Source: Pseudomonas akapageensis (GTDB taxonomy: Bacteria; Pseudomonadota; Gammaproteobacteria; Pseudomonadales; Pseudomonadaceae). Taken from it: a stretch of 64,000 bases of DNA. The DNA lies in NCBI RefSeq assembly GCF_011355085.1, contig NZ_VXCP01000010.1:235047-299046 (forward strand). Reading direction: 5' to 3'. The position numbers were made by a program, and so were the translations under genes. The notes beneath the pieces were generated by a model. That model was not told where the DNA came from. It saw nothing but the letters and a program-made list of their open reading frames with translations, and did no database searches. This document shows, piece after piece, positions 1 through 64,000 of the stretch; position 1 is the stretch's first letter; each line of letters opens with the position of its first letter.

Positions 1-484
1 GCGGCGCTTCTTTCTGGATCTTGGCCACGGAGATTTCCGGCAGCACGGTGTATTCGGAGAACGTCGAAGTGCCCATGTAGTGGAACAGCTGCTGGCCCTT
101 GTAGGAGAAGCGGCTGGTGCCATCGGGCATCAGGCCCTTGCCCTGGGTCGCACGAATGGCCTGGCACAGGTTGGTCTTGCCCGACAGGCAGAATTTGCAC
201 TTGCCGCATTCAGGCGTATAGAGCGGGATGACGTGATCGCCAACCGCCACCGAGGTCACGCCCTCGCCGATCGCTTCGACGATAGCGCCGCCTTCGTGAC
301 CGAGAATCGACGGGAAGATCCCTTCCGGGTCCGCACCGGACAGGGTGTAGGCATCGGTATGGCAGACGCCGGATGCGACCACCCGCAACAGCACTTCACC
401 GGCCTTGGGCATTGCCACGTCGACTTCAACAATCTCCAGCGGTTTCTTGGCCTCGAAGGCTACGGCAGCACGGGACTTGATCAT
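1..484 (-). CDS. frmA: S-(hydroxymethyl)glutathione dehydrogenase / class III alcohol dehydrogenase, N-terminal part (gene runs off the left edge)
   Basis: Oxidises S-hydroxymethylglutathione, the spontaneous adduct of formaldehyde and glutathione, to S-formylglutathione in the cytosol using NAD+. About 161 residues are visible. They begin [20 protein letters not shown] and contain the catalytic-zinc region [12 protein letters not shown], then [15 protein letters not shown], then the structural-zinc cysteine cluster [16 protein letters not shown], all typical of class III ADH. Two adjacent ATGs exist (487 and 484). The one at 484 is preferred because the GGAG upstream is then about 7 nt away. 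A LysR gene is transcribed divergently from 589, so the two probably share a control region. The C-terminal half lies outside the window. Confidence 0.93.
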
Positions 485-545
485 CATCTTCTCCAGCAGA
501 GGGGACAGTAGGCTGACAGTGTAATTGAGCGTTGAATGGTGAATA

Positions 546-586
546 ATCCATGCAAAGGCAAAACATTATTGCCATGCAGGGATAAT
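546..586. promoter_or_regulatory. Possible LysR-type operator between frmA and the LysR gene
   Basis: The 104-bp divergent gap contains ATTAT (565-569) and ATAAT (582-586), an inverted repeat 12 nt apart ending 2 nt before the LysR start codon. A related CCATGCA motif occurs at 548-554 and again at 572-578. LysR regulators usually bind T-N11-A dyads near their own start, so this is a plausible autoregulatory site. It is weak evidence from sequence alone. Confidence 0.3.
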
Positions 587-588
587 CA

Positions 589-1488
589 ATGAACGAAAAT
601 CGCTGGGAAGGCATCGATGAGTTCGTCGCCGTGGCCGAGTGCAGCCAATTCACCGCGGCCGCCGAGCGGCTGGGCGTATCGTCCTCGCACATCAGCCGGC
701 AGATCGCCCGCCTCGAAGAGCGCTTGCAGACGCGCCTGCTCTACCGCAGTACGCGCCGGGTGGCGCTCACCGAAGCCGGCCAGACCTTCCTGCAACATTG
801 CCAGCGCCTGCAGGACGGGCGCGAGGAAGCCCTGCGTGCCGTGGGCGATCTCACCAGCGAACCGAAAGGGTTGCTGCGCATGACCTGCGCTGTGGCCTAC
901 GGCGAGCGCTTCATCGTGCCGTTGGTGACTCAATTCATGGGGCTTTACCCGCAATTGCGGGTGGACATCGAGTTGAGCAATCGCACCCTGGACCTGGTTC
1001 ACGAAGGGCTGGATCTCGCCATCCGCCTGGGACGTCTGCAGGAGTCTCGCCTGGTGGCGGCGCGCCTGGCCCCCAGGCGCATGTACCTGTGCGCATCGCC
1101 CTCCTACCTTGAACGCTATGGTCGCCCGCACAGCCTCTCGGAGTTGAGCCGGCACAATTGCCTGATCGGCAGTTCGGACCTGTGGCAGTTGCAGCAAAAC
1201 GGGCGTGAGTTTACTCAGAGGGTGCAGGGCAACTGGCGCTGCAACAGTGGGCAGGCGGTGCTCGATGCTGCCTTGAGGGGTGTGGGGTTGTGCCAGTTGC
1301 CCGATTACTACGTGCTTGAGCACTTGCACAGTGGTGCACTGGTTTCGTTGCTTGAGGCTCATCAACCGCCAAATACGGCGGTGTGGGCGCTGTATCCGCA
1401 GCAACGGCATTTGTCGCCGAAGGTGCGCAAGTTGGTGGATTATTTGCGGGAGGGGTTGGCTGGCAGGCCGGAGTATTCAGTGCCTTAG
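589..1488 (+). CDS. LysR-family transcriptional regulator
   Basis: A 299-residue protein of normal LysR length. Residues 1-65 form the winged helix-turn-helix: the segment FTAAAERLGVSSSHISRQIA followed by LEERLQTRLLYRSTRRVALTEAG. The rest is a periplasmic-binding-like effector domain starting about residue 90 (GLLRMTCAVAYGERFIVPLV). It is divergent from the formaldehyde-detoxifying dehydrogenase at the left edge, an arrangement that usually means the LysR protein controls the neighbour and itself. The effector is unknown. The gene ends just before a palindromic repeat element. Confidence 0.9.
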   Translation: MNENRWEGIDEFVAVAECSQFTAAAERLGVSSSHISRQIARLEERLQTRLLYRSTRRVALTEAGQTFLQHCQRLQDGREEALRAVGDLTSEPKGLLRMTCAVAYGERFIVPLVTQFMGLYPQLRVDIELSNRTLDLVHEGLDLAIRLGRLQESRLVAARLAPRRMYLCASPSYLERYGRPHSLSELSRHNCLIGSSDLWQLQQNGREFTQRVQGNWRCNSGQAVLDAALRGVGLCQLPDYYVLEHLHSGALVSLLEAHQPPNTAVWALYPQQRHLSPKVRKLVDYLREGLAGRPEYSVP

Positions 1489-1491
1489 ATT

Positions 1492-1602
1492 CTCGTTCCC
1501 ACGCTCTGCGTGGGAATGCCGTGTCAGACGCTCCGCGTCGACCTGCACGAGCGTGACGCAGAGCGTCGCTGGATGCATTCCCACGCAGAGCGTGGGAACG
1601 AG
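1492..1602. repeat. Inverted-repeat interspersed element, copy 1
   Basis: A 111-bp element with perfect 28-bp terminal inverted repeats (1492-1519 and 1575-1602) starting CTCGTTCCCACGC. Each arm contains its own small palindrome (CCCACGC..GCGTGGG), and inner GACGC/GCGTC segments give further pairing. Related copies lie at 34777-34888, 42447-42559 and 58901-58998. It sits between the convergent ends of the LysR gene and ispD, 8 nt beyond the ispD stop, where it could also end transcription or protect 3' ends. It is non-coding and resembles a non-autonomous REP/MITE-type element. Confidence 0.85.
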
Positions 1603-1609
1603 GAAGGAT

Positions 1610-2317
1610 TCAGCGACGCAGCGCCCAGCGCTGGCGCAACCACTCCAGATCTTCCGGCCGCGTCACCTTGATATTGTCCGAACGCCCCTCGATCAACCGC
1701 GGCGCCTGCCCTGCCCACTCCATGGCCGAGGCTTCATCGGTGATCGCCACGTCGGCCACCAGGCTGTCAGCCAATGCCCTGTGCAATGCCCCCAGACGAA
1801 ACATCTGCGGTGTATAGGCCTGCCAGATCGTGCTGCGGTCGACGGTGGCACTGACCCGGCCATTGGCATCGGCGCGCTTGAGGGTGTCACGTGCCGGCAC
1901 TGCCAACAGCCCGCCGACCGGGTCGTCGGCAAGCTCGGCCAGCAACTTGTCCAGGTCCGAACGCGCCAGGTTAGGTCGGGCAGCATCATGGACCAACACC
2001 CAGTCGTCATCGCCAGCCCCTTGGGCATGCAGCAACAACAATGCATTGAGTACGGAATCGGCCCGCTCCTGACCACCAGCGGCCCGCTGGATGCGTGAGT
2101 CGCTGGCGCTTCGCAGGGTCGGCCAGTAAGGATCGTCAGCCGCAAGGCTGACCACCAGCCCCTTCAGGTTGGGGTGGTCGAGAAAACAGTCGAGACTATG
2201 CTCGAGGATGGTCCGCGAGCCCAATTGCAGGTACTGCTTGGGACGGTCGGCAGCCATTCGGGCGCCGATGCCTGCGGCCGGAACCACGGCCCAGAAGTCA
2301 GGCAGTGGCGAAATCAT
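1610..2317 (-). CDS. ispD: 2-C-methyl-D-erythritol 4-phosphate cytidylyltransferase
   Basis: Third step of the MEP isoprenoid pathway: transfers CMP from CTP to methylerythritol 4-phosphate. The 235-residue length fits the family. The N-terminal nucleotide-binding signature VPAAGIGARMAADRPKQYL (residues 12-30) and the VLVHDAARPNL motif (about 108-118) are present, as is the C-terminal DNIKVTRPEDLEW. Its ATG overlaps the ftsB stop codon by 4 nt (ATGA), so ftsB and ispD are translationally coupled, a standard gammaproteobacterial arrangement. Confidence 0.96.
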   Translation of the reverse strand: MISPLPDFWAVVPAAGIGARMAADRPKQYLQLGSRTILEHSLDCFLDHPNLKGLVVSLAADDPYWPTLRSASDSRIQRAAGGQERADSVLNALLLLHAQGAGDDDWVLVHDAARPNLARSDLDKLLAELADDPVGGLLAVPARDTLKRADANGRVSATVDRSTIWQAYTPQMFRLGALHRALADSLVADVAITDEASAMEWAGQAPRLIEGRSDNIKVTRPEDLEWLRQRWALRR

Positions 2318-2595
2318 TGGGCCAACTGGTAGAGGGTTTCACCCTCCTTGACCATACCCAGTTCATGGCGAGCGCGTTCTTCCACGGTCTCCATGCCTTT
2401 TTTCAGCTCCAGCACTTCCGCGTCCAGGACACGGTTACGCTCCAGCAGACGCTCGTTTTCGGCGTGCTGGTCGGCGATTTGCTGCTGTAGGTCGGCAACC
2501 TGCTTCAGGCTTCCGTTACCCACCCAAAGGCGATACTGCAGGCCACCGAGCAGGAGAAGCAGGACGAGGAACAACCAATAGGGACTGCGCATCAA
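2314..2595 (-). CDS. ftsB: Cell division protein FtsB
   Basis: A small bitopic divisome protein that joins FtsL and FtsQ at the septum. The 93 residues show a short cytoplasmic start (MRSPYW), one membrane segment (LFLVLLLLLGGLQYRLWVG, about 8-26) and a periplasmic coiled coil rich in Gln/Glu/Leu (about 30-75). The length and the position upstream of ispD and downstream of eno match the known gene. The adjacent ATG one codon earlier (MM) makes the exact start ambiguous by one residue. Confidence 0.93.
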   Translation of the reverse strand: MMRSPYWLFLVLLLLLGGLQYRLWVGNGSLKQVADLQQQIADQHAENERLLERNRVLDAEVLELKKGMETVEERARHELGMVKEGETLYQLAQ

Positions 2596-2640
2596 GGTAT
2601 CCAGTGGAAAAAGACAGCCGCACCTGCGAAACGACTGATG

Positions 2641-2672
2641 GCACGAAGCCTGGCAATGGCCAGGCTTTGTGC
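2641..2672. other. Hairpin between eno and ftsB
   Basis: An inverted repeat with arms GCACGAAGCCTGGC and GCCAGGCTTTGTGC around an AATG loop, with one mismatched position. It lies in the 162-bp gap after eno on the minus strand. No U-tract follows on either strand, so it is not a textbook intrinsic terminator; it may stabilise the eno 3' end or weaken read-through into ftsB. A second looser stem (CTGAAA/TTTCAG with flanking GACAC/GTGTC) lies at about 2692-2740. Confidence 0.5.
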
Positions 2673-2757
2673 TGTGTAGCGTTCGCAGTAGGACACGTCT
2701 GAAAGGCCCCCGTGGGACATTTCAGGCGCGCCCTAGTGTCTTTTTACCATCTATCGC

Positions 2758-4104
<1,347 letters not shown>

Positions 4105-4147
4105 TCATCAGGCGTTTTACCAGCGGGCAGGCCTGAGGACGACAAGG

Positions 4148-4167
4148 CTCTGGCCCGAGGGCCAGAG
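4148..4167. other. GC-rich hairpin between kdsA and eno
   Basis: A perfect 8-bp stem (CTCTGGCC/GGCCAGAG) with a CGAG loop, 36 nt before the kdsA 3' end in plus coordinates, so immediately downstream of kdsA on the minus strand. No long U-tract follows in the direction of transcription, so its role as a terminator of kdsA is only possible. Confidence 0.45.
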
Positions 4168-4203
4168 AAATAATCGTGCGATACTTTACCGGAGAATTGA
4201 GGT

Positions 4204-5055
<852 letters not shown>

Positions 5056-5067
5056 TCAGTTCCCGGG

Positions 5068-6720
<1,653 letters not shown>

Positions 6721-6969
6721 TTAAAGCGGTCAGAGCCGCCGGGGAAAGCGAAGGAAGGCCGAAGCCCCCGATCACCTGCATTGTTCACAGTGCATCTCGA
6801 AAAACAGCTGCGTTTGTACAGACCGGGATAAAACGACCCGGTACGGCGCTCGCTACACATTTTTAGAATCGCCCAGCAAAGACTGCTTGGTAATCGGCAA
6901 CTGCTGCGTTTCAGAAGAATCCACAGAAGTTGTATCAAGAAGGGAGCGTAGTCTACCGGAAACGGCCTT

Positions 6970-8277
6970 TCATCTCAAACGTTGCTCGCTCGTCGGTGGC
7001 TTCCAGTGCAATTGCCAGTCCTGCTCCCCTGTTCCAGGCAGGTTTGCCACGGCCTGCAACTGACCGTCACGGTACAGCAGCGGTAACCGGGCGCGGGCAA
7101 ACAGGGGCAGGCCCCATTCATTGAGCAGGCGCTTGAGGTCGCGCTGCCCGCGCTGTGCTTGTAACAGTACTTCACCACCCTGCCGGTACCGAATTTCGTA
7201 GCGACCCTGCGGCAAAATACCGCTGAACCATAGCGTGCCATTGCCTGGAAGCAACAGAGGCTGCGAGGGATCGGGCCAGTCAAGCGGGCTGCCTGGAGGT
7301 TGCAGCCAGACGCCGGACAACCACCAGAGACGCCCGCCGGCACGGTGCAGCTCACCATCGGTCAATCGCCAGATCGGCCTGCCCTGCTCGCCGGTATCGC
7401 GCAGATTGTCCCAACCCACCCAGTGCCGGCTGTCGGGAAGGCGCGTCCAGGCACTGAGCCAGTACTGCAAAGCATTGCGTTGACGAGCCGGCGACAACTG
7501 CTGCAAGGGTGCCAGCGCCAACGATGGCAGGGCCAGCCAGGCAAATTCAGTCGAAGTCGACGCGGCGCCCAGATCCTGCTCGGCCACTTCATCGAGCAAG
7601 CCCTGGGCTTCGCTCAAATGCCCTGCACTGCGGGCCATATTCGTCGCCGCCTGCGACCACCGTTCCGCGAGCGCAGGAAATATCTGGTGACGCAAAAAAT
7701 TCCGTGAATAACGCGTGTCGGTGTTGGACGGGTCTTCGATCCAGCTCAACGAGTGGGTTCGGGCGTAGTCCAGCAGCTCGCTGCGCGAGACCTCCAGCAG
7801 CGGCCGCACCAAGTGTCCCCGACCCAGCGGGCGATGCCCGGGCATCGCCGTCAGGCCACGCAACCCGGCGCCGCGCAGCAGGCGGAACAACAGGGTTTCG
7901 GCCTGATCTTCCCGGTGCTGACCGGTCAGCAGCACTTCATCGGCCTGCAGCACCTGCTCAAAGGCCCGGTAACGCGCTTCACGGGCCTGTTGTTCCACGC
8001 TGGCGCCAGCCTCGACCTGAACCTGAACGACCTGCAACGGCAGGTGCAGCGCCGCACAGAGTGCACGGCAGTGATCAGGCCAGGCGTCGGCGGCGGCTTG
8101 CAGGCCGTGATGGACGTGGATGACGTGCAAGGGGGGTAATGGGTGCTGTTGGGCCAGGTCGGCCAGGAGGTGGAGCAGGACGGTGGAGTCCAGGCCGCCG
8201 GAGAGGGCGATGTGCCAGGCCGGGGCGTTGCGCCAGGGGGCCAGGGCGGTTAGCAGGTGGTTGTGGAGGGTTTGCAT
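6970..8277 (-). CDS. tilS: tRNA(Ile)-lysidine synthase
   Basis: Attaches lysine to C34 of the CAU-anticodon tRNA-Ile, making lysidine so that it reads AUA. The 435-residue protein has the PP-loop ATP pyrophosphatase motif IALSGGLDSTVLLHLL (about 23-38), the conserved GQHREDQAETLLFRLLRG, and NFLRHQIFP, followed by the TilS substrate-binding and C-terminal domains. It lies downstream of accA on the same strand, separated by a palindromic repeat element, so the two are probably only partly co-transcribed. The last residues run into the pyrG upstream region. Confidence 0.95.
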   Translation of the reverse strand: MQTLHNHLLTALAPWRNAPAWHIALSGGLDSTVLLHLLADLAQQHPLPPLHVIHVHHGLQAAADAWPDHCRALCAALHLPLQVVQVQVEAGASVEQQAREARYRAFEQVLQADEVLLTGQHREDQAETLLFRLLRGAGLRGLTAMPGHRPLGRGHLVRPLLEVSRSELLDYARTHSLSWIEDPSNTDTRYSRNFLRHQIFPALAERWSQAATNMARSAGHLSEAQGLLDEVAEQDLGAASTSTEFAWLALPSLALAPLQQLSPARQRNALQYWLSAWTRLPDSRHWVGWDNLRDTGEQGRPIWRLTDGELHRAGGRLWWLSGVWLQPPGSPLDWPDPSQPLLLPGNGTLWFSGILPQGRYEIRYRQGGEVLLQAQRGQRDLKRLLNEWGLPLFARARLPLLYRDGQLQAVANLPGTGEQDWQLHWKPPTSEQRLR

Positions 8278-8299
8278 GGGGCGGGTACCGTTGCGAGCG

Positions 8300-8402
8300 C
8301 TGCGCGCTCGATCGCTGGCAAGCCAGCTCCCACAGGTTTTTGCGGTGTTCGCATGATCTCTGTGGGAGCGGCGGTGCGACGACTCGACTTGCCCGCGATC
8401 AA
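8300..8402. repeat. REP/REPIN-type palindromic repeat between accA and tilS
   Basis: Two inverted REP-like units flank a short spacer: GCTCCCACAG at 8326-8335 and its exact complement CTGTGGGAGC at 8360-8369. Each is next to further palindromic segments (TCGCTGGCAAGCCAG on the left; CGACTTGCCCGCGATC on the right). A related unit (ATCGCTGGCAAGCCAGCGAT) occurs after the glucan synthase gene near 41785. REPIN doublets of this design are widespread and non-coding in fluorescent pseudomonads. Confidence 0.75.
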
Positions 8403-8434
8403 GGTCCGAAGGACCTTGCGCTCAAAGCATCAAA

Positions 8435-9382
8435 TCAGAGACCGTAGCTCATCAAACGCTCATAACGGCGCGCCAGCAGCGCTTCGTTGTCGAACTTCTT
8501 GAGCATGGCCAGCTGCGAAGACAGCTCCTGGCGAATCGCGGCAGCAGCAGCGGCCGGGTCGCGGTGGGCGCCGCCCAGTGGCTCGTTGATGACCTTGTCG
8601 ACGATACCCAGGTTCTTCAGGCGCTCGGCCGTGATACCCATGGCTTCGGCGGCATCGGCTGCCCGCTCGGAAGTCTTCCACAGAATCGACGCGCAGCCTT
8701 CCGGAGAAATAACGGCGTAGGTGGAGTACTGCAGCATGTTCAGCTGGTCGCACACACCGATCGCCAGCGCACCGCCGGAACCGCCTTCACCGATAACGGT
8801 AGCGATGATCGGGGTTTTCAGGCGGGCCATGACGCGCAGGTTCCAGGCAATCGCCTCGCTCTGGTTGCGCTCTTCGGCATCGATGCCCGGGTAGGCGCCC
8901 GGGGTGTCGATGAAGGTCAGGATCGGCATCTTGAAACGCTCGGCCATTTCCATCAGACGGCAGGCCTTGCGGTAGCCCTCAGGACGCGGCATGCCGAAGT
9001 TGCGGCGGACTTTCTCGCGCACCTCACGACCCTTCTGGTGACCGATCACCATCACCGGCTGGTCTTCCAGACGGGCAACGCCGCCGACAATGGCCGCATC
9101 GTCGGAAAAGTGCCGATCACCGTGCAGCTCATCGAACTCGGTGAAGATGTGGTTGATGTAGTCCAGGGTATAGGGACGACGCGGATGGCGCGCCAGGCGC
9201 GCAATCTGCCAACTGGTCAGGTTGCCGAAAATACTCTCGGTCAGCGTGCTGCTCTTGTCTTGCAGACGAGCGATCTCATCGCCGATGTTCAGCGAGTTAT
9301 CGTTGCCGACCAGGCGCAGCTCTTCGATCTTGGCTTGCAGGTCAGCAATCGGCTGTTCGAAATCAAGAAAATTCGGGTTCAT
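8435..9382 (-). CDS. accA: Acetyl-CoA carboxylase carboxyltransferase subunit alpha
   Basis: With AccD it transfers CO2 from carboxybiotin to acetyl-CoA, forming malonyl-CoA for fatty acid synthesis. The start at [20 protein letters not shown] gives 315 residues, the expected length; the open frame extends 21 codons upstream but that segment is not AccA-like. Conserved parts include [60 protein letters not shown] and [14 protein letters not shown]. It lies immediately downstream of dnaE in the same direction, as in other Gammaproteobacteria. Confidence 0.97.
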
Positions 9383-9544
9383 AGGCATCCGTCTTGGGTC
9401 GACGGCCAAGCGGCCGGCCGGTTGATCCGTTTGGCGCCCTACCATAAGGGATCAGGCGCATTCAGGTCGAGATTAATAAATCACAGTTAAAAACCCCACC
9501 CCCGTAAAAGCCCTCATTGAAGGCATTCTGGCCAAGGGTGTGGC

Positions 9545-12500
9545 TCAACGATATTGCAAAAAGACGTTCTCACGGCCGAACTGGTCACGCAGCGCTTGAA
9601 TCAAGCTGTCGGCCGGGTCGATTCGCCACCCCTCGCCGAACTGCAGCAACGCCTTGGCGTCGGGCCCGGTGTACTCCATGGTGATCGGACAGGCACCCCG
9701 GTGGCGCTTGAACAATTCGCCCAGCCAGGACAACCGATCCCCCTTGAGCGCCTCGGTATGCACCTTCAACCGCAGGCTTTCTGCCAGGTTGGTACGCGCA
9801 TCTTCCATACTCATCACCCGCTTGACCCGCAGGCGCAGGCCACCGGAGAAGTCATCATTGCTGACTTCGCCTTCGACCACCACCATGGCATCGGTCTGCA
9901 GCAGGGACTGGGCCGAATGGAATGCATCGGCGAACAGCGACGCCTCGATCCTTGCCGAGCGGTCATCCAGGGTGATAAAGCCCATCTTGTCGCCCTTTTT
10001 GTTCTTCATCACGCGCAGCGCAATGATCATGCCCGCCACGGTCTGGGTATCGCGGGCCGGCTTTAGGTCGATGATACGCTGACGAGCAAAACGGCGAATC
10101 TCGCCTTCATATTCGTCGATCGGGTGACCGGTCAGGTAGAGGCCCAGGGTTTCCTTCTCGCCGCGCAGGCGCTCCTTGAGGGTCAGCTCCTTGGCCTTGC
10201 GATGGTTGGCGTAGACGTCGGCATCTTCTTCGACGAACAAACCGCCGAACAGGTCGCTGTGGCCACTGTCATGGGTACGGGCTGTCTGTTCCGCCGCCTT
10301 GATCGCCTCTTCCATCGCCGCCAGCAATACGGCCCGGTTGCGGTCGATATTGGCCTGGTAGGCCTTGGGCTCGTCATGGAAATGCGGCCCGAGGCGATCC
10401 AGCGCGCCGCTGCGGATCAAGCCATCGAGGGTACGCTTGTTGATGCGCTTGAGGTCGACACGTGCGCAGAAGTCGAACAGGTCCTTGAACGGTCCTTCCT
10501 GACGGGCCTCGGTGATGGCTTCCACCGGACCTTCGCCGACACCCTTGATTGCGCCCAGGCCGTAGACGATCCGGCCTTCGTCGTTCACCGTGAACTTGAA
10601 CTCGGAGGTATTCACGTCCGGCGCATCGAGGCGCAGCTTCATGGTGCGCACTTCTTCGATCAAGGTCACGACCTTGTCGGTGTTGTGCATATCCGCCGAG
10701 AGTACCGCGGCCATGAATGGCGCCGGATAGTGCGCTTTCAGCCAGGCGGTCTGATAGGAAACCAGGCCATAGGCAGCCGAGTGGGATTTGTTGAAGCCGT
10801 AGCCGGCAAACTTTTCCACCAGGTCGAAGATGTTACCCGCAAGGTCTGCATCGATATTGTTGTTGGCACAACCTTCGATGAAGCCACCGCGCTGCTTGGC
10901 CATCTCCTCGGGCTTTTTCTTGCCCATGGCGCGACGCAGCATGTCCGCGCCGCCGAGGGTGTAGCCGGCCATGACCTGGGCGATCTGCATCACCTGTTCC
11001 TGGTACAGGATGATGCCGTAGGTCGGCGCCAGCACGGGCTTGAGGCCATCGTACTGGTAGTCGGGGTGCGGATAGGCAAGCTCGGCGCGACCGTGCTTGC
11101 GGTTGATGAAGTCGTCCACCATGCCCGATTGCAACGGGCCCGGACGGAACAGCGCCACCAGTGCGATCAGGTCTTCCAGGCAGTCGGGCTTGAGCTTCTT
11201 GATCAGCTCCTTCATGCCGCGCGATTCAAGCTGGAACACCGCGGTGGTTTCAGCTTTCTGCAGCAGACTGTAGGTCGGCTTGTCGTCCAGCGGAATGAAG
11301 GCGATATCCAGTGGTTCTTCGCCGACCTTGGCCCGGTCGCGGTTGATGGTCTTCAGGGCCCAGTCGATGATGGTCAGGGTCCGCAGACCCAGGAAGTCGA
11401 ACTTGACCAGGCCCGCAGCTTCGACGTCGTCCTTGTCGAACTGGGTGACCAGGCCGCCGCCTTCCTCATCGCAATAGATGGGCGAGAAGTCTGTCAGCTT
11501 GGTCGGCGCGATTACCACGCCACCGGCGTGCTTGCCGACGTTTCGGGTGATGCCTTCGAGCTTGCGCGCCATCTCCCAGATTTCCGCGGCCTCTTCGTCG
11601 ACCTTGAGGAAGTCACGCAGGATTTCCTCCTGCTCAAAGGCTTTTTCCAGGGTCATGCCGACTTCGAAGGGAATCATCTTCGACAGGCGGTCCGCCAGGC
11701 CGTAGGACTTGCCCTGCACCCGCGCCACGTCACGAACCACAGCCTTGGCGGCCATGGAACCGAAGGTGATGATCTGGCTCACCGCGTTGCGGCCGTACTT
11801 CTCGGCCACGTAGTCGATGACCCGGTCGCGACCGTCCATGCAGAAGTCGACGTCGAAGTCGGGCATCGAAACCCGTTCCGGGTTCAGGAACCGCTCGAAC
11901 AGCAGGTCGTACTCCAAAGGATCGAGGTCGGTGATCTTCTGTACGTAGGCCACCAGCGACCCGGCACCCGACCCCCGGCCAGGACCGACCGGTACGCCGT
12001 TGTTCTTGGCCCACTGGATAAAGTCCATCACGATCAGGAAGTAACCGGGGAACCCCATCTGGATGATGATATCCAGCTCGAAATTCAGCCGGTCGACATA
12101 CACCTGGCGCTTGGCCTCGTAGTCTTCGGTGGTATCTCTGGGCAGCAGCACGCTGAGGCGCTCTTCCAGGCCATCGAAGGACACCTTGCGGAAATATTCA
12201 TCGATGGTCATGCCATCGGGGATCGGGTAGTCGGGCAGGAAGTGCTTGCCCAACTTGACGTCGATATTGCAGCGTTTGGCAATCTCGACGGTGTTTTCCA
12301 GGGCTTCGGGCAGGTCACTGAACAGCTCGGCCATCTCGGCCGGGCTTTTCAGGTATTGCTGGTCACTGTAGTTTTTCGACCGGCGCGGGTCGTCGAGGGC
12401 GCGGCCTTCACCGATGCAGACGCGCGTCTCATGCGCCTCGAAGTCTTCCTGCTTGATGAAGCGTACGTCGTTGGTAGCGACCAGCGGCGCACCGACCTTG

Positions 12501-13066
12501 TCGGCCAGGGCCACGGCCGCATGGAGGTATTCTTCATCGTTGGTGCGGTTGGTGCGCTGGATCTCGACATAGAAACGGTCGGGGAAAATCGCCATCCATT
12601 CGCGCAGGAGCGCTTCGGCGTCGTCCGGATTGCCACCGAGCAGTGTCATGCCGATGTCACCCTCCTTGGCCGCAGACAAGGCAATCAAGCCTTCGCTGGC
12701 GGGCGGGATCCAGTCCTTGTCGATAATCACCTGGCCATTGCGCTGACCTTCGATGAAACCACGGGAAATCAGCTCGGTCAGGTTACGGTAGCCCTGGGCA
12801 TTCATGGCCAGGAAACTGATGCGACTGAGCGGCGCCTCGGGGTCGCGGTTGGCCAGCCACAGGTCGGCACCGCAGATCGGCTTGATCCCGGCACCCATTG
12901 CGGTCTTGTAGAACTTGACCAGCGAACACATGTTGTTCTGGTCGGTGACGGCCACCGCCGGCATGTTCATCCCGGCCAGGGCCTTGACCAGCGGCTTGAT
13001 CCGCACCAGACCATCGACCAGCGAATATTCGGTGTGCAGGCGTAGATGAACGAAAGAAGCCGACAT
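9545..13066 (-). CDS. dnaE: DNA polymerase III subunit alpha
   Basis: The replicative polymerase catalytic subunit. The 1173 residues begin with a PHP domain ([19 protein letters not shown]), followed by the polymerase III palm. The palm has the [15 protein letters not shown] and [17 protein letters not shown] segments, the latter holding the catalytic aspartates. Then come HAGGVVIAP, the helix-hairpin-helix region with [11 protein letters not shown], the OB fold ([19 protein letters not shown], about 1000-1080) and a C-terminal tau-binding region. Length and order match the E. coli-type enzyme. It is separated from rnhB by an intrinsic terminator, so it likely has its own promoter. Confidence 0.98.
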
Positions 13067-13092
13067 GGTGATCCTATAGGTGCCAAAAACAA

Positions 13093-13118
13093 CAAGGCCC
13101 GGATTGTACCGGGCCTTG
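13093..13118 (-). terminator. Intrinsic terminator after rnhB, upstream of dnaE
   Basis: A perfect 10-bp stem (CAAGGCCCGG/CCGGGCCTTG) with a 6-nt loop. On the minus strand it is followed by TTGTTTTTGG. It lies 18 nt after the rnhB stop and 27 nt before the dnaE start, so it probably ends the lpx-rnhB transcript or attenuates read-through into dnaE. Confidence 0.8.
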
Positions 13119-13136
13119 ATAAAAACATCAGCCAGC

Positions 13137-13766
13137 TCAGGCTAGCGTAAAACCGGAATCCAACTGCTCACGCGCCTCATAAGCGGCCCGCACGGGACCA
13201 AACGAGCGTCGGTGAATCGGTGTCGGCCCCAGGCGGGACAAGGCTTCCAGATGAACGGCAGTCGGGTAGCCCTTGTGTCCTCCAATGCCGTAGCCCGGAT
13301 AGATCAATTCGAAAGCAGCCATTTCACGGTCGCGACTGACCTTGGCCAGGATCGAAGCCGCAGCGATGGCAGGCACCTGGCTATCACCCTTGATCACTGG
13401 TGCCGAGGGCACCGCCAGTTTCGGGCAGCGGTTGCCATCGATCAACGCCAGTTTCGGCGTGACACTGAGTCCTTCCACCGCACGCTGCATGGCCAGCATG
13501 GTGGCATGGAGGATGTTGAGCCGGTCGATTTCCTCGACTTCGGCCCGCGCGATGCACCAGCTCAGGGCTTTTTCGCAGATTTCCTCGAACAGCAGCTCAC
13601 GCCGTGCTTCGGTGAGCTTCTTCGAGTCGTTGAGCCCGAGAATCGGTCGATTCGGATCGAGGATCACCGCTGCCGTGACAACTGCGCCGCACAACGGGCC
13701 ACGGCCCACTTCATCCACGCCGGCAACCAGGTCCTCGACCAGGTTGAAGTCCAATCCCATTTGCAT
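13137..13766 (-). CDS. rnhB: Ribonuclease HII
   Basis: Cleaves the RNA strand of RNA-DNA hybrids and nicks at single misincorporated ribonucleotides. The 209-residue protein has the type 2 RNase H signature [20 protein letters not shown] (acidic residues D and E), then [13 protein letters not shown], the ALIDGNRCP motif with a further catalytic Asp, and [15 protein letters not shown]. The first ATG follows the lpxB stop TAG with no gap; a second ATG two codons later is an alternative start. It sits at the end of the lpxD-fabZ-lpxA-lpxB run as in other Proteobacteria. Confidence 0.96.
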
Positions 13767-14894
13767 CTATCGGTTACTCAGTAAGGCCAGGACCGCTTCG
13801 GCGGCCTGGTTGGAGGCATCGCGACGCAAGGTCCGGTGGATCTGGTCGAACCCTTCGGTCTGCTCGACACCCGCTCTGATCAATGGCGCCAATGTCCGGG
13901 CCAGTGCATCGGGCGTCGCCGCCTCTTGCAGCAGTTCGGGCACCAGCAGCCTTTGCGCCAGAAGGTTGGGCAAGGACACGTAAGGACTTTTGACCAGACG
14001 TTTGAGAATCCAGTAAGTCAGCGGTGCCAGCCGGTAGGCAACCACCATGGGGCGCTTGTAGAGCAGCGCTTCGAGGGTCGCCGTACCCGAGGCAATCAGC
14101 ACCGCATCGCAGGCCGCCAAAGCCTGGTGCGAGCGGCCATCGAGGAGCGTCAACGGCAGGTCACGCCCGGCGAGCATCTGCTCGAGCTGGGCGCGACGCT
14201 CAGTATTGGCGCAAGGCACGACAAAGCGCACGCCCGGCACCATGGCCCGCAGGCGCTCGGCAGTATCGAGAAACAGAGCCCCCAGGCGACCGACCTCGCC
14301 GCCCCGACTGCCAGGCATCAAGGCCACCAATGGGCCTTCGGGCAGGTTCAACTCGGCACGGGCCGCGCTACGGTCGGCATCCAGCGGGATGGTATCGGCC
14401 AGCGGATGGCCGACAAAACGCACCGGTACGCCCTTCTCTTCGTAGAAGCGCGCCTCGAAGGGAAACAGTGTCAGCATCAGGTCGCAGCCTTCACGGATCT
14501 TCAGGACCCGCTTCTGCCGCCAGGCCCAGACCGACGGGCTGACGTAGTGCACGGTCTTGATGCCGGCACGGCGCAACTGGAGTTCGATGTTGAGGGTGAA
14601 GTCCGGCGCATCGATACCGATGAAGACGTCGGGCTTGCGCTCGATCAGCGTCTGTACCAGCAGCTTGCGTCGCTTGAGCAGTTCGCGCAGGCGGCCCAGC
14701 ACTTCGACCAGGCCCATGACCGCCAGGCGCTCCATGGGAAAGTAGGAGGTCAGCCCCTGTGCCTGCATGAGCGGGCCGCCGACACCAATGAACTCGATAT
14801 CGGGGTGCCGCTCCTTGAGCGCGCGCATCAGGCCCGCGCCGAGAATGTCGCCGCTGGCCTCACCCGCCACCAGCGCTACGCATAGACCGGCCAT
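13767..14894 (-). CDS. lpxB: Lipid-A-disaccharide synthase
   Basis: GT19 glycosyltransferase that joins UDP-2,3-diacylglucosamine and lipid X into the beta-1,6 disaccharide of lipid A at the inner membrane. The 375 residues begin with [19 protein letters not shown]. They contain [34 protein letters not shown] and the GTB-fold [13 protein letters not shown] and [21 protein letters not shown] segments. The gene starts 2 nt after lpxA and abuts rnhB, so it is part of one tight operon. Confidence 0.97.
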
Positions 14895-14896
14895 GA

Positions 14897-15673
14897 TCAG
14901 CGAGTAATGCCGCGGGTCGAATTCTGGATCGACTTGAGAAACACATCGACTTCCGGAAACTGCGACGCCGGCTCTGCCAGATCGGCTATTGCCTGCTCGA
15001 CCGTCAGCCCCTGGCGATAGACCACCTTGTAGGCACGACGCAATGCGTGGATGGCGTCGTCGCTGAATCCGCGGCGGCGCATGCCTTCGAAGTTCATGCT
15101 ACGGGCCTCGGCCGGGTTGCCGAAGACGGTGACGAACGCAGGGACGTCCTTGCCGATGGCTGTCCCCATGCCGGAAAAGCTGTGGGCACCGATATGGCAG
15201 AACTGGTGCACCAGGGTATAGCCGGACAGGATCGCCCAGTCATCCACATGCACATGGCCCGCCAGGGCGGTATTGTTGACCAGAATGCAATGATTGCCGA
15301 TGACGCTGTCATGCCCGATATGGGCATAGGCCATGATCAGGTTATGGTCGCCAAGGGTGGTCTCGGAGCGGTCCTGGACGGTACCACGGTGAATGGTCAC
15401 GCCTTCGCGGATGACGTTATGGTCACCCATGACCAACCGGGTGACTTCGCCCTTGTACTTGAGGTCGGGCGTGTCCTCACCTATCGAGGAAAATTGATAG
15501 ATGCGGTTGTGCTTGCCGATCCGGGTCGGGCCCTTGAGTATCACGTGTGGCCCGATGATCGTACCCTCGCCGATTTCCACACCCGCGCCTACGATCGACC
15601 AAGGGCCGACCTCGACGCCCGGGGCCAGTACGGCCGTCGGATCGATGATTGCGCGAGGGTCAATCAAACTCAT
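14897..15673 (-). CDS. lpxA: Acyl-ACP--UDP-N-acetylglucosamine O-acyltransferase
   Basis: First step of lipid A synthesis: transfers a 3-hydroxyacyl chain from ACP to the 3-OH of UDP-GlcNAc. The 258-residue protein is a left-handed beta-helix of hexapeptide repeats (for example [20 protein letters not shown]) over about residues 1-190. It has the active-site stretch [20 protein letters not shown] with the catalytic His region, then a helical C-terminal domain. Its start overlaps the fabZ stop by 4 nt, implying translational coupling. Confidence 0.97.
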
Positions 15674-16110
15674 AGTTTGCGTTCCGCACAGATGATTTCA
15701 GCCGAGCATACCGGCTTGCCGTCCACCGACGCCTGGCATTCGAACTTCCAGATCTGGCGCTTGCAGCTGATGAACTTGGCTTCGAGGATCAACTGATCGC
15801 CAGGCGTTACCGGCTGGCGGAAGCGCAGCTTGTCCGAACCCACGAAGTAGTAAAGCGTGCCATCGGCAGGCTTAACGTCGAGCATCTTGAATCCGAGAAT
15901 ACCGGCGGCCTGGGCCATCGCTTCAATGATCAGAACGCCCGGCATGATCGGATGCTGGGGGAAGTGGCCATTGAAGAACGGCTCGTTGATGCTGACATTC
16001 TTGTAGGCACGAATGCGCTGCGCCTCGACATCCAGCTCCACTACCCGGTCCACCAACAGGAAAGGGTAACGGTGGGGCAGGTATTCGCGAATCTCGTTGA
16101 TGTCCATCAT
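15670..16110 (-). CDS. fabZ: 3-hydroxyacyl-[acyl-carrier-protein] dehydratase FabZ
   Basis: Dehydrates 3-hydroxyacyl-ACP in fatty acid elongation and competes with LpxA for the same acyl-ACP pool. The [21 protein letters not shown] start gives 146 residues, the family length; the frame is open 13 codons further upstream but without FabZ similarity. The hot-dog fold motif [11 protein letters not shown] holds the catalytic His, and [20 protein letters not shown] holds the catalytic Glu. It lies between lpxD and lpxA. Confidence 0.97.
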
Positions 16111-16222
16111 TTCAAAGGGAAGCCTGTAGTAAAGATAGGGAGCGCGCACTTTCGCGCAACACTCCTATTGCAAATCAAGGAGGCAGTTTAGCGGCTGAGC
16201 ACACTTGATATGGAAAATGGTT

Positions 16223-17278
16223 TCAGCCTTCTGATGAAGCTTTACCGCCCGGGGTCACGGCCTCGACACGTTTTTCCAGCTGTTGCAGGCGTTTCGACAT
16301 GTCGTCCAACTTGCGAATCCTCGCCGCACTCTTGCGCCATTGCGCCGCTGGCTGCATGGCCGTACCCGAAGAATAGGCGCCCGGCTCGGTAATCGAGTGG
16401 GTCACCATGGTCATGCCGGTGACGAACACGCCGTCACAAATATCGATATGACCGACCATGCCGACACCGCCGGCAATGGTGCAATGCTTGCCAATGCGGG
16501 TGCTGCCGGAAATCCCGACGCAGGCCGCCATGGCGGTGTGATCTCCGACCTGCACGTTATGTGCGATCTGAATCTGGTTATCCAGTTTGACGCCGTTGCC
16601 GATCTGCGTATCGGCCAGGGCTCCGCGATCGATGGCGGTATTCACGCCAATTTCGACATCGTCGCCGACCGTCACGCCGCCGATCTGGGCTATTTTCTGC
16701 CACACGCCCTTCTCATTGGCGAAGCCGAAGCCTTCACCGCCAAGCACCGCACCGGACTGGATGACCACCCGCTTGCCGATGCGAACATCGTGATACAGGG
16801 TCACACGAGGCGCCAACCAGCCACCTTCGCCAATCACGCAGCGTGCGCCGATAAAGCAATGCGCGCCCACGGTCACACCCGGGCCGACCTGCGCCTTGCT
16901 TTCGATCACGGCAAATGCACCGATACTGGCGCTGGCGTCGACCACGGCATCCTCGGCCACTACGGCGGTGGGGTGAATACCTGCTGCAGCCTTGGGCTTG
17001 GGATCGAACAGATGAGAAATACGCGCATAGGCCAGATAAGGATCCGGCACAATCAGCGCATCACCGGCGAAGTCCTCGGCATCGGCTGCCTTGAGCAGCA
17101 CGGCCGCAGCCTTGCTGTCAGCCAGGTACTTGCGATACTGGGGATTTGCCAGAAAGCTCAGTTGAGCCGGGCCGGCCTCCTGCAGAGTGGCCAGCCCAGT
17201 GATGTCCTTGTCCGCCGGGCCACGCAAGATGGCGCCGAGGAATTCGGCCAACTGGCCGAGCTTCAGGGTCAGAGTCAT
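16223..17278 (-). CDS. lpxD: UDP-3-O-(3-hydroxyacyl)glucosamine N-acyltransferase
   Basis: Third step of lipid A synthesis: N-acylates UDP-3-O-acylglucosamine. The 351 residues comprise an N-terminal uridine-binding domain ([20 protein letters not shown]), a hexapeptide-repeat beta-helix (about 100-290, for example [20 protein letters not shown]) and a C-terminal helix ([19 protein letters not shown]). The catalytic-His region is around [19 protein letters not shown]. It starts 2 nt after skp; a 112-bp gap precedes fabZ. Confidence 0.97.
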
Positions 17279-17280
17279 GA

Positions 17281-17784
17281 TCAGCGCGACTGATTCATGC
17301 GCTCGATGACCTGGCGAGTGATGTCGTATTGAGGCTTGACATCAACCACTGCGCCACGCTCGAACACCAGGTCGTAGGCACCTTTCTTGATGACTTCTTC
17401 CACGGCGCTATCCAGTTTCGGCTTGAGCTGCTTGAGCATTTCACGGTCGGCAACAGCCTTGGCTTCGTTCAGCTCCTTGGACTGGAACTGGAAGTCACGG
17501 GCCTTTTGCTTGAATTCAAGCTCCAGGCGCTCACGCTCAGGCTGGGCCATCTTGTCGCCACCGCTGACCAGACGATCCTGAATACCCTTGGCGCTGCTTT
17601 CCAGGGTCTTGAGCTTGGTCAGCTGTGGGCCGAACTTCTTCTCGGCGTCCACTGCGTATTTCTTCGCCGCGTCCGATTCGAGCAAGGCCATCTGATAGTT
17701 CAGAACGGCAATTTTCAGCTCCGCGAAGGCCGGAGTCGCGACCAGGGCCGCAGTCAGAAGAACCAGTTGAGTCAACTTACGCAC
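17281..17784 (-). CDS. skp: Periplasmic chaperone Skp (OmpH family)
   Basis: A trimeric periplasmic holdase that carries unfolded outer-membrane proteins from the Sec translocon to the BAM complex. The 167-residue protein has a cleavable signal peptide ([21 protein letters not shown]), then [20 protein letters not shown] and a long charged helical hairpin (about 45-125) that forms the tentacles. It lies 45 nt after bamA, so chaperone and its client machinery are co-expressed. Confidence 0.93.
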
Positions 17785-17829
17785 GATGCACTCCTACAGA
17801 ATTCGTTGTTATTAGCTTGGGTCAGACGC

Positions 17830-20178
17830 TTAGAAGGTTTGACCGAGAGAGAATTGGAACACCTGGGTATCGGCGTCGTCCGGCTTCTTGATTGGCGTTG
17901 CCAGGCTGAAGCTCAACGGGCCCAGTGCCGTGATCCAGGTCACGCCCACGCCCACGGAACTGGCCATGTCCGAGAAGCTGACGCTCGAGCAGTCCGGCTG
18001 CGAGCCGCAATTGGAGTCGAACACGTTACCCACGTCCCAGAAGACAGAGGTCCGCAGGGAGCGCTGATCCTTGACGAACGGCATCGGGAACAGCAATTCC
18101 ACACCGCCCTGGACCAGTACGTTACCACCGAAAGGTAGCGGATCTTGATCCGGGTCGAACTGAGTGCCCGGGTTCTTGCCCGTACTCGGCGTACTGCGTG
18201 GCCCGAGACTGCTGTCCTTGAAACCGCGAACCGAATTGAAACCACCGGCAAAATAGTTCTCGTAGAACGGCAGGCCCGAGGTCGAACCATAACCATCACC
18301 ATAACCCAGCTCAGTGTGCAGGCGCATGGTGTACTTGTCATTCAGTGGCTGGAACACCTGGCCACGGTAGTCGAGCTTGAAGAACGACAGGTCGCTGCCC
18401 GGGGTCGTGGTTTCCAGCACCAGGCTTTGCGAGTGACCGCGGGTGGCCAGCACGCCCTTGTTCAGGGTCGATTCAGACCAGCCGGCGGACGCCTTGAAGT
18501 TCAGGTAACTGTCGCCTTCCTGATTGATGAAGTTGAAAATCTCATCGACGGTGAAGACACCGGTCTTGATCTTGTCCTGCTGTGCGGTCAGACCGAAGGT
18601 CAGGCGCGAGGTCTCGCTGATCGGGTAGCCGACGCTGACACCCGCCCCCATGCTGTCTACCGCATAGCTGGCCACGTCGACATCGAGGTCGTTGTAGTCG
18701 GTGGTGCGATAGAACGCGTTGTAACCCAGGCTGACGCCATCGGCGGTCCAGTAGGGGTCGACGAAGCCGAAGTTGTAGCGGCTCTGGTATTGGCTCTTGG
18801 TCAGGCCGATCGAAACCTTGTTACCGGTACCGAGGAAGTTGTTCTGGCTGATCGAACCACCGAGGATCAGACCTGCGCTCTGGGCGAAACCGACGCTGGC
18901 GGTAATCGAACCCGAGGCCTGCTCTTCAACGCTGTAGTTCACATCGACCTGGTCGTCGGTACCCGGAACGGCTGGCGTTTCGACGTTCACTTCCTTGAAG
19001 AAGCCCAGGCGCTCCAGACGGGTCTTGGACTGGTCGATCAGGTAAGTCGATGCCCAGCCACCTTCCATCTGACGCATTTCGCGGCGCAGTACTTCGTCTT
19101 CGGTCTTGGTGTTGCCACGGAAGTTGATACGGTTGACGTAGGCACGCTTGCCCGGATCGACCACGAAAGTGATGTCGACGGTGTGATCTTCGTTATGCGG
19201 CTGCGGCACGCCGTTGACGTTGGCGAAGGTATAGCCCTCGTTACCCAGGCGACGGGTGATCAGCTCGGAGGTGGTGGTCATGACCTTGCGCGAGAACACC
19301 TGGCCCGGCTTGACCAGCAGCAGCGACTTGATCTGGTCTTCCGGTACCTTGAGGTCACCGGAGAGCTTCACGTCGCGAACGGTGAATTTGTCGCCTTCGT
19401 TGACGTTGACCGTGATGTACACGTTCTTCTTGTCAGGCGTGATCGATACCTGGGTCGAGGCGATATCCATGTTGATATAGCCGCGGTCCAGATAGTAGGA
19501 ACGCAGGCGTTCCAGGTCACCGGAGAGCTTTTCACGGGCGTACTTGTCGTCGTTCTTGAAGAACGACAGCCAGTTGGTGGTCTTGAGCTCGAACAGGTCG
19601 ATCAGGTCTTCTTCGGGGAAGACGGTGTTGCCGACAATGTTGATGTGCTGGATGGCCGCAACGGTGCCTTCGTTGATCTTGACCTTCAGGGCAACACGGT
19701 TGCGCGGCTGCGGGACCACTTCGGTGTCCACGGTGGCCGAATAACGGCCCTGAGCGACGTACTGGCGCTGCAGTTCATTACGAACGCCTTCAAGGGTCGC
19801 ACGCTGGAAGATTTCACCTTCGGCCAGGCCGGATTGCTTCAGACCTTTCATCAGGTCTTCGGTCGAGATCGCCTTGTTGCCTTCGATTTCGATACTTGAG
19901 ACCGATGGGCGTTCGACTACAGTAATGATCAGGACGTTGCCTTCGCGACTCAGCTGGATATCCTGGAAGAAGCCGGTCTTGAACAACGCACGTGTGGATT
20001 CCACCAGGCGTCGATCATCCGCTTCATCACCGACATTCAACGGCAAGGCGCCAAAGACACTGCCGGGGGATACCCGTTGCAGGCCATTGACGCGAATATC
20101 GGAGATGGTGAAGGACTCGGCGTGAACTTCAGCGATCATCAGTACGGCGAGAACCGCAGTTAGCAGCAGACGTTTCAT
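17830..20178 (-). CDS. bamA: Outer membrane protein assembly factor BamA
   Basis: Central subunit of the outer-membrane beta-barrel assembly machine. The chosen ATG (MKRLLLTAVLAVLMIAEVHA) gives a signal peptide and 782 residues and has an AAGGAC site 5 nt upstream; nine extra in-frame codons upstream are unlikely. Five POTRA domains follow (about 22-420), then a 16-stranded barrel. The conserved loop-6 VRGF motif lies in FNSVRGFKDSSLGPR, and the terminal strand ends in aromatic Phe (FSLGQTF). It is downstream of rseP and upstream of skp. Confidence 0.97.
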   Translation of the reverse strand: MKRLLLTAVLAVLMIAEVHAESFTISDIRVNGLQRVSPGSVFGALPLNVGDEADDRRLVESTRALFKTGFFQDIQLSREGNVLIITVVERPSVSSIEIEGNKAISTEDLMKGLKQSGLAEGEIFQRATLEGVRNELQRQYVAQGRYSATVDTEVVPQPRNRVALKVKINEGTVAAIQHINIVGNTVFPEEDLIDLFELKTTNWLSFFKNDDKYAREKLSGDLERLRSYYLDRGYINMDIASTQVSITPDKKNVYITVNVNEGDKFTVRDVKLSGDLKVPEDQIKSLLLVKPGQVFSRKVMTTTSELITRRLGNEGYTFANVNGVPQPHNEDHTVDITFVVDPGKRAYVNRINFRGNTKTEDEVLRREMRQMEGGWASTYLIDQSKTRLERLGFFKEVNVETPAVPGTDDQVDVNYSVEEQASGSITASVGFAQSAGLILGGSISQNNFLGTGNKVSIGLTKSQYQSRYNFGFVDPYWTADGVSLGYNAFYRTTDYNDLDVDVASYAVDSMGAGVSVGYPISETSRLTFGLTAQQDKIKTGVFTVDEIFNFINQEGDSYLNFKASAGWSESTLNKGVLATRGHSQSLVLETTTPGSDLSFFKLDYRGQVFQPLNDKYTMRLHTELGYGDGYGSTSGLPFYENYFAGGFNSVRGFKDSSLGPRSTPSTGKNPGTQFDPDQDPLPFGGNVLVQGGVELLFPMPFVKDQRSLRTSVFWDVGNVFDSNCGSQPDCSSVSFSDMASSVGVGVTWITALGPLSFSLATPIKKPDDADTQVFQFSLGQTF

Positions 20179-20251
20179 GAAGTCCTTTCTTATTCCAACT
20201 GGCAATAAACAAACTGCCGCAAAATGCGGCAGGTTCGCTTTGAGCGAAGCT

Positions 20252-21604
20252 TTACAGTCGACCCAAATCGTTTATCAGGGCAAGCAGCATGACCCCTACC
20301 ACCAAACTGATACCGATCTGGACCCCCCAACCCTGTACCCGATCCGACAACGGACGACCCCGCGCCCATTCGATCAGGTAAAACAGCAAATGCCCCCCAT
20401 CCAGTACAGGAATGGGCAGCAAATTAAGAACCCCCAGGCTAATGCTCAGGTAGGCGAGAAAATTCAGAAAATCCCCAACGCCGGACTGGGCCGAAGCGCC
20501 CGCCACTTTAGCAATGGTTATCGGTCCGCTCAAGTTTTTTACCGACAGCTCGCCGAACAGCATTTTCTTCAGCGAGTCGAGGGTCAGGACACTCATGGTC
20601 CAGGTACGCTGGAACCCTTCGCCGATGGCAGCCACCGGACCGTAACTCACTTCGCGGAGCATGCCAGGTGGCCATTCGACAGCCTTGACCCCGGCGCCGA
20701 GGTAACCACTCGCTGCCTTGCCTTCGCCACGGCTGGCGAGGGTCAGCGAAACATCGATTGGCGCGCCGTCACGATCGATCTTGAAAGCGACCTTGCTGCC
20801 AGGATGGGCACGAACCGTATCGACCACCTGCTGCCAATCGGTCAAGGCCACACCGTCGAGGCTCAGCAGCCGGTCGCCGGTCTTGAGCCCGGCAGCCTGC
20901 GCCGGACCTTTGGGATCCAGCTCGGCGAGTACCGGCGCCAGCGCGGGACGCCAGGGGCGAATGCCCAGGGAGCGAATCGGATCCGGTTCGTCGGCGCCCT
21001 TGAGCCAGTTGTTCAGGGTCAACTGGTGCGAGACGTCTGCTGTCGAACCTTCGTCGCGGACCGTCACCTGCAGAGCGCCGCTCTCACCAAGGCGGCGAAC
21101 CAGCTGCAGGTTGACTTCGGCCCATCCAGTGGTGGCCTTGCCATCAACTGAAACAATTTCCTGACCGGCACTGAGCCCTGCGACAGCGGCCATACTGCCG
21201 CTTTCCACCTCGCCGATGACCGGACGCACCTGCTGAGTGCCGAGCATTGCCAGCACCCAGAAGAACACCAGGGCCAGCAGGAAGTTGGCGATGGGACCCG
21301 CCGCGACGATGGCAATGCGCTGGCGCACCGACTTGCGGTTGAATGATTGGTCGAGCTGGTCGGCCGGCACTTCGCCTTCACGCTCGTCGAGCATCTTCAC
21401 GTAGCCGCCCAGCGGAATCGCCGCCACGACATATTCGGTGCCCTGGCGGTCGCGCCAGCGCAGCAGGGGCATGCCAAAGCCCACGGAAAAACGCAGAACC
21501 TTGACACCACAACGGCGTGCCACCCAGAAGTGACCGAATTCGTGAAAGGTGACCAGCACACCCAATGCCACCAGGGTGCCGATAATCATGTAGAGCGCAC
21601 TCAT
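20252..21604 (-). CDS. rseP: Site-2 intramembrane zinc protease RseP
   Basis: Cleaves the membrane anti-sigma factor after DegS-type cleavage, releasing the envelope-stress sigma factor (in Pseudomonas, AlgU via MucA). The 450 residues have the zinc motif HEFGH in the first membrane helix (about 21-25). Two PDZ domains follow (about 120-300), and the third metal ligand is in NLLPIPVLDGGHL near the C-terminus, followed by the last transmembrane helix. Its location directly before bamA links envelope stress signalling to outer-membrane assembly. Confidence 0.97.
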   Translation of the reverse strand: MSALYMIIGTLVALGVLVTFHEFGHFWVARRCGVKVLRFSVGFGMPLLRWRDRQGTEYVVAAIPLGGYVKMLDEREGEVPADQLDQSFNRKSVRQRIAIVAAGPIANFLLALVFFWVLAMLGTQQVRPVIGEVESGSMAAVAGLSAGQEIVSVDGKATTGWAEVNLQLVRRLGESGALQVTVRDEGSTADVSHQLTLNNWLKGADEPDPIRSLGIRPWRPALAPVLAELDPKGPAQAAGLKTGDRLLSLDGVALTDWQQVVDTVRAHPGSKVAFKIDRDGAPIDVSLTLASRGEGKAASGYLGAGVKAVEWPPGMLREVSYGPVAAIGEGFQRTWTMSVLTLDSLKKMLFGELSVKNLSGPITIAKVAGASAQSGVGDFLNFLAYLSISLGVLNLLPIPVLDGGHLLFYLIEWARGRPLSDRVQGWGVQIGISLVVGVMLLALINDLGRL

Positions 21605-21661
21605 GTCTTTCTCCGAATAACTTCCACCGGACCCAGGCTGCCTGCGCTCACGCGCAGCGCC

Positions 21662-22852
21662 CTAGCGCCCGTGACGACTCAACCATTGTCCGGCCAGCTG
21701 CCGTGCCTTGGCATCTGCAGCGAATACCGCATCCAGTCCTTCGACTGCAACGACAGGCTCAAGGTTGAGCACTTCTTCGATAATACTCGGGATCTCCGGG
21801 TAGCGGATGCGCCGCTCGAGAAATGCCTCCACGGCAATCTCGTTAGCCGCATTGAGCATGGCCGGGGCACTGTTGCCCGCCTCGGCAGCCTGACGCGCCA
21901 GGCGCAGGCAAGGGAAGCGCTGTTCGTCCGGTGCCTGGAAGTCCAGCCGGGCAATGGCAAACAGATCCAGCGGGGCCACACCGGAGTCGATCCGCTGCGG
22001 CCAGGACAGGGCATGGGCGATCGGTGTACGCATGTCGGGATTGCCCAACTGCGCCAGGACCGAACCGTCGACATAATCGACCAATGAATGAATCACGCTT
22101 TGTGGATGCACCACCACCTCGACCTGGGATGGCCGGGCATCGAACAGCCAGCAGGCTTCGATCAGTTCGAGCCCCTTGTTCATCATGCTCGCCGAGTCGA
22201 CCGAGATCTTGCGCCCCATGGACCAGTTCGGGTGGGCACAGGCCTGCTCCGGCGAAACATTGGCCAGCTCCGCCAGCGGGGTTTCCCGAAAGGGACCTCC
22301 CGAGGCAGTCAACAGGATACGCCGCACGCCGACATTACCCAGACCACGGGAAAAGTCTCCGGGCAAGCACTGGAATATGGCGTTGTGCTCGCTGTCGATG
22401 GGCAGCAACACCGCACCACTGCGATGAACGGCCTGCATGAACAGGGCGCCGGACATCACCAGCGCCTCCTTGTTGGCGAGCAGTATCTTCTTGCCCGCCT
22501 CGACAGCCGCCAGGGTTGGCCGCAAGCCCGCTGCGCCGACGATCGCGGCCATCACGGTGTCGACTTCGGGGGCGGCAGCGACCTGGCACAAGCCTTCCTC
22601 GCCCACCAGCACTTCGGTTGCAAGGCCCGCTTCACGCAAATTCGCCTGCAAATCGACAGCCGCTGCCGCATGCGGCACGACAGCGAAGACCGGCGCATGG
22701 CGCACGCACAATGCCAGCAATTCAGTCAGACGCGAGAAACCACTCAGGGCAAACACCTGATAGCGATCAGGATGCCGCGCAATGACGTCGAGCGTACTCA
22801 GGCCAATGGAACCGGTGGCCCCCAGTACGGTGACTTGCTGAGGCTTACTCAC
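21662..22852 (-). CDS. dxr: 1-deoxy-D-xylulose 5-phosphate reductoisomerase
   Basis: Second, committed step of the MEP pathway, giving methylerythritol 4-phosphate for IspD. The likely start is the GTG at 22852 ([19 protein letters not shown] follows), giving 396 residues and a 4-nt GTGA overlap with the cdsA stop. An ATG four codons earlier lies inside cdsA and is less likely. Seen motifs are [14 protein letters not shown] (NADPH binding), [22 protein letters not shown] (metal/substrate) and [17 protein letters not shown]. Confidence 0.96.
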
Positions 22853-23664
22853 ATTGCACCCCAATTCGCAGCCCAGAGCAGCACCGCAAACACGGGAATG
22901 GCCGCAGTCAGGCTGTCGATGCGATCGAGCACACCGCCGTGACCCGGCAGCAGATTGCTGCTGTCCTTGATTCCCGAACGGCGCTTGAACATGCTTTCAG
23001 TCAGGTCACCGACCACCGATGCCAGCACGACCACCGCAGCGCCGAACAAGCCCTGGAGCAGATTCGCAGCACTCCAGTCGCGGTGCACCGCAACCACCGT
23101 GGTGATGACCAGGCTCAGTATCAACCCGCCATACAGGCCTTCCCAGCTCTTGCCCGGGCTGACTTGAGGCGCCAGCTTGCGCTTGCCGAAGGCCTTGCCG
23201 GAAAAGTACGCACCGATATCGGCGCCCCAGACCAGGACCATGACCGCCATGATCAACCAGTTGCCCAGTTGCCACTGCTTGATCAATACCAGCCCTTGCC
23301 AGGCCGGCAGCAGGATCAGGAGTCCGATCAACAACTTGCAGGCGGCACTGGACCACTTTTCGCTGGTACCCGGGTAAGTCAGCACCAGATAGGTCGCCGT
23401 CAGCCACCACAGGACGGACGCCCCCAACACCCAGGGCGCCAGTTCAGGCAGAAGATGCAGCAAAAACAGCAAAACCGCGATGATCGCGGCATAACCGGTT
23501 CGAAAGGACTGCGATTCGAATCCAGCCAGACGCGCCCATTCCCAGGCACCGAGGGTCACCACCAGGCCGATGAACAAGGCAAACCCTGCACCTTCCAGAA
23601 GGAAGAAACCACACAGGGCGATCGGCAACAGAATCAACGCGGTGATGATTCTTTCTTTAAGCAT
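22849..23664 (-). CDS. cdsA: Phosphatidate cytidylyltransferase (CDP-diglyceride synthase)
   Basis: Makes CDP-diacylglycerol from phosphatidate and CTP, the branch point to all membrane phospholipids. The 271-residue polytopic protein starts [21 protein letters not shown] and has about eight hydrophobic segments. It ends with the CDP-alcohol signature region ([20 protein letters not shown], then [15 protein letters not shown]). It overlaps uppS by one nucleotide and dxr by four. Confidence 0.96.
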
Positions 23665-24419
23665 TAAGCACGAGCTCCAGATTCGACCTGCTCGCTCGTT
23701 TTACCGAAACGACGCTGACGCGAAGCAAAATCGGCCAGCGCCTTGCGCATGGCCTCGTGTTTGAAGTCAGGCCAGTACAGATCGCTGAAGTACAACTCGG
23801 CATAGGCCAGCTGCCACAGCAGGAAGTTACTGATGCGGTGCTCGCCACCGGTACGGATGCACAGATCGGGCAACGGCAGGTCGCCGGTTGCAAGACAGGT
23901 CTGCAGCAGTTCCGGGGTAATGTCTTCAGGCCGCAAATGGCCGGCCTGCACTTCCCGGGCGAGTCGCTGCGCAGCCTGGGCGATATCCCACTGACCACCG
24001 TAGTTGGCGGCGATTTGCAGGATAAAGCCCGTATTGCCGGCAGTCAGCGCTTCGGCTTCGCGCATGGCCGCCTGCAACTCCGGATGAAAGCGCGAGCGAT
24101 CCCCGATAATTCGCAGGCTGATATTGTTCTCGTTCAAGCGCCTGGCTTCACGCCGCAACGCCGAGAAGAACAACTCCATCAAGGCGCCGACCTCATCGAC
24201 CGGGCGCTGCCAGTTCTCGCTCGAAAACGCGAACAGGGTCAGCACCTCGACCTTGGCCTTGGCACACACCTCGATGACCGCCCGCACCGCATCCACACCC
24301 GCCTTGTGCCCGGCAACGCCAGGCAACAGGCGCTTCTTCGCCCAGCGATTGTTCCCGTCCATGATGATCGCGACGTGGCGAGGTACCGAAGGCGGCACAG
24401 CCTGCTTAGTCTTTTCCAT
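23664..24419 (-). CDS. uppS: Undecaprenyl diphosphate synthase (di-trans,poly-cis)
   Basis: Adds eight isopentenyl units in cis to FPP, making the C55 lipid carrier for peptidoglycan and O-antigen. The 251 residues include the catalytic HVAIIMDGNNRWAKKR (Asp in MDGN), LTLFAFSSENWQRP, and the C-terminal signature DLCIRTGGEHRISNFLLWQ with YFSDLYWPDF. The stop overlaps the cdsA start by one base. With dxr and ispD in the same block, precursors and product of this pathway are encoded together. Confidence 0.97.
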   Translation of the reverse strand: MEKTKQAVPPSVPRHVAIIMDGNNRWAKKRLLPGVAGHKAGVDAVRAVIEVCAKAKVEVLTLFAFSSENWQRPVDEVGALMELFFSALRREARRLNENNISLRIIGDRSRFHPELQAAMREAEALTAGNTGFILQIAANYGGQWDIAQAAQRLAREVQAGHLRPEDITPELLQTCLATGDLPLPDLCIRTGGEHRISNFLLWQLAYAELYFSDLYWPDFKHEAMRKALADFASRQRRFGKTSEQVESGARA

Positions 24420-24436
24420 GAAAGCGCCTTTAACCC

Positions 24437-24994
24437 TTATACGGCCATCAAGTCCGCTTCTTTCTGTTTCACGGCAACTTCGATCTCGGCCACGAACTTG
24501 TCGGTCAACTTCTGAATTTCATCCGCTGCGCGACGTTCTTCGTCTTCGCTGATCTCTTTCTCTTTGACCAGGTCCTTGAACTGACTCAGCGCATCGCGAC
24601 GGATGTTGCGCACAGCAACACGGGCATCTTCAGCCGCTTCGCGGGCCTGCTTGGTGAAGCCCTTGCGGGTTTCCTCGGTCAGGGCCGGCATGGAGATCAG
24701 CAGCAATTCACCCAGGTTGGTGGGGTTCAGGTTCAAGCCGGCGCTCTGGATCGCCTTGTCGACGGCTGCCAGCATGTTGCGCTCGAATGCCACCACTTGC
24801 AGGGTACGCGCATCTTTGACCGTGATGTTGGCCACCTGCTTGATCGGCGTGTCAGAACCGTAATACGGCACCATCACACCCTCGAGAATGCTTGGGTGAG
24901 CCTGACCGGTACGAATACGGCCGAAGGCATGCGCCAGGGACTCCAGCGACTTCTTCATGCGCTCTTGAGCGTCTTTCTTGATTTCGTTGATCAT
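24437..24994 (-). CDS. frr: Ribosome recycling factor
   Basis: Splits the post-termination ribosome together with EF-G. The 185-residue protein matches family length and has the expected three-helix bundle ends ([20 protein letters not shown] and the C-terminal [20 protein letters not shown]). Between them is the [19 protein letters not shown] segment and [17 protein letters not shown]. The start overlaps the pyrH stop by 4 nt; uppS follows after 17 nt. Confidence 0.97.
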
Positions 24995-25734
24995 TCTTCG
25001 CCTTCCTCGATCAGAGTTCCTTCAGCGCCGCCCACTACGATATTCAGCAGAGCGCCAGGCTTGTTCATGTTAAACACCCGCAACGGCATCTTGTGATCGC
25101 GGCACAGGCAGATAGCGGTCAGGTCCATCACGCCGAGTTTGCGATCGAGTACTTCATCGTACGTCAGACGGTCAAATTTCTCAGCATGCGGATCCTTGAA
25201 TGGATCGGCAGTGTACACACCATCGACCTTGGTTGCCTTGAGGACCACATCGGCATCGATTTCGATGGCGCGCAGGCAGGCTGCCGAGTCGGTGGTGAAG
25301 AACGGGTTGCCGGTACCGGCGGCGAAAATGACGACATCGCCGGAATTGAGGTGGCGAACACCCTTGCGACGATCATAGTGATCGGTAACGCCTACCATGG
25401 AAATCGCCGACATGACGATGGCAGGGATATTGGAACGCTCCAGCGCGTCGCGCATGGCCAAGGCGTTCATTACGGTTGCCAGCATCCCCATGTGGTCGCC
25501 GGTGACACGGTCCATGCCGGCAGCGCTCAGGGCTGCACCACGGAACAGGTTACCACCGCCGATGACCAGACCGACCTGGACACCGATACCGACCAACTGA
25601 CCGACTTCCAGTGCCATGCGATCCAGCACTTTCGGGTCGATCCCGAACTCTTCCGAGCCCATCAGGGCCTCGCCGCTAAGTTTGAGCAAAATGCGTTTAT
25701 AGCGAGGTTGACGACCACTAACCTGCTGAGCCAT
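24991..25734 (-). CDS. pyrH: UMP kinase
   Basis: Phosphorylates UMP to UDP, the step feeding PyrG. The 247 residues carry the amino-acid-kinase fold: [13 protein letters not shown] (phosphate-binding Lys and Gly), [37 protein letters not shown], and [22 protein letters not shown]. It is between tsf and frr in the classic rpsB-tsf-pyrH-frr order. A terminator-like hairpin separates it from tsf. Confidence 0.97.
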
Positions 25735-25868
25735 TGCGAGTTCTCTCCTGCGGCGTTTTTAAAAAATTCTGAGCCGGCTGTTTACAGCCTGGGCTAACTC
25801 TAGCGTGGCGCAGCGACTGCGCCATGGGGGATCGGCCTTGTAAGCCATCAACCCCCTGCCCTTTGACA

Positions 25869-25900
25869 AAGAGGCTGCGCGCGTGAGCGGGCAGCCTCTT
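25869..25900 (-). terminator. Hairpin after tsf, before pyrH
   Basis: A perfect 10-bp stem (AAGAGGCTGC/GCAGCCTCTT) with a 12-nt loop, 25 nt after the tsf stop on the minus strand. It is followed by TTTGTC rather than a long U-run, so it is a moderate intrinsic terminator or attenuator limiting read-through from rpsB-tsf into pyrH. Confidence 0.65.
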
Positions 25901-25924
25901 CGGGGCGACAGATAGAAATCCGTC

Positions 25925-26788
25925 TTATTGCTTGGCAGCAGCCAGTTGAGCGGCAACTTCTTCAGCGAAGTTGTCAACTGGCTTCTCGATGCCTTCGCCT
26001 ACCTTGAAGTAAGTGAAGGAAACGATTTCAGCGCCAGCTTTCTTGGCCAGGTCACCGACCTTGACTTCAGGATTCTTGACGAACGCCTGCTCAACCAGGC
26101 TGGCTTCAGCCAGGAACTTGGCGATACGGCCTTTGACCATGTTCTCGACGATGTTCTCAGGCTTGCCTTTGATCTTGTCTTCGTTCAGGGTCAGGAAGAC
26201 GCCTTTTTCGCGCTCGATCGCTTCGGCAGAAACTTCCGAAGGCAGCAGGAACTCAGGGTTGCTAGCTGCTACGTGCATGGCGATGTCTTTGGCCAGCTCG
26301 ACGTCACCGCCTTTCAGGACAACAGCAACACCGATCTTGTTACCGTGCAGGTAGGTACCGACAACGTCACCCTCAACGCGCACCAGGCGACGGATGTTGA
26401 CGTTTTCGCCACACTTGGCAACCAGGGCTTCACGAGCGGCTTCACGGGAAGCGATCAGCGGAGCTGCGTCGGTCAGCTTGTTGGCAAAAGCTTCTTCAAC
26501 GCTTTCAGCGACGAAGTTCTTGAAGTCGTCTTGCAGGGCCAGGAAGTCGGTCTGCGAGTTGACTTCCAGCAGGACGGCTACCTTGTCGTCTGCCTTGATG
26601 GCGATGGCGCCTTCAGCGGCAACGTTGCCAGCCTTTTTGGCAGCCTTGATGGCGCCCGAAGCACGCATGTCATCAATGGCTTTTTCGATGTCGCCGCCAG
26701 CCTTTTCCAGGGCCTTTTTGCAATCCATCATGCCTTCGCCGGTACGCTCGCGCAGTTCTTTGACCAGCGCTGCAGTAATTGCTGCCAT
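25925..26788 (-). CDS. tsf: Elongation factor Ts
   Basis: Guanine nucleotide exchange factor for EF-Tu. The 287 residues start [20 protein letters not shown] with the ubiquitin-associated-like N domain ([18 protein letters not shown]). They include the TDF motif ([18 protein letters not shown]) that contacts EF-Tu, and the core subdomains to the C-terminus. The preceding rpsB-tsf gap holds a strong hairpin, so tsf is probably made from a partly attenuated rpsB transcript. Confidence 0.98.
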
Positions 26789-26921
26789 TTCAAATTCCTC
26801 TTGGATAGGTTTTCAACCATTCCACCCGATGCTCACGGGCGATCAATTCTTGAAACCCGTTACCGGTTACTGCGCAAAAACAAGAATGCAATGACTACGC
26901 CGGTAAAGGGATTTCGAGGTG

Positions 26922-26950
26922 GCAAAAAGGGGGCAAAGCCCCCTTTTTGC
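26922..26950. terminator. Terminator/attenuator between rpsB and tsf
   Basis: A perfect 13-bp stem (GCAAAAAGGGGGC/GCCCCCTTTTTGC) with an AAA loop (26935-26937), 27 nt after the rpsB stop on the minus strand. The stem's own U-rich 3' side gives it intrinsic-terminator character in both directions. An attenuator between rpsB and tsf is known in E. coli, and this one is well placed for the same role. Confidence 0.8.
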
Positions 26951-26976
26951 TTACTGAGTCAACGCCAGGGCGTCAA

Positions 26977-27714
26977 TTACTCAGCTGCGGCTGCCGGAGC
27001 TTCTTCGACGAACACTTCGGTACCGCCAGCAACGTGGTTGCGGCCACGGATGACAGCGTCAGCCATCGAACCCATGTACAGCTGGATGGCGCGAATGGCG
27101 TCATCGTTGCCTGGGATGATGTAGTCAACGCCTTCAGGGCTGCTGTTGGTATCGACAACGCCGATGACCGGGATGCCCAGCTTGTTGGCTTCGGTGATTG
27201 CGATGCGCTCGTGGTCAACGTCGATCACGAACAGCGCGTCAGGCAGACCGCCCATGTCCTTGATACCACCCAGGCTGCGATCCAGTTTTTCCAGATCACG
27301 GGTGCGCATCAGGGCTTCTTTCTTGGTCAGCTTGGCGAAGGTGCCATCTTCGGCCTGGGTTTCCAGGTCGCGCAGACGCTTGATCGAAGCACGGATGGTT
27401 TTGAAGTTGGTCAGCATGCCGCCCAACCAGCGGTGGTCGACGTACGGCGAACCGCAACGTGCTGCTTCTTCAGCAACGATCTTGCCAGCCGAACGCTTGG
27501 TGCCGACGAACAGGATCTTGTTTTTGCCCTGGGCCAGGCGCTCAACGAAAGTCAGAGCTTCGTTGAACATAGGCAGGGTTTTTTCAAGGTTGATGATGTG
27601 AATCTTGTTGCGCGCGCCGAAAATGAACTTGCCCATTTTCGGATTCCAGTAACGGGTTTGGTGACCGAAGTGCACACCGGCCTTCAGCATATCGCGCATA
27701 TTGACTTGGGACAT
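26977..27714 (-). CDS. rpsB: 30S ribosomal protein S2
   Basis: Binds the 30S head-body junction and is needed for S1 attachment. The 245-residue protein starts [20 protein letters not shown], has [23 protein letters not shown] and [20 protein letters not shown], and [28 protein letters not shown] (split S2 signatures), then an acidic/Ala-rich tail. It is first of the rpsB-tsf(-pyrH-frr) run and divergent from map. Confidence 0.98.
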
Positions 27715-28071
27715 GATAGTTCCTTGATAAGTCGGGTTAGGCCTCCACGTATCCCAATGACCAACCAGCAGCTTCGAGCTCCGGGCACCCAGGTCATCGT
27801 GTCGACACGTGTGTGGGTTTAGGCTTTCGGGGGTATCCCCGTAAAGCGGCGCATTTTATATCACAGAATTGAACGCAGAGAAACCCGAAATCACTTTACC
27901 GAACCACCAGCGAACCACGGCTTTTGCGTGCAGGCTTGATTCGCGCAACAATGGCCCTCATCACCTTTATATAGAGATGCAATCGCAGGCGCAGCATGCA
28001 ACGACCGCGCGTCTGTTAGAATTGCGACTTACCCGTGTTTACATGCGCCAACGCGCGCCGAGAGAGCCCGT
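27715..28071. promoter_or_regulatory. Divergent rpsB/map control region with a long rpsB leader
   Basis: A 357-bp gene-free gap. On the minus strand a TATAAA -10-like hexamer (27856-27861) would start a transcript with about 140 nt of 5' leader before rpsB. That leader holds short inverted repeats (for example ACACGTGTCGACACG-type pairing near 27800-27815, and a GGGGATACCCCC stem near 27831-27842). In E. coli and relatives the rpsB leader is the target of S2 autoregulation, so this leader may serve the same purpose. On the plus strand the last 60 nt hold the map promoter, where no clear hexamers can be assigned. Confidence 0.5.
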
Positions 28072-28851
28072 ATGACTGTCACCATCAAAACCCCCGAAGA
28101 CATCGAGAAGATGCGCATCGCCGGCCGTCTGGCTGCCGAGGTGCTGGAAATGATCGGTGCATACGTCAAGCCCGGCGTTACCACGGAAGAGCTCGACCGC
28201 ATCTGCCACGACTATATCGTCAACGAGCAGAAGGCGATCCCTGCCCCACTGAATTACAAGGGCTTCCCCAAGTCCATCTGCACCTCGATCAACCACGTGG
28301 TTTGCCACGGCATCCCCAACGACAAGGCGCTCAAGGATGGCGACACCCTGAACATCGATGTCACGGTGATCAAGGACGGCTACCACGGCGACACCAGCCG
28401 CATGTTCCACGTCGGCACCGTGCCGGTCTGGGCCGAGCGCCTGTCTCAGGTGACCCAGGAATGCATGTACAAGGCCATTGAACTGGTCAAGCCGGGCTGC
28501 CGCCTGGGCGATATCGGCGAAGTGATCCAGAAGCACGCTGAAAAGAACGGCTTCTCGGTGGTGCGCGAGTTCTGTGGCCACGGCATCGGCAAGGTGTTCC
28601 ACGAAGAGCCGCAGATCCTGCACTATGGCCGTGCCGGTACCGGCATGGAACTCAAGGAAGGCATGACCTTCACCATCGAGCCGATGATCAACCAGGGCCG
28701 TGCCGAAACCAAGGTGCTGGGCGATGGCTGGACCGCCATCACCAAAGACCGCAAGCTGTCGGCCCAGTGGGAACATACCCTGGTGGTCACCGCCACCGGC
28801 TATGAAATCTTCACCTTGCGCAGCGATGACACCATCCCACGCGCCTCTTGA
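28072..28851 (+). CDS. map: Methionine aminopeptidase, type I
   Basis: Removes the initiator methionine from nascent proteins. The 259 residues have the five metal ligands in the usual order: Asp in LNIDVTVIKDG, Asp in YHGDTSRMF, His in EFCGHGIGKVFHEEP, Glu in FTIEPMINQG, and Glu in SAQWEHTLVVT. His in SINHVVCHGIPN is the catalytic-site residue. It is divergent from rpsB and followed after 33 nt by glnD, the usual Pseudomonas neighbourhood. Confidence 0.97.
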   Translation: MTVTIKTPEDIEKMRIAGRLAAEVLEMIGAYVKPGVTTEELDRICHDYIVNEQKAIPAPLNYKGFPKSICTSINHVVCHGIPNDKALKDGDTLNIDVTVIKDGYHGDTSRMFHVGTVPVWAERLSQVTQECMYKAIELVKPGCRLGDIGEVIQKHAEKNGFSVVREFCGHGIGKVFHEEPQILHYGRAGTGMELKEGMTFTIEPMINQGRAETKVLGDGWTAITKDRKLSAQWEHTLVVTATGYEIFTLRSDDTIPRAS

Positions 28852-28884
28852 TTGAACTGTTCTCGATAAAGGAAGGCGATCTCG

Positions 28885-31584
28885 ATGCCCCAGGTTGACC
28901 CGGAGCTGTTCGACCGCGGCCAGTTCCAGGCCGAACTGGCCTTGAAGGCGAGCCCCATCGCTGCCTTCAAGAAAGCGATCCGCCAGGCCCGCGAAGTGCT
29001 CGATACGCGCTTTCGCAACGGCCGGGAAATCCGCCGCCTTATCGAGGACCGTGCCTGGTTCGTCGATAACATCCTGCAACAGGCCTGGAAGCAGTTCGAC
29101 TGGAGTGAAGACGCCGACATCGCCCTGGTGGCCGTCGGCGGCTACGGCCGGGGTGAACTGCACCCCTACTCCGATATCGACCTGCTGATCCTGCTCGACA
29201 GCGCCGACCACGAGATTTTTCGCGATTCCATCGAACGCTTCCTGACCCTGCTCTGGGACATCGGCCTTGAAGTCGGCCAGAGCGTGCGCTCGATCGAAGA
29301 GTGCGCCGAACAGGCCCGTGCCGACCTCACCATCATCACCAACCTGATGGAAAGCCGCACCATAGCCGGCCCCGAACACCTGCGCCAACGCATGCTGGAT
29401 GTCACCAGTACGGCGCAGATGTGGCCGAGCAAGGAGTTTTTTCTGGGCAAGCGTGCCGAGCAGAAGGCCCGGCACCACAAGTACAACGACACCGAATACA
29501 ACCTGGAGCCCAACGTAAAGGGCTCGCCAGGTGGCCTGCGTGACATTCAGACCATCCTCTGGGTAGCGCGGCGCCAGTATGGCACCCTGAACCTGCACGC
29601 CCTGGCCGGCGAAGGCTTTTTGCTGGAAAGCGAAAACAACCTGCTGGCTTCTTCCCAGGAATTCCTGTGGAAAGTGCGTTATGCCTTGCACATGCTCGCG
29701 GGCCGCGCCGAAGACCGGCTGCTGTTCGACCACCAACGAAGCATCGCCGGCCTGCTGGGCTTCAAGGACGACGATGGCAAGCGGGCCATCGAGCGCTTCA
29801 TGCAGAAGTACTACCGGGTGGTCATGAGCATCGCCGAGCTCAGCGACCTGATCATCCAGCACTTCGAGGAAGTCATTCTCGCCCCCGACTCGAGCAGCAG
29901 CACACAGCCGCTCAATTCGCGCTTTCAGCTGCACGATGGCTATATCGAGGCGACCCACACGAACGTGTTCAAGCGCACGCCGTTCGCCATGCTGGAAATA
30001 TTCGTGCTGATGGCGCAACACCCTGAAATCAAGGGCGTACGCGCCGACACCATTCGCCTGTTGCGCGAACATCGCCACCTGATCGACGATGATTTCCGCA
30101 ATGATATTCGCAATACCAGCTTATTCATCGAATTGTTCAAGTGCGAGATCGGCATCCACCGCAACCTGCGGCGCATGAACCGCTACGGCATCCTCGGGCG
30201 CTACCTGCCGGAATTCGGCGATATCGTCGGGCAGATGCAGCATGACCTATTCCACATCTACACGGTCGATGCGCACACCCTCAACCTGATCAAGCATCTG
30301 CGCAAACTGCAGTACACCCCGGTTTCCGAGAAATTCCCGCTGGCCAGCAAGCGCATGGGCAAGCTGCCGAAACCGGAGCTGATCTACCTGGCCGGGCTCT
30401 ACCACGACATCGGCAAGGGCCGCCAGGGCGACCATTCGGACATCGGCGCGATCGATGCCGAAGCGTTCTGCAAGCGTCATCAACTGCCGGCCTGGGACAG
30501 CCGCCTGGTGGTCTGGCTGGTGCAGAACCACCTGGTGATGTCGACCACCGCCCAGCGCAAGGACCTCTCCGACCCGCAGGTCATCCATGATTTCGCCCAC
30601 CGGGTCGGCGACCAGATTCATCTGGATTACCTGTATGTGCTGACCGTGGCCGATATCAACGCCACCAACCCGAGCCTGTGGAACTCCTGGCGTGCCAGCC
30701 TGCTGCGCCAGCTCTACACCGAGACCAAGCGCGCCCTGCGCCGTGGCCTTGAGAACCCGCTCGACCGTGAAGAACAGATCCGCCAGACCCAGAGCGCGGC
30801 CCTCGACATCCTGGTGCGCAACGGCACCGACCCTGACGATGTCGAACAACTCTGGGCGCAATTGGGTGACGATTACTTCTTGCGCCACACCGCCGGCGAC
30901 GTCGCCTGGCACAGCGAGGAGATCCTCCAGCAACCGGCCGACGGCGGCCCGCTGGTACTGATCAAGGAAACCACCCAGCGCGAGTTCGAGGGCGGCACCC
31001 AGATCTTCATCTACGCACCCGACCAGCACGACTTCTTTGCCGTGACGGTGGCGGCGATGGACCAGCTCAACCTGAATATCCACGACGCCCGGATCATCAC
31101 CTCCAGCAGCCAGTTCACCCTCGACACCTATATCGTGCTCGACAACGACGGCGGTGCGATCGGCGACAATCCGAAGCGCGTCAAGGAAATCCGCGAAGGC
31201 CTCACCGACGCCCTGCGCAACCCCGATGACTACCCGACCATCATCCAGCGTCGGGTGCCGCGCCAGCTCAAGCACTTCGCCTTCGCTCCGCAGGTGACCA
31301 TCCACAACGATGCCCAGCGCCCAGTGACCATTCTCGAGCTCAGCGCACCGGATCGTCCGGGTCTGCTGGCCCGAATCGGCAAGATCTTCCTGGAATTCGA
31401 CCTGTCGCTGCAAAACGCCAAGATCGCCACCCTGGGCGAACGGGTGGAAGACGTGTTCTTCATCACCGACGCCAACAATCACCCACTCTCCGACCCACAA
31501 CTGTGCAGTCGGTTGCAGGACGCAATCGTCAATCAACTGAGCGTCAATCAGGCCGGCATCGAAATATCGCGCCTGACCATTTAG
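28885..31584 (+). CDS. glnD: Bifunctional [protein-PII] uridylyltransferase / uridylyl-removing enzyme
   Basis: The primary nitrogen sensor: adds UMP to PII when glutamine is low and removes it when high. The 899 residues comprise a nucleotidyltransferase domain (about 75-190, with [20 protein letters not shown]), a central region with [20 protein letters not shown], and an HD hydrolase domain ([14 protein letters not shown], about 505-518). Two C-terminal ACT domains bind glutamine (from [20 protein letters not shown] and [20 protein letters not shown]). All catalytic motifs are intact. Confidence 0.98.
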
Positions 31585-31601
31585 TTCGAGACTCGTACCT
31601 T

Positions 31602-32792
31602 ATGAATAATGCGTTGAACCAGCTCCAGCCCTACCCGTTCGAGAAACTCCGCGCCCTGCTCGGCAGCGTCAAACCTTCGGACAAACGCGCCATCGCCCTG
31701 TCGATCGGCGAGCCGAAGCACCGTTCACCAAGCTTTGTCGCCGAGGCGCTGTCGGCCAATCTCGACCAGATGGCGGTCTACCCGACCACCCTGGGCATCC
31801 CGGCCCTGCGCGAAGCCATCGCCCATTGGTGCGAACGCCGTTTCGGCGTCCCGGCAGGCTGGCTGGACCCGGCACGCCATGTATTGCCGGTCAACGGCAC
31901 CCGCGAAGCGCTGTTCTCCTTTACCCAGGCCGTGGTCAACCGCAGCGACGATGCGCTGGTGGTCAGCCCCAACCCGTTTTACCAGATCTATGAAGGCGCG
32001 GCTTTCCTGGCCGGCGCGCAGCCGCATTACCTGCCGTGCCTGGACGAAAACGGTTTCAACCCGGACTTCGATGCCGTGCCGGCCGAAATCTGGCAACGCT
32101 GCCAGATTCTCTTCCTGTGCTCGCCGGGCAACCCGACCGGTGCGCTGATCCCGCTGGAAACCCTGAAAAAGCTGATCGCCCTGGCCGACGAGCACGACTT
32201 CGTGATCGCCGCCGACGAATGCTACAGCGAGCTGTACTTCGACGAACAAACCCCGCCCGCCGGCCTGCTCAGCGCCTGCGCCGCCCTGGGCCGCAGCGAC
32301 TTCAAGCGTTGCGTGGTGTTCCACAGCCTGTCCAAGCGCTCCAACCTGCCGGGCCTGCGCTCAGGCTTCGTGGCCGGTGACGCCGATATCCTCAAGGCCT
32401 TCCTGCTGTACCGCACCTACCACGGTTGCGCCATGCCGGTTCAGACCCAACTGGCCAGCATCGCTGCCTGGAACGACGAAGTGCATGTGCGCGCCAACCG
32501 CGCCCTGTACCGCGAGAAGTTCGATGCCGTGCTGGAGATCCTCGCACCGGTGCTGGATGTGCAAAAGCCCGACGGCGGCTTCTACCTGTGGCCGAAAGTG
32601 CCGATGGACGATGCCCAGTTCTGCCGCGACCTGTTCGAGCAGCAGCACGTCACCGTAGTGCCGGGCTCTTACCTGTCGCGCGAGGTCGACGGCCTCAACC
32701 CGGGCGCCAATCGCGTGCGCATGGCCCTGGTCGCGCCACTGGCCGAGTGCGTCGAAGCCGCCGAGCGGATTCGCGACTTTGTAAAAGGCTGA
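31602..32792 (+). CDS. dapC: Succinyldiaminopimelate transaminase
   Basis: PLP aminotransferase of the succinylase branch of lysine/diaminopimelate synthesis. From the ATG at 31602 (MNNALNQLQPYPFEKLRALL) it has 396 residues; the frame is open into the end of glnD but that part is not conserved. Class I/II aminotransferase features are GTREALFSFTQAVVN, NPFYQIYEGAA, SPGNPTGALIP, AADECYSELYFDE and the PLP-lysine motif FHSLSKRSNLPGLRSGF. It follows glnD after 17 nt. Nearby dapD and, at 52.8 kb, dapE supply the flanking pathway steps. Confidence 0.93.
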   Translation: MNNALNQLQPYPFEKLRALLGSVKPSDKRAIALSIGEPKHRSPSFVAEALSANLDQMAVYPTTLGIPALREAIAHWCERRFGVPAGWLDPARHVLPVNGTREALFSFTQAVVNRSDDALVVSPNPFYQIYEGAAFLAGAQPHYLPCLDENGFNPDFDAVPAEIWQRCQILFLCSPGNPTGALIPLETLKKLIALADEHDFVIAADECYSELYFDEQTPPAGLLSACAALGRSDFKRCVVFHSLSKRSNLPGLRSGFVAGDADILKAFLLYRTYHGCAMPVQTQLASIAAWNDEVHVRANRALYREKFDAVLEILAPVLDVQKPDGGFYLWPKVPMDDAQFCRDLFEQQHVTVVPGSYLSREVDGLNPGANRVRMALVAPLAECVEAAERIRDFVKG

Positions 32793-32828
32793 CACGCACC
32801 CTGCCCGCCATCTGCAGGCGCTATCTTT

Positions 32829-32845
32829 GGGGCGAACGGCGCCCC
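32829..32845 (+). terminator. Possible terminator hairpin after dapC
   Basis: A GC-rich stem (GGGGCG/CGCCCC) with a 5-nt loop, 36 nt after the dapC stop. No U-tract follows, so it is a weak candidate; the repeat element beginning just after it may contribute to ending transcripts from both convergent genes. Confidence 0.35.
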
Positions 32846-32848
32846 ATG

Positions 32849-32947
32849 TAGCCGCTGCCGCAGGCTGCGCTCGACCGCGGCAGCGGGCGCAAGATTTCGA
32901 AATTGCCAGGGGCCTTGCGGCCCCAGCGCAGCCTTCGGCAGCGGCTA
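32849..32947. repeat. Inverted-repeat element between dapC and the antiporter gene
   Basis: Two 22-nt arms, 32849-32870 and 32926-32947, are complementary at 21 of 22 positions; the left arm starts TAGCCGCTGCCGCAGGCTG. The spacer holds a smaller hairpin (GGGGCC..GGCCCC, about 32909-32924). The element lies between convergent genes. It differs in sequence from the CTCGTTCCCACGC family. This looks like another Pseudomonas REP-type repeat, non-coding. Confidence 0.75.
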
Positions 32948-32982
32948 CGCCGACCGTGCCCCCCCCCCGCAGATTGCTGCGA

Positions 32983-34626
32983 TCACACCTTCCCCAGCTT
33001 CGCCTCGCTCAGGTCCAGCTCCCCCAGTACCTCACGCAAGACCTCATCGCCGATCTGGTCATGACGCCGTAGCTTGTACAGCTCCAGGCGCTGAGCCTTC
33101 AGCGCGCGCACCCGCAGCCGGCGCTCGAGCTGATCCATCTGCCAGGCCAGGGCCTGGGCCTCGGCCGAATCATTGAAGACATCCAGCTGGTGACGATATT
33201 CGGACATGATCTGCGCCTTTAGCTCGGCCGCAAGCGCCGCCTGCGCCGCATCCTGGGGCGCCGCCTGTTCGACAGTGTCCTCGGCCTCGAGGGCATGAAT
33301 CGCCGCTTCGGCAGTGCGTCGCCAGGTCTGGCGAACCTCCTCGCGCAAGGCATCATCCGAGCCCCTGGGAATCGCTCGCAGCAATAGCGGCAACGCAATG
33401 CAGGCCGCCACCAGTGACAACAGGATCACCCCGGCAGCAATGAAGATCAGCAGGTCACGCTCGGGAAATCCCGTGCCTGCATCGATCAACAGCGGCACCG
33501 ACATGACACCCGCCAGCGTCACCGCACCGCGCACGCCGCCAAATGTCAGCAACCAGCAGGAGCGTGCATTGGGTACCCGCGTAAGCTCGGTCTTACCGCG
33601 CCAGCGGCGCACGGCACCGATCAGGCGCCAGATCCCTTGCACCCAGATGAACCGAAGGACCAGCAGCACCAGAAAGATCGCCACCACGTCCAGGCAACGC
33701 CACAACAGGGTTGGCCACAGCGATGTCTCGTGACTGACGACGGCCTTGATGATGTCCGGCAGTTGCAGCCCCAGCAGCAGGAAGATCAGACCATTGAAAG
33801 CAAACTCCAGCAGCGCCCAGACACTGCGATTGAGCAGGCGGGTGCTGGTCTGGCGGGGCAACAAGTCCAGCCAGCTTTGCATCATGCCGGCCGCCACCGC
33901 CGAAAGGATGCCCGAAACGCCCAGGCGCTCGGCCAACACGTACGCAGCAAAGGGCAGCAACAACATGAACACCACGTGGGTGGCCGGATCGTCCCAACCG
34001 CGGGCAATCATCCAGCTGCGCAGGCGGCCGAGCAGCCAGCTCAGGACCACGCCAGTGGCGAGGCCACCGCACGCTACCAGCACAAAGGAAAGGCTCGCCT
34101 CGGTCAGCGAAAACACCCCTGTGATGGCCGCTACCAGGGCGAACTTGAAGGTCACCAGGCCCGACGCATCGTTGAGCAGGGCTTCGCCCTGCAGCATGCG
34201 CATCAAGGGTGTGGGCAGGCGATCCTGGGCAATGGCCGAAACCGCCACGGCGTCGGTGGGCGACAACACCGCTGCCAGGGCAAAGGCCACCGGCAACGGA
34301 ATACTGGGCATCAGCCAGTGAATGAAATAACCGGCGCCCACCACGGTAAACAACACCAACCCCACCGCGAGGGTAATGATCGGCCCACGCAGCCGCCACA
34401 GGTCGCGCTTGGGCATGCGCCAACCATCGGAGAACAGCAAGGGTGGCAGAAACAGGAACAGGAACAACTCCGGATCCAGTGCCACGTGCAGGCCCAGCGT
34501 CGGCCACGCCAACAGCGCCCCCGCGCCGATCTGCACCAACGGCAAGGGCAACGGAATCACCCGTCCAATCAGCCTGGAGACACTGACCAGCATCAACAGG
34601 ATCAGGACGGTATAAGCGGACTGCAT
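32983..34626 (-). CDS. Na+/H+ antiporter, CPA1 family
   Basis: An inner-membrane cation/proton antiporter of the NhaP/NHE type, used in pH and Na+ homeostasis. The 547-residue protein has about 12-13 hydrophobic segments over residues 1-410. It shows the conserved ALAAVLSPTDAVAVSAI (ion-binding Asp) and LQGEALLNDASGLVTFKFAL (second conserved Asp) motifs, and GGVRGAVTLAGVMSVPLLI. A hydrophilic, coiled-coil-prone C-terminal tail of about 130 residues follows (AEDTVEQAAPQDAAQAALAA). It is transcribed towards dapC, away from the reductase gene. Exact ion preference cannot be read from sequence. Confidence 0.9.
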   Translation of the reverse strand: MQSAYTVLILLMLVSVSRLIGRVIPLPLPLVQIGAGALLAWPTLGLHVALDPELFLFLFLPPLLFSDGWRMPKRDLWRLRGPIITLAVGLVLFTVVGAGYFIHWLMPSIPLPVAFALAAVLSPTDAVAVSAIAQDRLPTPLMRMLQGEALLNDASGLVTFKFALVAAITGVFSLTEASLSFVLVACGGLATGVVLSWLLGRLRSWMIARGWDDPATHVVFMLLLPFAAYVLAERLGVSGILSAVAAGMMQSWLDLLPRQTSTRLLNRSVWALLEFAFNGLIFLLLGLQLPDIIKAVVSHETSLWPTLLWRCLDVVAIFLVLLVLRFIWVQGIWRLIGAVRRWRGKTELTRVPNARSCWLLTFGGVRGAVTLAGVMSVPLLIDAGTGFPERDLLIFIAAGVILLSLVAACIALPLLLRAIPRGSDDALREEVRQTWRRTAEAAIHALEAEDTVEQAAPQDAAQAALAAELKAQIMSEYRHQLDVFNDSAEAQALAWQMDQLERRLRVRALKAQRLELYKLRRHDQIGDEVLREVLGELDLSEAKLGKV

Positions 34627-34776
34627 AAGGCTGGGTTTCTCCTGGTTGCGCGATCGACGAATTGATCCGGATAAAGGTTCGCCATTGAAGCGACATATTA
34701 GCGGTTTACCCTGTTAGCGGACCGCTGCACAAAAGTCGCAGAATCCGGGTTAACCTGTAACACAATGCTACACACT

Positions 34777-34888
34777 CTCGTTCCCACGCTCCGCGTGGGA
34801 ATGCGGCCCCAGACGCTCTGCGTCGAACCCGGGGAGCCACGACGCAGCGCATCAGCCGCGGCATTCCCACGCAGAGCGTGGGAACGAG
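34777..34888. repeat. Inverted-repeat interspersed element, copy 2
   Basis: A 112-bp member of the family with arms starting CTCGTTCCCACGC and ending GCGTGGGAACGAG. Unlike the other copies it sits between divergent genes, inside the upstream region of the ArsC-like gene (its GTG start is 50 nt downstream). It could therefore affect the promoter of that gene or of the antiporter gene. The arms differ at single positions (CCGC versus CTGC). Confidence 0.85.
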
Positions 34889-34937
34889 ATTGAATCGTGG
34901 CATAATCCGTCACCGTTTTTTTCCAAGGGGGCAATCC

Positions 34938-35300
34938 GTGACTGATAACAGCAATTCGTTGCACCTTTATGGGATCAAAGCGTGCGACACCATGAAGAAA
35001 GCGCGTACCTGGCTTGATGAAAAAGCCATTGAGTACAGCTTCCATGATTACAAGACGCTCGGCATTGACCGTGAGCACCTGACCCGCTGGTGCGACGAGC
35101 ATGGCTGGCAGGTCGTCCTCAACCGCGCGGGCACCACGTTTCGCAAGCTTTCCGAAGAACAGAAGGCCGACCTGGATCAGGCCAAGGCGATCGAGCTGAT
35201 GCTCGCGCAACCGTCGATGATCAAGCGCCCGGTGCTCGACCTCGGCGGCAAGACCGTGATTGGCTTCAAACCCGACATTTATGCGGCGGCCGTCCAGTAA
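34938..35300 (+). CDS. ArsC/Spx-family reductase (YffB-like)
   Basis: A 120-residue thioredoxin-fold protein of the ArsC family, related to E. coli YffB. It is likely a glutathione-dependent thiol reductase rather than a true arsenate reductase. A GTG start at 34938 is chosen because AAGGGGG lies 7 nt upstream and similarity begins there (LHLYGIKACDTMKKARTWLD). An ATG 20 codons earlier lies within the repeat element. Only one active-site Cys is seen (IKACDTM), with the ArsC-type GTTFRKL and IKRPVLDLGG segments. It precedes dapD by 42 nt; in E. coli yffB also neighbours a dap gene (dapE). Confidence 0.88.
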   Translation: MTDNSNSLHLYGIKACDTMKKARTWLDEKAIEYSFHDYKTLGIDREHLTRWCDEHGWQVVLNRAGTTFRKLSEEQKADLDQAKAIELMLAQPSMIKRPVLDLGGKTVIGFKPDIYAAAVQ

Positions 35301-35342
35301 TACTGGCGATCATGGCCCCACTCATTCGCAAGAGGTAACTGC

Positions 35343-36377
35343 ATGTCCACTACCCTGTTCAGCCTGGCCTTCGGCGTCGGCACCCAGAATCGTCAAGGCA
35401 CCTGGCTGGAAGTTTTCTATGCACAACCGCTCGTCAATCCTTCGGCCGAGCTGGTAGCCGCCATCGCACCCGTGCTGGGTTACACCGGTGGCAACCAGGC
35501 CATCGCGTTCACCACCACCCAAGCTTCGCAACTGGCTGATGCCCTGAAGGGCGTCGACGCTGCCCAGACCGCCCTGCTGACCCGCCTGGCCGAAAGCCAC
35601 AAGCCGCTGGTTGCCACCCTGCTGGCCGAAGACGCGCCGCTGACGTCCACGCCCGAGGCCTACCTCAAGCTGCACCTGCTGTCCCACCGCCTGGCCAAGC
35701 CCCACGGCTTGAACCTGACCGGCATTTTCCCCCTGCTGCCGAACGTGGCCTGGACCAGCCAGGGCGCGGTCGATCTGGCCGAACTGGCCGAGCTTCAGCT
35801 CGAAGCACGCCTCAAGGGCGAGCTGCTGGAAGTCTTCTCGGTGGACAAGTTCCCGAAAATGACCGACTACGTGGTCCCGAGCGGCGTACGTATCGCCGAC
35901 AGCGCTCGTGTACGCCTGGGCGCCTACATCGGCGAAGGCACCACCATCATGCACGAAGGCTTCGTCAACTTTAACGCCGGCACCGAAGGCCCGGGCATGA
36001 TCGAAGGTCGTGTCTCGGCTGGCGTGTTCGTCGGCAAGGGTTCGGACCTGGGTGGCGGTTGCTCGACCATGGGTACCCTGTCGGGCGGCGGCAACATCGT
36101 CATCAAGGTCGGCGAAGGCTGCCTGATCGGCGCCAACGCCGGCATCGGCATCCCGCTGGGCGACCGCAACACCGTCGAAGCCGGCCTGTACATCACCGCC
36201 GGAACCAAAGTGGCCCTGCTCGATGAACAGAACCAGCTGGTCAAGGTGGTCAAGGCCCGTGAACTGGCTGGCCAGACCGACCTGCTGTTCCGTCGCAACT
36301 CGATCAACGGCGCGGTGGAATGCAAGACCCACAAGTCGGCCATCGAGCTGAACGAAGCACTGCACGCTCACAACTAA
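35343..36377 (+). CDS. dapD: 2,3,4,5-tetrahydropyridine-2,6-dicarboxylate N-succinyltransferase
   Basis: Succinylates tetrahydrodipicolinate, starting the succinylase branch towards diaminopimelate and lysine. The 344-residue protein is the longer Pseudomonas/actinobacterial type of DapD. An N-terminal domain (about 1-170) is followed by a left-handed beta-helix (VVPSGVRIADSARVRLGAYI, then GEGTTIMHEGFVNFNAGTEG) with EGRVSAGVFVGKGSDLGGGC and NAGIGIPLGDRNTVEAGLY. Its substrate product is used by DapC (31.6 kb) and then DapE (52.8 kb). Confidence 0.96.
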   Translation: MSTTLFSLAFGVGTQNRQGTWLEVFYAQPLVNPSAELVAAIAPVLGYTGGNQAIAFTTTQASQLADALKGVDAAQTALLTRLAESHKPLVATLLAEDAPLTSTPEAYLKLHLLSHRLAKPHGLNLTGIFPLLPNVAWTSQGAVDLAELAELQLEARLKGELLEVFSVDKFPKMTDYVVPSGVRIADSARVRLGAYIGEGTTIMHEGFVNFNAGTEGPGMIEGRVSAGVFVGKGSDLGGGCSTMGTLSGGGNIVIKVGEGCLIGANAGIGIPLGDRNTVEAGLYITAGTKVALLDEQNQLVKVVKARELAGQTDLLFRRNSINGAVECKTHKSAIELNEALHAHN

Positions 36378-36386
36378 GTGGCGTAG

Positions 36387-36413
36387 TCAGGCCCGGAACG
36401 TGTCCGGGCCTGA
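36387..36413 (+). terminator. Hairpin after dapD
   Basis: A perfect 11-bp stem (TCAGGCCCGGA/TCCGGGCCTGA) around a 5-nt loop, 10 nt after the dapD stop and 22 nt before the desulfurase gene. No U-run follows, so it is more likely an attenuator or mRNA-stability element than a full terminator. Confidence 0.55.
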
Positions 36414-36434
36414 TGCCTGGCCTGAGCCAATATC

Positions 36435-37640
36435 ATGTTCCAGCCTTCCCCGTGGCGCGCGGACTTTCCCGCCATCGCCGCCCTGCAACGACAGCACCAG
36501 ACCTATCTGGACAGTGCTGCCACGACGCAGAAACCCCAAGCCCTGCTTGACGCACTGACCCACTATTACAGCCACGGCGCCGCCAATGTGCACCGTGCCC
36601 AACACTTGCCCGGCGCCCTGGCCACCCAGGCCTTCGAAAACAGCCGGGGCAAGGTCGCCTACTGGCTCAATGCGGCCAGCCCCGACCAGATCGTCTTCAC
36701 CCATGGCGCCACATCGGCCTTGAACCTGTTGGCCTATGGCCTGCAAGCCCGGTTCAACGCAGGCGATGAGATCGTCATCAGCGCCCTGGAACACCACGCC
36801 AACCTGTTGCCCTGGCAACAACTGGCCCTGCGCCAGGGGCTCAAGCTGGTGGTACTGCCGCTGGATCAGCACGGCCTGATCGACCTCGATGCCGCTCACC
36901 AGCTGATCAGCCCGCGCACCCGTCTATTGGCAGTCAGCCAGCTGTCCAACGTACTGGGTGCCTGGCAACCCCTTCAGCCCCTGATCACCCTGGCCAAGGC
37001 CCAGGGCGCCCTGACAGTCGTCGATGGCGCCCAGGGTGTGGTCCATGGGCGTCATGACGTCCAGCAACTGGGCTGCGACTTCTATGTGTTTTCCAGCCAC
37101 AAGCTCTATGGCCCGGACGGCCTCGGCGTGCTTTATGGTCGCAGCGAGGCCCTGGCCCTGCTCGACCATTGGCAGTTCGGCGGCGAGATGGTTCAGGTGG
37201 CCGATTATCAGTCGGCGACCTTTCGGCCCGCTCCCCTGGGCTTCGAAGCCGGCACCCCGCCGATTGCCAGCGTGATCGGCCTGGGCGCGACGCTCGATTA
37301 CCTGGGCAGCCTGGATCAGAACGCGATTGCGAGCCATGAAGCGACGCTGCATGGTCACCTGCTGCGCGGCTTGAATGATCGCGAGGGCGCTCAGGTACTC
37401 GGGCGTCCGGAACTGGCGCTGGTGAGCTTTACCGTTGAGGGCGTGCACAACGCCGACCTGGCGCACCTGTTGACCGAACAAGGCATTGCAGTGCGCGCCG
37501 GTCACCACTGCGCCATGCCGCTGATGAAAAGCCTGGGCCTGGCGGGTGCGATTCGTGTCTCGCTGGGCCTGTACAACGACAGCGACGATCTGGAGCGCTT
37601 TTTCAGTGCGCTGGACCAGGCATTGGAGCTGCTGCGATGA
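36435..37640 (+). CDS. csdA: Cysteine desulfurase, CsdA/SufS type
   Basis: A PLP enzyme that takes sulfur from cysteine as a persulfide and passes it to the SufE/CsdE-type partner encoded next door. The 401 residues have the class V aminotransferase fold: TYLDSAATTQKPQALLDAL, THGATSALNLLAYGL, EHHANLLPWQQ, and VVDGAQGVVHGRHDVQQL. The Schiff-base lysine is in YVFSSHKLYGPDGLGVLYG and the catalytic Cys in AVRAGHHCAMPLM. The two genes overlap by 4 nt, and tcdA lies opposite, matching the E. coli csdA-csdE-csdL grouping. Confidence 0.93.
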   Translation: MFQPSPWRADFPAIAALQRQHQTYLDSAATTQKPQALLDALTHYYSHGAANVHRAQHLPGALATQAFENSRGKVAYWLNAASPDQIVFTHGATSALNLLAYGLQARFNAGDEIVISALEHHANLLPWQQLALRQGLKLVVLPLDQHGLIDLDAAHQLISPRTRLLAVSQLSNVLGAWQPLQPLITLAKAQGALTVVDGAQGVVHGRHDVQQLGCDFYVFSSHKLYGPDGLGVLYGRSEALALLDHWQFGGEMVQVADYQSATFRPAPLGFEAGTPPIASVIGLGATLDYLGSLDQNAIASHEATLHGHLLRGLNDREGAQVLGRPELALVSFTVEGVHNADLAHLLTEQGIAVRAGHHCAMPLMKSLGLAGAIRVSLGLYNDSDDLERFFSALDQALELLR

Positions 37641-38047
37641 GCCTTTCCATTGAAGCCCAGGGCGCACTGGAGACCTTTCAACAGGCCGCCGGCTGGGAAC
37701 AGCGCGCCCGCCTGCTGATGCAGTGGGGAGATCGCCTGACGCCCCTGAACGAAGCCGAGAAAACCGCAGACAACCTGGTCCACGGCTGTGAAAGCCAGGT
37801 CTGGCTGACCGCGCGGGAACAGGACGGACGCTGGCTGTTTACCGCCAGCAGCGATGCACGCTTGCTGCGTGGCCTGCTGGCGCTGTTGCTGGTGCGGGTC
37901 AACGGCACTGCCATCGATGAGCTCGAGCACCTGGACCTGCCTGACTGGTTCAACCAGCTGGGGCTCGGTCGCCAACTCTCACCTTCGCGCAGCAATGGCC
38001 TCAATGCCGTGCTGCAGCGCATGCGTCAGTTGGTTGCGGGCGCCTGA
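37637..38047 (+). CDS. csdE: SufE/CsdE family sulfur acceptor protein
   Basis: Accepts persulfide sulfur from the desulfurase through a conserved cysteine. The 136 residues are family length; the acceptor Cys is in NLVHGCESQVWLTA (about residue 51), with the C-terminal LGLGRQLSPSRSNGLNAVLQ segment conserved in the family. Its ATG overlaps the desulfurase stop (ATGA). Its 3' end overlaps the opposing tcdA end by 22 nt. Confidence 0.93.
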   Translation: MSLSIEAQGALETFQQAAGWEQRARLLMQWGDRLTPLNEAEKTADNLVHGCESQVWLTAREQDGRWLFTASSDARLLRGLLALLLVRVNGTAIDELEHLDLPDWFNQLGLGRQLSPSRSNGLNAVLQRMRQLVAGA

Positions 38048-38853
38048 GCCGGTTTCTGCCGGTCCGAGGGGCGGCGCATCCCGGCAACGATCTTGTCCAC
38101 CGCCTTGGTCGCGGCGACCATGCCGAAAGTCGCCGTCACCATCATCACTGCGCCGAAACCGCCGGCGCAATCGAGCTTGACTCCATCCCCCACAAAACTC
38201 TTCTGCAGGCAGATGCTGCCATCGGGTTTTGGGTAGCGCAGTTGTTCGGTGGAGAACACACAAGGCACGCTGTAATGGCGGGTCACGGTGCGGGAAAAAC
38301 CGTAGTCGCGGCGCAGGGTCGAACGCACTTTTGACGCCAGCGGGTCATTGTAGGTGCGGTTCAGATCGCATACCTGGATCAGCGTCGGGTCGATCTGCCC
38401 GCCCGCACCGCCGGTGGTGATGATCTGGATCTTGCGCCGCTTGCACCAGGCGATCAGCGCCGCCTTGGCGTTGACGCTGTCGATGCAATCAATCACGCAA
38501 TCGATGTCCGGGGTGATGTACTCGGCCATGGTTTCGCGGGTGACGAAGTCGGCCACGGCCTGCACCTTGCAATCCGGGTTGATACCACGCAGGCGCTCGG
38601 CCATGACCTCGACCTTGGCCCGCCCGACATTGCCGTCAAGGGCGTGCAACTGGCGGTTGGTGTTGCTGACGCAGACATCATCCAGGTCGAACAGGGAGAT
38701 CTGACCGACCCCGCAACGGGCAATGGCTTCCGCCGCCCAGGAGCCGACCCCACCGATGCCGACGATGGCCACATGAGCGTCACGCAGGCGTTGCATGCCC
38801 TCCAGGCCATACAAGCGCGCGACACCGGCGAAACGTGGATCTTCTGTATTCAT
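38026..38853 (-). CDS. tcdA: tRNA threonylcarbamoyladenosine dehydratase (TcdA/CsdL)
   Basis: An E1-like ATPase that cyclises t6A at tRNA position 37 to ct6A; it works with the CsdA-CsdE sulfur-transfer pair. From MNTEDPRFAGVARLYG it has 275 residues. A GTG three codons earlier is possible. The Rossmann motif VAIVGIGGVGSWAAEAIARC and the nucleotide-site Asp/Arg segment LFDLDDVCVSNTNRQLHA are intact. DCVIDCIDSVNAKAALI and the C-terminal GGFGAVMMVTATFGMVAA membrane-like helix follow. It ends inside csdE, tail to tail. Confidence 0.95.
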   Translation of the reverse strand: MNTEDPRFAGVARLYGLEGMQRLRDAHVAIVGIGGVGSWAAEAIARCGVGQISLFDLDDVCVSNTNRQLHALDGNVGRAKVEVMAERLRGINPDCKVQAVADFVTRETMAEYITPDIDCVIDCIDSVNAKAALIAWCKRRKIQIITTGGAGGQIDPTLIQVCDLNRTYNDPLASKVRSTLRRDYGFSRTVTRHYSVPCVFSTEQLRYPKPDGSICLQKSFVGDGVKLDCAGGFGAVMMVTATFGMVAATKAVDKIVAGMRRPSDRQKPAQAPATN

Positions 38854-39154
38854 GAGCAACACCCGAAAAAACCGGCGCGCATTATAGGCCGGACGGGCTC
38901 ATAGAACACCCCCGGGCTACCGGCGCTGCCCTCTTCCCGTAGGCAATTAACAATACAACCTGTAATCCTGCTTTAATAGTTCAGGTTATTTCCCTGTCCT
39001 GGACGACAATTGCACGGGCCTCAGAACTTCACGGCATAAAGCAAATCCAACACCGTGCCTGCACACAGATCCTACGTCAGGTAAAGAGCAGGATGCGCGC
39101 CCTTGCGGCGCTTGCCGACTAAGCCCGTTCCACCCTTCGGAACCCGAACTATCT
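38854..39154. other. Gene-free divergent gap between tcdA and the glucan synthase gene
   Basis: A 301-bp gap that should hold the promoters of both divergent genes. It contains an ACCTG..CAGGT pair around 38959-38986 and AT-richer sequence near 38945-38990. No convincing hexamer pair, operator or repeat is visible. Confidence 0.4.
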
Positions 39155-41746
39155 ATGTCATCGCGTAAATTTGGTATCAACCTGGTGATAGTCGTGGCCA
39201 TCGCCGCGCTGTTCACAGGGTTCTGGGCGCTGATCAACCGCCCTGTCTCGGCCCCCGACTGGCCGGAGCAAATCTCCGGTTTTTCCTACTCGCCCTTCCG
39301 CCTCGGGCAAGCCCCGCAGAAGGCTCAGTACCCGTCTGACGACGAAATGCGTCAAGACATGGAACAGATGAGCAAGCTGACCGACAGCATCCGTACCTAT
39401 TCGGTCGACGGTGCCCTGGGCGATATCCCGCGTCTGGCCGAAGAGTTCGGCCTGCGCGTGACCCTGGGCGTATGGCTCAGCCCAGACCAGGAACGCAATG
39501 AGCGTGAAATCGCTCGCGCCATCGAGCTGGCCAACACCAGCCGCAGCGTGGTCCGGGTGACGGTGGGCAACGAAGCCCTGTTCCGCGAGGAAGTGACGCC
39601 GGAGCAATTGATGGGCTACCTGGACCGTGTCCGTGCCGCTGTCAAAGTGCCGGTGACGACCTCCGAGCAATGGCACATCTGGAAAGAACACCCGGAACTG
39701 GCCAAGCACGTGGACCTGATTGCCGCGCACATCCTGCCATATTGGGAATTCATCCCGATGAAGGATGCCGGTCAGTTCGTCCTCGACCGGGCCCGCGACC
39801 TCAAGCACCTGTTCCCGAAAAAGCCACTGCTGCTGTCTGAAGTCGGCTGGCCGAGCAATGGCCGCATGCGCGGCGGCGCCGATGCCACCCAGGCCGATCA
39901 GGCGATCTACCTGCGCTCGCTGGTCAACAAGCTCAACCGCCAGGGTTACAACTACTTCGTGATCGAGGCCTTCGATCAGCCGTGGAAAGTCAGCGACGAA
40001 GGATCGGTCGGCGCCTACTGGGGCGTGTTCAACGCCGCGCGGCAACAGAAATTCAACTTCGAAGGCCCGGTGGTCGCCATTCCCCAGTGGCGCGTGCTCG
40101 CCGTCGGTTCGGTGGTACTGGCCATGCTGTCCCTGGCCCTGCTGCTGATCGACGGTTCGGCCCTGCGCCAGCGCGGGCGGACTTTCCTGACCTTCATCGC
40201 CTTCCTCTGCGGTTCGGTACTGGTGTGGATCGGCTACGACTACAGCCAGCAATACAGCACCTGGTTCAGCCTGACCGTGGGCTTTTTGCTCGCCCTCGGT
40301 GCGCTCGGGGTGTTCATCGTCTTGCTGACCGAAGCCCATGAACTGGCCGAAGCGGTGTGGATCCACAAGCGCCGCCGCGAGTTTCTGCCGGTGCAGGCCG
40401 ACAGCGCCTACCGACCGAAAGTCTCGGTGCACGTGCCTTGCTACAACGAGCCGCCGGAGATGGTCAAACAGACCCTCAATGCCTTGGCCAACCTCGATTA
40501 CCCGGACTTCGAAGTCCTGATTATCGACAACAACACCAAGGACCCGGCCGTCTGGGAGCCGATCAAGGCCCACTGCGAAATGCTCGGCGAGCGCTTCAAG
40601 TTCTTCCACGTATCCCCCCTGGCCGGTTTCAAGGGCGGCGCGCTGAACTACCTGATCCCGCACACCGCACCAGATGCCGAAGTGATCGCCGTGATCGACT
40701 CGGACTACTGCGTGGACCGCAACTGGCTCAAGCACATGGTCCCGCATTTTGCCGACCCGAAAATCGCCGTGGTGCAGTCGCCTCAGGATTACCGCGACCA
40801 GAACGAAAGCACCTTCAAGAAGCTCTGCTACTCGGAATACAAGGGCTTCTTCCATATCGGCATGGTCACCCGCAACGACCGTGACGCGATCATCCAGCAC
40901 GGCACCATGACCATGACCCGGCGCTCGGTGCTCGAAGAACTGGGCTGGGCCGACTGGTGCATCTGCGAGGACGCCGAGCTGGGTCTGCGCGTGTTCGAAA
41001 AGGGTTATTCGGCTGCCTATGCCCACAACAGCTACGGCAAGGGCCTGATGCCCGACACCTTCATCGACTTCAAGAAACAGCGCTTCCGCTGGGCCTATGG
41101 CGCGATCCAGATCATCAAGCGCCACGCCGCCAGCCTCTTGCGCGGCAAGGACACAGAGCTGACCCGTGGCCAGCGCTACCACTTCCTCGCCGGCTGGCTG
41201 CCGTGGGTGGCCGATGGCATGAATATCTTCTTCACCGTCGGTGCCCTGCTGTGGTCGGCGGCGATGATCATCGTGCCGCAACGGGTCGACCCGCCGCTGC
41301 TGATCTTCGCGATTCCGCCACTGGCGCTGTTCGTGTTCAAGGTGGGCAAGATCATCTTCCTGTACCGCCGCGCCGTGGGGGTCAACCTCAAGGACGCCTT
41401 CGCTGCCGCGCTGGCGGGCCTGGCGTTGTCGCACACCATCGCCAAGGCGGTGCTGTATGGCTTCTTCACCACCAGCATCCCGTTCTTCCGCACGCCGAAG
41501 AACGCCGACAGCCATGGTTTGCTGGTGGCCCTGTCGGAAGCGCGTGAAGAGCTGTTCATCATGCTGCTGTTGTGGGGTGCTGCTGCTGGCATCTGTCTGG
41601 TCCAGGGCATGCCGAGCGCGGACATGCGCTTCTGGGTGGCCATGTTGCTGGTGCAGTCGCTGCCGTACCTGGCGGCGCTGATCATGGCGATGTTGTCGTC
41701 GTTGCCCAAGCCTGAGGATGCTTCGGCGCCGGTGACGGCTCGGTAG
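39155..41746 (+). CDS. NdvB-like membrane beta-glucan synthase (GH17-like domain fused to GT2 glycosyltransferase)
   Basis: Predicted inner-membrane enzyme making periplasmic or cyclic beta-glucans. The 863 residues comprise an N-terminal membrane anchor (GINLVIVVAIAALFTGFWAL) and a periplasmic GH17-like domain (about 40-300, with VGNEALFREEVTPEQLMGYL and LLSEVGWPSNGR). Two or more membrane helices follow (about 310-390). A GT2 domain (about 420-650) has the DSDYCVD and CEDAELGLRVF motifs and the processive QRFRW (QxxRW) signature. Three to four C-terminal membrane helices end the protein. The architecture and length resemble Bradyrhizobium and P. aeruginosa NdvB, the latter linked to biofilm tolerance. 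The glucan linkage is not readable here. Confidence 0.85.
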   Translation: MSSRKFGINLVIVVAIAALFTGFWALINRPVSAPDWPEQISGFSYSPFRLGQAPQKAQYPSDDEMRQDMEQMSKLTDSIRTYSVDGALGDIPRLAEEFGLRVTLGVWLSPDQERNEREIARAIELANTSRSVVRVTVGNEALFREEVTPEQLMGYLDRVRAAVKVPVTTSEQWHIWKEHPELAKHVDLIAAHILPYWEFIPMKDAGQFVLDRARDLKHLFPKKPLLLSEVGWPSNGRMRGGADATQADQAIYLRSLVNKLNRQGYNYFVIEAFDQPWKVSDEGSVGAYWGVFNAARQQKFNFEGPVVAIPQWRVLAVGSVVLAMLSLALLLIDGSALRQRGRTFLTFIAFLCGSVLVWIGYDYSQQYSTWFSLTVGFLLALGALGVFIVLLTEAHELAEAVWIHKRRREFLPVQADSAYRPKVSVHVPCYNEPPEMVKQTLNALANLDYPDFEVLIIDNNTKDPAVWEPIKAHCEMLGERFKFFHVSPLAGFKGGALNYLIPHTAPDAEVIAVIDSDYCVDRNWLKHMVPHFADPKIAVVQSPQDYRDQNESTFKKLCYSEYKGFFHIGMVTRNDRDAIIQHGTMTMTRRSVLEELGWADWCICEDAELGLRVFEKGYSAAYAHNSYGKGLMPDTFIDFKKQRFRWAYGAIQIIKRHAASLLRGKDTELTRGQRYHFLAGWLPWVADGMNIFFTVGALLWSAAMIIVPQRVDPPLLIFAIPPLALFVFKVGKIIFLYRRAVGVNLKDAFAAALAGLALSHTIAKAVLYGFFTTSIPFFRTPKNADSHGLLVALSEAREELFIMLLLWGAAAGICLVQGMPSADMRFWVAMLLVQSLPYLAALIMAMLSSLPKPEDASAPVTAR

Positions 41747-41756
41747 AGTCGGTAGG

Positions 41757-41806
41757 TTCGCGAGGGGCCGCTTTGCGGCCCAATCGCTGGCAAGCCAGCG
41801 ATAGCG
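41757..41806. repeat. REP-like palindromes after the glucan synthase gene
   Basis: Two consecutive hairpins: GGGCCGC/GCGGCCC with a TTT loop, then ATCGCTGGC/GCCAGCGAT with an AA loop. The second shares its core with the palindromic repeat near 8311-8325. It lies 11 nt after the gene's stop, so it may also help terminate or stabilise the transcript. Confidence 0.65.
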
Positions 41807-41879
41807 GTCTATCTGTAGGCAAATTCTTTATTTCTTGCGCGACATTTCCCAAGCATAATCAACCCGCCTTGAACGCTGT

Positions 41880-42136
41880 TGCGCCTGTGTTTTCAGGTGG
41901 CTAGTCTGAACCGGTCGTTGCCAATTCAACGACCGGGTTTCGCAGCCCTGAGATGTAGTTCAGCGTTCATTTCCGAGTGTCGGCGTATCTACCTGCCCGA
42001 TCTTGCGTTATGGCAGCTGTGCGCGGGGCACCTTCGGGTGCGCCGGGTTCCTACATCTCCGGTCTGCGAACCCGCGTACAGCTGCCACCCATTCGTTTCG
42101 CAGCGAATAGAAGGCGGCTCCACGATGTAGGAGAAA
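41880..42136 (+). promoter_or_regulatory. Strongly structured 5' leader of the DUF6124 gene (candidate cis-regulatory RNA)
   Basis: The gene-free 393-bp stretch before the DUF6124 gene contains nested complementary segments. They are: a perfect 10-bp hairpin CCGGTCGTTG/CAACGACCGG (41911-41920 with 41927-41936, 6-nt loop); and a three-way junction. The junction is closed by a 13-bp stem, 42012-42024 with 42074-42086 (one G-U pair). It encloses a UUCG-capped hairpin (42026-42044) and a GGGTTC/GAACCC hairpin (42045-42050 with 42068-42073). A small ATTCG/CGAAT hairpin lies at 42091-42108. Finally CTCC (42118-42121) can pair with the GGAG ribosome-binding site (42130-42133). A CATAAT -10-like hexamer lies near 41854. 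Hand-folded, so function is inferred. Confidence 0.55.
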
Positions 42137-42139
42137 GCC

Positions 42140-42436
42140 ATGATAAAAATCGTCCCCGATCCACCCGCTTCAACCCCCTCACACTTCACCACCGAAAAAC
42201 CCTTCGGCACCGTCGACAGCAACGGCCAACCCATGTTCACCGTGCGTGGCGGCATCCCGGCCGAAGACGCGCTGGCCCACGCCACCACATTGATCGAATA
42301 CGCCGAAGCTACAGCCTGGGATGTGGTCGATCACCTGCACCTGAATGACAAAGCACTGGTGCTCGGGCTGATTCAACAGCTCGATGCGGCGCAGGCGTTG
42401 ATCGGCGCGGTGCTGGACCCGCCCGGCCAGCGCTAA
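42140..42436 (+). CDS. DUF6124 (formerly DUF3077) family small protein
   Basis: A 98-residue soluble protein of unknown function from a family I recognise as common and often multicopy in fluorescent pseudomonads. The N-terminal 30 residues are Pro/Thr-rich and probably disordered (PDPPASTPSHFTTEKPFGTV). The rest is predicted helical: FTVRGGIPAEDALAHATTLI, then EYAEATAWDVVDHLH and LVLGLIQQLDAAQALIGAVL. A GGAG site is 6 nt before the ATG, and the leader can hide it in a hairpin. No neighbour explains its role; it is isolated between the glucan synthase gene and a repeat element. Confidence 0.75.
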   Translation: MIKIVPDPPASTPSHFTTEKPFGTVDSNGQPMFTVRGGIPAEDALAHATTLIEYAEATAWDVVDHLHLNDKALVLGLIQQLDAAQALIGAVLDPPGQR

Positions 42437-42446
42437 CTCTCGTAAT

Positions 42447-42559
42447 CTCGTTCCCACGCTCCGCGTGGGAATGCCTCACCGACGCTCCGCGTCGCGTTCT
42501 CAGGCACATCGGCGCTGGAGCGCCTGGACCTGCGTTCCCACGCGGAGCGTGGGAACGAG
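42447..42559. repeat. Inverted-repeat interspersed element, copy 3
   Basis: A 113-bp member of the CTCGTTCCCACGC family, between the convergent ends of the DUF6124 gene and the DUF6508-like gene. Arms are CTCGTTCCCACGCTCCGCG.. and ..CGCGGAGCGTGGGAACGAG. Its right end is 13 nt from the GATTTGGGTATTTTT direct repeat that bounds the ADP-ribosyltransferase cassette. Confidence 0.85.
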
Positions 42560-42571
42560 ATTGAATCGAAC

Positions 42572-42586
42572 GATTTGGGTATTTTT
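42572..42586. repeat. 15-bp direct repeat, left boundary of the ADP-ribosyltransferase cassette
   Basis: GATTTGGGTATTTTT here is identical to 44293-44307 in the same orientation. After it the two sites keep partial similarity (GGTTGAGCC here, ATTGAAGCC there). The pair brackets exactly the two cassette genes, which suggests an insertion or recombination footprint, or a duplicated half-terminator. Confidence 0.6.
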
Positions 42587-42598
42587 GGTTGAGCCATT

Positions 42599-42973
42599 TC
42601 AAGGCGATGTATTCAATACTCGAAGACGATCGAGCGCCCGCTCAAGATAGCCATCGCGAATAATTTTGTTCAGATGCCCCTGGCAAAACCGGTCCGCTCG
42701 CACATGGGCGATCAACAGTTTGCGCACCTGCTCGGCGTCTGCAGTGTCGAGCAATGACACGTCGTCCATTTGCTTGCGTTTCTTGCCCGAAAACTCTTTC
42801 ATCCAGTCAAATGGCGCGAAGAAGTGTGTGGCGTAGAACACCCTCAGGAAGAGGTAAAGCGACTTCTGCCATTGAAGGCTCTCTTCGCCAAGTTTATTCA
42901 ACATGGCTGACGAAGGAGCGTACTGCAGAACATAGCCAAGGGCTTTGGGGGAAGGGGGTGGTAATTTTTTCAC
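42599..42973 (-). CDS. Small DUF6508-like protein, possible partner of the ADP-ribosyltransferase
   Basis: A 124-residue, probably all-helical cytosolic protein with no signal peptide. The likely start is GTG (KKLPPPSPKALGYV follows), with AGGA about 10 nt upstream. The central HFFAPFDWMKEFSG and the C-terminal LLIAHVRADRFCQGHLNKII, then RDGYLERALDRLRVL, resemble my recollection of the DUF6508 family, whose function is unknown. It starts 11 nt after the ADP-ribosyltransferase stop, so the two are almost surely co-transcribed. That makes it a candidate immunity/antitoxin or accessory factor, but position alone supports this. The base composition is poorer in GC than the housekeeping genes. Confidence 0.6.
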   Translation of the reverse strand: MKKLPPPSPKALGYVLQYAPSSAMLNKLGEESLQWQKSLYLFLRVFYATHFFAPFDWMKEFSGKKRKQMDDVSLLDTADAEQVRKLLIAHVRADRFCQGHLNKIIRDGYLERALDRLRVLNTSP

Positions 42974-42984
42974 GAGGCTGGTCC

Positions 42985-44178
42985 TCAGAGTTGTGGCGAG
43001 AGAATATTGGACGACTCAGGGAATGTTTGATCGGACAGACAGACTGTCATTGATCCCTGCACATCGGTAACATCGTGAAGATCAAACAACCGATGTTCCA
43101 TACCGATTCCAAAGAGGACCTCTTCCTCACTCGGCACCCCAATACTCGAAATATCTTTACCGACTCTGCTCCTCAACACTAGCTTATAACCCGACAAAAA
43201 CCATTGAAAATCAACCCTTTTAGAGGTACTGGTAAAGGCAAGCTCGTGGACAATCCTCCCATCTTGATAAGCATCCTCCGAACCTGTAAAAGGTCCAAAA
43301 AAACGAACAACGGGCGCTTCCTCGGTATAGTTTTTCAGTTGTGCAAGGCCGGTATTGATCGCCTCAATGAAAGCGTGAACCTGCGCATACTCAGGATCAA
43401 ATACTTTGTGGCGACGCAATATGCCGTTCACGATCCATGAATCAGGGCCCGTATAATCCCGAATCGCTCTAAATTGCCTTTCCGTCAACCCCAACTCTTG
43501 CGCAGTACGACCGCAATCAATAGCCTCAACACCCGCAGAGCAATCGTGACCGATGGTTTTAACAAGCGCTTCAAACTCCTCATCTATCGCTATACCGGGA
43601 TTTAGATATTGACCTTTCAACCGCGTAAATTCACCAACCGCTATAGCCTCAGCCCTACCCTCTACGACGAGTTTGGTCGTACTCCATGGTGTTCTGGCTC
43701 CGAGGCTGGCGGCCGCAAAAAAATTCATTCTCAGCAGGATCGGCACCCAGTCTGCAGTTTCCTTAATGTGGACAGCCACGGTTTTCGGTGAATCTTCACC
43801 ACTGAACAATCGCATCGCCTGATACGCCTGCCAGGTCAGCGCTGCCACGAATTCGCGATCATTCACGGGTTCGAACACTACCAATCTACGAAAACCGACA
43901 TTTTGAGCGTCAGGCACAGGCTCCGATATCCAGCACGGCAGCAACGGACGAAAATCCCTCGCCGGTTGGAGCGCAAGCTCAGCAACGGAAATACCGCGCT
44001 CTTTCAGTTGCTCAAGAAGCTCGACTGGATGACTGTAATAATTATTCGGCTCGCACATAATAAACAAAAAATCCACTGGATCATTTGAAATGACGTCGAG
44101 TACATCACCTGCAAACAACTGAATTTTTCGTTGATCTAGCCCAATATGGTCGACGTCTACTTGATCTTTCAGACTCAT
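42985..44178 (-). CDS. Predicted R-S-E-type ADP-ribosyltransferase with a possible macro-like N-terminal domain
   Basis: A 397-residue soluble protein. The start is ATG 44178 (MSLKDQVDVDHIGLDQRK); a GTG at 44223 would add 15 residues. The C-terminal half has the order expected of ADP-ribosyltransferase exoenzymes: a helical lead-in (LTERQFRAIRDYTGPDSWIV), Arg292 in APVVRFFGPF, the Ser-Thr-Ser motif at 317-319 (ELAFTSTSKRV), and an E-x-E motif at 351-353 (VPSEEEVLFGIGM). The N-terminal half (about 12-190) starts KIQLFAGDVLDVISNDPVDF and then CEPNNYYSHPVELLEQLKE; it reads like a macro-type fold, with low confidence. No secretion signal is seen. Codon use is AT-richer than the surroundings, suggesting transfer. 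Target and role (toxin, phage defence, regulation) are unknown. Confidence 0.65.
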   Translation of the reverse strand: MSLKDQVDVDHIGLDQRKIQLFAGDVLDVISNDPVDFLFIMCEPNNYYSHPVELLEQLKERGISVAELALQPARDFRPLLPCWISEPVPDAQNVGFRRLVVFEPVNDREFVAALTWQAYQAMRLFSGEDSPKTVAVHIKETADWVPILLRMNFFAAASLGARTPWSTTKLVVEGRAEAIAVGEFTRLKGQYLNPGIAIDEEFEALVKTIGHDCSAGVEAIDCGRTAQELGLTERQFRAIRDYTGPDSWIVNGILRRHKVFDPEYAQVHAFIEAINTGLAQLKNYTEEAPVVRFFGPFTGSEDAYQDGRIVHELAFTSTSKRVDFQWFLSGYKLVLRSRVGKDISSIGVPSEEEVLFGIGMEHRLFDLHDVTDVQGSMTVCLSDQTFPESSNILSPQL

Positions 44179-44274
44179 CGTCGTAACGCCCCAATAGTGA
44201 TTTGTCAATGTGAAAATACTCACAACCGCCTTGAAAAATAACTATCAAAACTGCCAGCTAGACACAGGGCAAAA

Positions 44275-44306
44275 AAAATACCCAAATAGAAAGATTTGGG
44301 TATTTT
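44275..44306. terminator. Bidirectional terminator between the fimbrial cluster and the ADP-ribosyltransferase cassette
   Basis: A perfect 13-bp stem (AAAATACCCAAAT/ATTTGGGTATTTT) with a 6-nt loop, preceded by a run of A and followed by T residues. It can therefore terminate in both directions. It ends the fimbrial transcript 27 nt after the last DUF1120 gene. Its right arm (44293-44307) is the second copy of the 15-bp direct repeat at 42572-42586. Confidence 0.8.
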
Positions 44307-44333
44307 TATTGAAGCCCTGTGAACGAAAGCCCG

Positions 44334-44984
44334 TTATAGATAAACCACTTCCAGCGTCCCCTCCCCGTCAAACTGAATGTCGTCGCTGGTATCCAGATCC
44401 TGCATGGGCGCCACCACCACTTCAACCATCAAGGTCGCGGTCAGATCGCGAATCGCGACCGGGCCCGCGCTGCTGCCCAGGGTGTCGGAGAAGCCCAGCA
44501 ATGAATTCGCACCGATACGATCGACCTTGAGGTCCGCCGCGTCCCAGGCATTGCCGTTGGTGGTGGAGTCGGTGTTGTAGATCTGCGCGATCTCATCGCC
44601 CTGGGTGCGCATCGGATCGAACTGCACTTCGTACAGGCCGATCTTGTTGCCGCTCTTGTCGAGCCCCAGGCCATAGTAGATGCCGCTGTTGACCAGGGCC
44701 GTACCGTCACGGTTGTCCTTCATGCGCAGGGCATAGCGGGTGGGGGCTTCGCAGGTGAGTGTGAGGCCTATGGGTTTTGGCTTGAGCCGGGTGCGGTTGG
44801 TCTTGCTGAGGTCTTGTACGGAAATCCTGCCAAAATCCACCACCCCGCCACCCGAGAGCGCCGGGGTGCAGGATGCCGGGGTGATGGTGCCCTGCACGAT
44901 CAGCTCGGTGGTGGATTGGGCATTCACCAGGGGGGCGAACAACAGGGCGAGCAGCCCTGCCTTGAATCCAGCGTGGTATTTCAT
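44334..44984 (-). CDS. DUF1120 fimbrial subunit-like protein (last gene of the chaperone-usher cluster)
   Basis: A 216-residue secreted protein starting MKYHAGFKAGLLALLFAPLV with a signal peptide ending about NAQ. The mature N-terminus is STTELIVQGTITPASCTPAL, then GGGVVDFGRIS. Cysteines in the SCTP and LTCEAPTRY segments probably form the subunit disulfide. The C-terminus ends GTLEVVYL. DUF1120 proteins are pilin-like subunits of chaperone-usher systems such as E. coli Yhc. It lies 39 nt after the two-domain tip-like protein. A further 12 in-frame codons upstream are unlikely to be used. Confidence 0.82.
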   Translation of the reverse strand: MKYHAGFKAGLLALLFAPLVNAQSTTELIVQGTITPASCTPALSGGGVVDFGRISVQDLSKTNRTRLKPKPIGLTLTCEAPTRYALRMKDNRDGTALVNSGIYYGLGLDKSGNKIGLYEVQFDPMRTQGDEIAQIYNTDSTTNGNAWDAADLKVDRIGANSLLGFSDTLGSSAGPVAIRDLTATLMVEVVVAPMQDLDTSDDIQFDGEGTLEVVYL

Positions 44985-45023
44985 CTGTGATACCTCCTTC
45001 CCTTTTTTATTGATGTCCATGCT

Positions 45024-46193
45024 TTACAGATAAACGATCTCGATGGTCGCAGCGCCATCGATAGCGGCCTCTTCAGTCAATGTCAGCGTGTTGGCCGGAG
45101 CCAGATAAAGATCCACGCCCAGGGTGCCGCTCAGTTGAGTCATGGCCGTGGGACCGGTTGCCATGTCGGCGTGCGTGCCAAACCCCAGCAATCGACCATC
45201 GGGGTACAGGAACGCGGCAGCGGCCGGCGCCAGCCACCCCTGCCCGCCGGGCTGGCCATGCATGGCGCTCAGTGCATGACCATCGCCGGTGGCGGTGTTG
45301 TCCACCCAGGTGACGTAGCCACCCAGCTCCTGACCGAAGCGGGTCTTGCCGACGCCGAAGACCGCACTGGCGTCCACTTCGCTCAAGGTTGCCCGCACGG
45401 CATTGGGCCGGTTGTCCCGGGCCGAGAAGGCAAAGCGGGTGGGTGCGTCGCACTGGACGTTCAACGACAGGCTGCGTTGCAGTTTAGTGGCGCTGTCGCG
45501 GGTCAGCTGCTGCGCCTGAATACGGCCGAAGTCGACCACCCCGCCATTGCCCAGGCGCGGCGTGCAGGCAGCCGGGGCGAAGCCCACCTGCAACCCGAGT
45601 TCGCGCCGGGCACCGGACACTTCCAACAGCCCGCTGTTGTTCCAGGTCACGGAATCGCCACGACCCAGCGCGGCCTCATCGCCCCAGGCGCGGACCTCCA
45701 GACTCGCAGTGAAGGATCGTCCCTGGACAATACTGCCCGCCTTGACCGGCGTCAGCCCTTTATCCGGCAGCCACGCAATGGCCGCGTCTGCCTGGCCTGG
45801 AGGCTGCCCGGCCGCCGCCACTGGCGCCAGATCGACGCGTTCGCCATCGAGCAGCGCGTCACTCAGGCGCAGGGCATAGCTGCCCTGCTCGCCAAAGCGA
45901 AAGCGTTCGGCACTGGCCGGCAGGGCGCGGTAGAACAGGGTCATGGTGTCCGCTTGTGCGCAATGCACGTTCAGCCGAAGGCTGCGCACGCCCAATGGCA
46001 GCTCGCCGCCCTGGGCCTTGAGCGTTGTGCGGTTGAACAGACCGTAATCGATCAACGGCTGGCTGATCGAGACGTCGCAACCTTCTGCCATGGCCTGGGC
46101 CGTGGGGGTGAACATCGACACGGCCAGTGCCAGGCCCGCAGTGAAAGCAACACGGTGCACGGATAATAAATAGGTCACTGGGGTTACTCTCAT
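45024..46193 (-). CDS. Two-domain DUF1120 protein, putative fimbrial tip adhesin
   Basis: At 389 residues it is nearly twice the length of its DUF1120 paralogues. A signal peptide (VAFTAGLALAVSMFTPTAQA) is followed by an N-terminal domain with its own cysteine pair (GCDVSISQPLIDYGLFNRTT and LRLNVHCAQAD). A C-terminal DUF1120-like pilin domain comes next (CTPRLGNGGVVDFGRIQAQQ, LNVQCDAPTRFAF) and ends in TIEIVYL. Two-domain subunits encoded just after an usher are typically tip adhesins: receptor-binding domain first, pilin domain second. The ATG at 46193 overlaps the usher stop by 4 nt (ATGA). Confidence 0.78.
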   Translation of the reverse strand: MRVTPVTYLLSVHRVAFTAGLALAVSMFTPTAQAMAEGCDVSISQPLIDYGLFNRTTLKAQGGELPLGVRSLRLNVHCAQADTMTLFYRALPASAERFRFGEQGSYALRLSDALLDGERVDLAPVAAAGQPPGQADAAIAWLPDKGLTPVKAGSIVQGRSFTASLEVRAWGDEAALGRGDSVTWNNSGLLEVSGARRELGLQVGFAPAACTPRLGNGGVVDFGRIQAQQLTRDSATKLQRSLSLNVQCDAPTRFAFSARDNRPNAVRATLSEVDASAVFGVGKTRFGQELGGYVTWVDNTATGDGHALSAMHGQPGGQGWLAPAAAAFLYPDGRLLGFGTHADMATGPTAMTQLSGTLGVDLYLAPANTLTLTEEAAIDGAATIEIVYL

Positions 46194-48610
46194 GGCGTCC
46201 GGCACACGGCCGACGTGGTTTCGTAATAGGCCTGCAGGTCGGGCTCGTCCGGCAAGGCGAACTGCAATTCACAGGCCGGCTGATCCGGCGCTTTGACCCA
46301 CAACCGAGGGCTGACTTCAACATTGGGGGCAAACACCAGCCCGCCCTCCTGAACCAGGGTGACGAACTCGCCCTCGCCGTCGGTAACCATCGCCCCGGCA
46401 GGCAATGCCTTGCCGTCGGCGGTGGTCGCCTGCAGCAGCGCCCGACGCGTGCTGACCACGCCGAAGTCGACCCGCGCCACCGCACCGCGACCGGCCTGCA
46501 GCACCGTTGCGCCATTGTTGATATCGATGTTGCGCGGCAAGGTTTTGGTCTGTACTTCCACCGGGCTGTTGCCGTAAGGCGACAATTGCGCGACCACGGC
46601 CTGGCCCGTGCCGTCCGTCCAGACCGGCCCGGCAGGGGTCGACACCTTCACCCCGGACACATCGCCCACCGACACCACGCCGAAGGTGTCCTGAACCGCA
46701 TACGGCGACAAGGTGACGCCACCGTCGTGCACGGCCAGGCCACCGCGCAGGCCGGCGCTGTAGCCACGGTTGCCGTTGCCATAGCCGGTATAGCCCATTT
46801 CCAGCTGGGCATAGCGCGGCAGCAGCGAGACACCGGCGTTCAAGTCCACTTCACCATCGCGGCTGTCGCGCTCGGCGCCCAGGCGGTAGCTGGCGGTATC
46901 GCTGAGCTGCTCCTGCAGCGAAACACCGACCCGGTTCTCCCCGCCGCTGTTGCGCACCGAAGTGCGCAGGCGGCGGCGCTCGCCCAGGGGCAGGCTCACG
47001 CTCAGGTACACCGCGTTGTCGATACCATCGTCGCCGCCCAGGTTCCACTCGGCACTGGCCGACACCGACACCTGGCCGAATCGCTGCCCCCACGAGGCGT
47101 AGGAACGACTGGTGGAACGACCGTCGAACAACGTCGAACGCGCATAGCCAGCACTCAAGCTGCCCAGCCAGGGCTGCGCCCACGATACGCCTGCGCTGTA
47201 CTGGTTGTGATAACGGCCGCCCTGGCTCGACTGGTCGAAGTCCAGCTGGGTGTCGATCAGATCCCGGTAACCACTGGTTTGCTGGGCGGCAGCGGCATTG
47301 ATCGACCAGTCCTCGCCCAGCCGTTGGGACAGCGAGAGCTGGGTTTGCACGCCTCGAACCCCCTCGCGGGACGCTTGCGAGGATTGCACCAGCCACTGCG
47401 CCTGCGAATCTGTCCAGGGTTGCACACCAATACCCAGGCCGCCGGCATAGTAGTCCTCGGCGGCCATCAAACCGGTACTGAGGGTGGAGGTGCCGCTGAT
47501 GGCCTGAGTCCAGCCGCCGCTGACCACCCAGGGCTCGCGGGCGACACCGCCGGTATCGCGCACCTGGCCGGCACCGAGCACAAACCCCGGCGCGGGCAAA
47601 TCCAACGCCACCATCGCCGCCGGCACGGTGAAGCTGCGCTGCTCGCCATCGGCTTCGATCACGGTGACTTCCAGATCGGTACGACGGTCCAGGCGTGGCA
47701 GATTGCCCAAGGCGAAAGGCCCGGCCGGTACCACGGTCGAATAGATCAAGGCCCCGGCCTGACGCACTTCCACCCGCGCCTGGCTGTGGGCGATGCCTTC
47801 GATTGCCCCACGGCGGGTGGGCACCATCAAGGCTTCTTCGGACGTCAATTGCAGGCCGGTAATGCGCGCACCGGCCAGCACCGGGTTGCCCAGGCCGATC
47901 TGCCCGGCCTGCAACACGGTGCCCAGTTGGGCAAAGGTGCGCTGGGCGTAGGCGTCCAGGTGTTCGGTGCGGGAATTGCCGTCGACCGAGGTGTGCAATT
48001 GATGGCTGCGCACGATCCAGTCGCCGGCGTTGAAGCCTACTTCGGTATTGGCCGACCAGTATTCGCTGTTCTGGCCATCGAATTCATTGCGCAAACCCAG
48101 CAACTCGTAATTGAGGATGCCGGCCGTGCCACCGGTATGGTAGGCAGACAAATCCTGTTCATGTTCTGGCGCCTTCAGGGCCTGGGTCGGCACGACCAGG
48201 GCCACTTCATCGTTTGCAGGGTCCGAGTTCACCTGGGTTTGCTCATAGGCGCCGACAAAATCCCGGCAGGTCGCGGCATCGCTATCGGTGCTTTTCCCCG
48301 GCATTTGCAGCCCGGCGGCATCGAGCAGGGTCTGGTCGAAGCATAACTGGCCGTCGGCCTGGAAGCGCGCGTTCACACGACCGCGCGGCTGATCGTTGAC
48401 TCGCAGCGTTACCGCGTGCACACCGGGGGTGAATCGTGCGGCGTCGCTCAAGTACTCGATCAGACTGGGGTCGATGCCGCGCTGGCGCAGGATGTCGGCA
48501 TCGAAGGTCAAGGGTGCGGCGAAGACCTCGCTGGCCTGGGTGCAACTCCATAGCAACAGGCCCTTGGCCAATAGTGTCCGCCCCGGGTGCTCGGTAAAAA
48601 TGGATCGCAT
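46190..48610 (-). CDS. Outer-membrane fimbrial usher (FimD/PapC family)
   Basis: The assembly platform that receives chaperone-subunit complexes and secretes the fibre. The start MRSIFTEHPGRTLLAKGLLL lies 1 nt after the chaperone stop, giving 806 residues; 16 codons further upstream are open but inside the chaperone gene. A signal peptide ends about EVFA. An N-terminal periplasmic domain (with CFDQTLLDAAGLQMPG) precedes a 24-strand barrel with a plug. Characteristic parts are LRNEFDGQNSEYWSANTEVG, PFALGNLPRL and the C-terminal domains (GKALPAGAMVTDGEGEFVTL). It is shorter than type 1 ushers but complete. Confidence 0.88.
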   Translation of the reverse strand: MRSIFTEHPGRTLLAKGLLLWSCTQASEVFAAPLTFDADILRQRGIDPSLIEYLSDAARFTPGVHAVTLRVNDQPRGRVNARFQADGQLCFDQTLLDAAGLQMPGKSTDSDAATCRDFVGAYEQTQVNSDPANDEVALVVPTQALKAPEHEQDLSAYHTGGTAGILNYELLGLRNEFDGQNSEYWSANTEVGFNAGDWIVRSHQLHTSVDGNSRTEHLDAYAQRTFAQLGTVLQAGQIGLGNPVLAGARITGLQLTSEEALMVPTRRGAIEGIAHSQARVEVRQAGALIYSTVVPAGPFALGNLPRLDRRTDLEVTVIEADGEQRSFTVPAAMVALDLPAPGFVLGAGQVRDTGGVAREPWVVSGGWTQAISGTSTLSTGLMAAEDYYAGGLGIGVQPWTDSQAQWLVQSSQASREGVRGVQTQLSLSQRLGEDWSINAAAAQQTSGYRDLIDTQLDFDQSSQGGRYHNQYSAGVSWAQPWLGSLSAGYARSTLFDGRSTSRSYASWGQRFGQVSVSASAEWNLGGDDGIDNAVYLSVSLPLGERRRLRTSVRNSGGENRVGVSLQEQLSDTASYRLGAERDSRDGEVDLNAGVSLLPRYAQLEMGYTGYGNGNRGYSAGLRGGLAVHDGGVTLSPYAVQDTFGVVSVGDVSGVKVSTPAGPVWTDGTGQAVVAQLSPYGNSPVEVQTKTLPRNIDINNGATVLQAGRGAVARVDFGVVSTRRALLQATTADGKALPAGAMVTDGEGEFVTLVQEGGLVFAPNVEVSPRLWVKAPDQPACELQFALPDEPDLQAYYETTSAVCRTP

Positions 48611-48611
48611 A

Positions 48612-49352
48612 TCAGGCGCCGCCAGCACGCAGGGGTGCCTCAAACGCATCCACGGCAAAGCCGTATACGGTGGCCGGGAACAACTTCACCGTGGTCGGCG
48701 CGCCGCTCACCGGGCCGTCGACCTCCACGGTGATGTTGTCACCCGGCAATACATAACTGCGGGGCAAGCGGGCGGCCTGGTTGCCAGGCAGCAATTTCAG
48801 CTCTTGCGCCAGGCGCACCACGTAGGATGTTTCGTTACGCACGGTGAGCTTGCCGTCGGCCAGGGACCACTGCAGGCCGGTCCAGGGCTCACGGTTGGGT
48901 GCCAGGTCCTTGGGGTGCAGGATCACCGGCAGGTTCTGCCGCACGCTGACGCCAACCCGTGCCTGACCCGCTTCTGCAGCCTTGGCGGTTTGCGGAATAC
49001 CTTCGAAAATCACCCGCTTGAGGCGCTGGGTCTGCAACGGCTTTTCGCTGCGCAGAATGAAGCGCACCAATTGCTCTTTTCCGGCCTCTACCCGCCACAC
49101 TGGCTGGGTGAGGAACAGCAAGGGTTCCGGGTCTTCCGGTATGTCCTGCAACGTCACATGCAGCAATGCAGTGCTGGTGTCGCTGTTGCGCACCTTGATC
49201 GATGCCTCGCCGTCGGCTTCCTTGACAATCACCACCGAGGTCTCGGGGATCATGCCGTCAGCCCAGGCGGGCAAGGCCGGAAACAGGCCCAGCAGGCCGG
49301 CGAGAATGGGCAGACAGCGCAGTGCAGGCCTGCGCACGTGCGTAAGATTCAT
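48612..49352 (-). CDS. Periplasmic fimbrial chaperone
   Basis: A PapD-like two-Ig-domain chaperone that caps fimbrial subunits before the usher. The 246 residues have a signal peptide (ALRCLPILAGLLGLFPALPA). Conserved features are IKVRNSDTSTALLHVTL in domain 1, then the strand with VWRVEAGKEQLVRFILRSEK that contains the subunit-docking Arg region, and LTVRNETSYVVRLAQELKLL in domain 2. Its stop is 1 nt before the usher ATG. A hairpin and 135 nt separate it from the upstream DUF1120 gene. Confidence 0.88.
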   Translation of the reverse strand: MNLTHVRRPALRCLPILAGLLGLFPALPAWADGMIPETSVVIVKEADGEASIKVRNSDTSTALLHVTLQDIPEDPEPLLFLTQPVWRVEAGKEQLVRFILRSEKPLQTQRLKRVIFEGIPQTAKAAEAGQARVGVSVRQNLPVILHPKDLAPNREPWTGLQWSLADGKLTVRNETSYVVRLAQELKLLPGNQAARLPRSYVLPGDNITVEVDGPVSGAPTTVKLFPATVYGFAVDAFEAPLRAGGA

Positions 49353-49452
49353 GGCAATACTCCGGGCACGACGCTACGCACCCGTAAAAGAGTGGGATGG
49401 CGTCGAGAGCTTTTGATAAAAGAAAAAAACGCAGGTGAAGCTGTTATAGAAA

Positions 49453-49477
49453 GGCCGGCATACTGGATATGCCGGCC
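49453..49477 (-). other. Intergenic hairpin between DUF1120 subunit 4 and the chaperone gene
   Basis: A perfect 10-bp stem (GGCCGGCATA/TATGCCGGCC) with a 5-nt loop, 11 nt after the DUF1120 stop on the minus strand and followed by TTTCTAT. It could partly terminate or protect the subunit mRNA, giving more subunit than usher transcript, as in other fimbrial operons. Confidence 0.6.
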
Positions 49478-49487
49478 GGCACTCTAT

Positions 49488-50141
49488 TTATAGGTATTTG
49501 ACTTCAATCACGGATGCACCGTCGATTTGCACGTCGTCGGTCAGAGTCAGCTCTTTCGCAGGGGCAATGCGCACATCCAGATGTATGTTTGCGCTCAGAT
49601 TCGTGATGGCCGATGGCCCATCGATAACGGAGCCGGTGGTTAAACCAATAATTCTATTGCCGACTTGGTAATTGAACACCTCTTGTACCAGAGTCGACCC
49701 ACCTGATTGCCAAGTGAGACCATCATCGGAAGAAACTATAAAAACTCTGTCCGCGACTCCATCGACGATATTTTCACTCAACACTAAATTATATCGGCCA
49801 ATTTTTTCTGCTCCATTCATTCCAAGACCAAAGTCAAATTCAGGATCAGCGCTATCGGTAGCAGTCCCCAATTTTTCATCCGTAGTTTTTAGTGCAAAGC
49901 GCACTGGTCCTTCACAAGCCACGCTGAATGATGACCTTTTCCTGCGTATCGTTTCTTCATCCTGCTTGAGATCCGCCGCGGAGATGTTACCCAAATCGAA
50001 ATTTCCACCACCGGCAATCGTTGGTGTACACGCCGCCGGAGTAATAGTCCCAGTAACGCTAATATCGGTAGTGGACGCTGCGAAGGCGGCCGGTGCTGCA
50101 ACAACCAGCGCAGTCAAAGCTAAAAGAGGCGTAAATTTCAT
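49488..50141 (-). CDS. DUF1120 fimbrial subunit-like protein 4 (AT-rich)
   Basis: A 217-residue secreted pilin-like protein. The signal peptide is MKFTPLLALTALVVAAPAAF, and the mature start is ASTTDISVTGTITPAACTPT. Then come GGGNFDLGNISAADL and FSVACEGPVRFAL, and the C-terminus ASVIEVKYL. It clearly shares its frame with the three paralogues upstream. The interior (about 49680-49900) is visibly AT-richer, with rarer codons than its siblings, suggesting a recombined or imported allele. It is separated from paralogue 3 by 291 nt containing an imperfect duplication. Confidence 0.83.
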   Translation of the reverse strand: MKFTPLLALTALVVAAPAAFAASTTDISVTGTITPAACTPTIAGGGNFDLGNISAADLKQDEETIRRKRSSFSVACEGPVRFALKTTDEKLGTATDSADPEFDFGLGMNGAEKIGRYNLVLSENIVDGVADRVFIVSSDDGLTWQSGGSTLVQEVFNYQVGNRIIGLTTGSVIDGPSAITNLSANIHLDVRIAPAKELTLTDDVQIDGASVIEVKYL

Positions 50142-50177
50142 AAAAAACTCTCATTACAAGGTAAATGCTTCAAAAAC

Positions 50178-50353
50178 CGCTTCGATTGCGGAATTGAAAC
50201 TTTATGTTTTAACGTAAGTTTTATCTGTCAGACGCTTCCACCGACAAAAGTAGGCTGCTTCTTAGGAACACATAAGACCTGTCCAGCGAATACAGCAACC
50301 TTCAACGGCGGAATCAAAACTCTAGGCTTTGCCTTAAGATTTCTCTGCCGGAC
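50178..50353. repeat. Imperfect 120-bp-period tandem duplication between DUF1120 genes
   Basis: The 56-nt segments 50178-50233 and 50298-50353 match at 39 of 56 positions without gaps (shared GCGGAAT, AAACT, TAAG, TCTG). Similarity resumes later in each period (CTTAGGA.., ..AATAC), so the unit is about 120 bp and present about twice. A 60-codon open frame on the minus strand (50228-50410) covers one unit, but there is no ribosome site and the second unit has a stop. It is therefore treated as a decayed duplication or non-coding repeat. Confidence 0.5.
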
Positions 50354-50432
50354 ACTGTCATTCACGCCTGTCGGAACGCACTTAGGACACTGCGGATTTG
50401 TCTTGTGCAAATACCGATTTCAATCCGATGTC

Positions 50433-51095
50433 TTATAGGTAAACCACTTCAATCACTGCCGAACCATCCAGTGCGACTTCATCGGTCAGGCTCAACTCCT
50501 GAGCCGGCGCCACATGCGCGGAGATGCGCAGAGCGCTCGCCAGATGGGTGACCGGATCCGGCCCTGCGCTGTGCCCTGCGTTGAAACTGAACCCCACCAG
50601 CTCCAGCGGCGAGATGGGATGAACGGCATCGGCCGTGTTGCTCCAGGTCAAGCCCTGGTCCTGGGTGTAGGTGGCATAGGCTGTCGCACCATCGATCTGC
50701 GCGTTGGCCGGCTCAATATCCAGCAGGTAATGCCCAAGCTTTTCTTCGCCCGACATGCCCAGGCCATGAGCCCGGTAAGCGGCCCTTGCGCCAGCGCCGG
50801 AAGGCCATGTTGCCGAGCCCTCCCGGTTGTCCACCGAGCGCAGGGCAAAACGCGTCGGCCCGTCACACACCACCGTCAGCGCCAGGGCTTTCTCTGGCAG
50901 CGGGGTATGCGCATCCTCCTCCAGATCATGGGACGCGATACGGCCAAAGTCGACGACACCGCCACCAACGAACGTAGGCCGGCATGCGGCCGGCGTGATG
51001 GTGCCGGTGACGGAAATATCCGTGGTGGACTGTGCAAATGCAGTCGGCATCGCCGAAATCACGGCAGCCGCTATGAGCGTGGGGGCGAACTTCAT
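50433..51095 (-). CDS. DUF1120 fimbrial subunit-like protein 3
   Basis: A 220-residue secreted protein starting MKFAPTLIAAAVISAMPTAF with signal cleavage after about AQ, then STTDISVTGTITPAACRPTF and GGGVVDFGRIASHDL. LTVVCDGPTRFALRSVDNRE is the family core, and the C-terminus is SAVIEVVYL. The upstream in-frame ATG at 51119 is dismissed because paralogues all begin at MK[FS]. It follows paralogue 2 after 27 nt, so the two are surely co-transcribed. Alternating hydrophobic residues near the mature N-terminus fit a donor strand for subunit polymerisation. Confidence 0.85.
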   Translation of the reverse strand: MKFAPTLIAAAVISAMPTAFAQSTTDISVTGTITPAACRPTFVGGGVVDFGRIASHDLEEDAHTPLPEKALALTVVCDGPTRFALRSVDNREGSATWPSGAGARAAYRAHGLGMSGEEKLGHYLLDIEPANAQIDGATAYATYTQDQGLTWSNTADAVHPISPLELVGFSFNAGHSAGPDPVTHLASALRISAHVAPAQELSLTDEVALDGSAVIEVVYL

Positions 51096-51122
51096 GGTCA
51101 GATTCCTTTTTTTTTGCACGAC

Positions 51123-51770
51123 TTAGAGATAGATAACCTCAAGCGTGGCCGCGCCATCGATGGTGACTTCATTGGTCAGCGTGAGACTCTTGGCCGGAGC
51201 GATAGCCATGCTGACGGCCAGCTGGGTAGTCAGCGTCTCGATCGCACTGGGTTCATTGGCGCCGACGACCGCTACAGCCGTGAGGTTCGGACCGTTGGTA
51301 TTGAAGAGGTAGTGTTCGTCAGAGGGCGCTTTAAGCCAGGAAACCCCGTCATCACGGGACTCCAGGACATCCACCGAAGCGCTGCCATCGGCGGCATAGC
51401 CGCTCGTGAGCAACCTGTACTCGCCAATTCTTTCAACGCCATTGAGACCCAGGCCAAAATTGTCATAGGTCACCGTCGGCTGGGAGCCGGCACGACCGTC
51501 CACGGCCCGCAGGGCAAAACGGGTGGGCGCTTTACACGCCACACTCAACTGCCGGGCTGGCGACAGGAACCCTGTTGCTGCTTCCTGATCAAGGTCCTGC
51601 ACCGAGATCTTGCCGAAATTGAACTCACCGCCGCCGCTGAGCACCGGTGTGCACGATGCCGGCGTGATAGTGCCGGTCACCGAGAGATCGGTAGTGGATT
51701 GTGCAAAGGCGCCGCTGACCACCGACAGTGAAGCGACAAAAGTGAATGCGCATGCTGACTTCATTGTCAT
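51123..51770 (-). CDS. DUF1120 fimbrial subunit-like protein 2
   Basis: A 215-residue secreted protein (MTMKSACAFTFVASLSVVSG signal region, mature start about STTDLSVTGTITPASCTPVL). The family core GGGEFNFGKISVQDL, LSVACKAPTRFALRAVDG and the C-terminus ATLEVIYL are present. AGGAG lies 4 nt before the ATG at 51770 and 10 nt before the second ATG at 51764; either could be used. It is 90 nt downstream of paralogue 1, and that gap holds a hairpin. Confidence 0.85.
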   Translation of the reverse strand: MTMKSACAFTFVASLSVVSGAFAQSTTDLSVTGTITPASCTPVLSGGGEFNFGKISVQDLDQEAATGFLSPARQLSVACKAPTRFALRAVDGRAGSQPTVTYDNFGLGLNGVERIGEYRLLTSGYAADGSASVDVLESRDDGVSWLKAPSDEHYLFNTNGPNLTAVAVVGANEPSAIETLTTQLAVSMAIAPAKSLTLTNEVTIDGAATLEVIYL

Positions 51771-51802
51771 GACTCTCCTCCAGCAACATGGCGTATCGCA
51801 GC

Positions 51803-51824
51803 GGGCTGCCCGCTGGGGCAGCCC
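51803..51824. other. Intergenic hairpin between DUF1120 paralogues 1 and 2
   Basis: A perfect 8-bp GC stem (GGGCTGCC/GGCAGCCC) with a 6-nt loop, 36 nt after the paralogue 1 stop. There is no U-tract in the direction of transcription. It probably stabilises the 3' end of a processed paralogue 1 mRNA or is a weak attenuator. Confidence 0.5.
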
Positions 51825-51860
51825 TTTGGAAATTGCAGGCAATCGGGTTGAGTGTCGTGC

Positions 51861-52502
51861 TTACAAGTAGACGACTTCCAGCGTGGAAGCACCGTCGATA
51901 GGGACTTCATCGGTCAGCGTCAGGTCCTTGGCCGCGTTGATGTACATGACTACCTGAAGGTTTGCCGCAAGAACCCCAATCGCACTGGGTTCACTCCCAG
52001 CGTCCACGGAAACGCCAATCAGTCTGGGCTGAATCGTGTTGGGGATGTAGGCTGCATCGCTGCCATAGTCAACCCAGGTGTTGCCACCGTTGAATGACTC
52101 TACGAGCTTCGTCGAGGCATTGCCGTCGGCGATGTAGTCGGTGGTGCGCAGGGCGTACATGCCGATCTTTTCCGTACCGTTCAATCCCAGGCCGAAACTT
52201 TCTTCGTGCGGTTCTGTATCGGTTCCGGCGCGCCCATCCACAGCATGAAGCGCAAAGCGCGTGGGCGCATCGCACACCACACTCAATGGCCGGAGCGACG
52301 ACATGAAGCCCGTCGGGACGTCCTGCCTCAGGTCCTGCGCAGCGATTGTGCCGAAATTGAAGTTGCCACCACCGCCGATCGAAGGTGTACAAGCCGCCGG
52401 CGTGATGGTGCCGGTAACCGTGATGTCGGTGGTGGACTGGGCAAAGGCGACCGGCGCGACAGCGATCAGGGCGCTCAGGGCAAACAGCGGTGAAAATTTC
52501 AT
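51861..52502 (-). CDS. DUF1120 fimbrial subunit-like protein 1 (first gene of the cluster)
   Basis: A 213-residue secreted protein: signal peptide MKFSPLFALSALIAVAPVAF, mature start STTDITVTGTITPAACTPSI, GGGNFNFGTIAAQDL, LSVVCDAPTRFALHAVDGRA, and C-terminus STLEVVYL. It is the promoter-proximal gene of the minus-strand cluster and divergent from dapE, so it is the likely major subunit. The 21 extra in-frame codons upstream do not resemble a signal peptide. An AGGAAT sequence about 9 nt before the ATG is the likely ribosome site. Confidence 0.85.
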   Translation of the reverse strand: MKFSPLFALSALIAVAPVAFAQSTTDITVTGTITPAACTPSIGGGGNFNFGTIAAQDLRQDVPTGFMSSLRPLSVVCDAPTRFALHAVDGRAGTDTEPHEESFGLGLNGTEKIGMYALRTTDYIADGNASTKLVESFNGGNTWVDYGSDAAYIPNTIQPRLIGVSVDAGSEPSAIGVLAANLQVVMYINAAKDLTLTDEVPIDGASTLEVVYL

Positions 52503-52763
52503 TGCGATACATTCCTGTACGGGTTGGTTGCTCTCAAAACAGCTGCCTTCCAAGGCATGGCGCAATGGTAGAAAGTGGCTCTTCTCCCCTCGCCGGGCCT
52601 TTTCCCAAGGAATCTCGGAATTTTCCTAAGACACACACGGATTTCTCTGAAGAGACAAGAAAGCGCCCTGCATCCCGCATATCCGATTCGGCATGCATCA
52701 CACCCCCCGTTTTGCTTTAAACTGTCGCCCTTTGCCCGCCCTGCCTTGCTCCGGAGTCTTTCC

Positions 52764-53915
52764 ATGACGGCCCCAGCCGACCTCTCGCCTACCCTTCAAC
52801 TGGCCTGCGACCTGATCCGTCGCCCCTCGGTGACGCCGATCGATGCCGATTGCCAGAAAATGATGATGCAGCGCCTGGGCGATGCCGGCTTCACCCTCGA
52901 ACCCATGCGCATCGAGGACGTCGACAACTTCTGGGCCACCCATGGCAGCCAGGAAGGCCCCGTGCTGTGCTTCGCCGGGCATACCGACGTGGTCCCGACC
53001 GGCCCGGAGCAGGCCTGGCAGAACGCCCCGTTCGATGCCCTGATCGACGAACACGGCATGCTCTGTGGCCGAGGCGCGGCCGACATGAAAGGCAGCCTGG
53101 CGGCCATGGTGGTGGCGACCGAACGTTTCGTCGCCGACTACCCGAATCACCGGGGCAAGATCGCCTACCTGATCACCAGCGACGAGGAAGGCCCGGCCCA
53201 CCATGGCACCAAGGCCGTGGTCGAACGCCTGGCCGCGCGCAAGGAGCGCCTGGACTGGTGCATCGTCGGCGAGCCGTCGAGCACCTCGCTGGTGGGTGAC
53301 GTGGTCAAGAACGGCCGTCGCGGCTCCCTCGGCGCCAAATTGACCGTGCGTGGTGTGCAAGGCCACGTGGCCTATCCGCACCTGGCGAAGAACCCGATCC
53401 ACCTGGCCGCGCCGGCCTTGGCCGAACTCGCTGCCGAGCACTGGGACGACGGCAATGCCTTCTTCCCGCCGACCAGCTTCCAGATCTCCAATGTGAACAG
53501 CGGCACCGGCGCCACCAACGTGATTCCCGGCAAGCTGGTGGCGGTGTTCAACTTCCGCTTCTCTACCGAATCCACCGTCGAAGGCCTGCAGCAGCGGGTC
53601 GCGACCATCCTCGACAAGCATGGCCTGGACTGGCATGTGGACTGGGCGCTGTCGGGCCTGCCGTTCCTGACCGAGCCGGGCGACCTGCTCGACGCCGTGT
53701 CGGCCAGCATCAAGCAGGTCACCAGTCGCGAAACCAAGGCTTCCACCAGCGGCGGCACCTCCGACGGGCGCTTCATCGCGACCCTGGGGACCCAGGTGGT
53801 CGAGCTGGGCCCGGTCAACGCCACCATCCACCAGGTCAACGAGCGTGTGCTGGCCAGCGATCTGGACGTGCTGACCGAAATCTACTACCAGACCCTCGTG
53901 AAGTTGCTCGCCTGA
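52764..53915 (+). CDS. dapE: Succinyl-diaminopimelate desuccinylase
   Basis: A zinc-dependent hydrolase releasing LL-diaminopimelate from its N-succinyl form, the step after DapC. The start at [20 protein letters not shown] gives 383 residues; the frame is open 63 codons further upstream without similarity. Metal and catalytic segments are [46 protein letters not shown] (catalytic and metal Glu), and [12 protein letters not shown]. Its last base overlaps the rlmA start (TGATG). Confidence 0.97.
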
Positions 53916-54724
53916 TGCTGACCTGCCCAATCTGCGCAGCGGCGCTGGCAGCCGTCGACAATGGCGTGGTCTGCCCTGCCGGCCATCGCTTCGACCGTGC
54001 CCGCCAGGGCTACCTGAACCTGTTGCCGGTGCAGCACAAGAACAGCCGCGACCCGGGTGACAACCAGGCCATGGTCGAAGCCCGACGCGATTTTCTCAAC
54101 GCCGGCCACTATGCACCGGTGGCCCAGCGTCTGGCTGAGCTCGCGGCCGAACGCTCGCCGGCGCGCTGGCTCGACATCGGCTGTGGCGAGGGCTATTACA
54201 CCGCGCAGATCGCCGAGGCCTTGCCCCACGCCGATGGCTACGCGCTGGATATTTCCCGCGAGGCCGTCAAGCGCGCCTGCAAACGCAACCCGAACGTGAC
54301 CTGGCTGGTGGCGAGCATGGCCCGCGTGCCATTGCCCGATGCCAGCTGCCAGTTTCTGGCCAGCGTCTTCAGCCCGCTGGACTGGCACGAGGCCAAGCGC
54401 CTGCTCAGCCCCGGTGGCGGCTTGATGAGGGTAGGCCCGACCAGTGAGCATTTGATCGAACTGCGCGAGCGCCTCTACGACGAAGTACGTGAATACGTCG
54501 ACGACAAACACCTGGCGCAAGTGCCCGACGGCATGCACCTGGCTCACAGCGAGACCTTGAAGTACAAGATCAAGCTGATCGACGGCCAGTCCCGCGCCGA
54601 TCTGCTGGCCATGACCCCCCATGGCTGGCGCGCCAGCGCCGAGCGTCGCACCGAGGTCATCGAACAGGCCAAGCCGTTCGTGGTCACGGTATCGATGCGT
54701 TACGATTATTTTGTGCTGCACTAA
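53915..54724 (+). CDS. rlmA: 23S rRNA (guanine-N1) methyltransferase (RlmA/RrmA family)
   Basis: SAM-dependent methyltransferase that modifies G745 in E. coli 23S rRNA (G748 in the RlmAII branch). The 269-residue protein has an N-terminal zinc ribbon ([20 protein letters not shown] plus PAGHRFDRARQGY, giving Cys, Cys, Cys and His ligands). Next are LPVQHKNSRDPGDN and the SAM motif WLDIGCGEGYYTAQIAEAL. It overlaps dapE by 1-2 nt, so it is translationally coupled, and is followed after 28 nt by a small conserved gene. Confidence 0.9.
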   Translation: MLTCPICAAALAAVDNGVVCPAGHRFDRARQGYLNLLPVQHKNSRDPGDNQAMVEARRDFLNAGHYAPVAQRLAELAAERSPARWLDIGCGEGYYTAQIAEALPHADGYALDISREAVKRACKRNPNVTWLVASMARVPLPDASCQFLASVFSPLDWHEAKRLLSPGGGLMRVGPTSEHLIELRERLYDEVREYVDDKHLAQVPDGMHLAHSETLKYKIKLIDGQSRADLLAMTPHGWRASAERRTEVIEQAKPFVVTVSMRYDYFVLH

Positions 54725-54752
54725 CCCACGCGGCCCACAAGCGAGTACGTCC

Positions 54753-55130
54753 ATGCGCCAACCCGATATCGAGATTTACCTGAAAGACGCCGACGTGGAC
54801 CACAAGGCGATCGCCGCCTGGCTGGGCGCGGCGCTGGGCCCCTGCAGCGACTGGGTGCAGAAGGGCCAGACCTACAAGTGCAAGGCCGGCAATGTACCGG
54901 TGACCTGGCTGCCCAAGGCCGTCGGCAAGTGGAACAGCCTGTACCTGGAAAGCGACCAGACGCCCTGGGACGACGACATTGCCTGCGCACGCGCCGCCTT
55001 CGCCGCACTGAACGTGGAAGTGCGCTGCGCACCGGGAAGCTGGGTCGAGGAAGAAGGCGAGGAAACCGCGGACGTCTGGATCCGCATCAGCGCCGACGGT
55101 GAAGAAGAAATCACCTGGCGTACCAACTGA
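54753..55130 (+). CDS. Conserved hypothetical protein, downstream of rlmA
   Basis: A 125-residue acidic cytosolic protein (MRQPDIEIYLKDADVDHKAI) with no signal peptide or membrane segment. It has a Trp-containing middle (VTWLPKAVGKWNSLYLESDQ) and an acidic C-terminus (EEEGEETADVWIRISADGEE). I do not recognise a named domain. It is the last gene of the dapE-rlmA unit and is followed at once by a strong terminator. The start is the only plausible ATG after rlmA; the open frame further upstream lies inside rlmA. Confidence 0.75.
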   Translation: MRQPDIEIYLKDADVDHKAIAAWLGAALGPCSDWVQKGQTYKCKAGNVPVTWLPKAVGKWNSLYLESDQTPWDDDIACARAAFAALNVEVRCAPGSWVEEEGEETADVWIRISADGEEEITWRTN

Positions 55131-55138
55131 ACGAAAAA

Positions 55139-55173
55139 GGCCCGTCACCTGCGAGAGATGACGGGCCTTTTTT
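55139..55173 (+). terminator. Intrinsic terminator of the dapE-rlmA-hypothetical unit
   Basis: A perfect 9-bp GC stem (GGCCCGTCA/TGACGGGCC) with an 11-nt loop followed by six T residues (55168-55173), 8 nt after the hypothetical gene's stop. An A-run on the left side lets it also terminate the opposing cold-shock gene. Confidence 0.9.
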
Positions 55174-55182
55174 CGCAGTCGC

Positions 55183-55392
55183 TTAAAAACCTACAACATC
55201 TTCAGCCTGCAGGCCTTTCTGGCCTTCTACCAACGCGTACTCGACCTTCTGCCCTTCTACCAGGGAACGATGGCCTTCGCCGCGTATGGCGCGATAGTGC
55301 ACGAATACATCCGGGCCGCTTTCACGCTGAATGAAGCCATATCCCTTGGCGTCATTGAACCATTTCACGTTACCAGTCTCACGAGACGACAT
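55183..55392 (-). CDS. Cold-shock domain protein (CspA family)
   Basis: A 69-residue single OB-fold nucleic-acid-binding protein. RNP1 is seen as [11 protein letters not shown] and RNP2 as DVFVHYRAI; the usual VFVHFSAI is slightly changed. The aromatic surface (Trp in VKWFND, then Tyr/Phe) is intact. It likely acts as an RNA chaperone at low temperature or slow growth. It is divergent from plsB, with a 224-bp gap holding both promoters. Confidence 0.93.
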
Positions 55393-55616
55393 CTGTACTA
55401 CTCCGTCTTTTTTATTATGGAAGATGATGGAAGCGCCCTTGCTGACAGCACAGGTTTCAGCAACTGCCTGAAACCTCGGCGGGTCGAGTATATGACAGCC
55501 TCGCCATAATTTTGATGACCGCGCGGCATTTTGCTGAACTTGCGCAGATACGTCACACTAGGGCGCGACCAACCGAGCAAATGCTCGTTTTTATTTTCAG
55601 CCAAAGCAGAAGCCGT

Positions 55617-58103
55617 ATGACCCGCTCCCCGTTCCGTCGTCTCGTGTTTGGCGCCTTGCGTCGGCTGTTGTACCTCTGGGTCCGCTCGGAGACGATCAAT
55701 CAGTCGTCCTTCACCTTGAACCTGGACCGCAGCCGCCCGGTGTTCTACGTATTGGAATCGCCATCGCTGAGTGACCTGGCCGTGGTCGATGCCGAGTGCA
55801 CCAAGGCCGGCCTGCCACGTCCGGTACTGCCTGTCTCGGTCGGGACCTTGCTGGAACCGGCCGCCTTCTTCTACCTGACACCGGAACCCGACTGGCTGGG
55901 CCGCCAGGACAAGCGCGGTGCGCCGCCAACCCTGTCGCGGCTGGTCGCCGCCATCAGCGAGCATACCGAAGAAGACGCCCAGATCATTCCGGTGAGCGTG
56001 TTCTGGGGCCAGTCCCCGGTCAGCGAGTCGAGCCCCTGGAAACTGCTGTTCGCCGACAGCTGGGCCGTGACGGGGCGTCTGCGCCGCCTGATGAGTATCC
56101 TGATCCTTGGCCGCAAGACCCGGGTGCAATTCTCGGCCCCCATTCATCTGGGTGAGCTGATCAAGCAGAACAAGGGCCATGAACGCACCGTGCGCATGAC
56201 CCAGCGCCTGCTGCGGGTGCATTTCCGTAATCTGAAAACCGCCGTGATCGGTCCGGACATTTCCCACCGGCGTAACCTGGTGAAAGGCCTGGTCCACGAC
56301 CCGCTGGTGCGTCAGGCCATTGCCGATGAAGCCGAGCGCGAGAAGATCCCGCTGTCCAAGGCCGAAGCCCAGGCCCTGCGCTATGGCAACGAGATTGCCT
56401 CGGACTACACCTTCACCGTTGTCCGCTTTCTCGAAGTGGTCCTGAGCTGGTTCTGGAACAAGATCTACGACGGCATCAAGGTCAATAACATCGAAGGCGT
56501 GCAAGGTATCGCCCAGGGCCACGAGATCATCTACGTCCCCTGCCATCGCAGCCATATCGACTACCTGCTGCTGTCCTACCTGCTGTTTCGCAACGGCCTG
56601 ACCCCGCCGCATATCGCCGCCGGGATCAACCTCAACATGCCGCTGATCGGCAACCTGCTGCGCCGCGGCGGAGCCTTCTTCATGCGCCGCACTTTCAAGG
56701 GCAACCCCTTGTACACGGCGGTGTTCAACGAATACCTGCACACCCTGTTCACCAAGGGCTTTCCAGTCGAATACTTCGTCGAAGGCGGACGTTCGCGCAC
56801 CGGACGCATGCTGCAACCCAAGACCGGCATGCTGGCGATCACCTTGCGCAGTTACCTGCGCTCCTCACGCGTGCCCATCGTCTTCGTGCCGGTTTATATC
56901 GGTTATGAACGGGTGCTGGAAGGTCGCACCTACCTGGGCGAGCTGCGCGGCGCGAGCAAGAAAAAAGAATCGATCTTCGATATCTTCAAGGTGCTCGGCG
57001 CGCTCAAGCAGCGCTTCGGTCAGGTTGCGGTCAACTTCGGCGAACCGATCAAGCTGGCGGAGTTTCTCGATCAACAGCAACCCGACTGGCGCGAACAGGA
57101 GCACGGCCCGCAATTTCGCCCAGCCTGGTTGAACCAGACGACCCACCGCCTCGGCCAGAAAGTCGCCCGGCACCTGAACGAAGCGGCGGCCATCAACCCG
57201 GTCAATCTGGTTGCCCTGGCCCTGCTCTCTACCAACAAACTGGCGCTGGATGACCGTGCCATGGCGCGGGTGCTCGACCTGTACCTGGCCCTGTTGCGCA
57301 AAGTGCCCTACTCACCGCATACCACCTTGCCTCAGGGCGATGGGCGGGCGCTGATCGAGTACGTCAAGGGCATGGACCTGCTGTCCGAGCAAAGCGATGC
57401 ACTGGGCAAGATTCTGTACCTGGATGAACAGCATGCGATCCTGATGACGTACTACCGCAACAATGTACTGCACATCTTCGCCCTGCCAGCGCTGCTGGCC
57501 AGCTTTTTCCAGAGTGCTTCGCGCATGAGCCGCGAGCAGATCCTGCGCTATACCCGCGCGCTCTACCCGTACCTGCAATCGGAACTGTTCATCCGCTGGA
57601 CGCTCGATGATCTCGACCAGGTGATCGATCAGTGGCTGCATGCCTTCGTCGAGCAAGGACTGCTGCGCTTCGAGAACGAGGTCTATCTGCGCCCAGCGCC
57701 CAGCTCGCGCCATTTTGTTCTGCTGACGCTGCTGTCGCGCTCCATCACCCAGACCTTGCAACGTTTCTACATGGCCACCTCACTGCTGCTCAACAGCGGC
57801 CAGGACACCCTCAGCGCCGAGGAACTGGAAGACCTGTGCACCGTCATGGCCCAGCGCCTGTCGATCCTGCATGGCCTCAACGCACCGGAATTCTTCGACA
57901 AGAGCCTGTTCCGTCACTTCATCCAGACCATGCTCGACCAGGAAGTGGTGACCCGCGATGCGGCGGGCAAGCTGGGCTACCACGAATTGCTCGGGGATCT
58001 GTCCGAAGGGGTCGCGAAAAGGGTATTGCCGGCAGAAATTCGTTTATCGATTCGGCAGGTGGCGTTGCACCGCAGCGAGGACGCGGCCGAGCAAGGTGCT
58101 TGA
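55617..58103 (+). CDS. plsB: Glycerol-3-phosphate 1-O-acyltransferase
   Basis: Acylates sn-1 of glycerol 3-phosphate at the inner membrane, the first step of phospholipid synthesis. From [20 protein letters not shown] it has 828 residues, close to other Pseudomonas PlsB. Catalytic blocks are HX4D in [58 protein letters not shown] and the [16 protein letters not shown] segment. Later residues form the helical C-terminal region. A longer frame (35 more codons upstream) exists but lacks similarity. Confidence 0.96.
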
Positions 58104-58186
58104 GAGAAGCCGAAACGCCCGGGTAATCTCGACGAACAAACAGATCAGGTTCATTGAACATCTTCAGAACACAACAGGAAGCCTCC

Positions 58187-58873
58187 ATGCGCCATCCCCT
58201 TACCAAAGCCTGCCTGTTCGCGGGTTTGCTGCTGTCGGCCAATGTCTTCGCACTTTCCCTGGGCGATCTGTCGCAAAAGGATGCTACCGGCGGCTTGAAG
58301 GACGCACTGATCCAGGGCGCCCAGGTTGCGGTCAAGCAACTCGGCAAGCCCGGTGGTTTCAGCAATGACCCCGAGGTACGCATCGAATTGCCAGGTAACC
58401 TCGGCAAGGCCGCCAAGGCCATGAAGAAATTCGGCATGGGTGCCGAGGTCGAGCAGCTGGAAAGCAGCATGAACAAGGCCGCCGAGGCCGCGGTGCCGCA
58501 AGCTCAGGCATTGCTGGTCGATGCGGTGAAGAAAATGACCGTCGAGGATGCCAAGGGCATTCTCGACGGCGGCAAGGATTCGGCCACCCAGTACCTGAGC
58601 AAGACCAGCCGCGAACAGATCCGCGTCAAGTTCCTGCCTATCGTCAAGCAAGCCACCGACAAGGTGGGTCTGGCCCAGCAATACAACAACTTTGCCGGGC
58701 AAGCGGCGGCCTTGGGCGTGCTCGATACCAAGAATGCCAATGTCGAAGGCTACGTGACCGAACAGGCGCTCAATGGCCTGTTCGAAATGATCGCCAAGCA
58801 GGAAGCGACGATCCGCGAGAACCCCGCGGCGGCGGCGACCAGCCTGGCGAAGAAGGTGTTCGGTACGCTTTGA
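58187..58873 (+). CDS. DUF4197 domain-containing secreted protein
   Basis: A 228-residue protein starting MRHPLTKACLFAGLLLSANV with a signal peptide ending about VFA. The mature part starts LSLGDLSQKDATGGLKDALI and is almost wholly helical. The family hallmarks seen are LGKAAKAMKKFGMGAEVEQL, KKMTVEDAKGILDGGKDSAT and YVTEQALNGLFEMIAKQEAT. DUF4197 proteins are periplasmic with no established function. It follows plsB after 83 nt but probably has its own start site. A repeat element lies directly after it. Confidence 0.85.
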   Translation: MRHPLTKACLFAGLLLSANVFALSLGDLSQKDATGGLKDALIQGAQVAVKQLGKPGGFSNDPEVRIELPGNLGKAAKAMKKFGMGAEVEQLESSMNKAAEAAVPQAQALLVDAVKKMTVEDAKGILDGGKDSATQYLSKTSREQIRVKFLPIVKQATDKVGLAQQYNNFAGQAAALGVLDTKNANVEGYVTEQALNGLFEMIAKQEATIRENPAAAATSLAKKVFGTL

Positions 58874-58900
58874 TTCGATAACGGCTACACCACGAATCAC

Positions 58901-58998
58901 CTCGTTCCCACGCTCTGCGTGGGAATGCCTCTACTGACGCACCGCGTCACGACGCAGAGCGTCTGCCACCGCATTCCCACGCAGAGCGTGGGAACGAG
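58901..58998. repeat. Inverted-repeat interspersed element, copy 4
   Basis: A 98-bp, slightly shorter copy of the CTCGTTCCCACGC family, between the convergent ends of the DUF4197 gene and the RND permease gene. Terminal arms are 28 nt (58901-58928 and 58971-58998). The internal GACGC/GCGTC segment is also conserved. Like copies 1 and 3 it occupies a convergent intergenic gap. Confidence 0.85.
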
Positions 58999-59011
58999 AG
59001 TACGGTCGAAA

Positions 59012-62000
59012 TCAAACCTGGCCCTTCTTCACCCGAAACCACGCCGCATACAGCGCCGGCAGGAACAGCAACGTCAACGCCGTCGCCACGATCAGCCCAC
59101 CCATGATCGCCACCGCCATCGGCCCGAAGAACACGCTGCGCGACAGCGGGATCATCGCCAGTACCGCCGCCAGGGCAGTCAGGACGATGGGCCGGAAGCG
59201 CCGCACCGTGGCCTCGATGATTGCCTGCCAACGGTCCACCCCGGCGGCGATGTCCTGTTCGATCTGATCGACCAGAATCACCGAGTTGCGCATGATCATC
59301 CCCGACAAGGCAATGGTGCCGAGCATGGCCACGAAACCGAACGGCTGACGGAACACCAGCAGGAACAGCGTGACACCGATCAGTCCCAGGGGCGCTGTGA
59401 GAAAGACCATGAAGGTGCGCGAGAAGCTGCGCAGTTGCACCATCAGCAAGGTCAGCACGACCACGATGAACAGGGGCACCCCGGCTTTCACCGAGTTCTG
59501 CCCCCGTGTCGAATCCTCGACGCTGCCGCCCACGTCCAGCAGATAGCCATCAGGCAGCTCGGCACGAATCGGTTCAAGGGTCGGCAGGATCTGCTTCACC
59601 AGCGTGGCCGGCTGCTCCTTGTCATAGATATCAGCGCGCACGGTCACATTCGGCAGGCGGTTGCGGTGCCAGATAATGCCCTCTTCGAATCCGTATTCGA
59701 GTGTGGCGATCTGCGACAACGCAACGCTCTGGCCATTGTCGGTCGGCACCGCCAGGCTTGGCAGGCGTGACAGTTCGGTGCGCTCCTGGACGGTGCCGCG
59801 CAACAGGATCTCGATCAACTCATTGTCTTCGCGATACTGACTGACGCTGGCCCCCGTCAGGGAGCTTTGCAGGAACTTCGACAGGTTCGCCGTGCTCACG
59901 CCCAGGGCCCGGGCCCGGTCCTGATCGATGTTGAGGTAGACGGCCTTGCTCGGTTCTTCCCAGTCCAGGTGAACGTTGACCACATGGGGGTTCTCGCGCA
60001 CCTTTTCCGCGACCTTGCGCGCCAGGGCGCGCACTTCGTCGATATGCTCGCCGGTCACACGAAACTGCACCGGATAGCCCACCGGCGGTCCGTTCTCCAG
60101 GCGCGTGACCCGCGAACGCAGACCCGGAAATTCCTCGTTGAGCGTCGAGATCAGCCAACTGCGCAATTGCTCGCGCTCCTCGATGGTTTTGGCGCGCACC
60201 ACGAACTGGGCGAAGCTGGCCGCCGGCAGTTGCTGGTCCAGCGGCAAATAGAACCGAGGTGAACCGGTGCCCACGTATGCCACGTAATTGTCGATGCCCG
60301 GATGATTCTTGAGCAGCGCTTCGAGGTGCTGAACCTGTTCGGCGGTGTTGCTCAGGGAAACCCCTTCGGCCAACTTCAGATCGACCATCAGCTCCAGCCG
60401 GTTGGAGGCCGGGAAGAACTGCTGCGGCACGAAACGAAAGAGCACCACCGAGCCGATGAACAGCACGATGGTCGCCAGAATGACCGTCTTGCGCCGACGC
60501 ACGCACCACTCGACCAGGCGTCTGACGCGCTGGTAAAACGGCGTGCCGTAGGGGTCGTGGCCCGCTGCTGAGCCGCCATGGCGGGCCGCATGCAGCTTGG
60601 CCAGGTCCGGCAGCAAGCGCTCCCCGAGATACGGCACGAACACCACCGCTGCAACCCAGGAAGCAAGCAAGGCGATGGTCACGACCTGAAAGATCGAACG
60701 GGTGTACTCGCCGGTGCCCGACTGGGCGGTGGCGATCGGCAGAAAGCCTGCCGCGGTGATCAGAGTGCCGGTCAACATGGGAAACGCCGTGCTGGTCCAG
60801 GCGTAACTGGCCGCCTTGAGCCGGTCGAAGCCCTGCTCCATCTTGATCGCCATCATTTCCACGGCAATGATCGCGTCATCCACCAGCAAGCCGAGGGCCA
60901 GCACCAGCGCGCCCAGGGATATCTTGTGCAGGCCGATGCCGAGGTAGTACATGGTGGCGAAGGTCATCGCCAGCACCAGCGGAATGGCCAGGGCCACTAC
61001 TAGGCCGGTGCGCAGGCCAAGGGAAAAGAAGCTCACCAGCAGCACGATCACCAGGGCTTCGGCCAGCACCCGGACGAATTCGCCGACGCCGCTCTTCACC
61101 GCCGCCGGTTGGTCGGACACCTTGCGCAACTGCATGCCGGCCGGAAGATTCTGCTGGATTCGTTCGAACTCCGCTTCCAGCGCGCTACCCAGGGTCAGGA
61201 TATCGCCGCCATCCTTCATCGAAACGGCCAGGCCGATCGCATCCTCGCCCATGAAGCGCATGCGCGGCGCGGGTGGGTCATTGAAACCGCGGCGAACCTG
61301 GGCCACATCGCTGATACGGAACGTACGGTCGCCGACCCTGATCGGGAACGCCTTGATCTGCTCCACCGTCTGGAAGCGGCCGCTGACGCGCAATTGCAGA
61401 CGCTCGCTCGGGGTTTCGAAGAACCCGGCCGTGGTCACCGCGTTCTGTTCCTCCAGCGCCTGCTGCACGGCTACGAGCGGCAACCCCAGGGTCGCCAGCT
61501 TGACGTTGGACAGCTCGATCCAGATCTTTTCGTCCTGCAAGCCGAGCAGCTCGACCTTGCCCACATCCTTGACCCGCTGCAGTTGTATCTGCACCCGGTC
61601 GGCATAGTCCTTGAGCACGGCGTAGTCGAACCCTTCACCGGTCAATGCATAGATATTGCCGAAGGTGGTGCCGAATTCGTCGTTGAAGAACGGGCCCTGG
61701 ACGCCCGGCGGCAAGGTATGCCGAATATCGCCGACCTTTTTCCGGATCTGGTACCACAGCTCGGGAATTTCCACCGAATGCATGGAGTCGCGGGCAATGA
61801 AGGTGACCTGCGACTCACCAGGGCGCGAGAAGGAAACGATGCGCTCGTATTCGCCGGTTTCCATCAGCTTCTTTTCGATGCGCTCGGTGACTTGCCGGGA
61901 CACTTCCTCGGCACTGGCGCCCGGCCAGTTCGTGCGGATCACCATGGCCTTGAAGGTGAATGGAGGGTCTTCGCTCTGCCCCAGTTTGGTGTAGGAAAGC

Positions 62001-62083
62001 GTACCGACGACGGCCAACAGCAGCATCAGGAACAGCACGATCTGGCGATTGCGCAACGCCCATGCCGAAAGGTTGAAACCCAT
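59012..62083 (-). CDS. RND efflux transporter, permease subunit
   Basis: Inner-membrane, proton-driven drug/metabolite exporter of the AcrB superfamily. The 1023 residues have the RND layout: TM1 (QIVLFLMLLLAVVGTLSYTK), a large periplasmic loop (PGASAEEVSRQVTERIEKKL, VKDVGKVELLGLQDEKIWIE), TM2-6 with the proton-relay Asp pair in LALGLLVDDAIIAVEMMAIK, a second loop, and TM7-12 (PLGLIGVTLFLLVFRQPFGF). It follows the adaptor gene after 5 nt. No outer-membrane TolC-type factor is encoded alongside, so it probably uses a shared one. Substrate is unknown. Confidence 0.92.
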   Translation of the reverse strand: MGFNLSAWALRNRQIVLFLMLLLAVVGTLSYTKLGQSEDPPFTFKAMVIRTNWPGASAEEVSRQVTERIEKKLMETGEYERIVSFSRPGESQVTFIARDSMHSVEIPELWYQIRKKVGDIRHTLPPGVQGPFFNDEFGTTFGNIYALTGEGFDYAVLKDYADRVQIQLQRVKDVGKVELLGLQDEKIWIELSNVKLATLGLPLVAVQQALEEQNAVTTAGFFETPSERLQLRVSGRFQTVEQIKAFPIRVGDRTFRISDVAQVRRGFNDPPAPRMRFMGEDAIGLAVSMKDGGDILTLGSALEAEFERIQQNLPAGMQLRKVSDQPAAVKSGVGEFVRVLAEALVIVLLVSFFSLGLRTGLVVALAIPLVLAMTFATMYYLGIGLHKISLGALVLALGLLVDDAIIAVEMMAIKMEQGFDRLKAASYAWTSTAFPMLTGTLITAAGFLPIATAQSGTGEYTRSIFQVVTIALLASWVAAVVFVPYLGERLLPDLAKLHAARHGGSAAGHDPYGTPFYQRVRRLVEWCVRRRKTVILATIVLFIGSVVLFRFVPQQFFPASNRLELMVDLKLAEGVSLSNTAEQVQHLEALLKNHPGIDNYVAYVGTGSPRFYLPLDQQLPAASFAQFVVRAKTIEEREQLRSWLISTLNEEFPGLRSRVTRLENGPPVGYPVQFRVTGEHIDEVRALARKVAEKVRENPHVVNVHLDWEEPSKAVYLNIDQDRARALGVSTANLSKFLQSSLTGASVSQYREDNELIEILLRGTVQERTELSRLPSLAVPTDNGQSVALSQIATLEYGFEEGIIWHRNRLPNVTVRADIYDKEQPATLVKQILPTLEPIRAELPDGYLLDVGGSVEDSTRGQNSVKAGVPLFIVVVLTLLMVQLRSFSRTFMVFLTAPLGLIGVTLFLLVFRQPFGFVAMLGTIALSGMIMRNSVILVDQIEQDIAAGVDRWQAIIEATVRRFRPIVLTALAAVLAMIPLSRSVFFGPMAVAIMGGLIVATALTLLFLPALYAAWFRVKKGQV

Positions 62084-62088
62084 GGGGA

Positions 62089-63189
62089 CTACTCCTTGGC
62101 CGCCAGATTCACCACGCGATTGGACCGGTCCACCGGCCGTACCTGCTGTCCTTCATGCAGGACATGAACACCTGCTGCCACTACCCAGTCCGAGGCATTC
62201 AAGCCTTCGAGCACGGGCACGCTGGTTTCGCCGAAAGCACCGGTGCGCACCGGGGTGCGCTTCAAAGTGCTGTTGGCGTCGACCCGCCAGACGTAATTCA
62301 CTCCATTTTCAGAGGTGAGTGCCGACAGCGGTATCGACAGCGGCACATTTTCAGCCGTCTGAATGAACACCCGGGCACTTTGCCCGAGTTCTGCCGGCAG
62401 CTTGCCGGCGGTGAAGGCGATGCGTGCGGCAAAGGTGCGCGAGCGCGGATCGGCGGCAGGCGACAGCTCGCGAATGCGGCCATCGAAGCGGGCGTCCGGT
62501 TGTGACCAGAGCTCGACGGACACCGGCTGGCCAATCTTGAAACGACCGATGTTCTGTTCAGGAAGGCTGATCAGCACCTCGCGCTCGCCATCGACCGCCA
62601 GGGTGAATACCGTTTGCCCCGAGGCGACTACCTGCCCGACCTCGAGCAGCCGCTTGGCCACTACGCCATCCTGGGGCGCGCGCAATATCGCGTAGCCGGC
62701 CTGGTTGCTGGCCACGTCGAACTCGGCGCGGATCTGCTTGAGTCGGGCTTCACCGGATCGGTAGAGGTTCTCGACGTTATCGTATTGCGACCGGCTGACC
62801 ATTTGCCGGTCCATCAAGGTTTTGTAGCGATCGCGCTCGGCACGCACCATCCGCAGGTTGGCCTCCGCCGCCGCGACCTGGGCGCGCATGGCCTCCAACT
62901 GCAGGCGCACGTCCTGCGGGTCGAGCTCGGCCAGGGACTGGTTGGCCTTGACTCGCTCACCCTCCTCGACCAGACGCCGACTGACCTTGCCGCCGATGCG
63001 AAACGCCAGCTCCGGCTCCAGCCGCGCGCGCACCTCGCCGGGATAGCTGTCCACCGCGGACGCCGCCGGCTGCGGCTGCACCACCATGGCTGGGCGCACA
63101 GCCGTTTGCACGGCCTGTTCCTGGCCACAGGCGGCCAGCAGCAGGGTCAGAGTGATGGGCAAGGCGAGCGGCAAGGCATGGCGCAACAT
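62089..63189 (-). CDS. RND efflux periplasmic adaptor lipoprotein
   Basis: Membrane-fusion protein that links the permease to an outer-membrane duct. The 366 residues start with a lipoprotein signal whose lipobox is LLAACGQ. A lipoyl-like half-motif (YPGEVRARLEPELAFRIGGK), a coiled-coil hairpin (about 70-130, LQLEAMRAQVAAAEANLRMV), a beta-barrel region (PVSVELWSQPDARFDGRIRE) and a C-terminal domain follow. It is first in the two-gene operon and sits 37 nt downstream of a perfect 16-bp palindrome, the likely repressor site. Confidence 0.92.
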   Translation of the reverse strand: MLRHALPLALPITLTLLLAACGQEQAVQTAVRPAMVVQPQPAASAVDSYPGEVRARLEPELAFRIGGKVSRRLVEEGERVKANQSLAELDPQDVRLQLEAMRAQVAAAEANLRMVRAERDRYKTLMDRQMVSRSQYDNVENLYRSGEARLKQIRAEFDVASNQAGYAILRAPQDGVVAKRLLEVGQVVASGQTVFTLAVDGEREVLISLPEQNIGRFKIGQPVSVELWSQPDARFDGRIRELSPAADPRSRTFAARIAFTAGKLPAELGQSARVFIQTAENVPLSIPLSALTSENGVNYVWRVDANSTLKRTPVRTGAFGETSVPVLEGLNASDWVVAAGVHVLHEGQQVRPVDRSNRVVNLAAKE

Positions 63190-63225
63190 GATGAACGACC
63201 TTTCGCGAATGACGCTTGGAATATT

Positions 63226-63241
63226 TATACTCGCGAGTATA
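63226..63241. promoter_or_regulatory. Perfect 16-bp palindrome upstream of the RND operon (candidate repressor operator)
   Basis: TATACTCGCGAGTATA is its own reverse complement and lies 37 nt before the adaptor start codon, within an AT-rich stretch suitable for a promoter. RND pumps are commonly controlled by TetR-type repressors that bind such dyads. No regulator gene is adjacent in the window, so the binding protein is unknown. Confidence 0.6.
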
Positions 63242-63326
63242 TTAAATCAGGGTACCGGAGGGGGGAAGCAACTGTTGCATAGAATTTTCCAGGCCCCTCC
63301 CGCCCCCTTCACCCCTGCGGGTCGGA

Positions 63327-64000
63327 TCAGAAACTGTAGACGCCGGAAACAATCAACGCCCTGGCATCCCCGAACTCCAGCGCCGAAGAGCGTGATGCAC
63401 TACCGATCACCTGGCGCACGCGTTCGACGTAGGCCTTGTCGAAGAGATTGTTGGCGTTGAGTTGCAGCTCCAGTTCTTTGTTGACCTGGTATTGCAGCAT
63501 CGCGTTGTGGACCCAATAGGCACCGATCTTGGCGGTATCCACCGAAGTCAGATTGCGCTCGCTGACATAACGCGCCCCGTAGCCGAGGGTAAGCCCGGCG
63601 GGCAGTTCATAGCTGGTCCACAGATTGAAGGAACGCGGCGGCGTATTACTCAGTGCCTGACCTTCGCGCATTGGCGTGACCCGAGACTTGAGGGTTTCGC
63701 TGTCCAGGTAGGTGAAGTTGGCGAAGACGTGCCATTGCTCGGTCAATTCGCCGGTCATGGCCAGCTCCAGGCCCTGTACCCGTTGATGACCGGCCAACAG
63801 CACAGTGCCGTCGCGCAGGCGTTCGCGGGCGTTGTCCCTTTCCACGCGGAACAAGGCGGCTTCGAGTCCCAGGCGCGAGTGCAACAGCTCCCATTTGGTG
63901 CCCAGTTCCCAGGTCGTGTTCTGCTCGGGCGCAAGCTCCGAGGCGCTGGCGTTGTAGCCATTGCCAGTGGAAACCAGGTGCTCCGCCGATGGGTTGAAGG
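63327..64000 (-). CDS. TonB-dependent outer-membrane receptor, C-terminal part (5' end beyond the right edge)
   Basis: About 224 C-terminal residues of a siderophore-type receptor. The visible barrel strands include TTWELGTKWELLHSRLGLEA, VQGLELAMTGELTEQWHVFA and NFTYLDSETLKSRVTPMREG. PPRSFNLWTSYELPAGLTLG and LQLNANNLFDKAYVERVRQV follow. The terminus ends in an aromatic Phe (IVSGVYSF), as expected for outer-membrane barrels. It resembles catecholate/xenosiderophore receptors (Fiu-like), but the plug domain that would help classify it is outside the window. It is on the same strand as the RND operon with 137 nt between. Confidence 0.85.
   Translation of the reverse strand, partial: FNPSAEHLVSTGNGYNASASELAPEQNTTWELGTKWELLHSRLGLEAALFRVERDNARERLRDGTVLLAGHQRVQGLELAMTGELTEQWHVFANFTYLDSETLKSRVTPMREGQALSNTPPRSFNLWTSYELPAGLTLGYGARYVSERNLTSVDTAKIGAYWVHNAMLQYQVNKELELQLNANNLFDKAYVERVRQVIGSASRSSALEFGDARALIVSGVYSF

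Follow-up and report, generated by a model that had tools for sequence, protein, structure and literature searches.

A predicted macro-fold/ADP-ribosyltransferase fusion encoded beside a DUF6508 protein in Pseudomonas akapageensis

Tre1, of the Tre1–Tri1 pair, is an ADP-ribosyltransferase (ART) and T6SS effector whose immunity protein is an ARH-type hydrolase, and in DarT–DarG the toxin gene comes first. The accessible parts of the report on Bxa–Bsi describe an arginine ART toxin, Bxa, which has a MuF N terminus and is carried on a prophage, together with a small inhibitor that blocks the toxin by binding to it (PMC11699363). SirTM (Mfs1) is a macrodomain-fused sirtuin that, according to the accessible part of its description, unites a sirtuin-type transferase and a zinc-dependent macrodomain (PMC11490716). 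The two genes that we describe here lie in a window of 64,000 nucleotides from Pseudomonas akapageensis, the whole stretch of DNA that was analysed, and encode a transferase with two predicted folds and a small protein of the DUF6508 family (Table 1).

Table 1. Features of the transferase–DUF6508 locus, in window coordinates
Feature	Position	Strand	Description
Macro-fold/ADP-ribosyltransferase fusion gene	42985..44178	-	397 aa
Transferase N-terminal half, residues 1-195	43594..44178	-	predicted macrodomain fold without canonical loop motifs
Transferase C-terminal half, residues 190-386	43021..43611	-	predicted ADP-ribosyltransferase fold; R292, S317-T-S, E351-x-E353
DUF6508 partner gene (PF20118)	42599..42973	-	124 aa, GTG start, 11 nt after transferase stop codon
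Accessory block	41713..52707 (approximate)		~11 kb; lacking in 6/6 fetched congeners, where the same two genes flank the site

The open reading frame of the transferase runs on the minus strand from an ATG at 44178 to a stop codon at 42985–42987. The plus strand of the same interval is interrupted by stops, and an in-frame GTG at 44223, upstream of the ATG, is a possible alternative start. A sequence-only reading of the locus, which gave no strand, had proposed an R-S-E ADP-ribosyltransferase with R292, S317-T318-S319 and E351-E352-E353 as its active-site elements. All of these residues are found at those positions in the minus-strand frame, and the assignment is now borne out by the presence of the motif in 13 family members, by profile matches to Tre1 and by the structure model, which has the ART fold whose absence that reading had named beforehand as refuting. 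The family, drawn from the best 7998 candidates scored among 5.8 billion proteins, comprises 13 members with the window protein included; two further proteins from metagenome bins of other phyla (L004 and L005) match the ART half only and are excluded from the count. R292, T316, S317, E351 and E353 are identical in all 13 aligned members, position 318 is a threonine in 12 and a serine in one, and position 319 is either serine or threonine. Because the catalytic residues are conserved across these 13 aligned members, the R/STS/E-x-E pattern is not a chance motif.

Taken alone, the window protein is a weak match to Pfam PF03496, scoring 17 bits where the cut-off is 23.4; at E values up to 1, this profile does match all 13 members, the best of them at 1.1e-9, and 10 of them match PF01129. 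With the family profile, the strongest matches are the Tre1 chains 6drh and 6dre (E 1.3e-12 and 2.3e-12), over which the R, STS and E-x-E elements align, followed by XopAI, the Listeria ART Lmo0066, Vis and VIP2. Tre1 is also the best Foldseek match of the ART domain, and a search of a viral fold library with the structure model returned mostly ART proteins. The predicted structure is confident and shows two recognisable folds, macro and ART; together, sequence comparison and model support an R-S-E/ExE ADP-ribosyltransferase fold for the C-terminal half. As a rule, an E-x-E motif denotes arginine-type ADP-ribosylation, and we infer from it that the protein probably carries out an NAD+-dependent modification with arginine as the target residue. 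That the protein is instead a decayed or inactive transferase retained as a scaffold appears highly improbable: the score of the window protein below the Pfam cut-off, as well as the frame of one relative (L001) that leaves the family C terminus after about residue 362, would fit such a history, but the catalytic residues are identical in 13/13 members even though the 12 homologues are just 34–52% identical to the window protein.

The N-terminal half is predicted by the structure model to adopt a macro fold, although we do not class it as a member of PF01661, for which the transferase gives no Pfam match. Alignment of this half by hhalign with 32 canonical macrodomains gave nothing (E 0.49), and a control with the ART half was likewise empty (E 0.13); the 32 macrodomains come from 32 of 34 fetched loci chosen by likeness to one of them, a comparison that lies outside the divergent macrodomain classes. 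The macro assignment comes solely from the predicted structure because this sequence-profile comparison found nothing. Canonical macrodomains are recognised by the loop motifs NxxN, GGG and [ST]xGxxG, which are present in 31, 31 and 23 of the 32 canonical sequences, respectively, and in 0 of the 13 family members. The G-D motif after strand 2, found in 25 of the 32 canonical macrodomains, occurs in a single family member, the window protein itself, so that its macro fold may bind a ligand after all. The conserved residues of this half include the stretch D75-x-x-P78-x-x-P81-C82-W83-I84-S85. A match of the N terminus to an aminoglycoside acetyltransferase (E 0.12–0.17) was set aside as chance, and the structure model gives it no support.

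The downstream partner matches PF20118 at 68.7 bits, above the curated cut-off of 23.6. Its structure model is all-helical with a pLDDT of 90.8, and fold comparison of the model yielded no clear match; by sequence, the protein matches no known ADP-ribosylhydrolase family among macro, ARH and NADAR. Across 74 aligned DUF6508 sequences, including copies without an ART, residues R92, R95, G99, H100 and G108 are invariant. The transferase precedes DUF6508 on the same strand in all seven full-length loci (the window, L013, L014, L015, L001, L002 and L003), of which L013 and L014 are the other two loci of the window genome. With start codons picked from the alignment, the two genes are separated by 10–12 nt in five of the seven, by 142 nt in L001 and by 62 nt in L015, where an earlier start would overlap the transferase. 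The departing frame of the L001 transferase (9977–11313) may mark a broken copy. Within genome G000, DUF6508 copies are 71–73% identical, compared with 42–47% for the ART and 43–58% for the N-terminal half, and this stronger conservation would be unusual for a specific immunity protein. As a general discriminator, however, the relative rate of evolution of DUF6508 and toxin was rejected, the G000 difference not being general (20 of 36 pairs against the ART).

Among Pseudomonas bacteria, the two-gene unit of transferase and DUF6508 is rare. The fusion occurs in at least three of 398 genus genomes, with at least five full-length copies, all five of which have DUF6508 directly downstream, and in a phylum sample it was seen in this genome only, among the matches listed for 299 genomes. 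Three pairs are present in this genome, on contigs C2 (the window), C9 and C1; the C9 and C1 transferases are 52% and 42% identical to that of the window. One other carrier entered the data twice, L003 (Pseudomonas sp. T1-3-2) and G072 being the same genome with coinciding coordinates. DUF6508 itself is more widespread: 18 genes in 16 of the 398 genus genomes, three of 349 phylum genomes including this one, and at least 1513 proteins matched by a profile of 14 sequences. Inspection by eye of about 1.5 kb around the other 13 of the 18 genus genes revealed no recognisable ART, which argues that DUF6508 is not a dedicated antitoxin family; among the genomes carrying these 13, G400 alone has an ART match, on another contig, a count to be read as at least one. 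Eight of the 13 (L030, L031, L033, L036, L037, L040, L042 and L043) lie in frames of 296–370 codons and thus have an N-terminal extension. Conversely, five genus genomes have a match to the ART domain only, and one of these has a DUF6508 gene, on another contig. Collections of plasmids and phages gave no match to the transferase (E up to 1e-5) or to DUF6508 (E up to 1e-3), and IMG/VR holds no relative of the transferase and one distant DUF6508 (L115).

The pair lies within a block that also contains a DUF6124/DUF3077 gene and a chaperone–usher operon with DUF1120 fimbrial-like subunits. In six congeners (L102–L107), picked from 12 in which a neighbouring gene is present at nearly full length, the alignment ends just past the glycosyltransferase gene at 39155–41746 and resumes in the region of the peptidase M20 gene (ORF 52575–53915), with 139–248 bases bridging the gap. 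Searches of these six 12-kb stretches by tblastn found no transferase, DUF6508, fimbrial subunit or usher; L106 carries elsewhere a 107-nt piece resembling window positions 42004–42107. The accessory location that had been suggested from the sequence is thereby supported. Of that reading as a whole, the ART fold and the accessory segment stand; it overlooked the macro-fold half, the partner gene of the DUF6508 family and the two paralogous copies of the pair.

Several repeats were seen near the copies. A direct repeat of 39 nt, with 77% identity between its copies, lies on either side of the two-gene cassette (42564–42602 and 44285–44323), and the core of this repeat is similar to one half of a hairpin at 44270–44311. 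The L013 cassette has on both sides a 107-bp palindromic REP-like repeat (92% identical; 8727–8833 and 10624–10730), and an element related to it is present on the downstream side of the window cassette only (42444–42562). In two Pseudomonas strains (L001 and L002, about 9970–11700), the pair has, as judged by eye, a PepSY/TonB-type gene on one side and a dipeptide-transport operon on the other, a common position that suggests a shared insertion site. A promoter and terminator scan found no more than in shuffled sequence.

The invariant residues of DUF6508, retained also where no ART is present, make it look ligand-binding or catalytic, and its conservation in G000 exceeds that of the ART. Both observations are consistent with a regulatory switch, in which the ART would modify one host protein and DUF6508 would serve as activator, substrate or co-working enzyme rather than as antidote. 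We consider this unlikely, as both the sporadic occurrence of the fusion in the genus and its location in an accessory block speak against a core regulatory role.

The relationship to Tre1 raises the question of export. The single TssC match of the genome is on contig C56, and VgrG-type matches (PF05954) are on contigs C1, C56, C78 and C89; a further one, on C66, scores below the cut-off, and contig C2 of the window has no such match, in agreement with the earlier statement that no T6SS lies near the window gene. An orphan, unlinked antibacterial effector, for example a T6SS cargo that uses its macro fold for delivery and has DUF6508 as its immunity protein, is possible though doubtful. The nearest solved relative of the ART domain is itself a T6SS effector, the order of toxin first and small partner second also fits effector–immunity pairs, three divergent copies occur within one genome, the C1 copy is about 20 kb from a VgrG-type gene, and TssC is carried by all five distinct genomes tested. 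The last point carries no information, however, since TssC is found in 87 of 99 genus genomes, a base rate for which we rejected T6SS presence as an argument. Furthermore, contigs C2 and C9, which carry two of the copies, have no TssC or VgrG-type match, and the transferase is free of PAAR, Rhs, VgrG and other delivery domains, PF03496 being the only match in a Pfam scan up to E 10; the same scan supports the view that the N terminus is of no delivery type known to Pfam. No hydrophobic N-terminal stretch is apparent on reading the sequence. Of the five ART-only matches in the genus, the three that were read (L019, L022 and L023; L020 and L021 were left out) bear a different N terminus, DUF6861; in one case, TssC is 9 kb away. 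That these other ARTs differ in this way, that the fusion has no Pfam-known delivery domain and that no T6SS or phage genes were recognised by eye beside the copies would speak for action inside the producing cell.

We lean to a toxin–antitoxin or defence-like module in which DUF6508 holds an arginine-type ART inactive, a reading that we hold at roughly even confidence. DUF6508, encoded directly downstream, would restrain the transferase by binding; its loss or titration, for instance in a phage-infected or stressed cell, would release the enzyme, and the freed C-terminal domain would then modify cellular targets with ADP-ribose taken from NAD+, bringing growth to a stop. The macro-fold half, its canonical loop motifs missing, would be a recognition or regulatory domain rather than an eraser. 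By eye, no defence genes were recognised in the flanks of the copies. In PADLOC-DB 2.0.0 (library of 2023), the window pair matched SduA alone, at a non-significant E of 0.046 over 35 residues, and five related proteins matched nothing at E up to 0.01. A bolder version, which we think rather improbable, is a new class of ADP-ribosylation conflict in which DUF6508 proteins are hydrolase-unlike, ADP-ribose- or ART-binding antidotes and the motif-stripped macro fold is a sensor that frees the transferase on infection; were it true, the 1513 DUF6508 proteins would mark many unrecognised NAD+-dependent systems.

The pair offers a testable function for the DUF6508 family, which numbers at least 1513 proteins and which no paper found in our literature search names. 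Searches likewise found no paper on DUF6861, nor any on Lmo0066 with ADP-ribosyl and immunity. For macrodomain–ART combinations, the accessible parts of the sources found, including PMC11490716, PMC7159879, PMC7050489, PMC9503650 and PMC11833690, do not describe this architecture, and a mention in a 2015 review of ART natural history is possible. According to the structure model, two folds that normally act as writer and as eraser or reader, a Tre1-like transferase and a macro fold, are joined here in one natural chain, and the macro fold is without its eraser loop motifs. Should the two proteins prove to be toxin and antidote, they would contribute an antidote with no sequence match to the macro, ARH and NADAR families of hydrolases.

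Among described systems, the transferase shares its ART fold and R/STS/E-x-E motif with Tre1 (6drh/6dre). Tre1, however, is named a 'PAAR repeat-containing protein' in its PDB entry, whereas the protein described here has a macro-fold N terminus and a DUF6508 partner; lacking PAAR and having a different partner, the pair is not classed as Tre1–Tri1. The DUF6861–ART proteins come from the same genus and have a related ART domain, but carry another N-terminal domain. Like SirTM, as far as the accessible part of its description goes, the fusion unites an enzyme that transfers ADP-ribose and a predicted macro fold in a single polypeptide; it differs in that its transferase is of the ART fold and its macro fold is devoid of the canonical loop motifs. 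DarT–DarG also brings ART and macro fold together within one module. In the present pair, the transferase itself carries the predicted macro fold, which lacks the loop motifs, and its ART domain belongs to the R-S-E type. With this placement of the macro fold, and with DUF6508 rather than a separate macrodomain antitoxin encoded next to the transferase, we do not class the pair as DarTG. Bxa–Bsi is set apart, by the description in the accessible parts of its report, through the MuF N terminus and prophage location of Bxa, yet its arrangement of an arginine-type ART beside a binding inhibitor is the mode that we propose for the DUF6508 pair.
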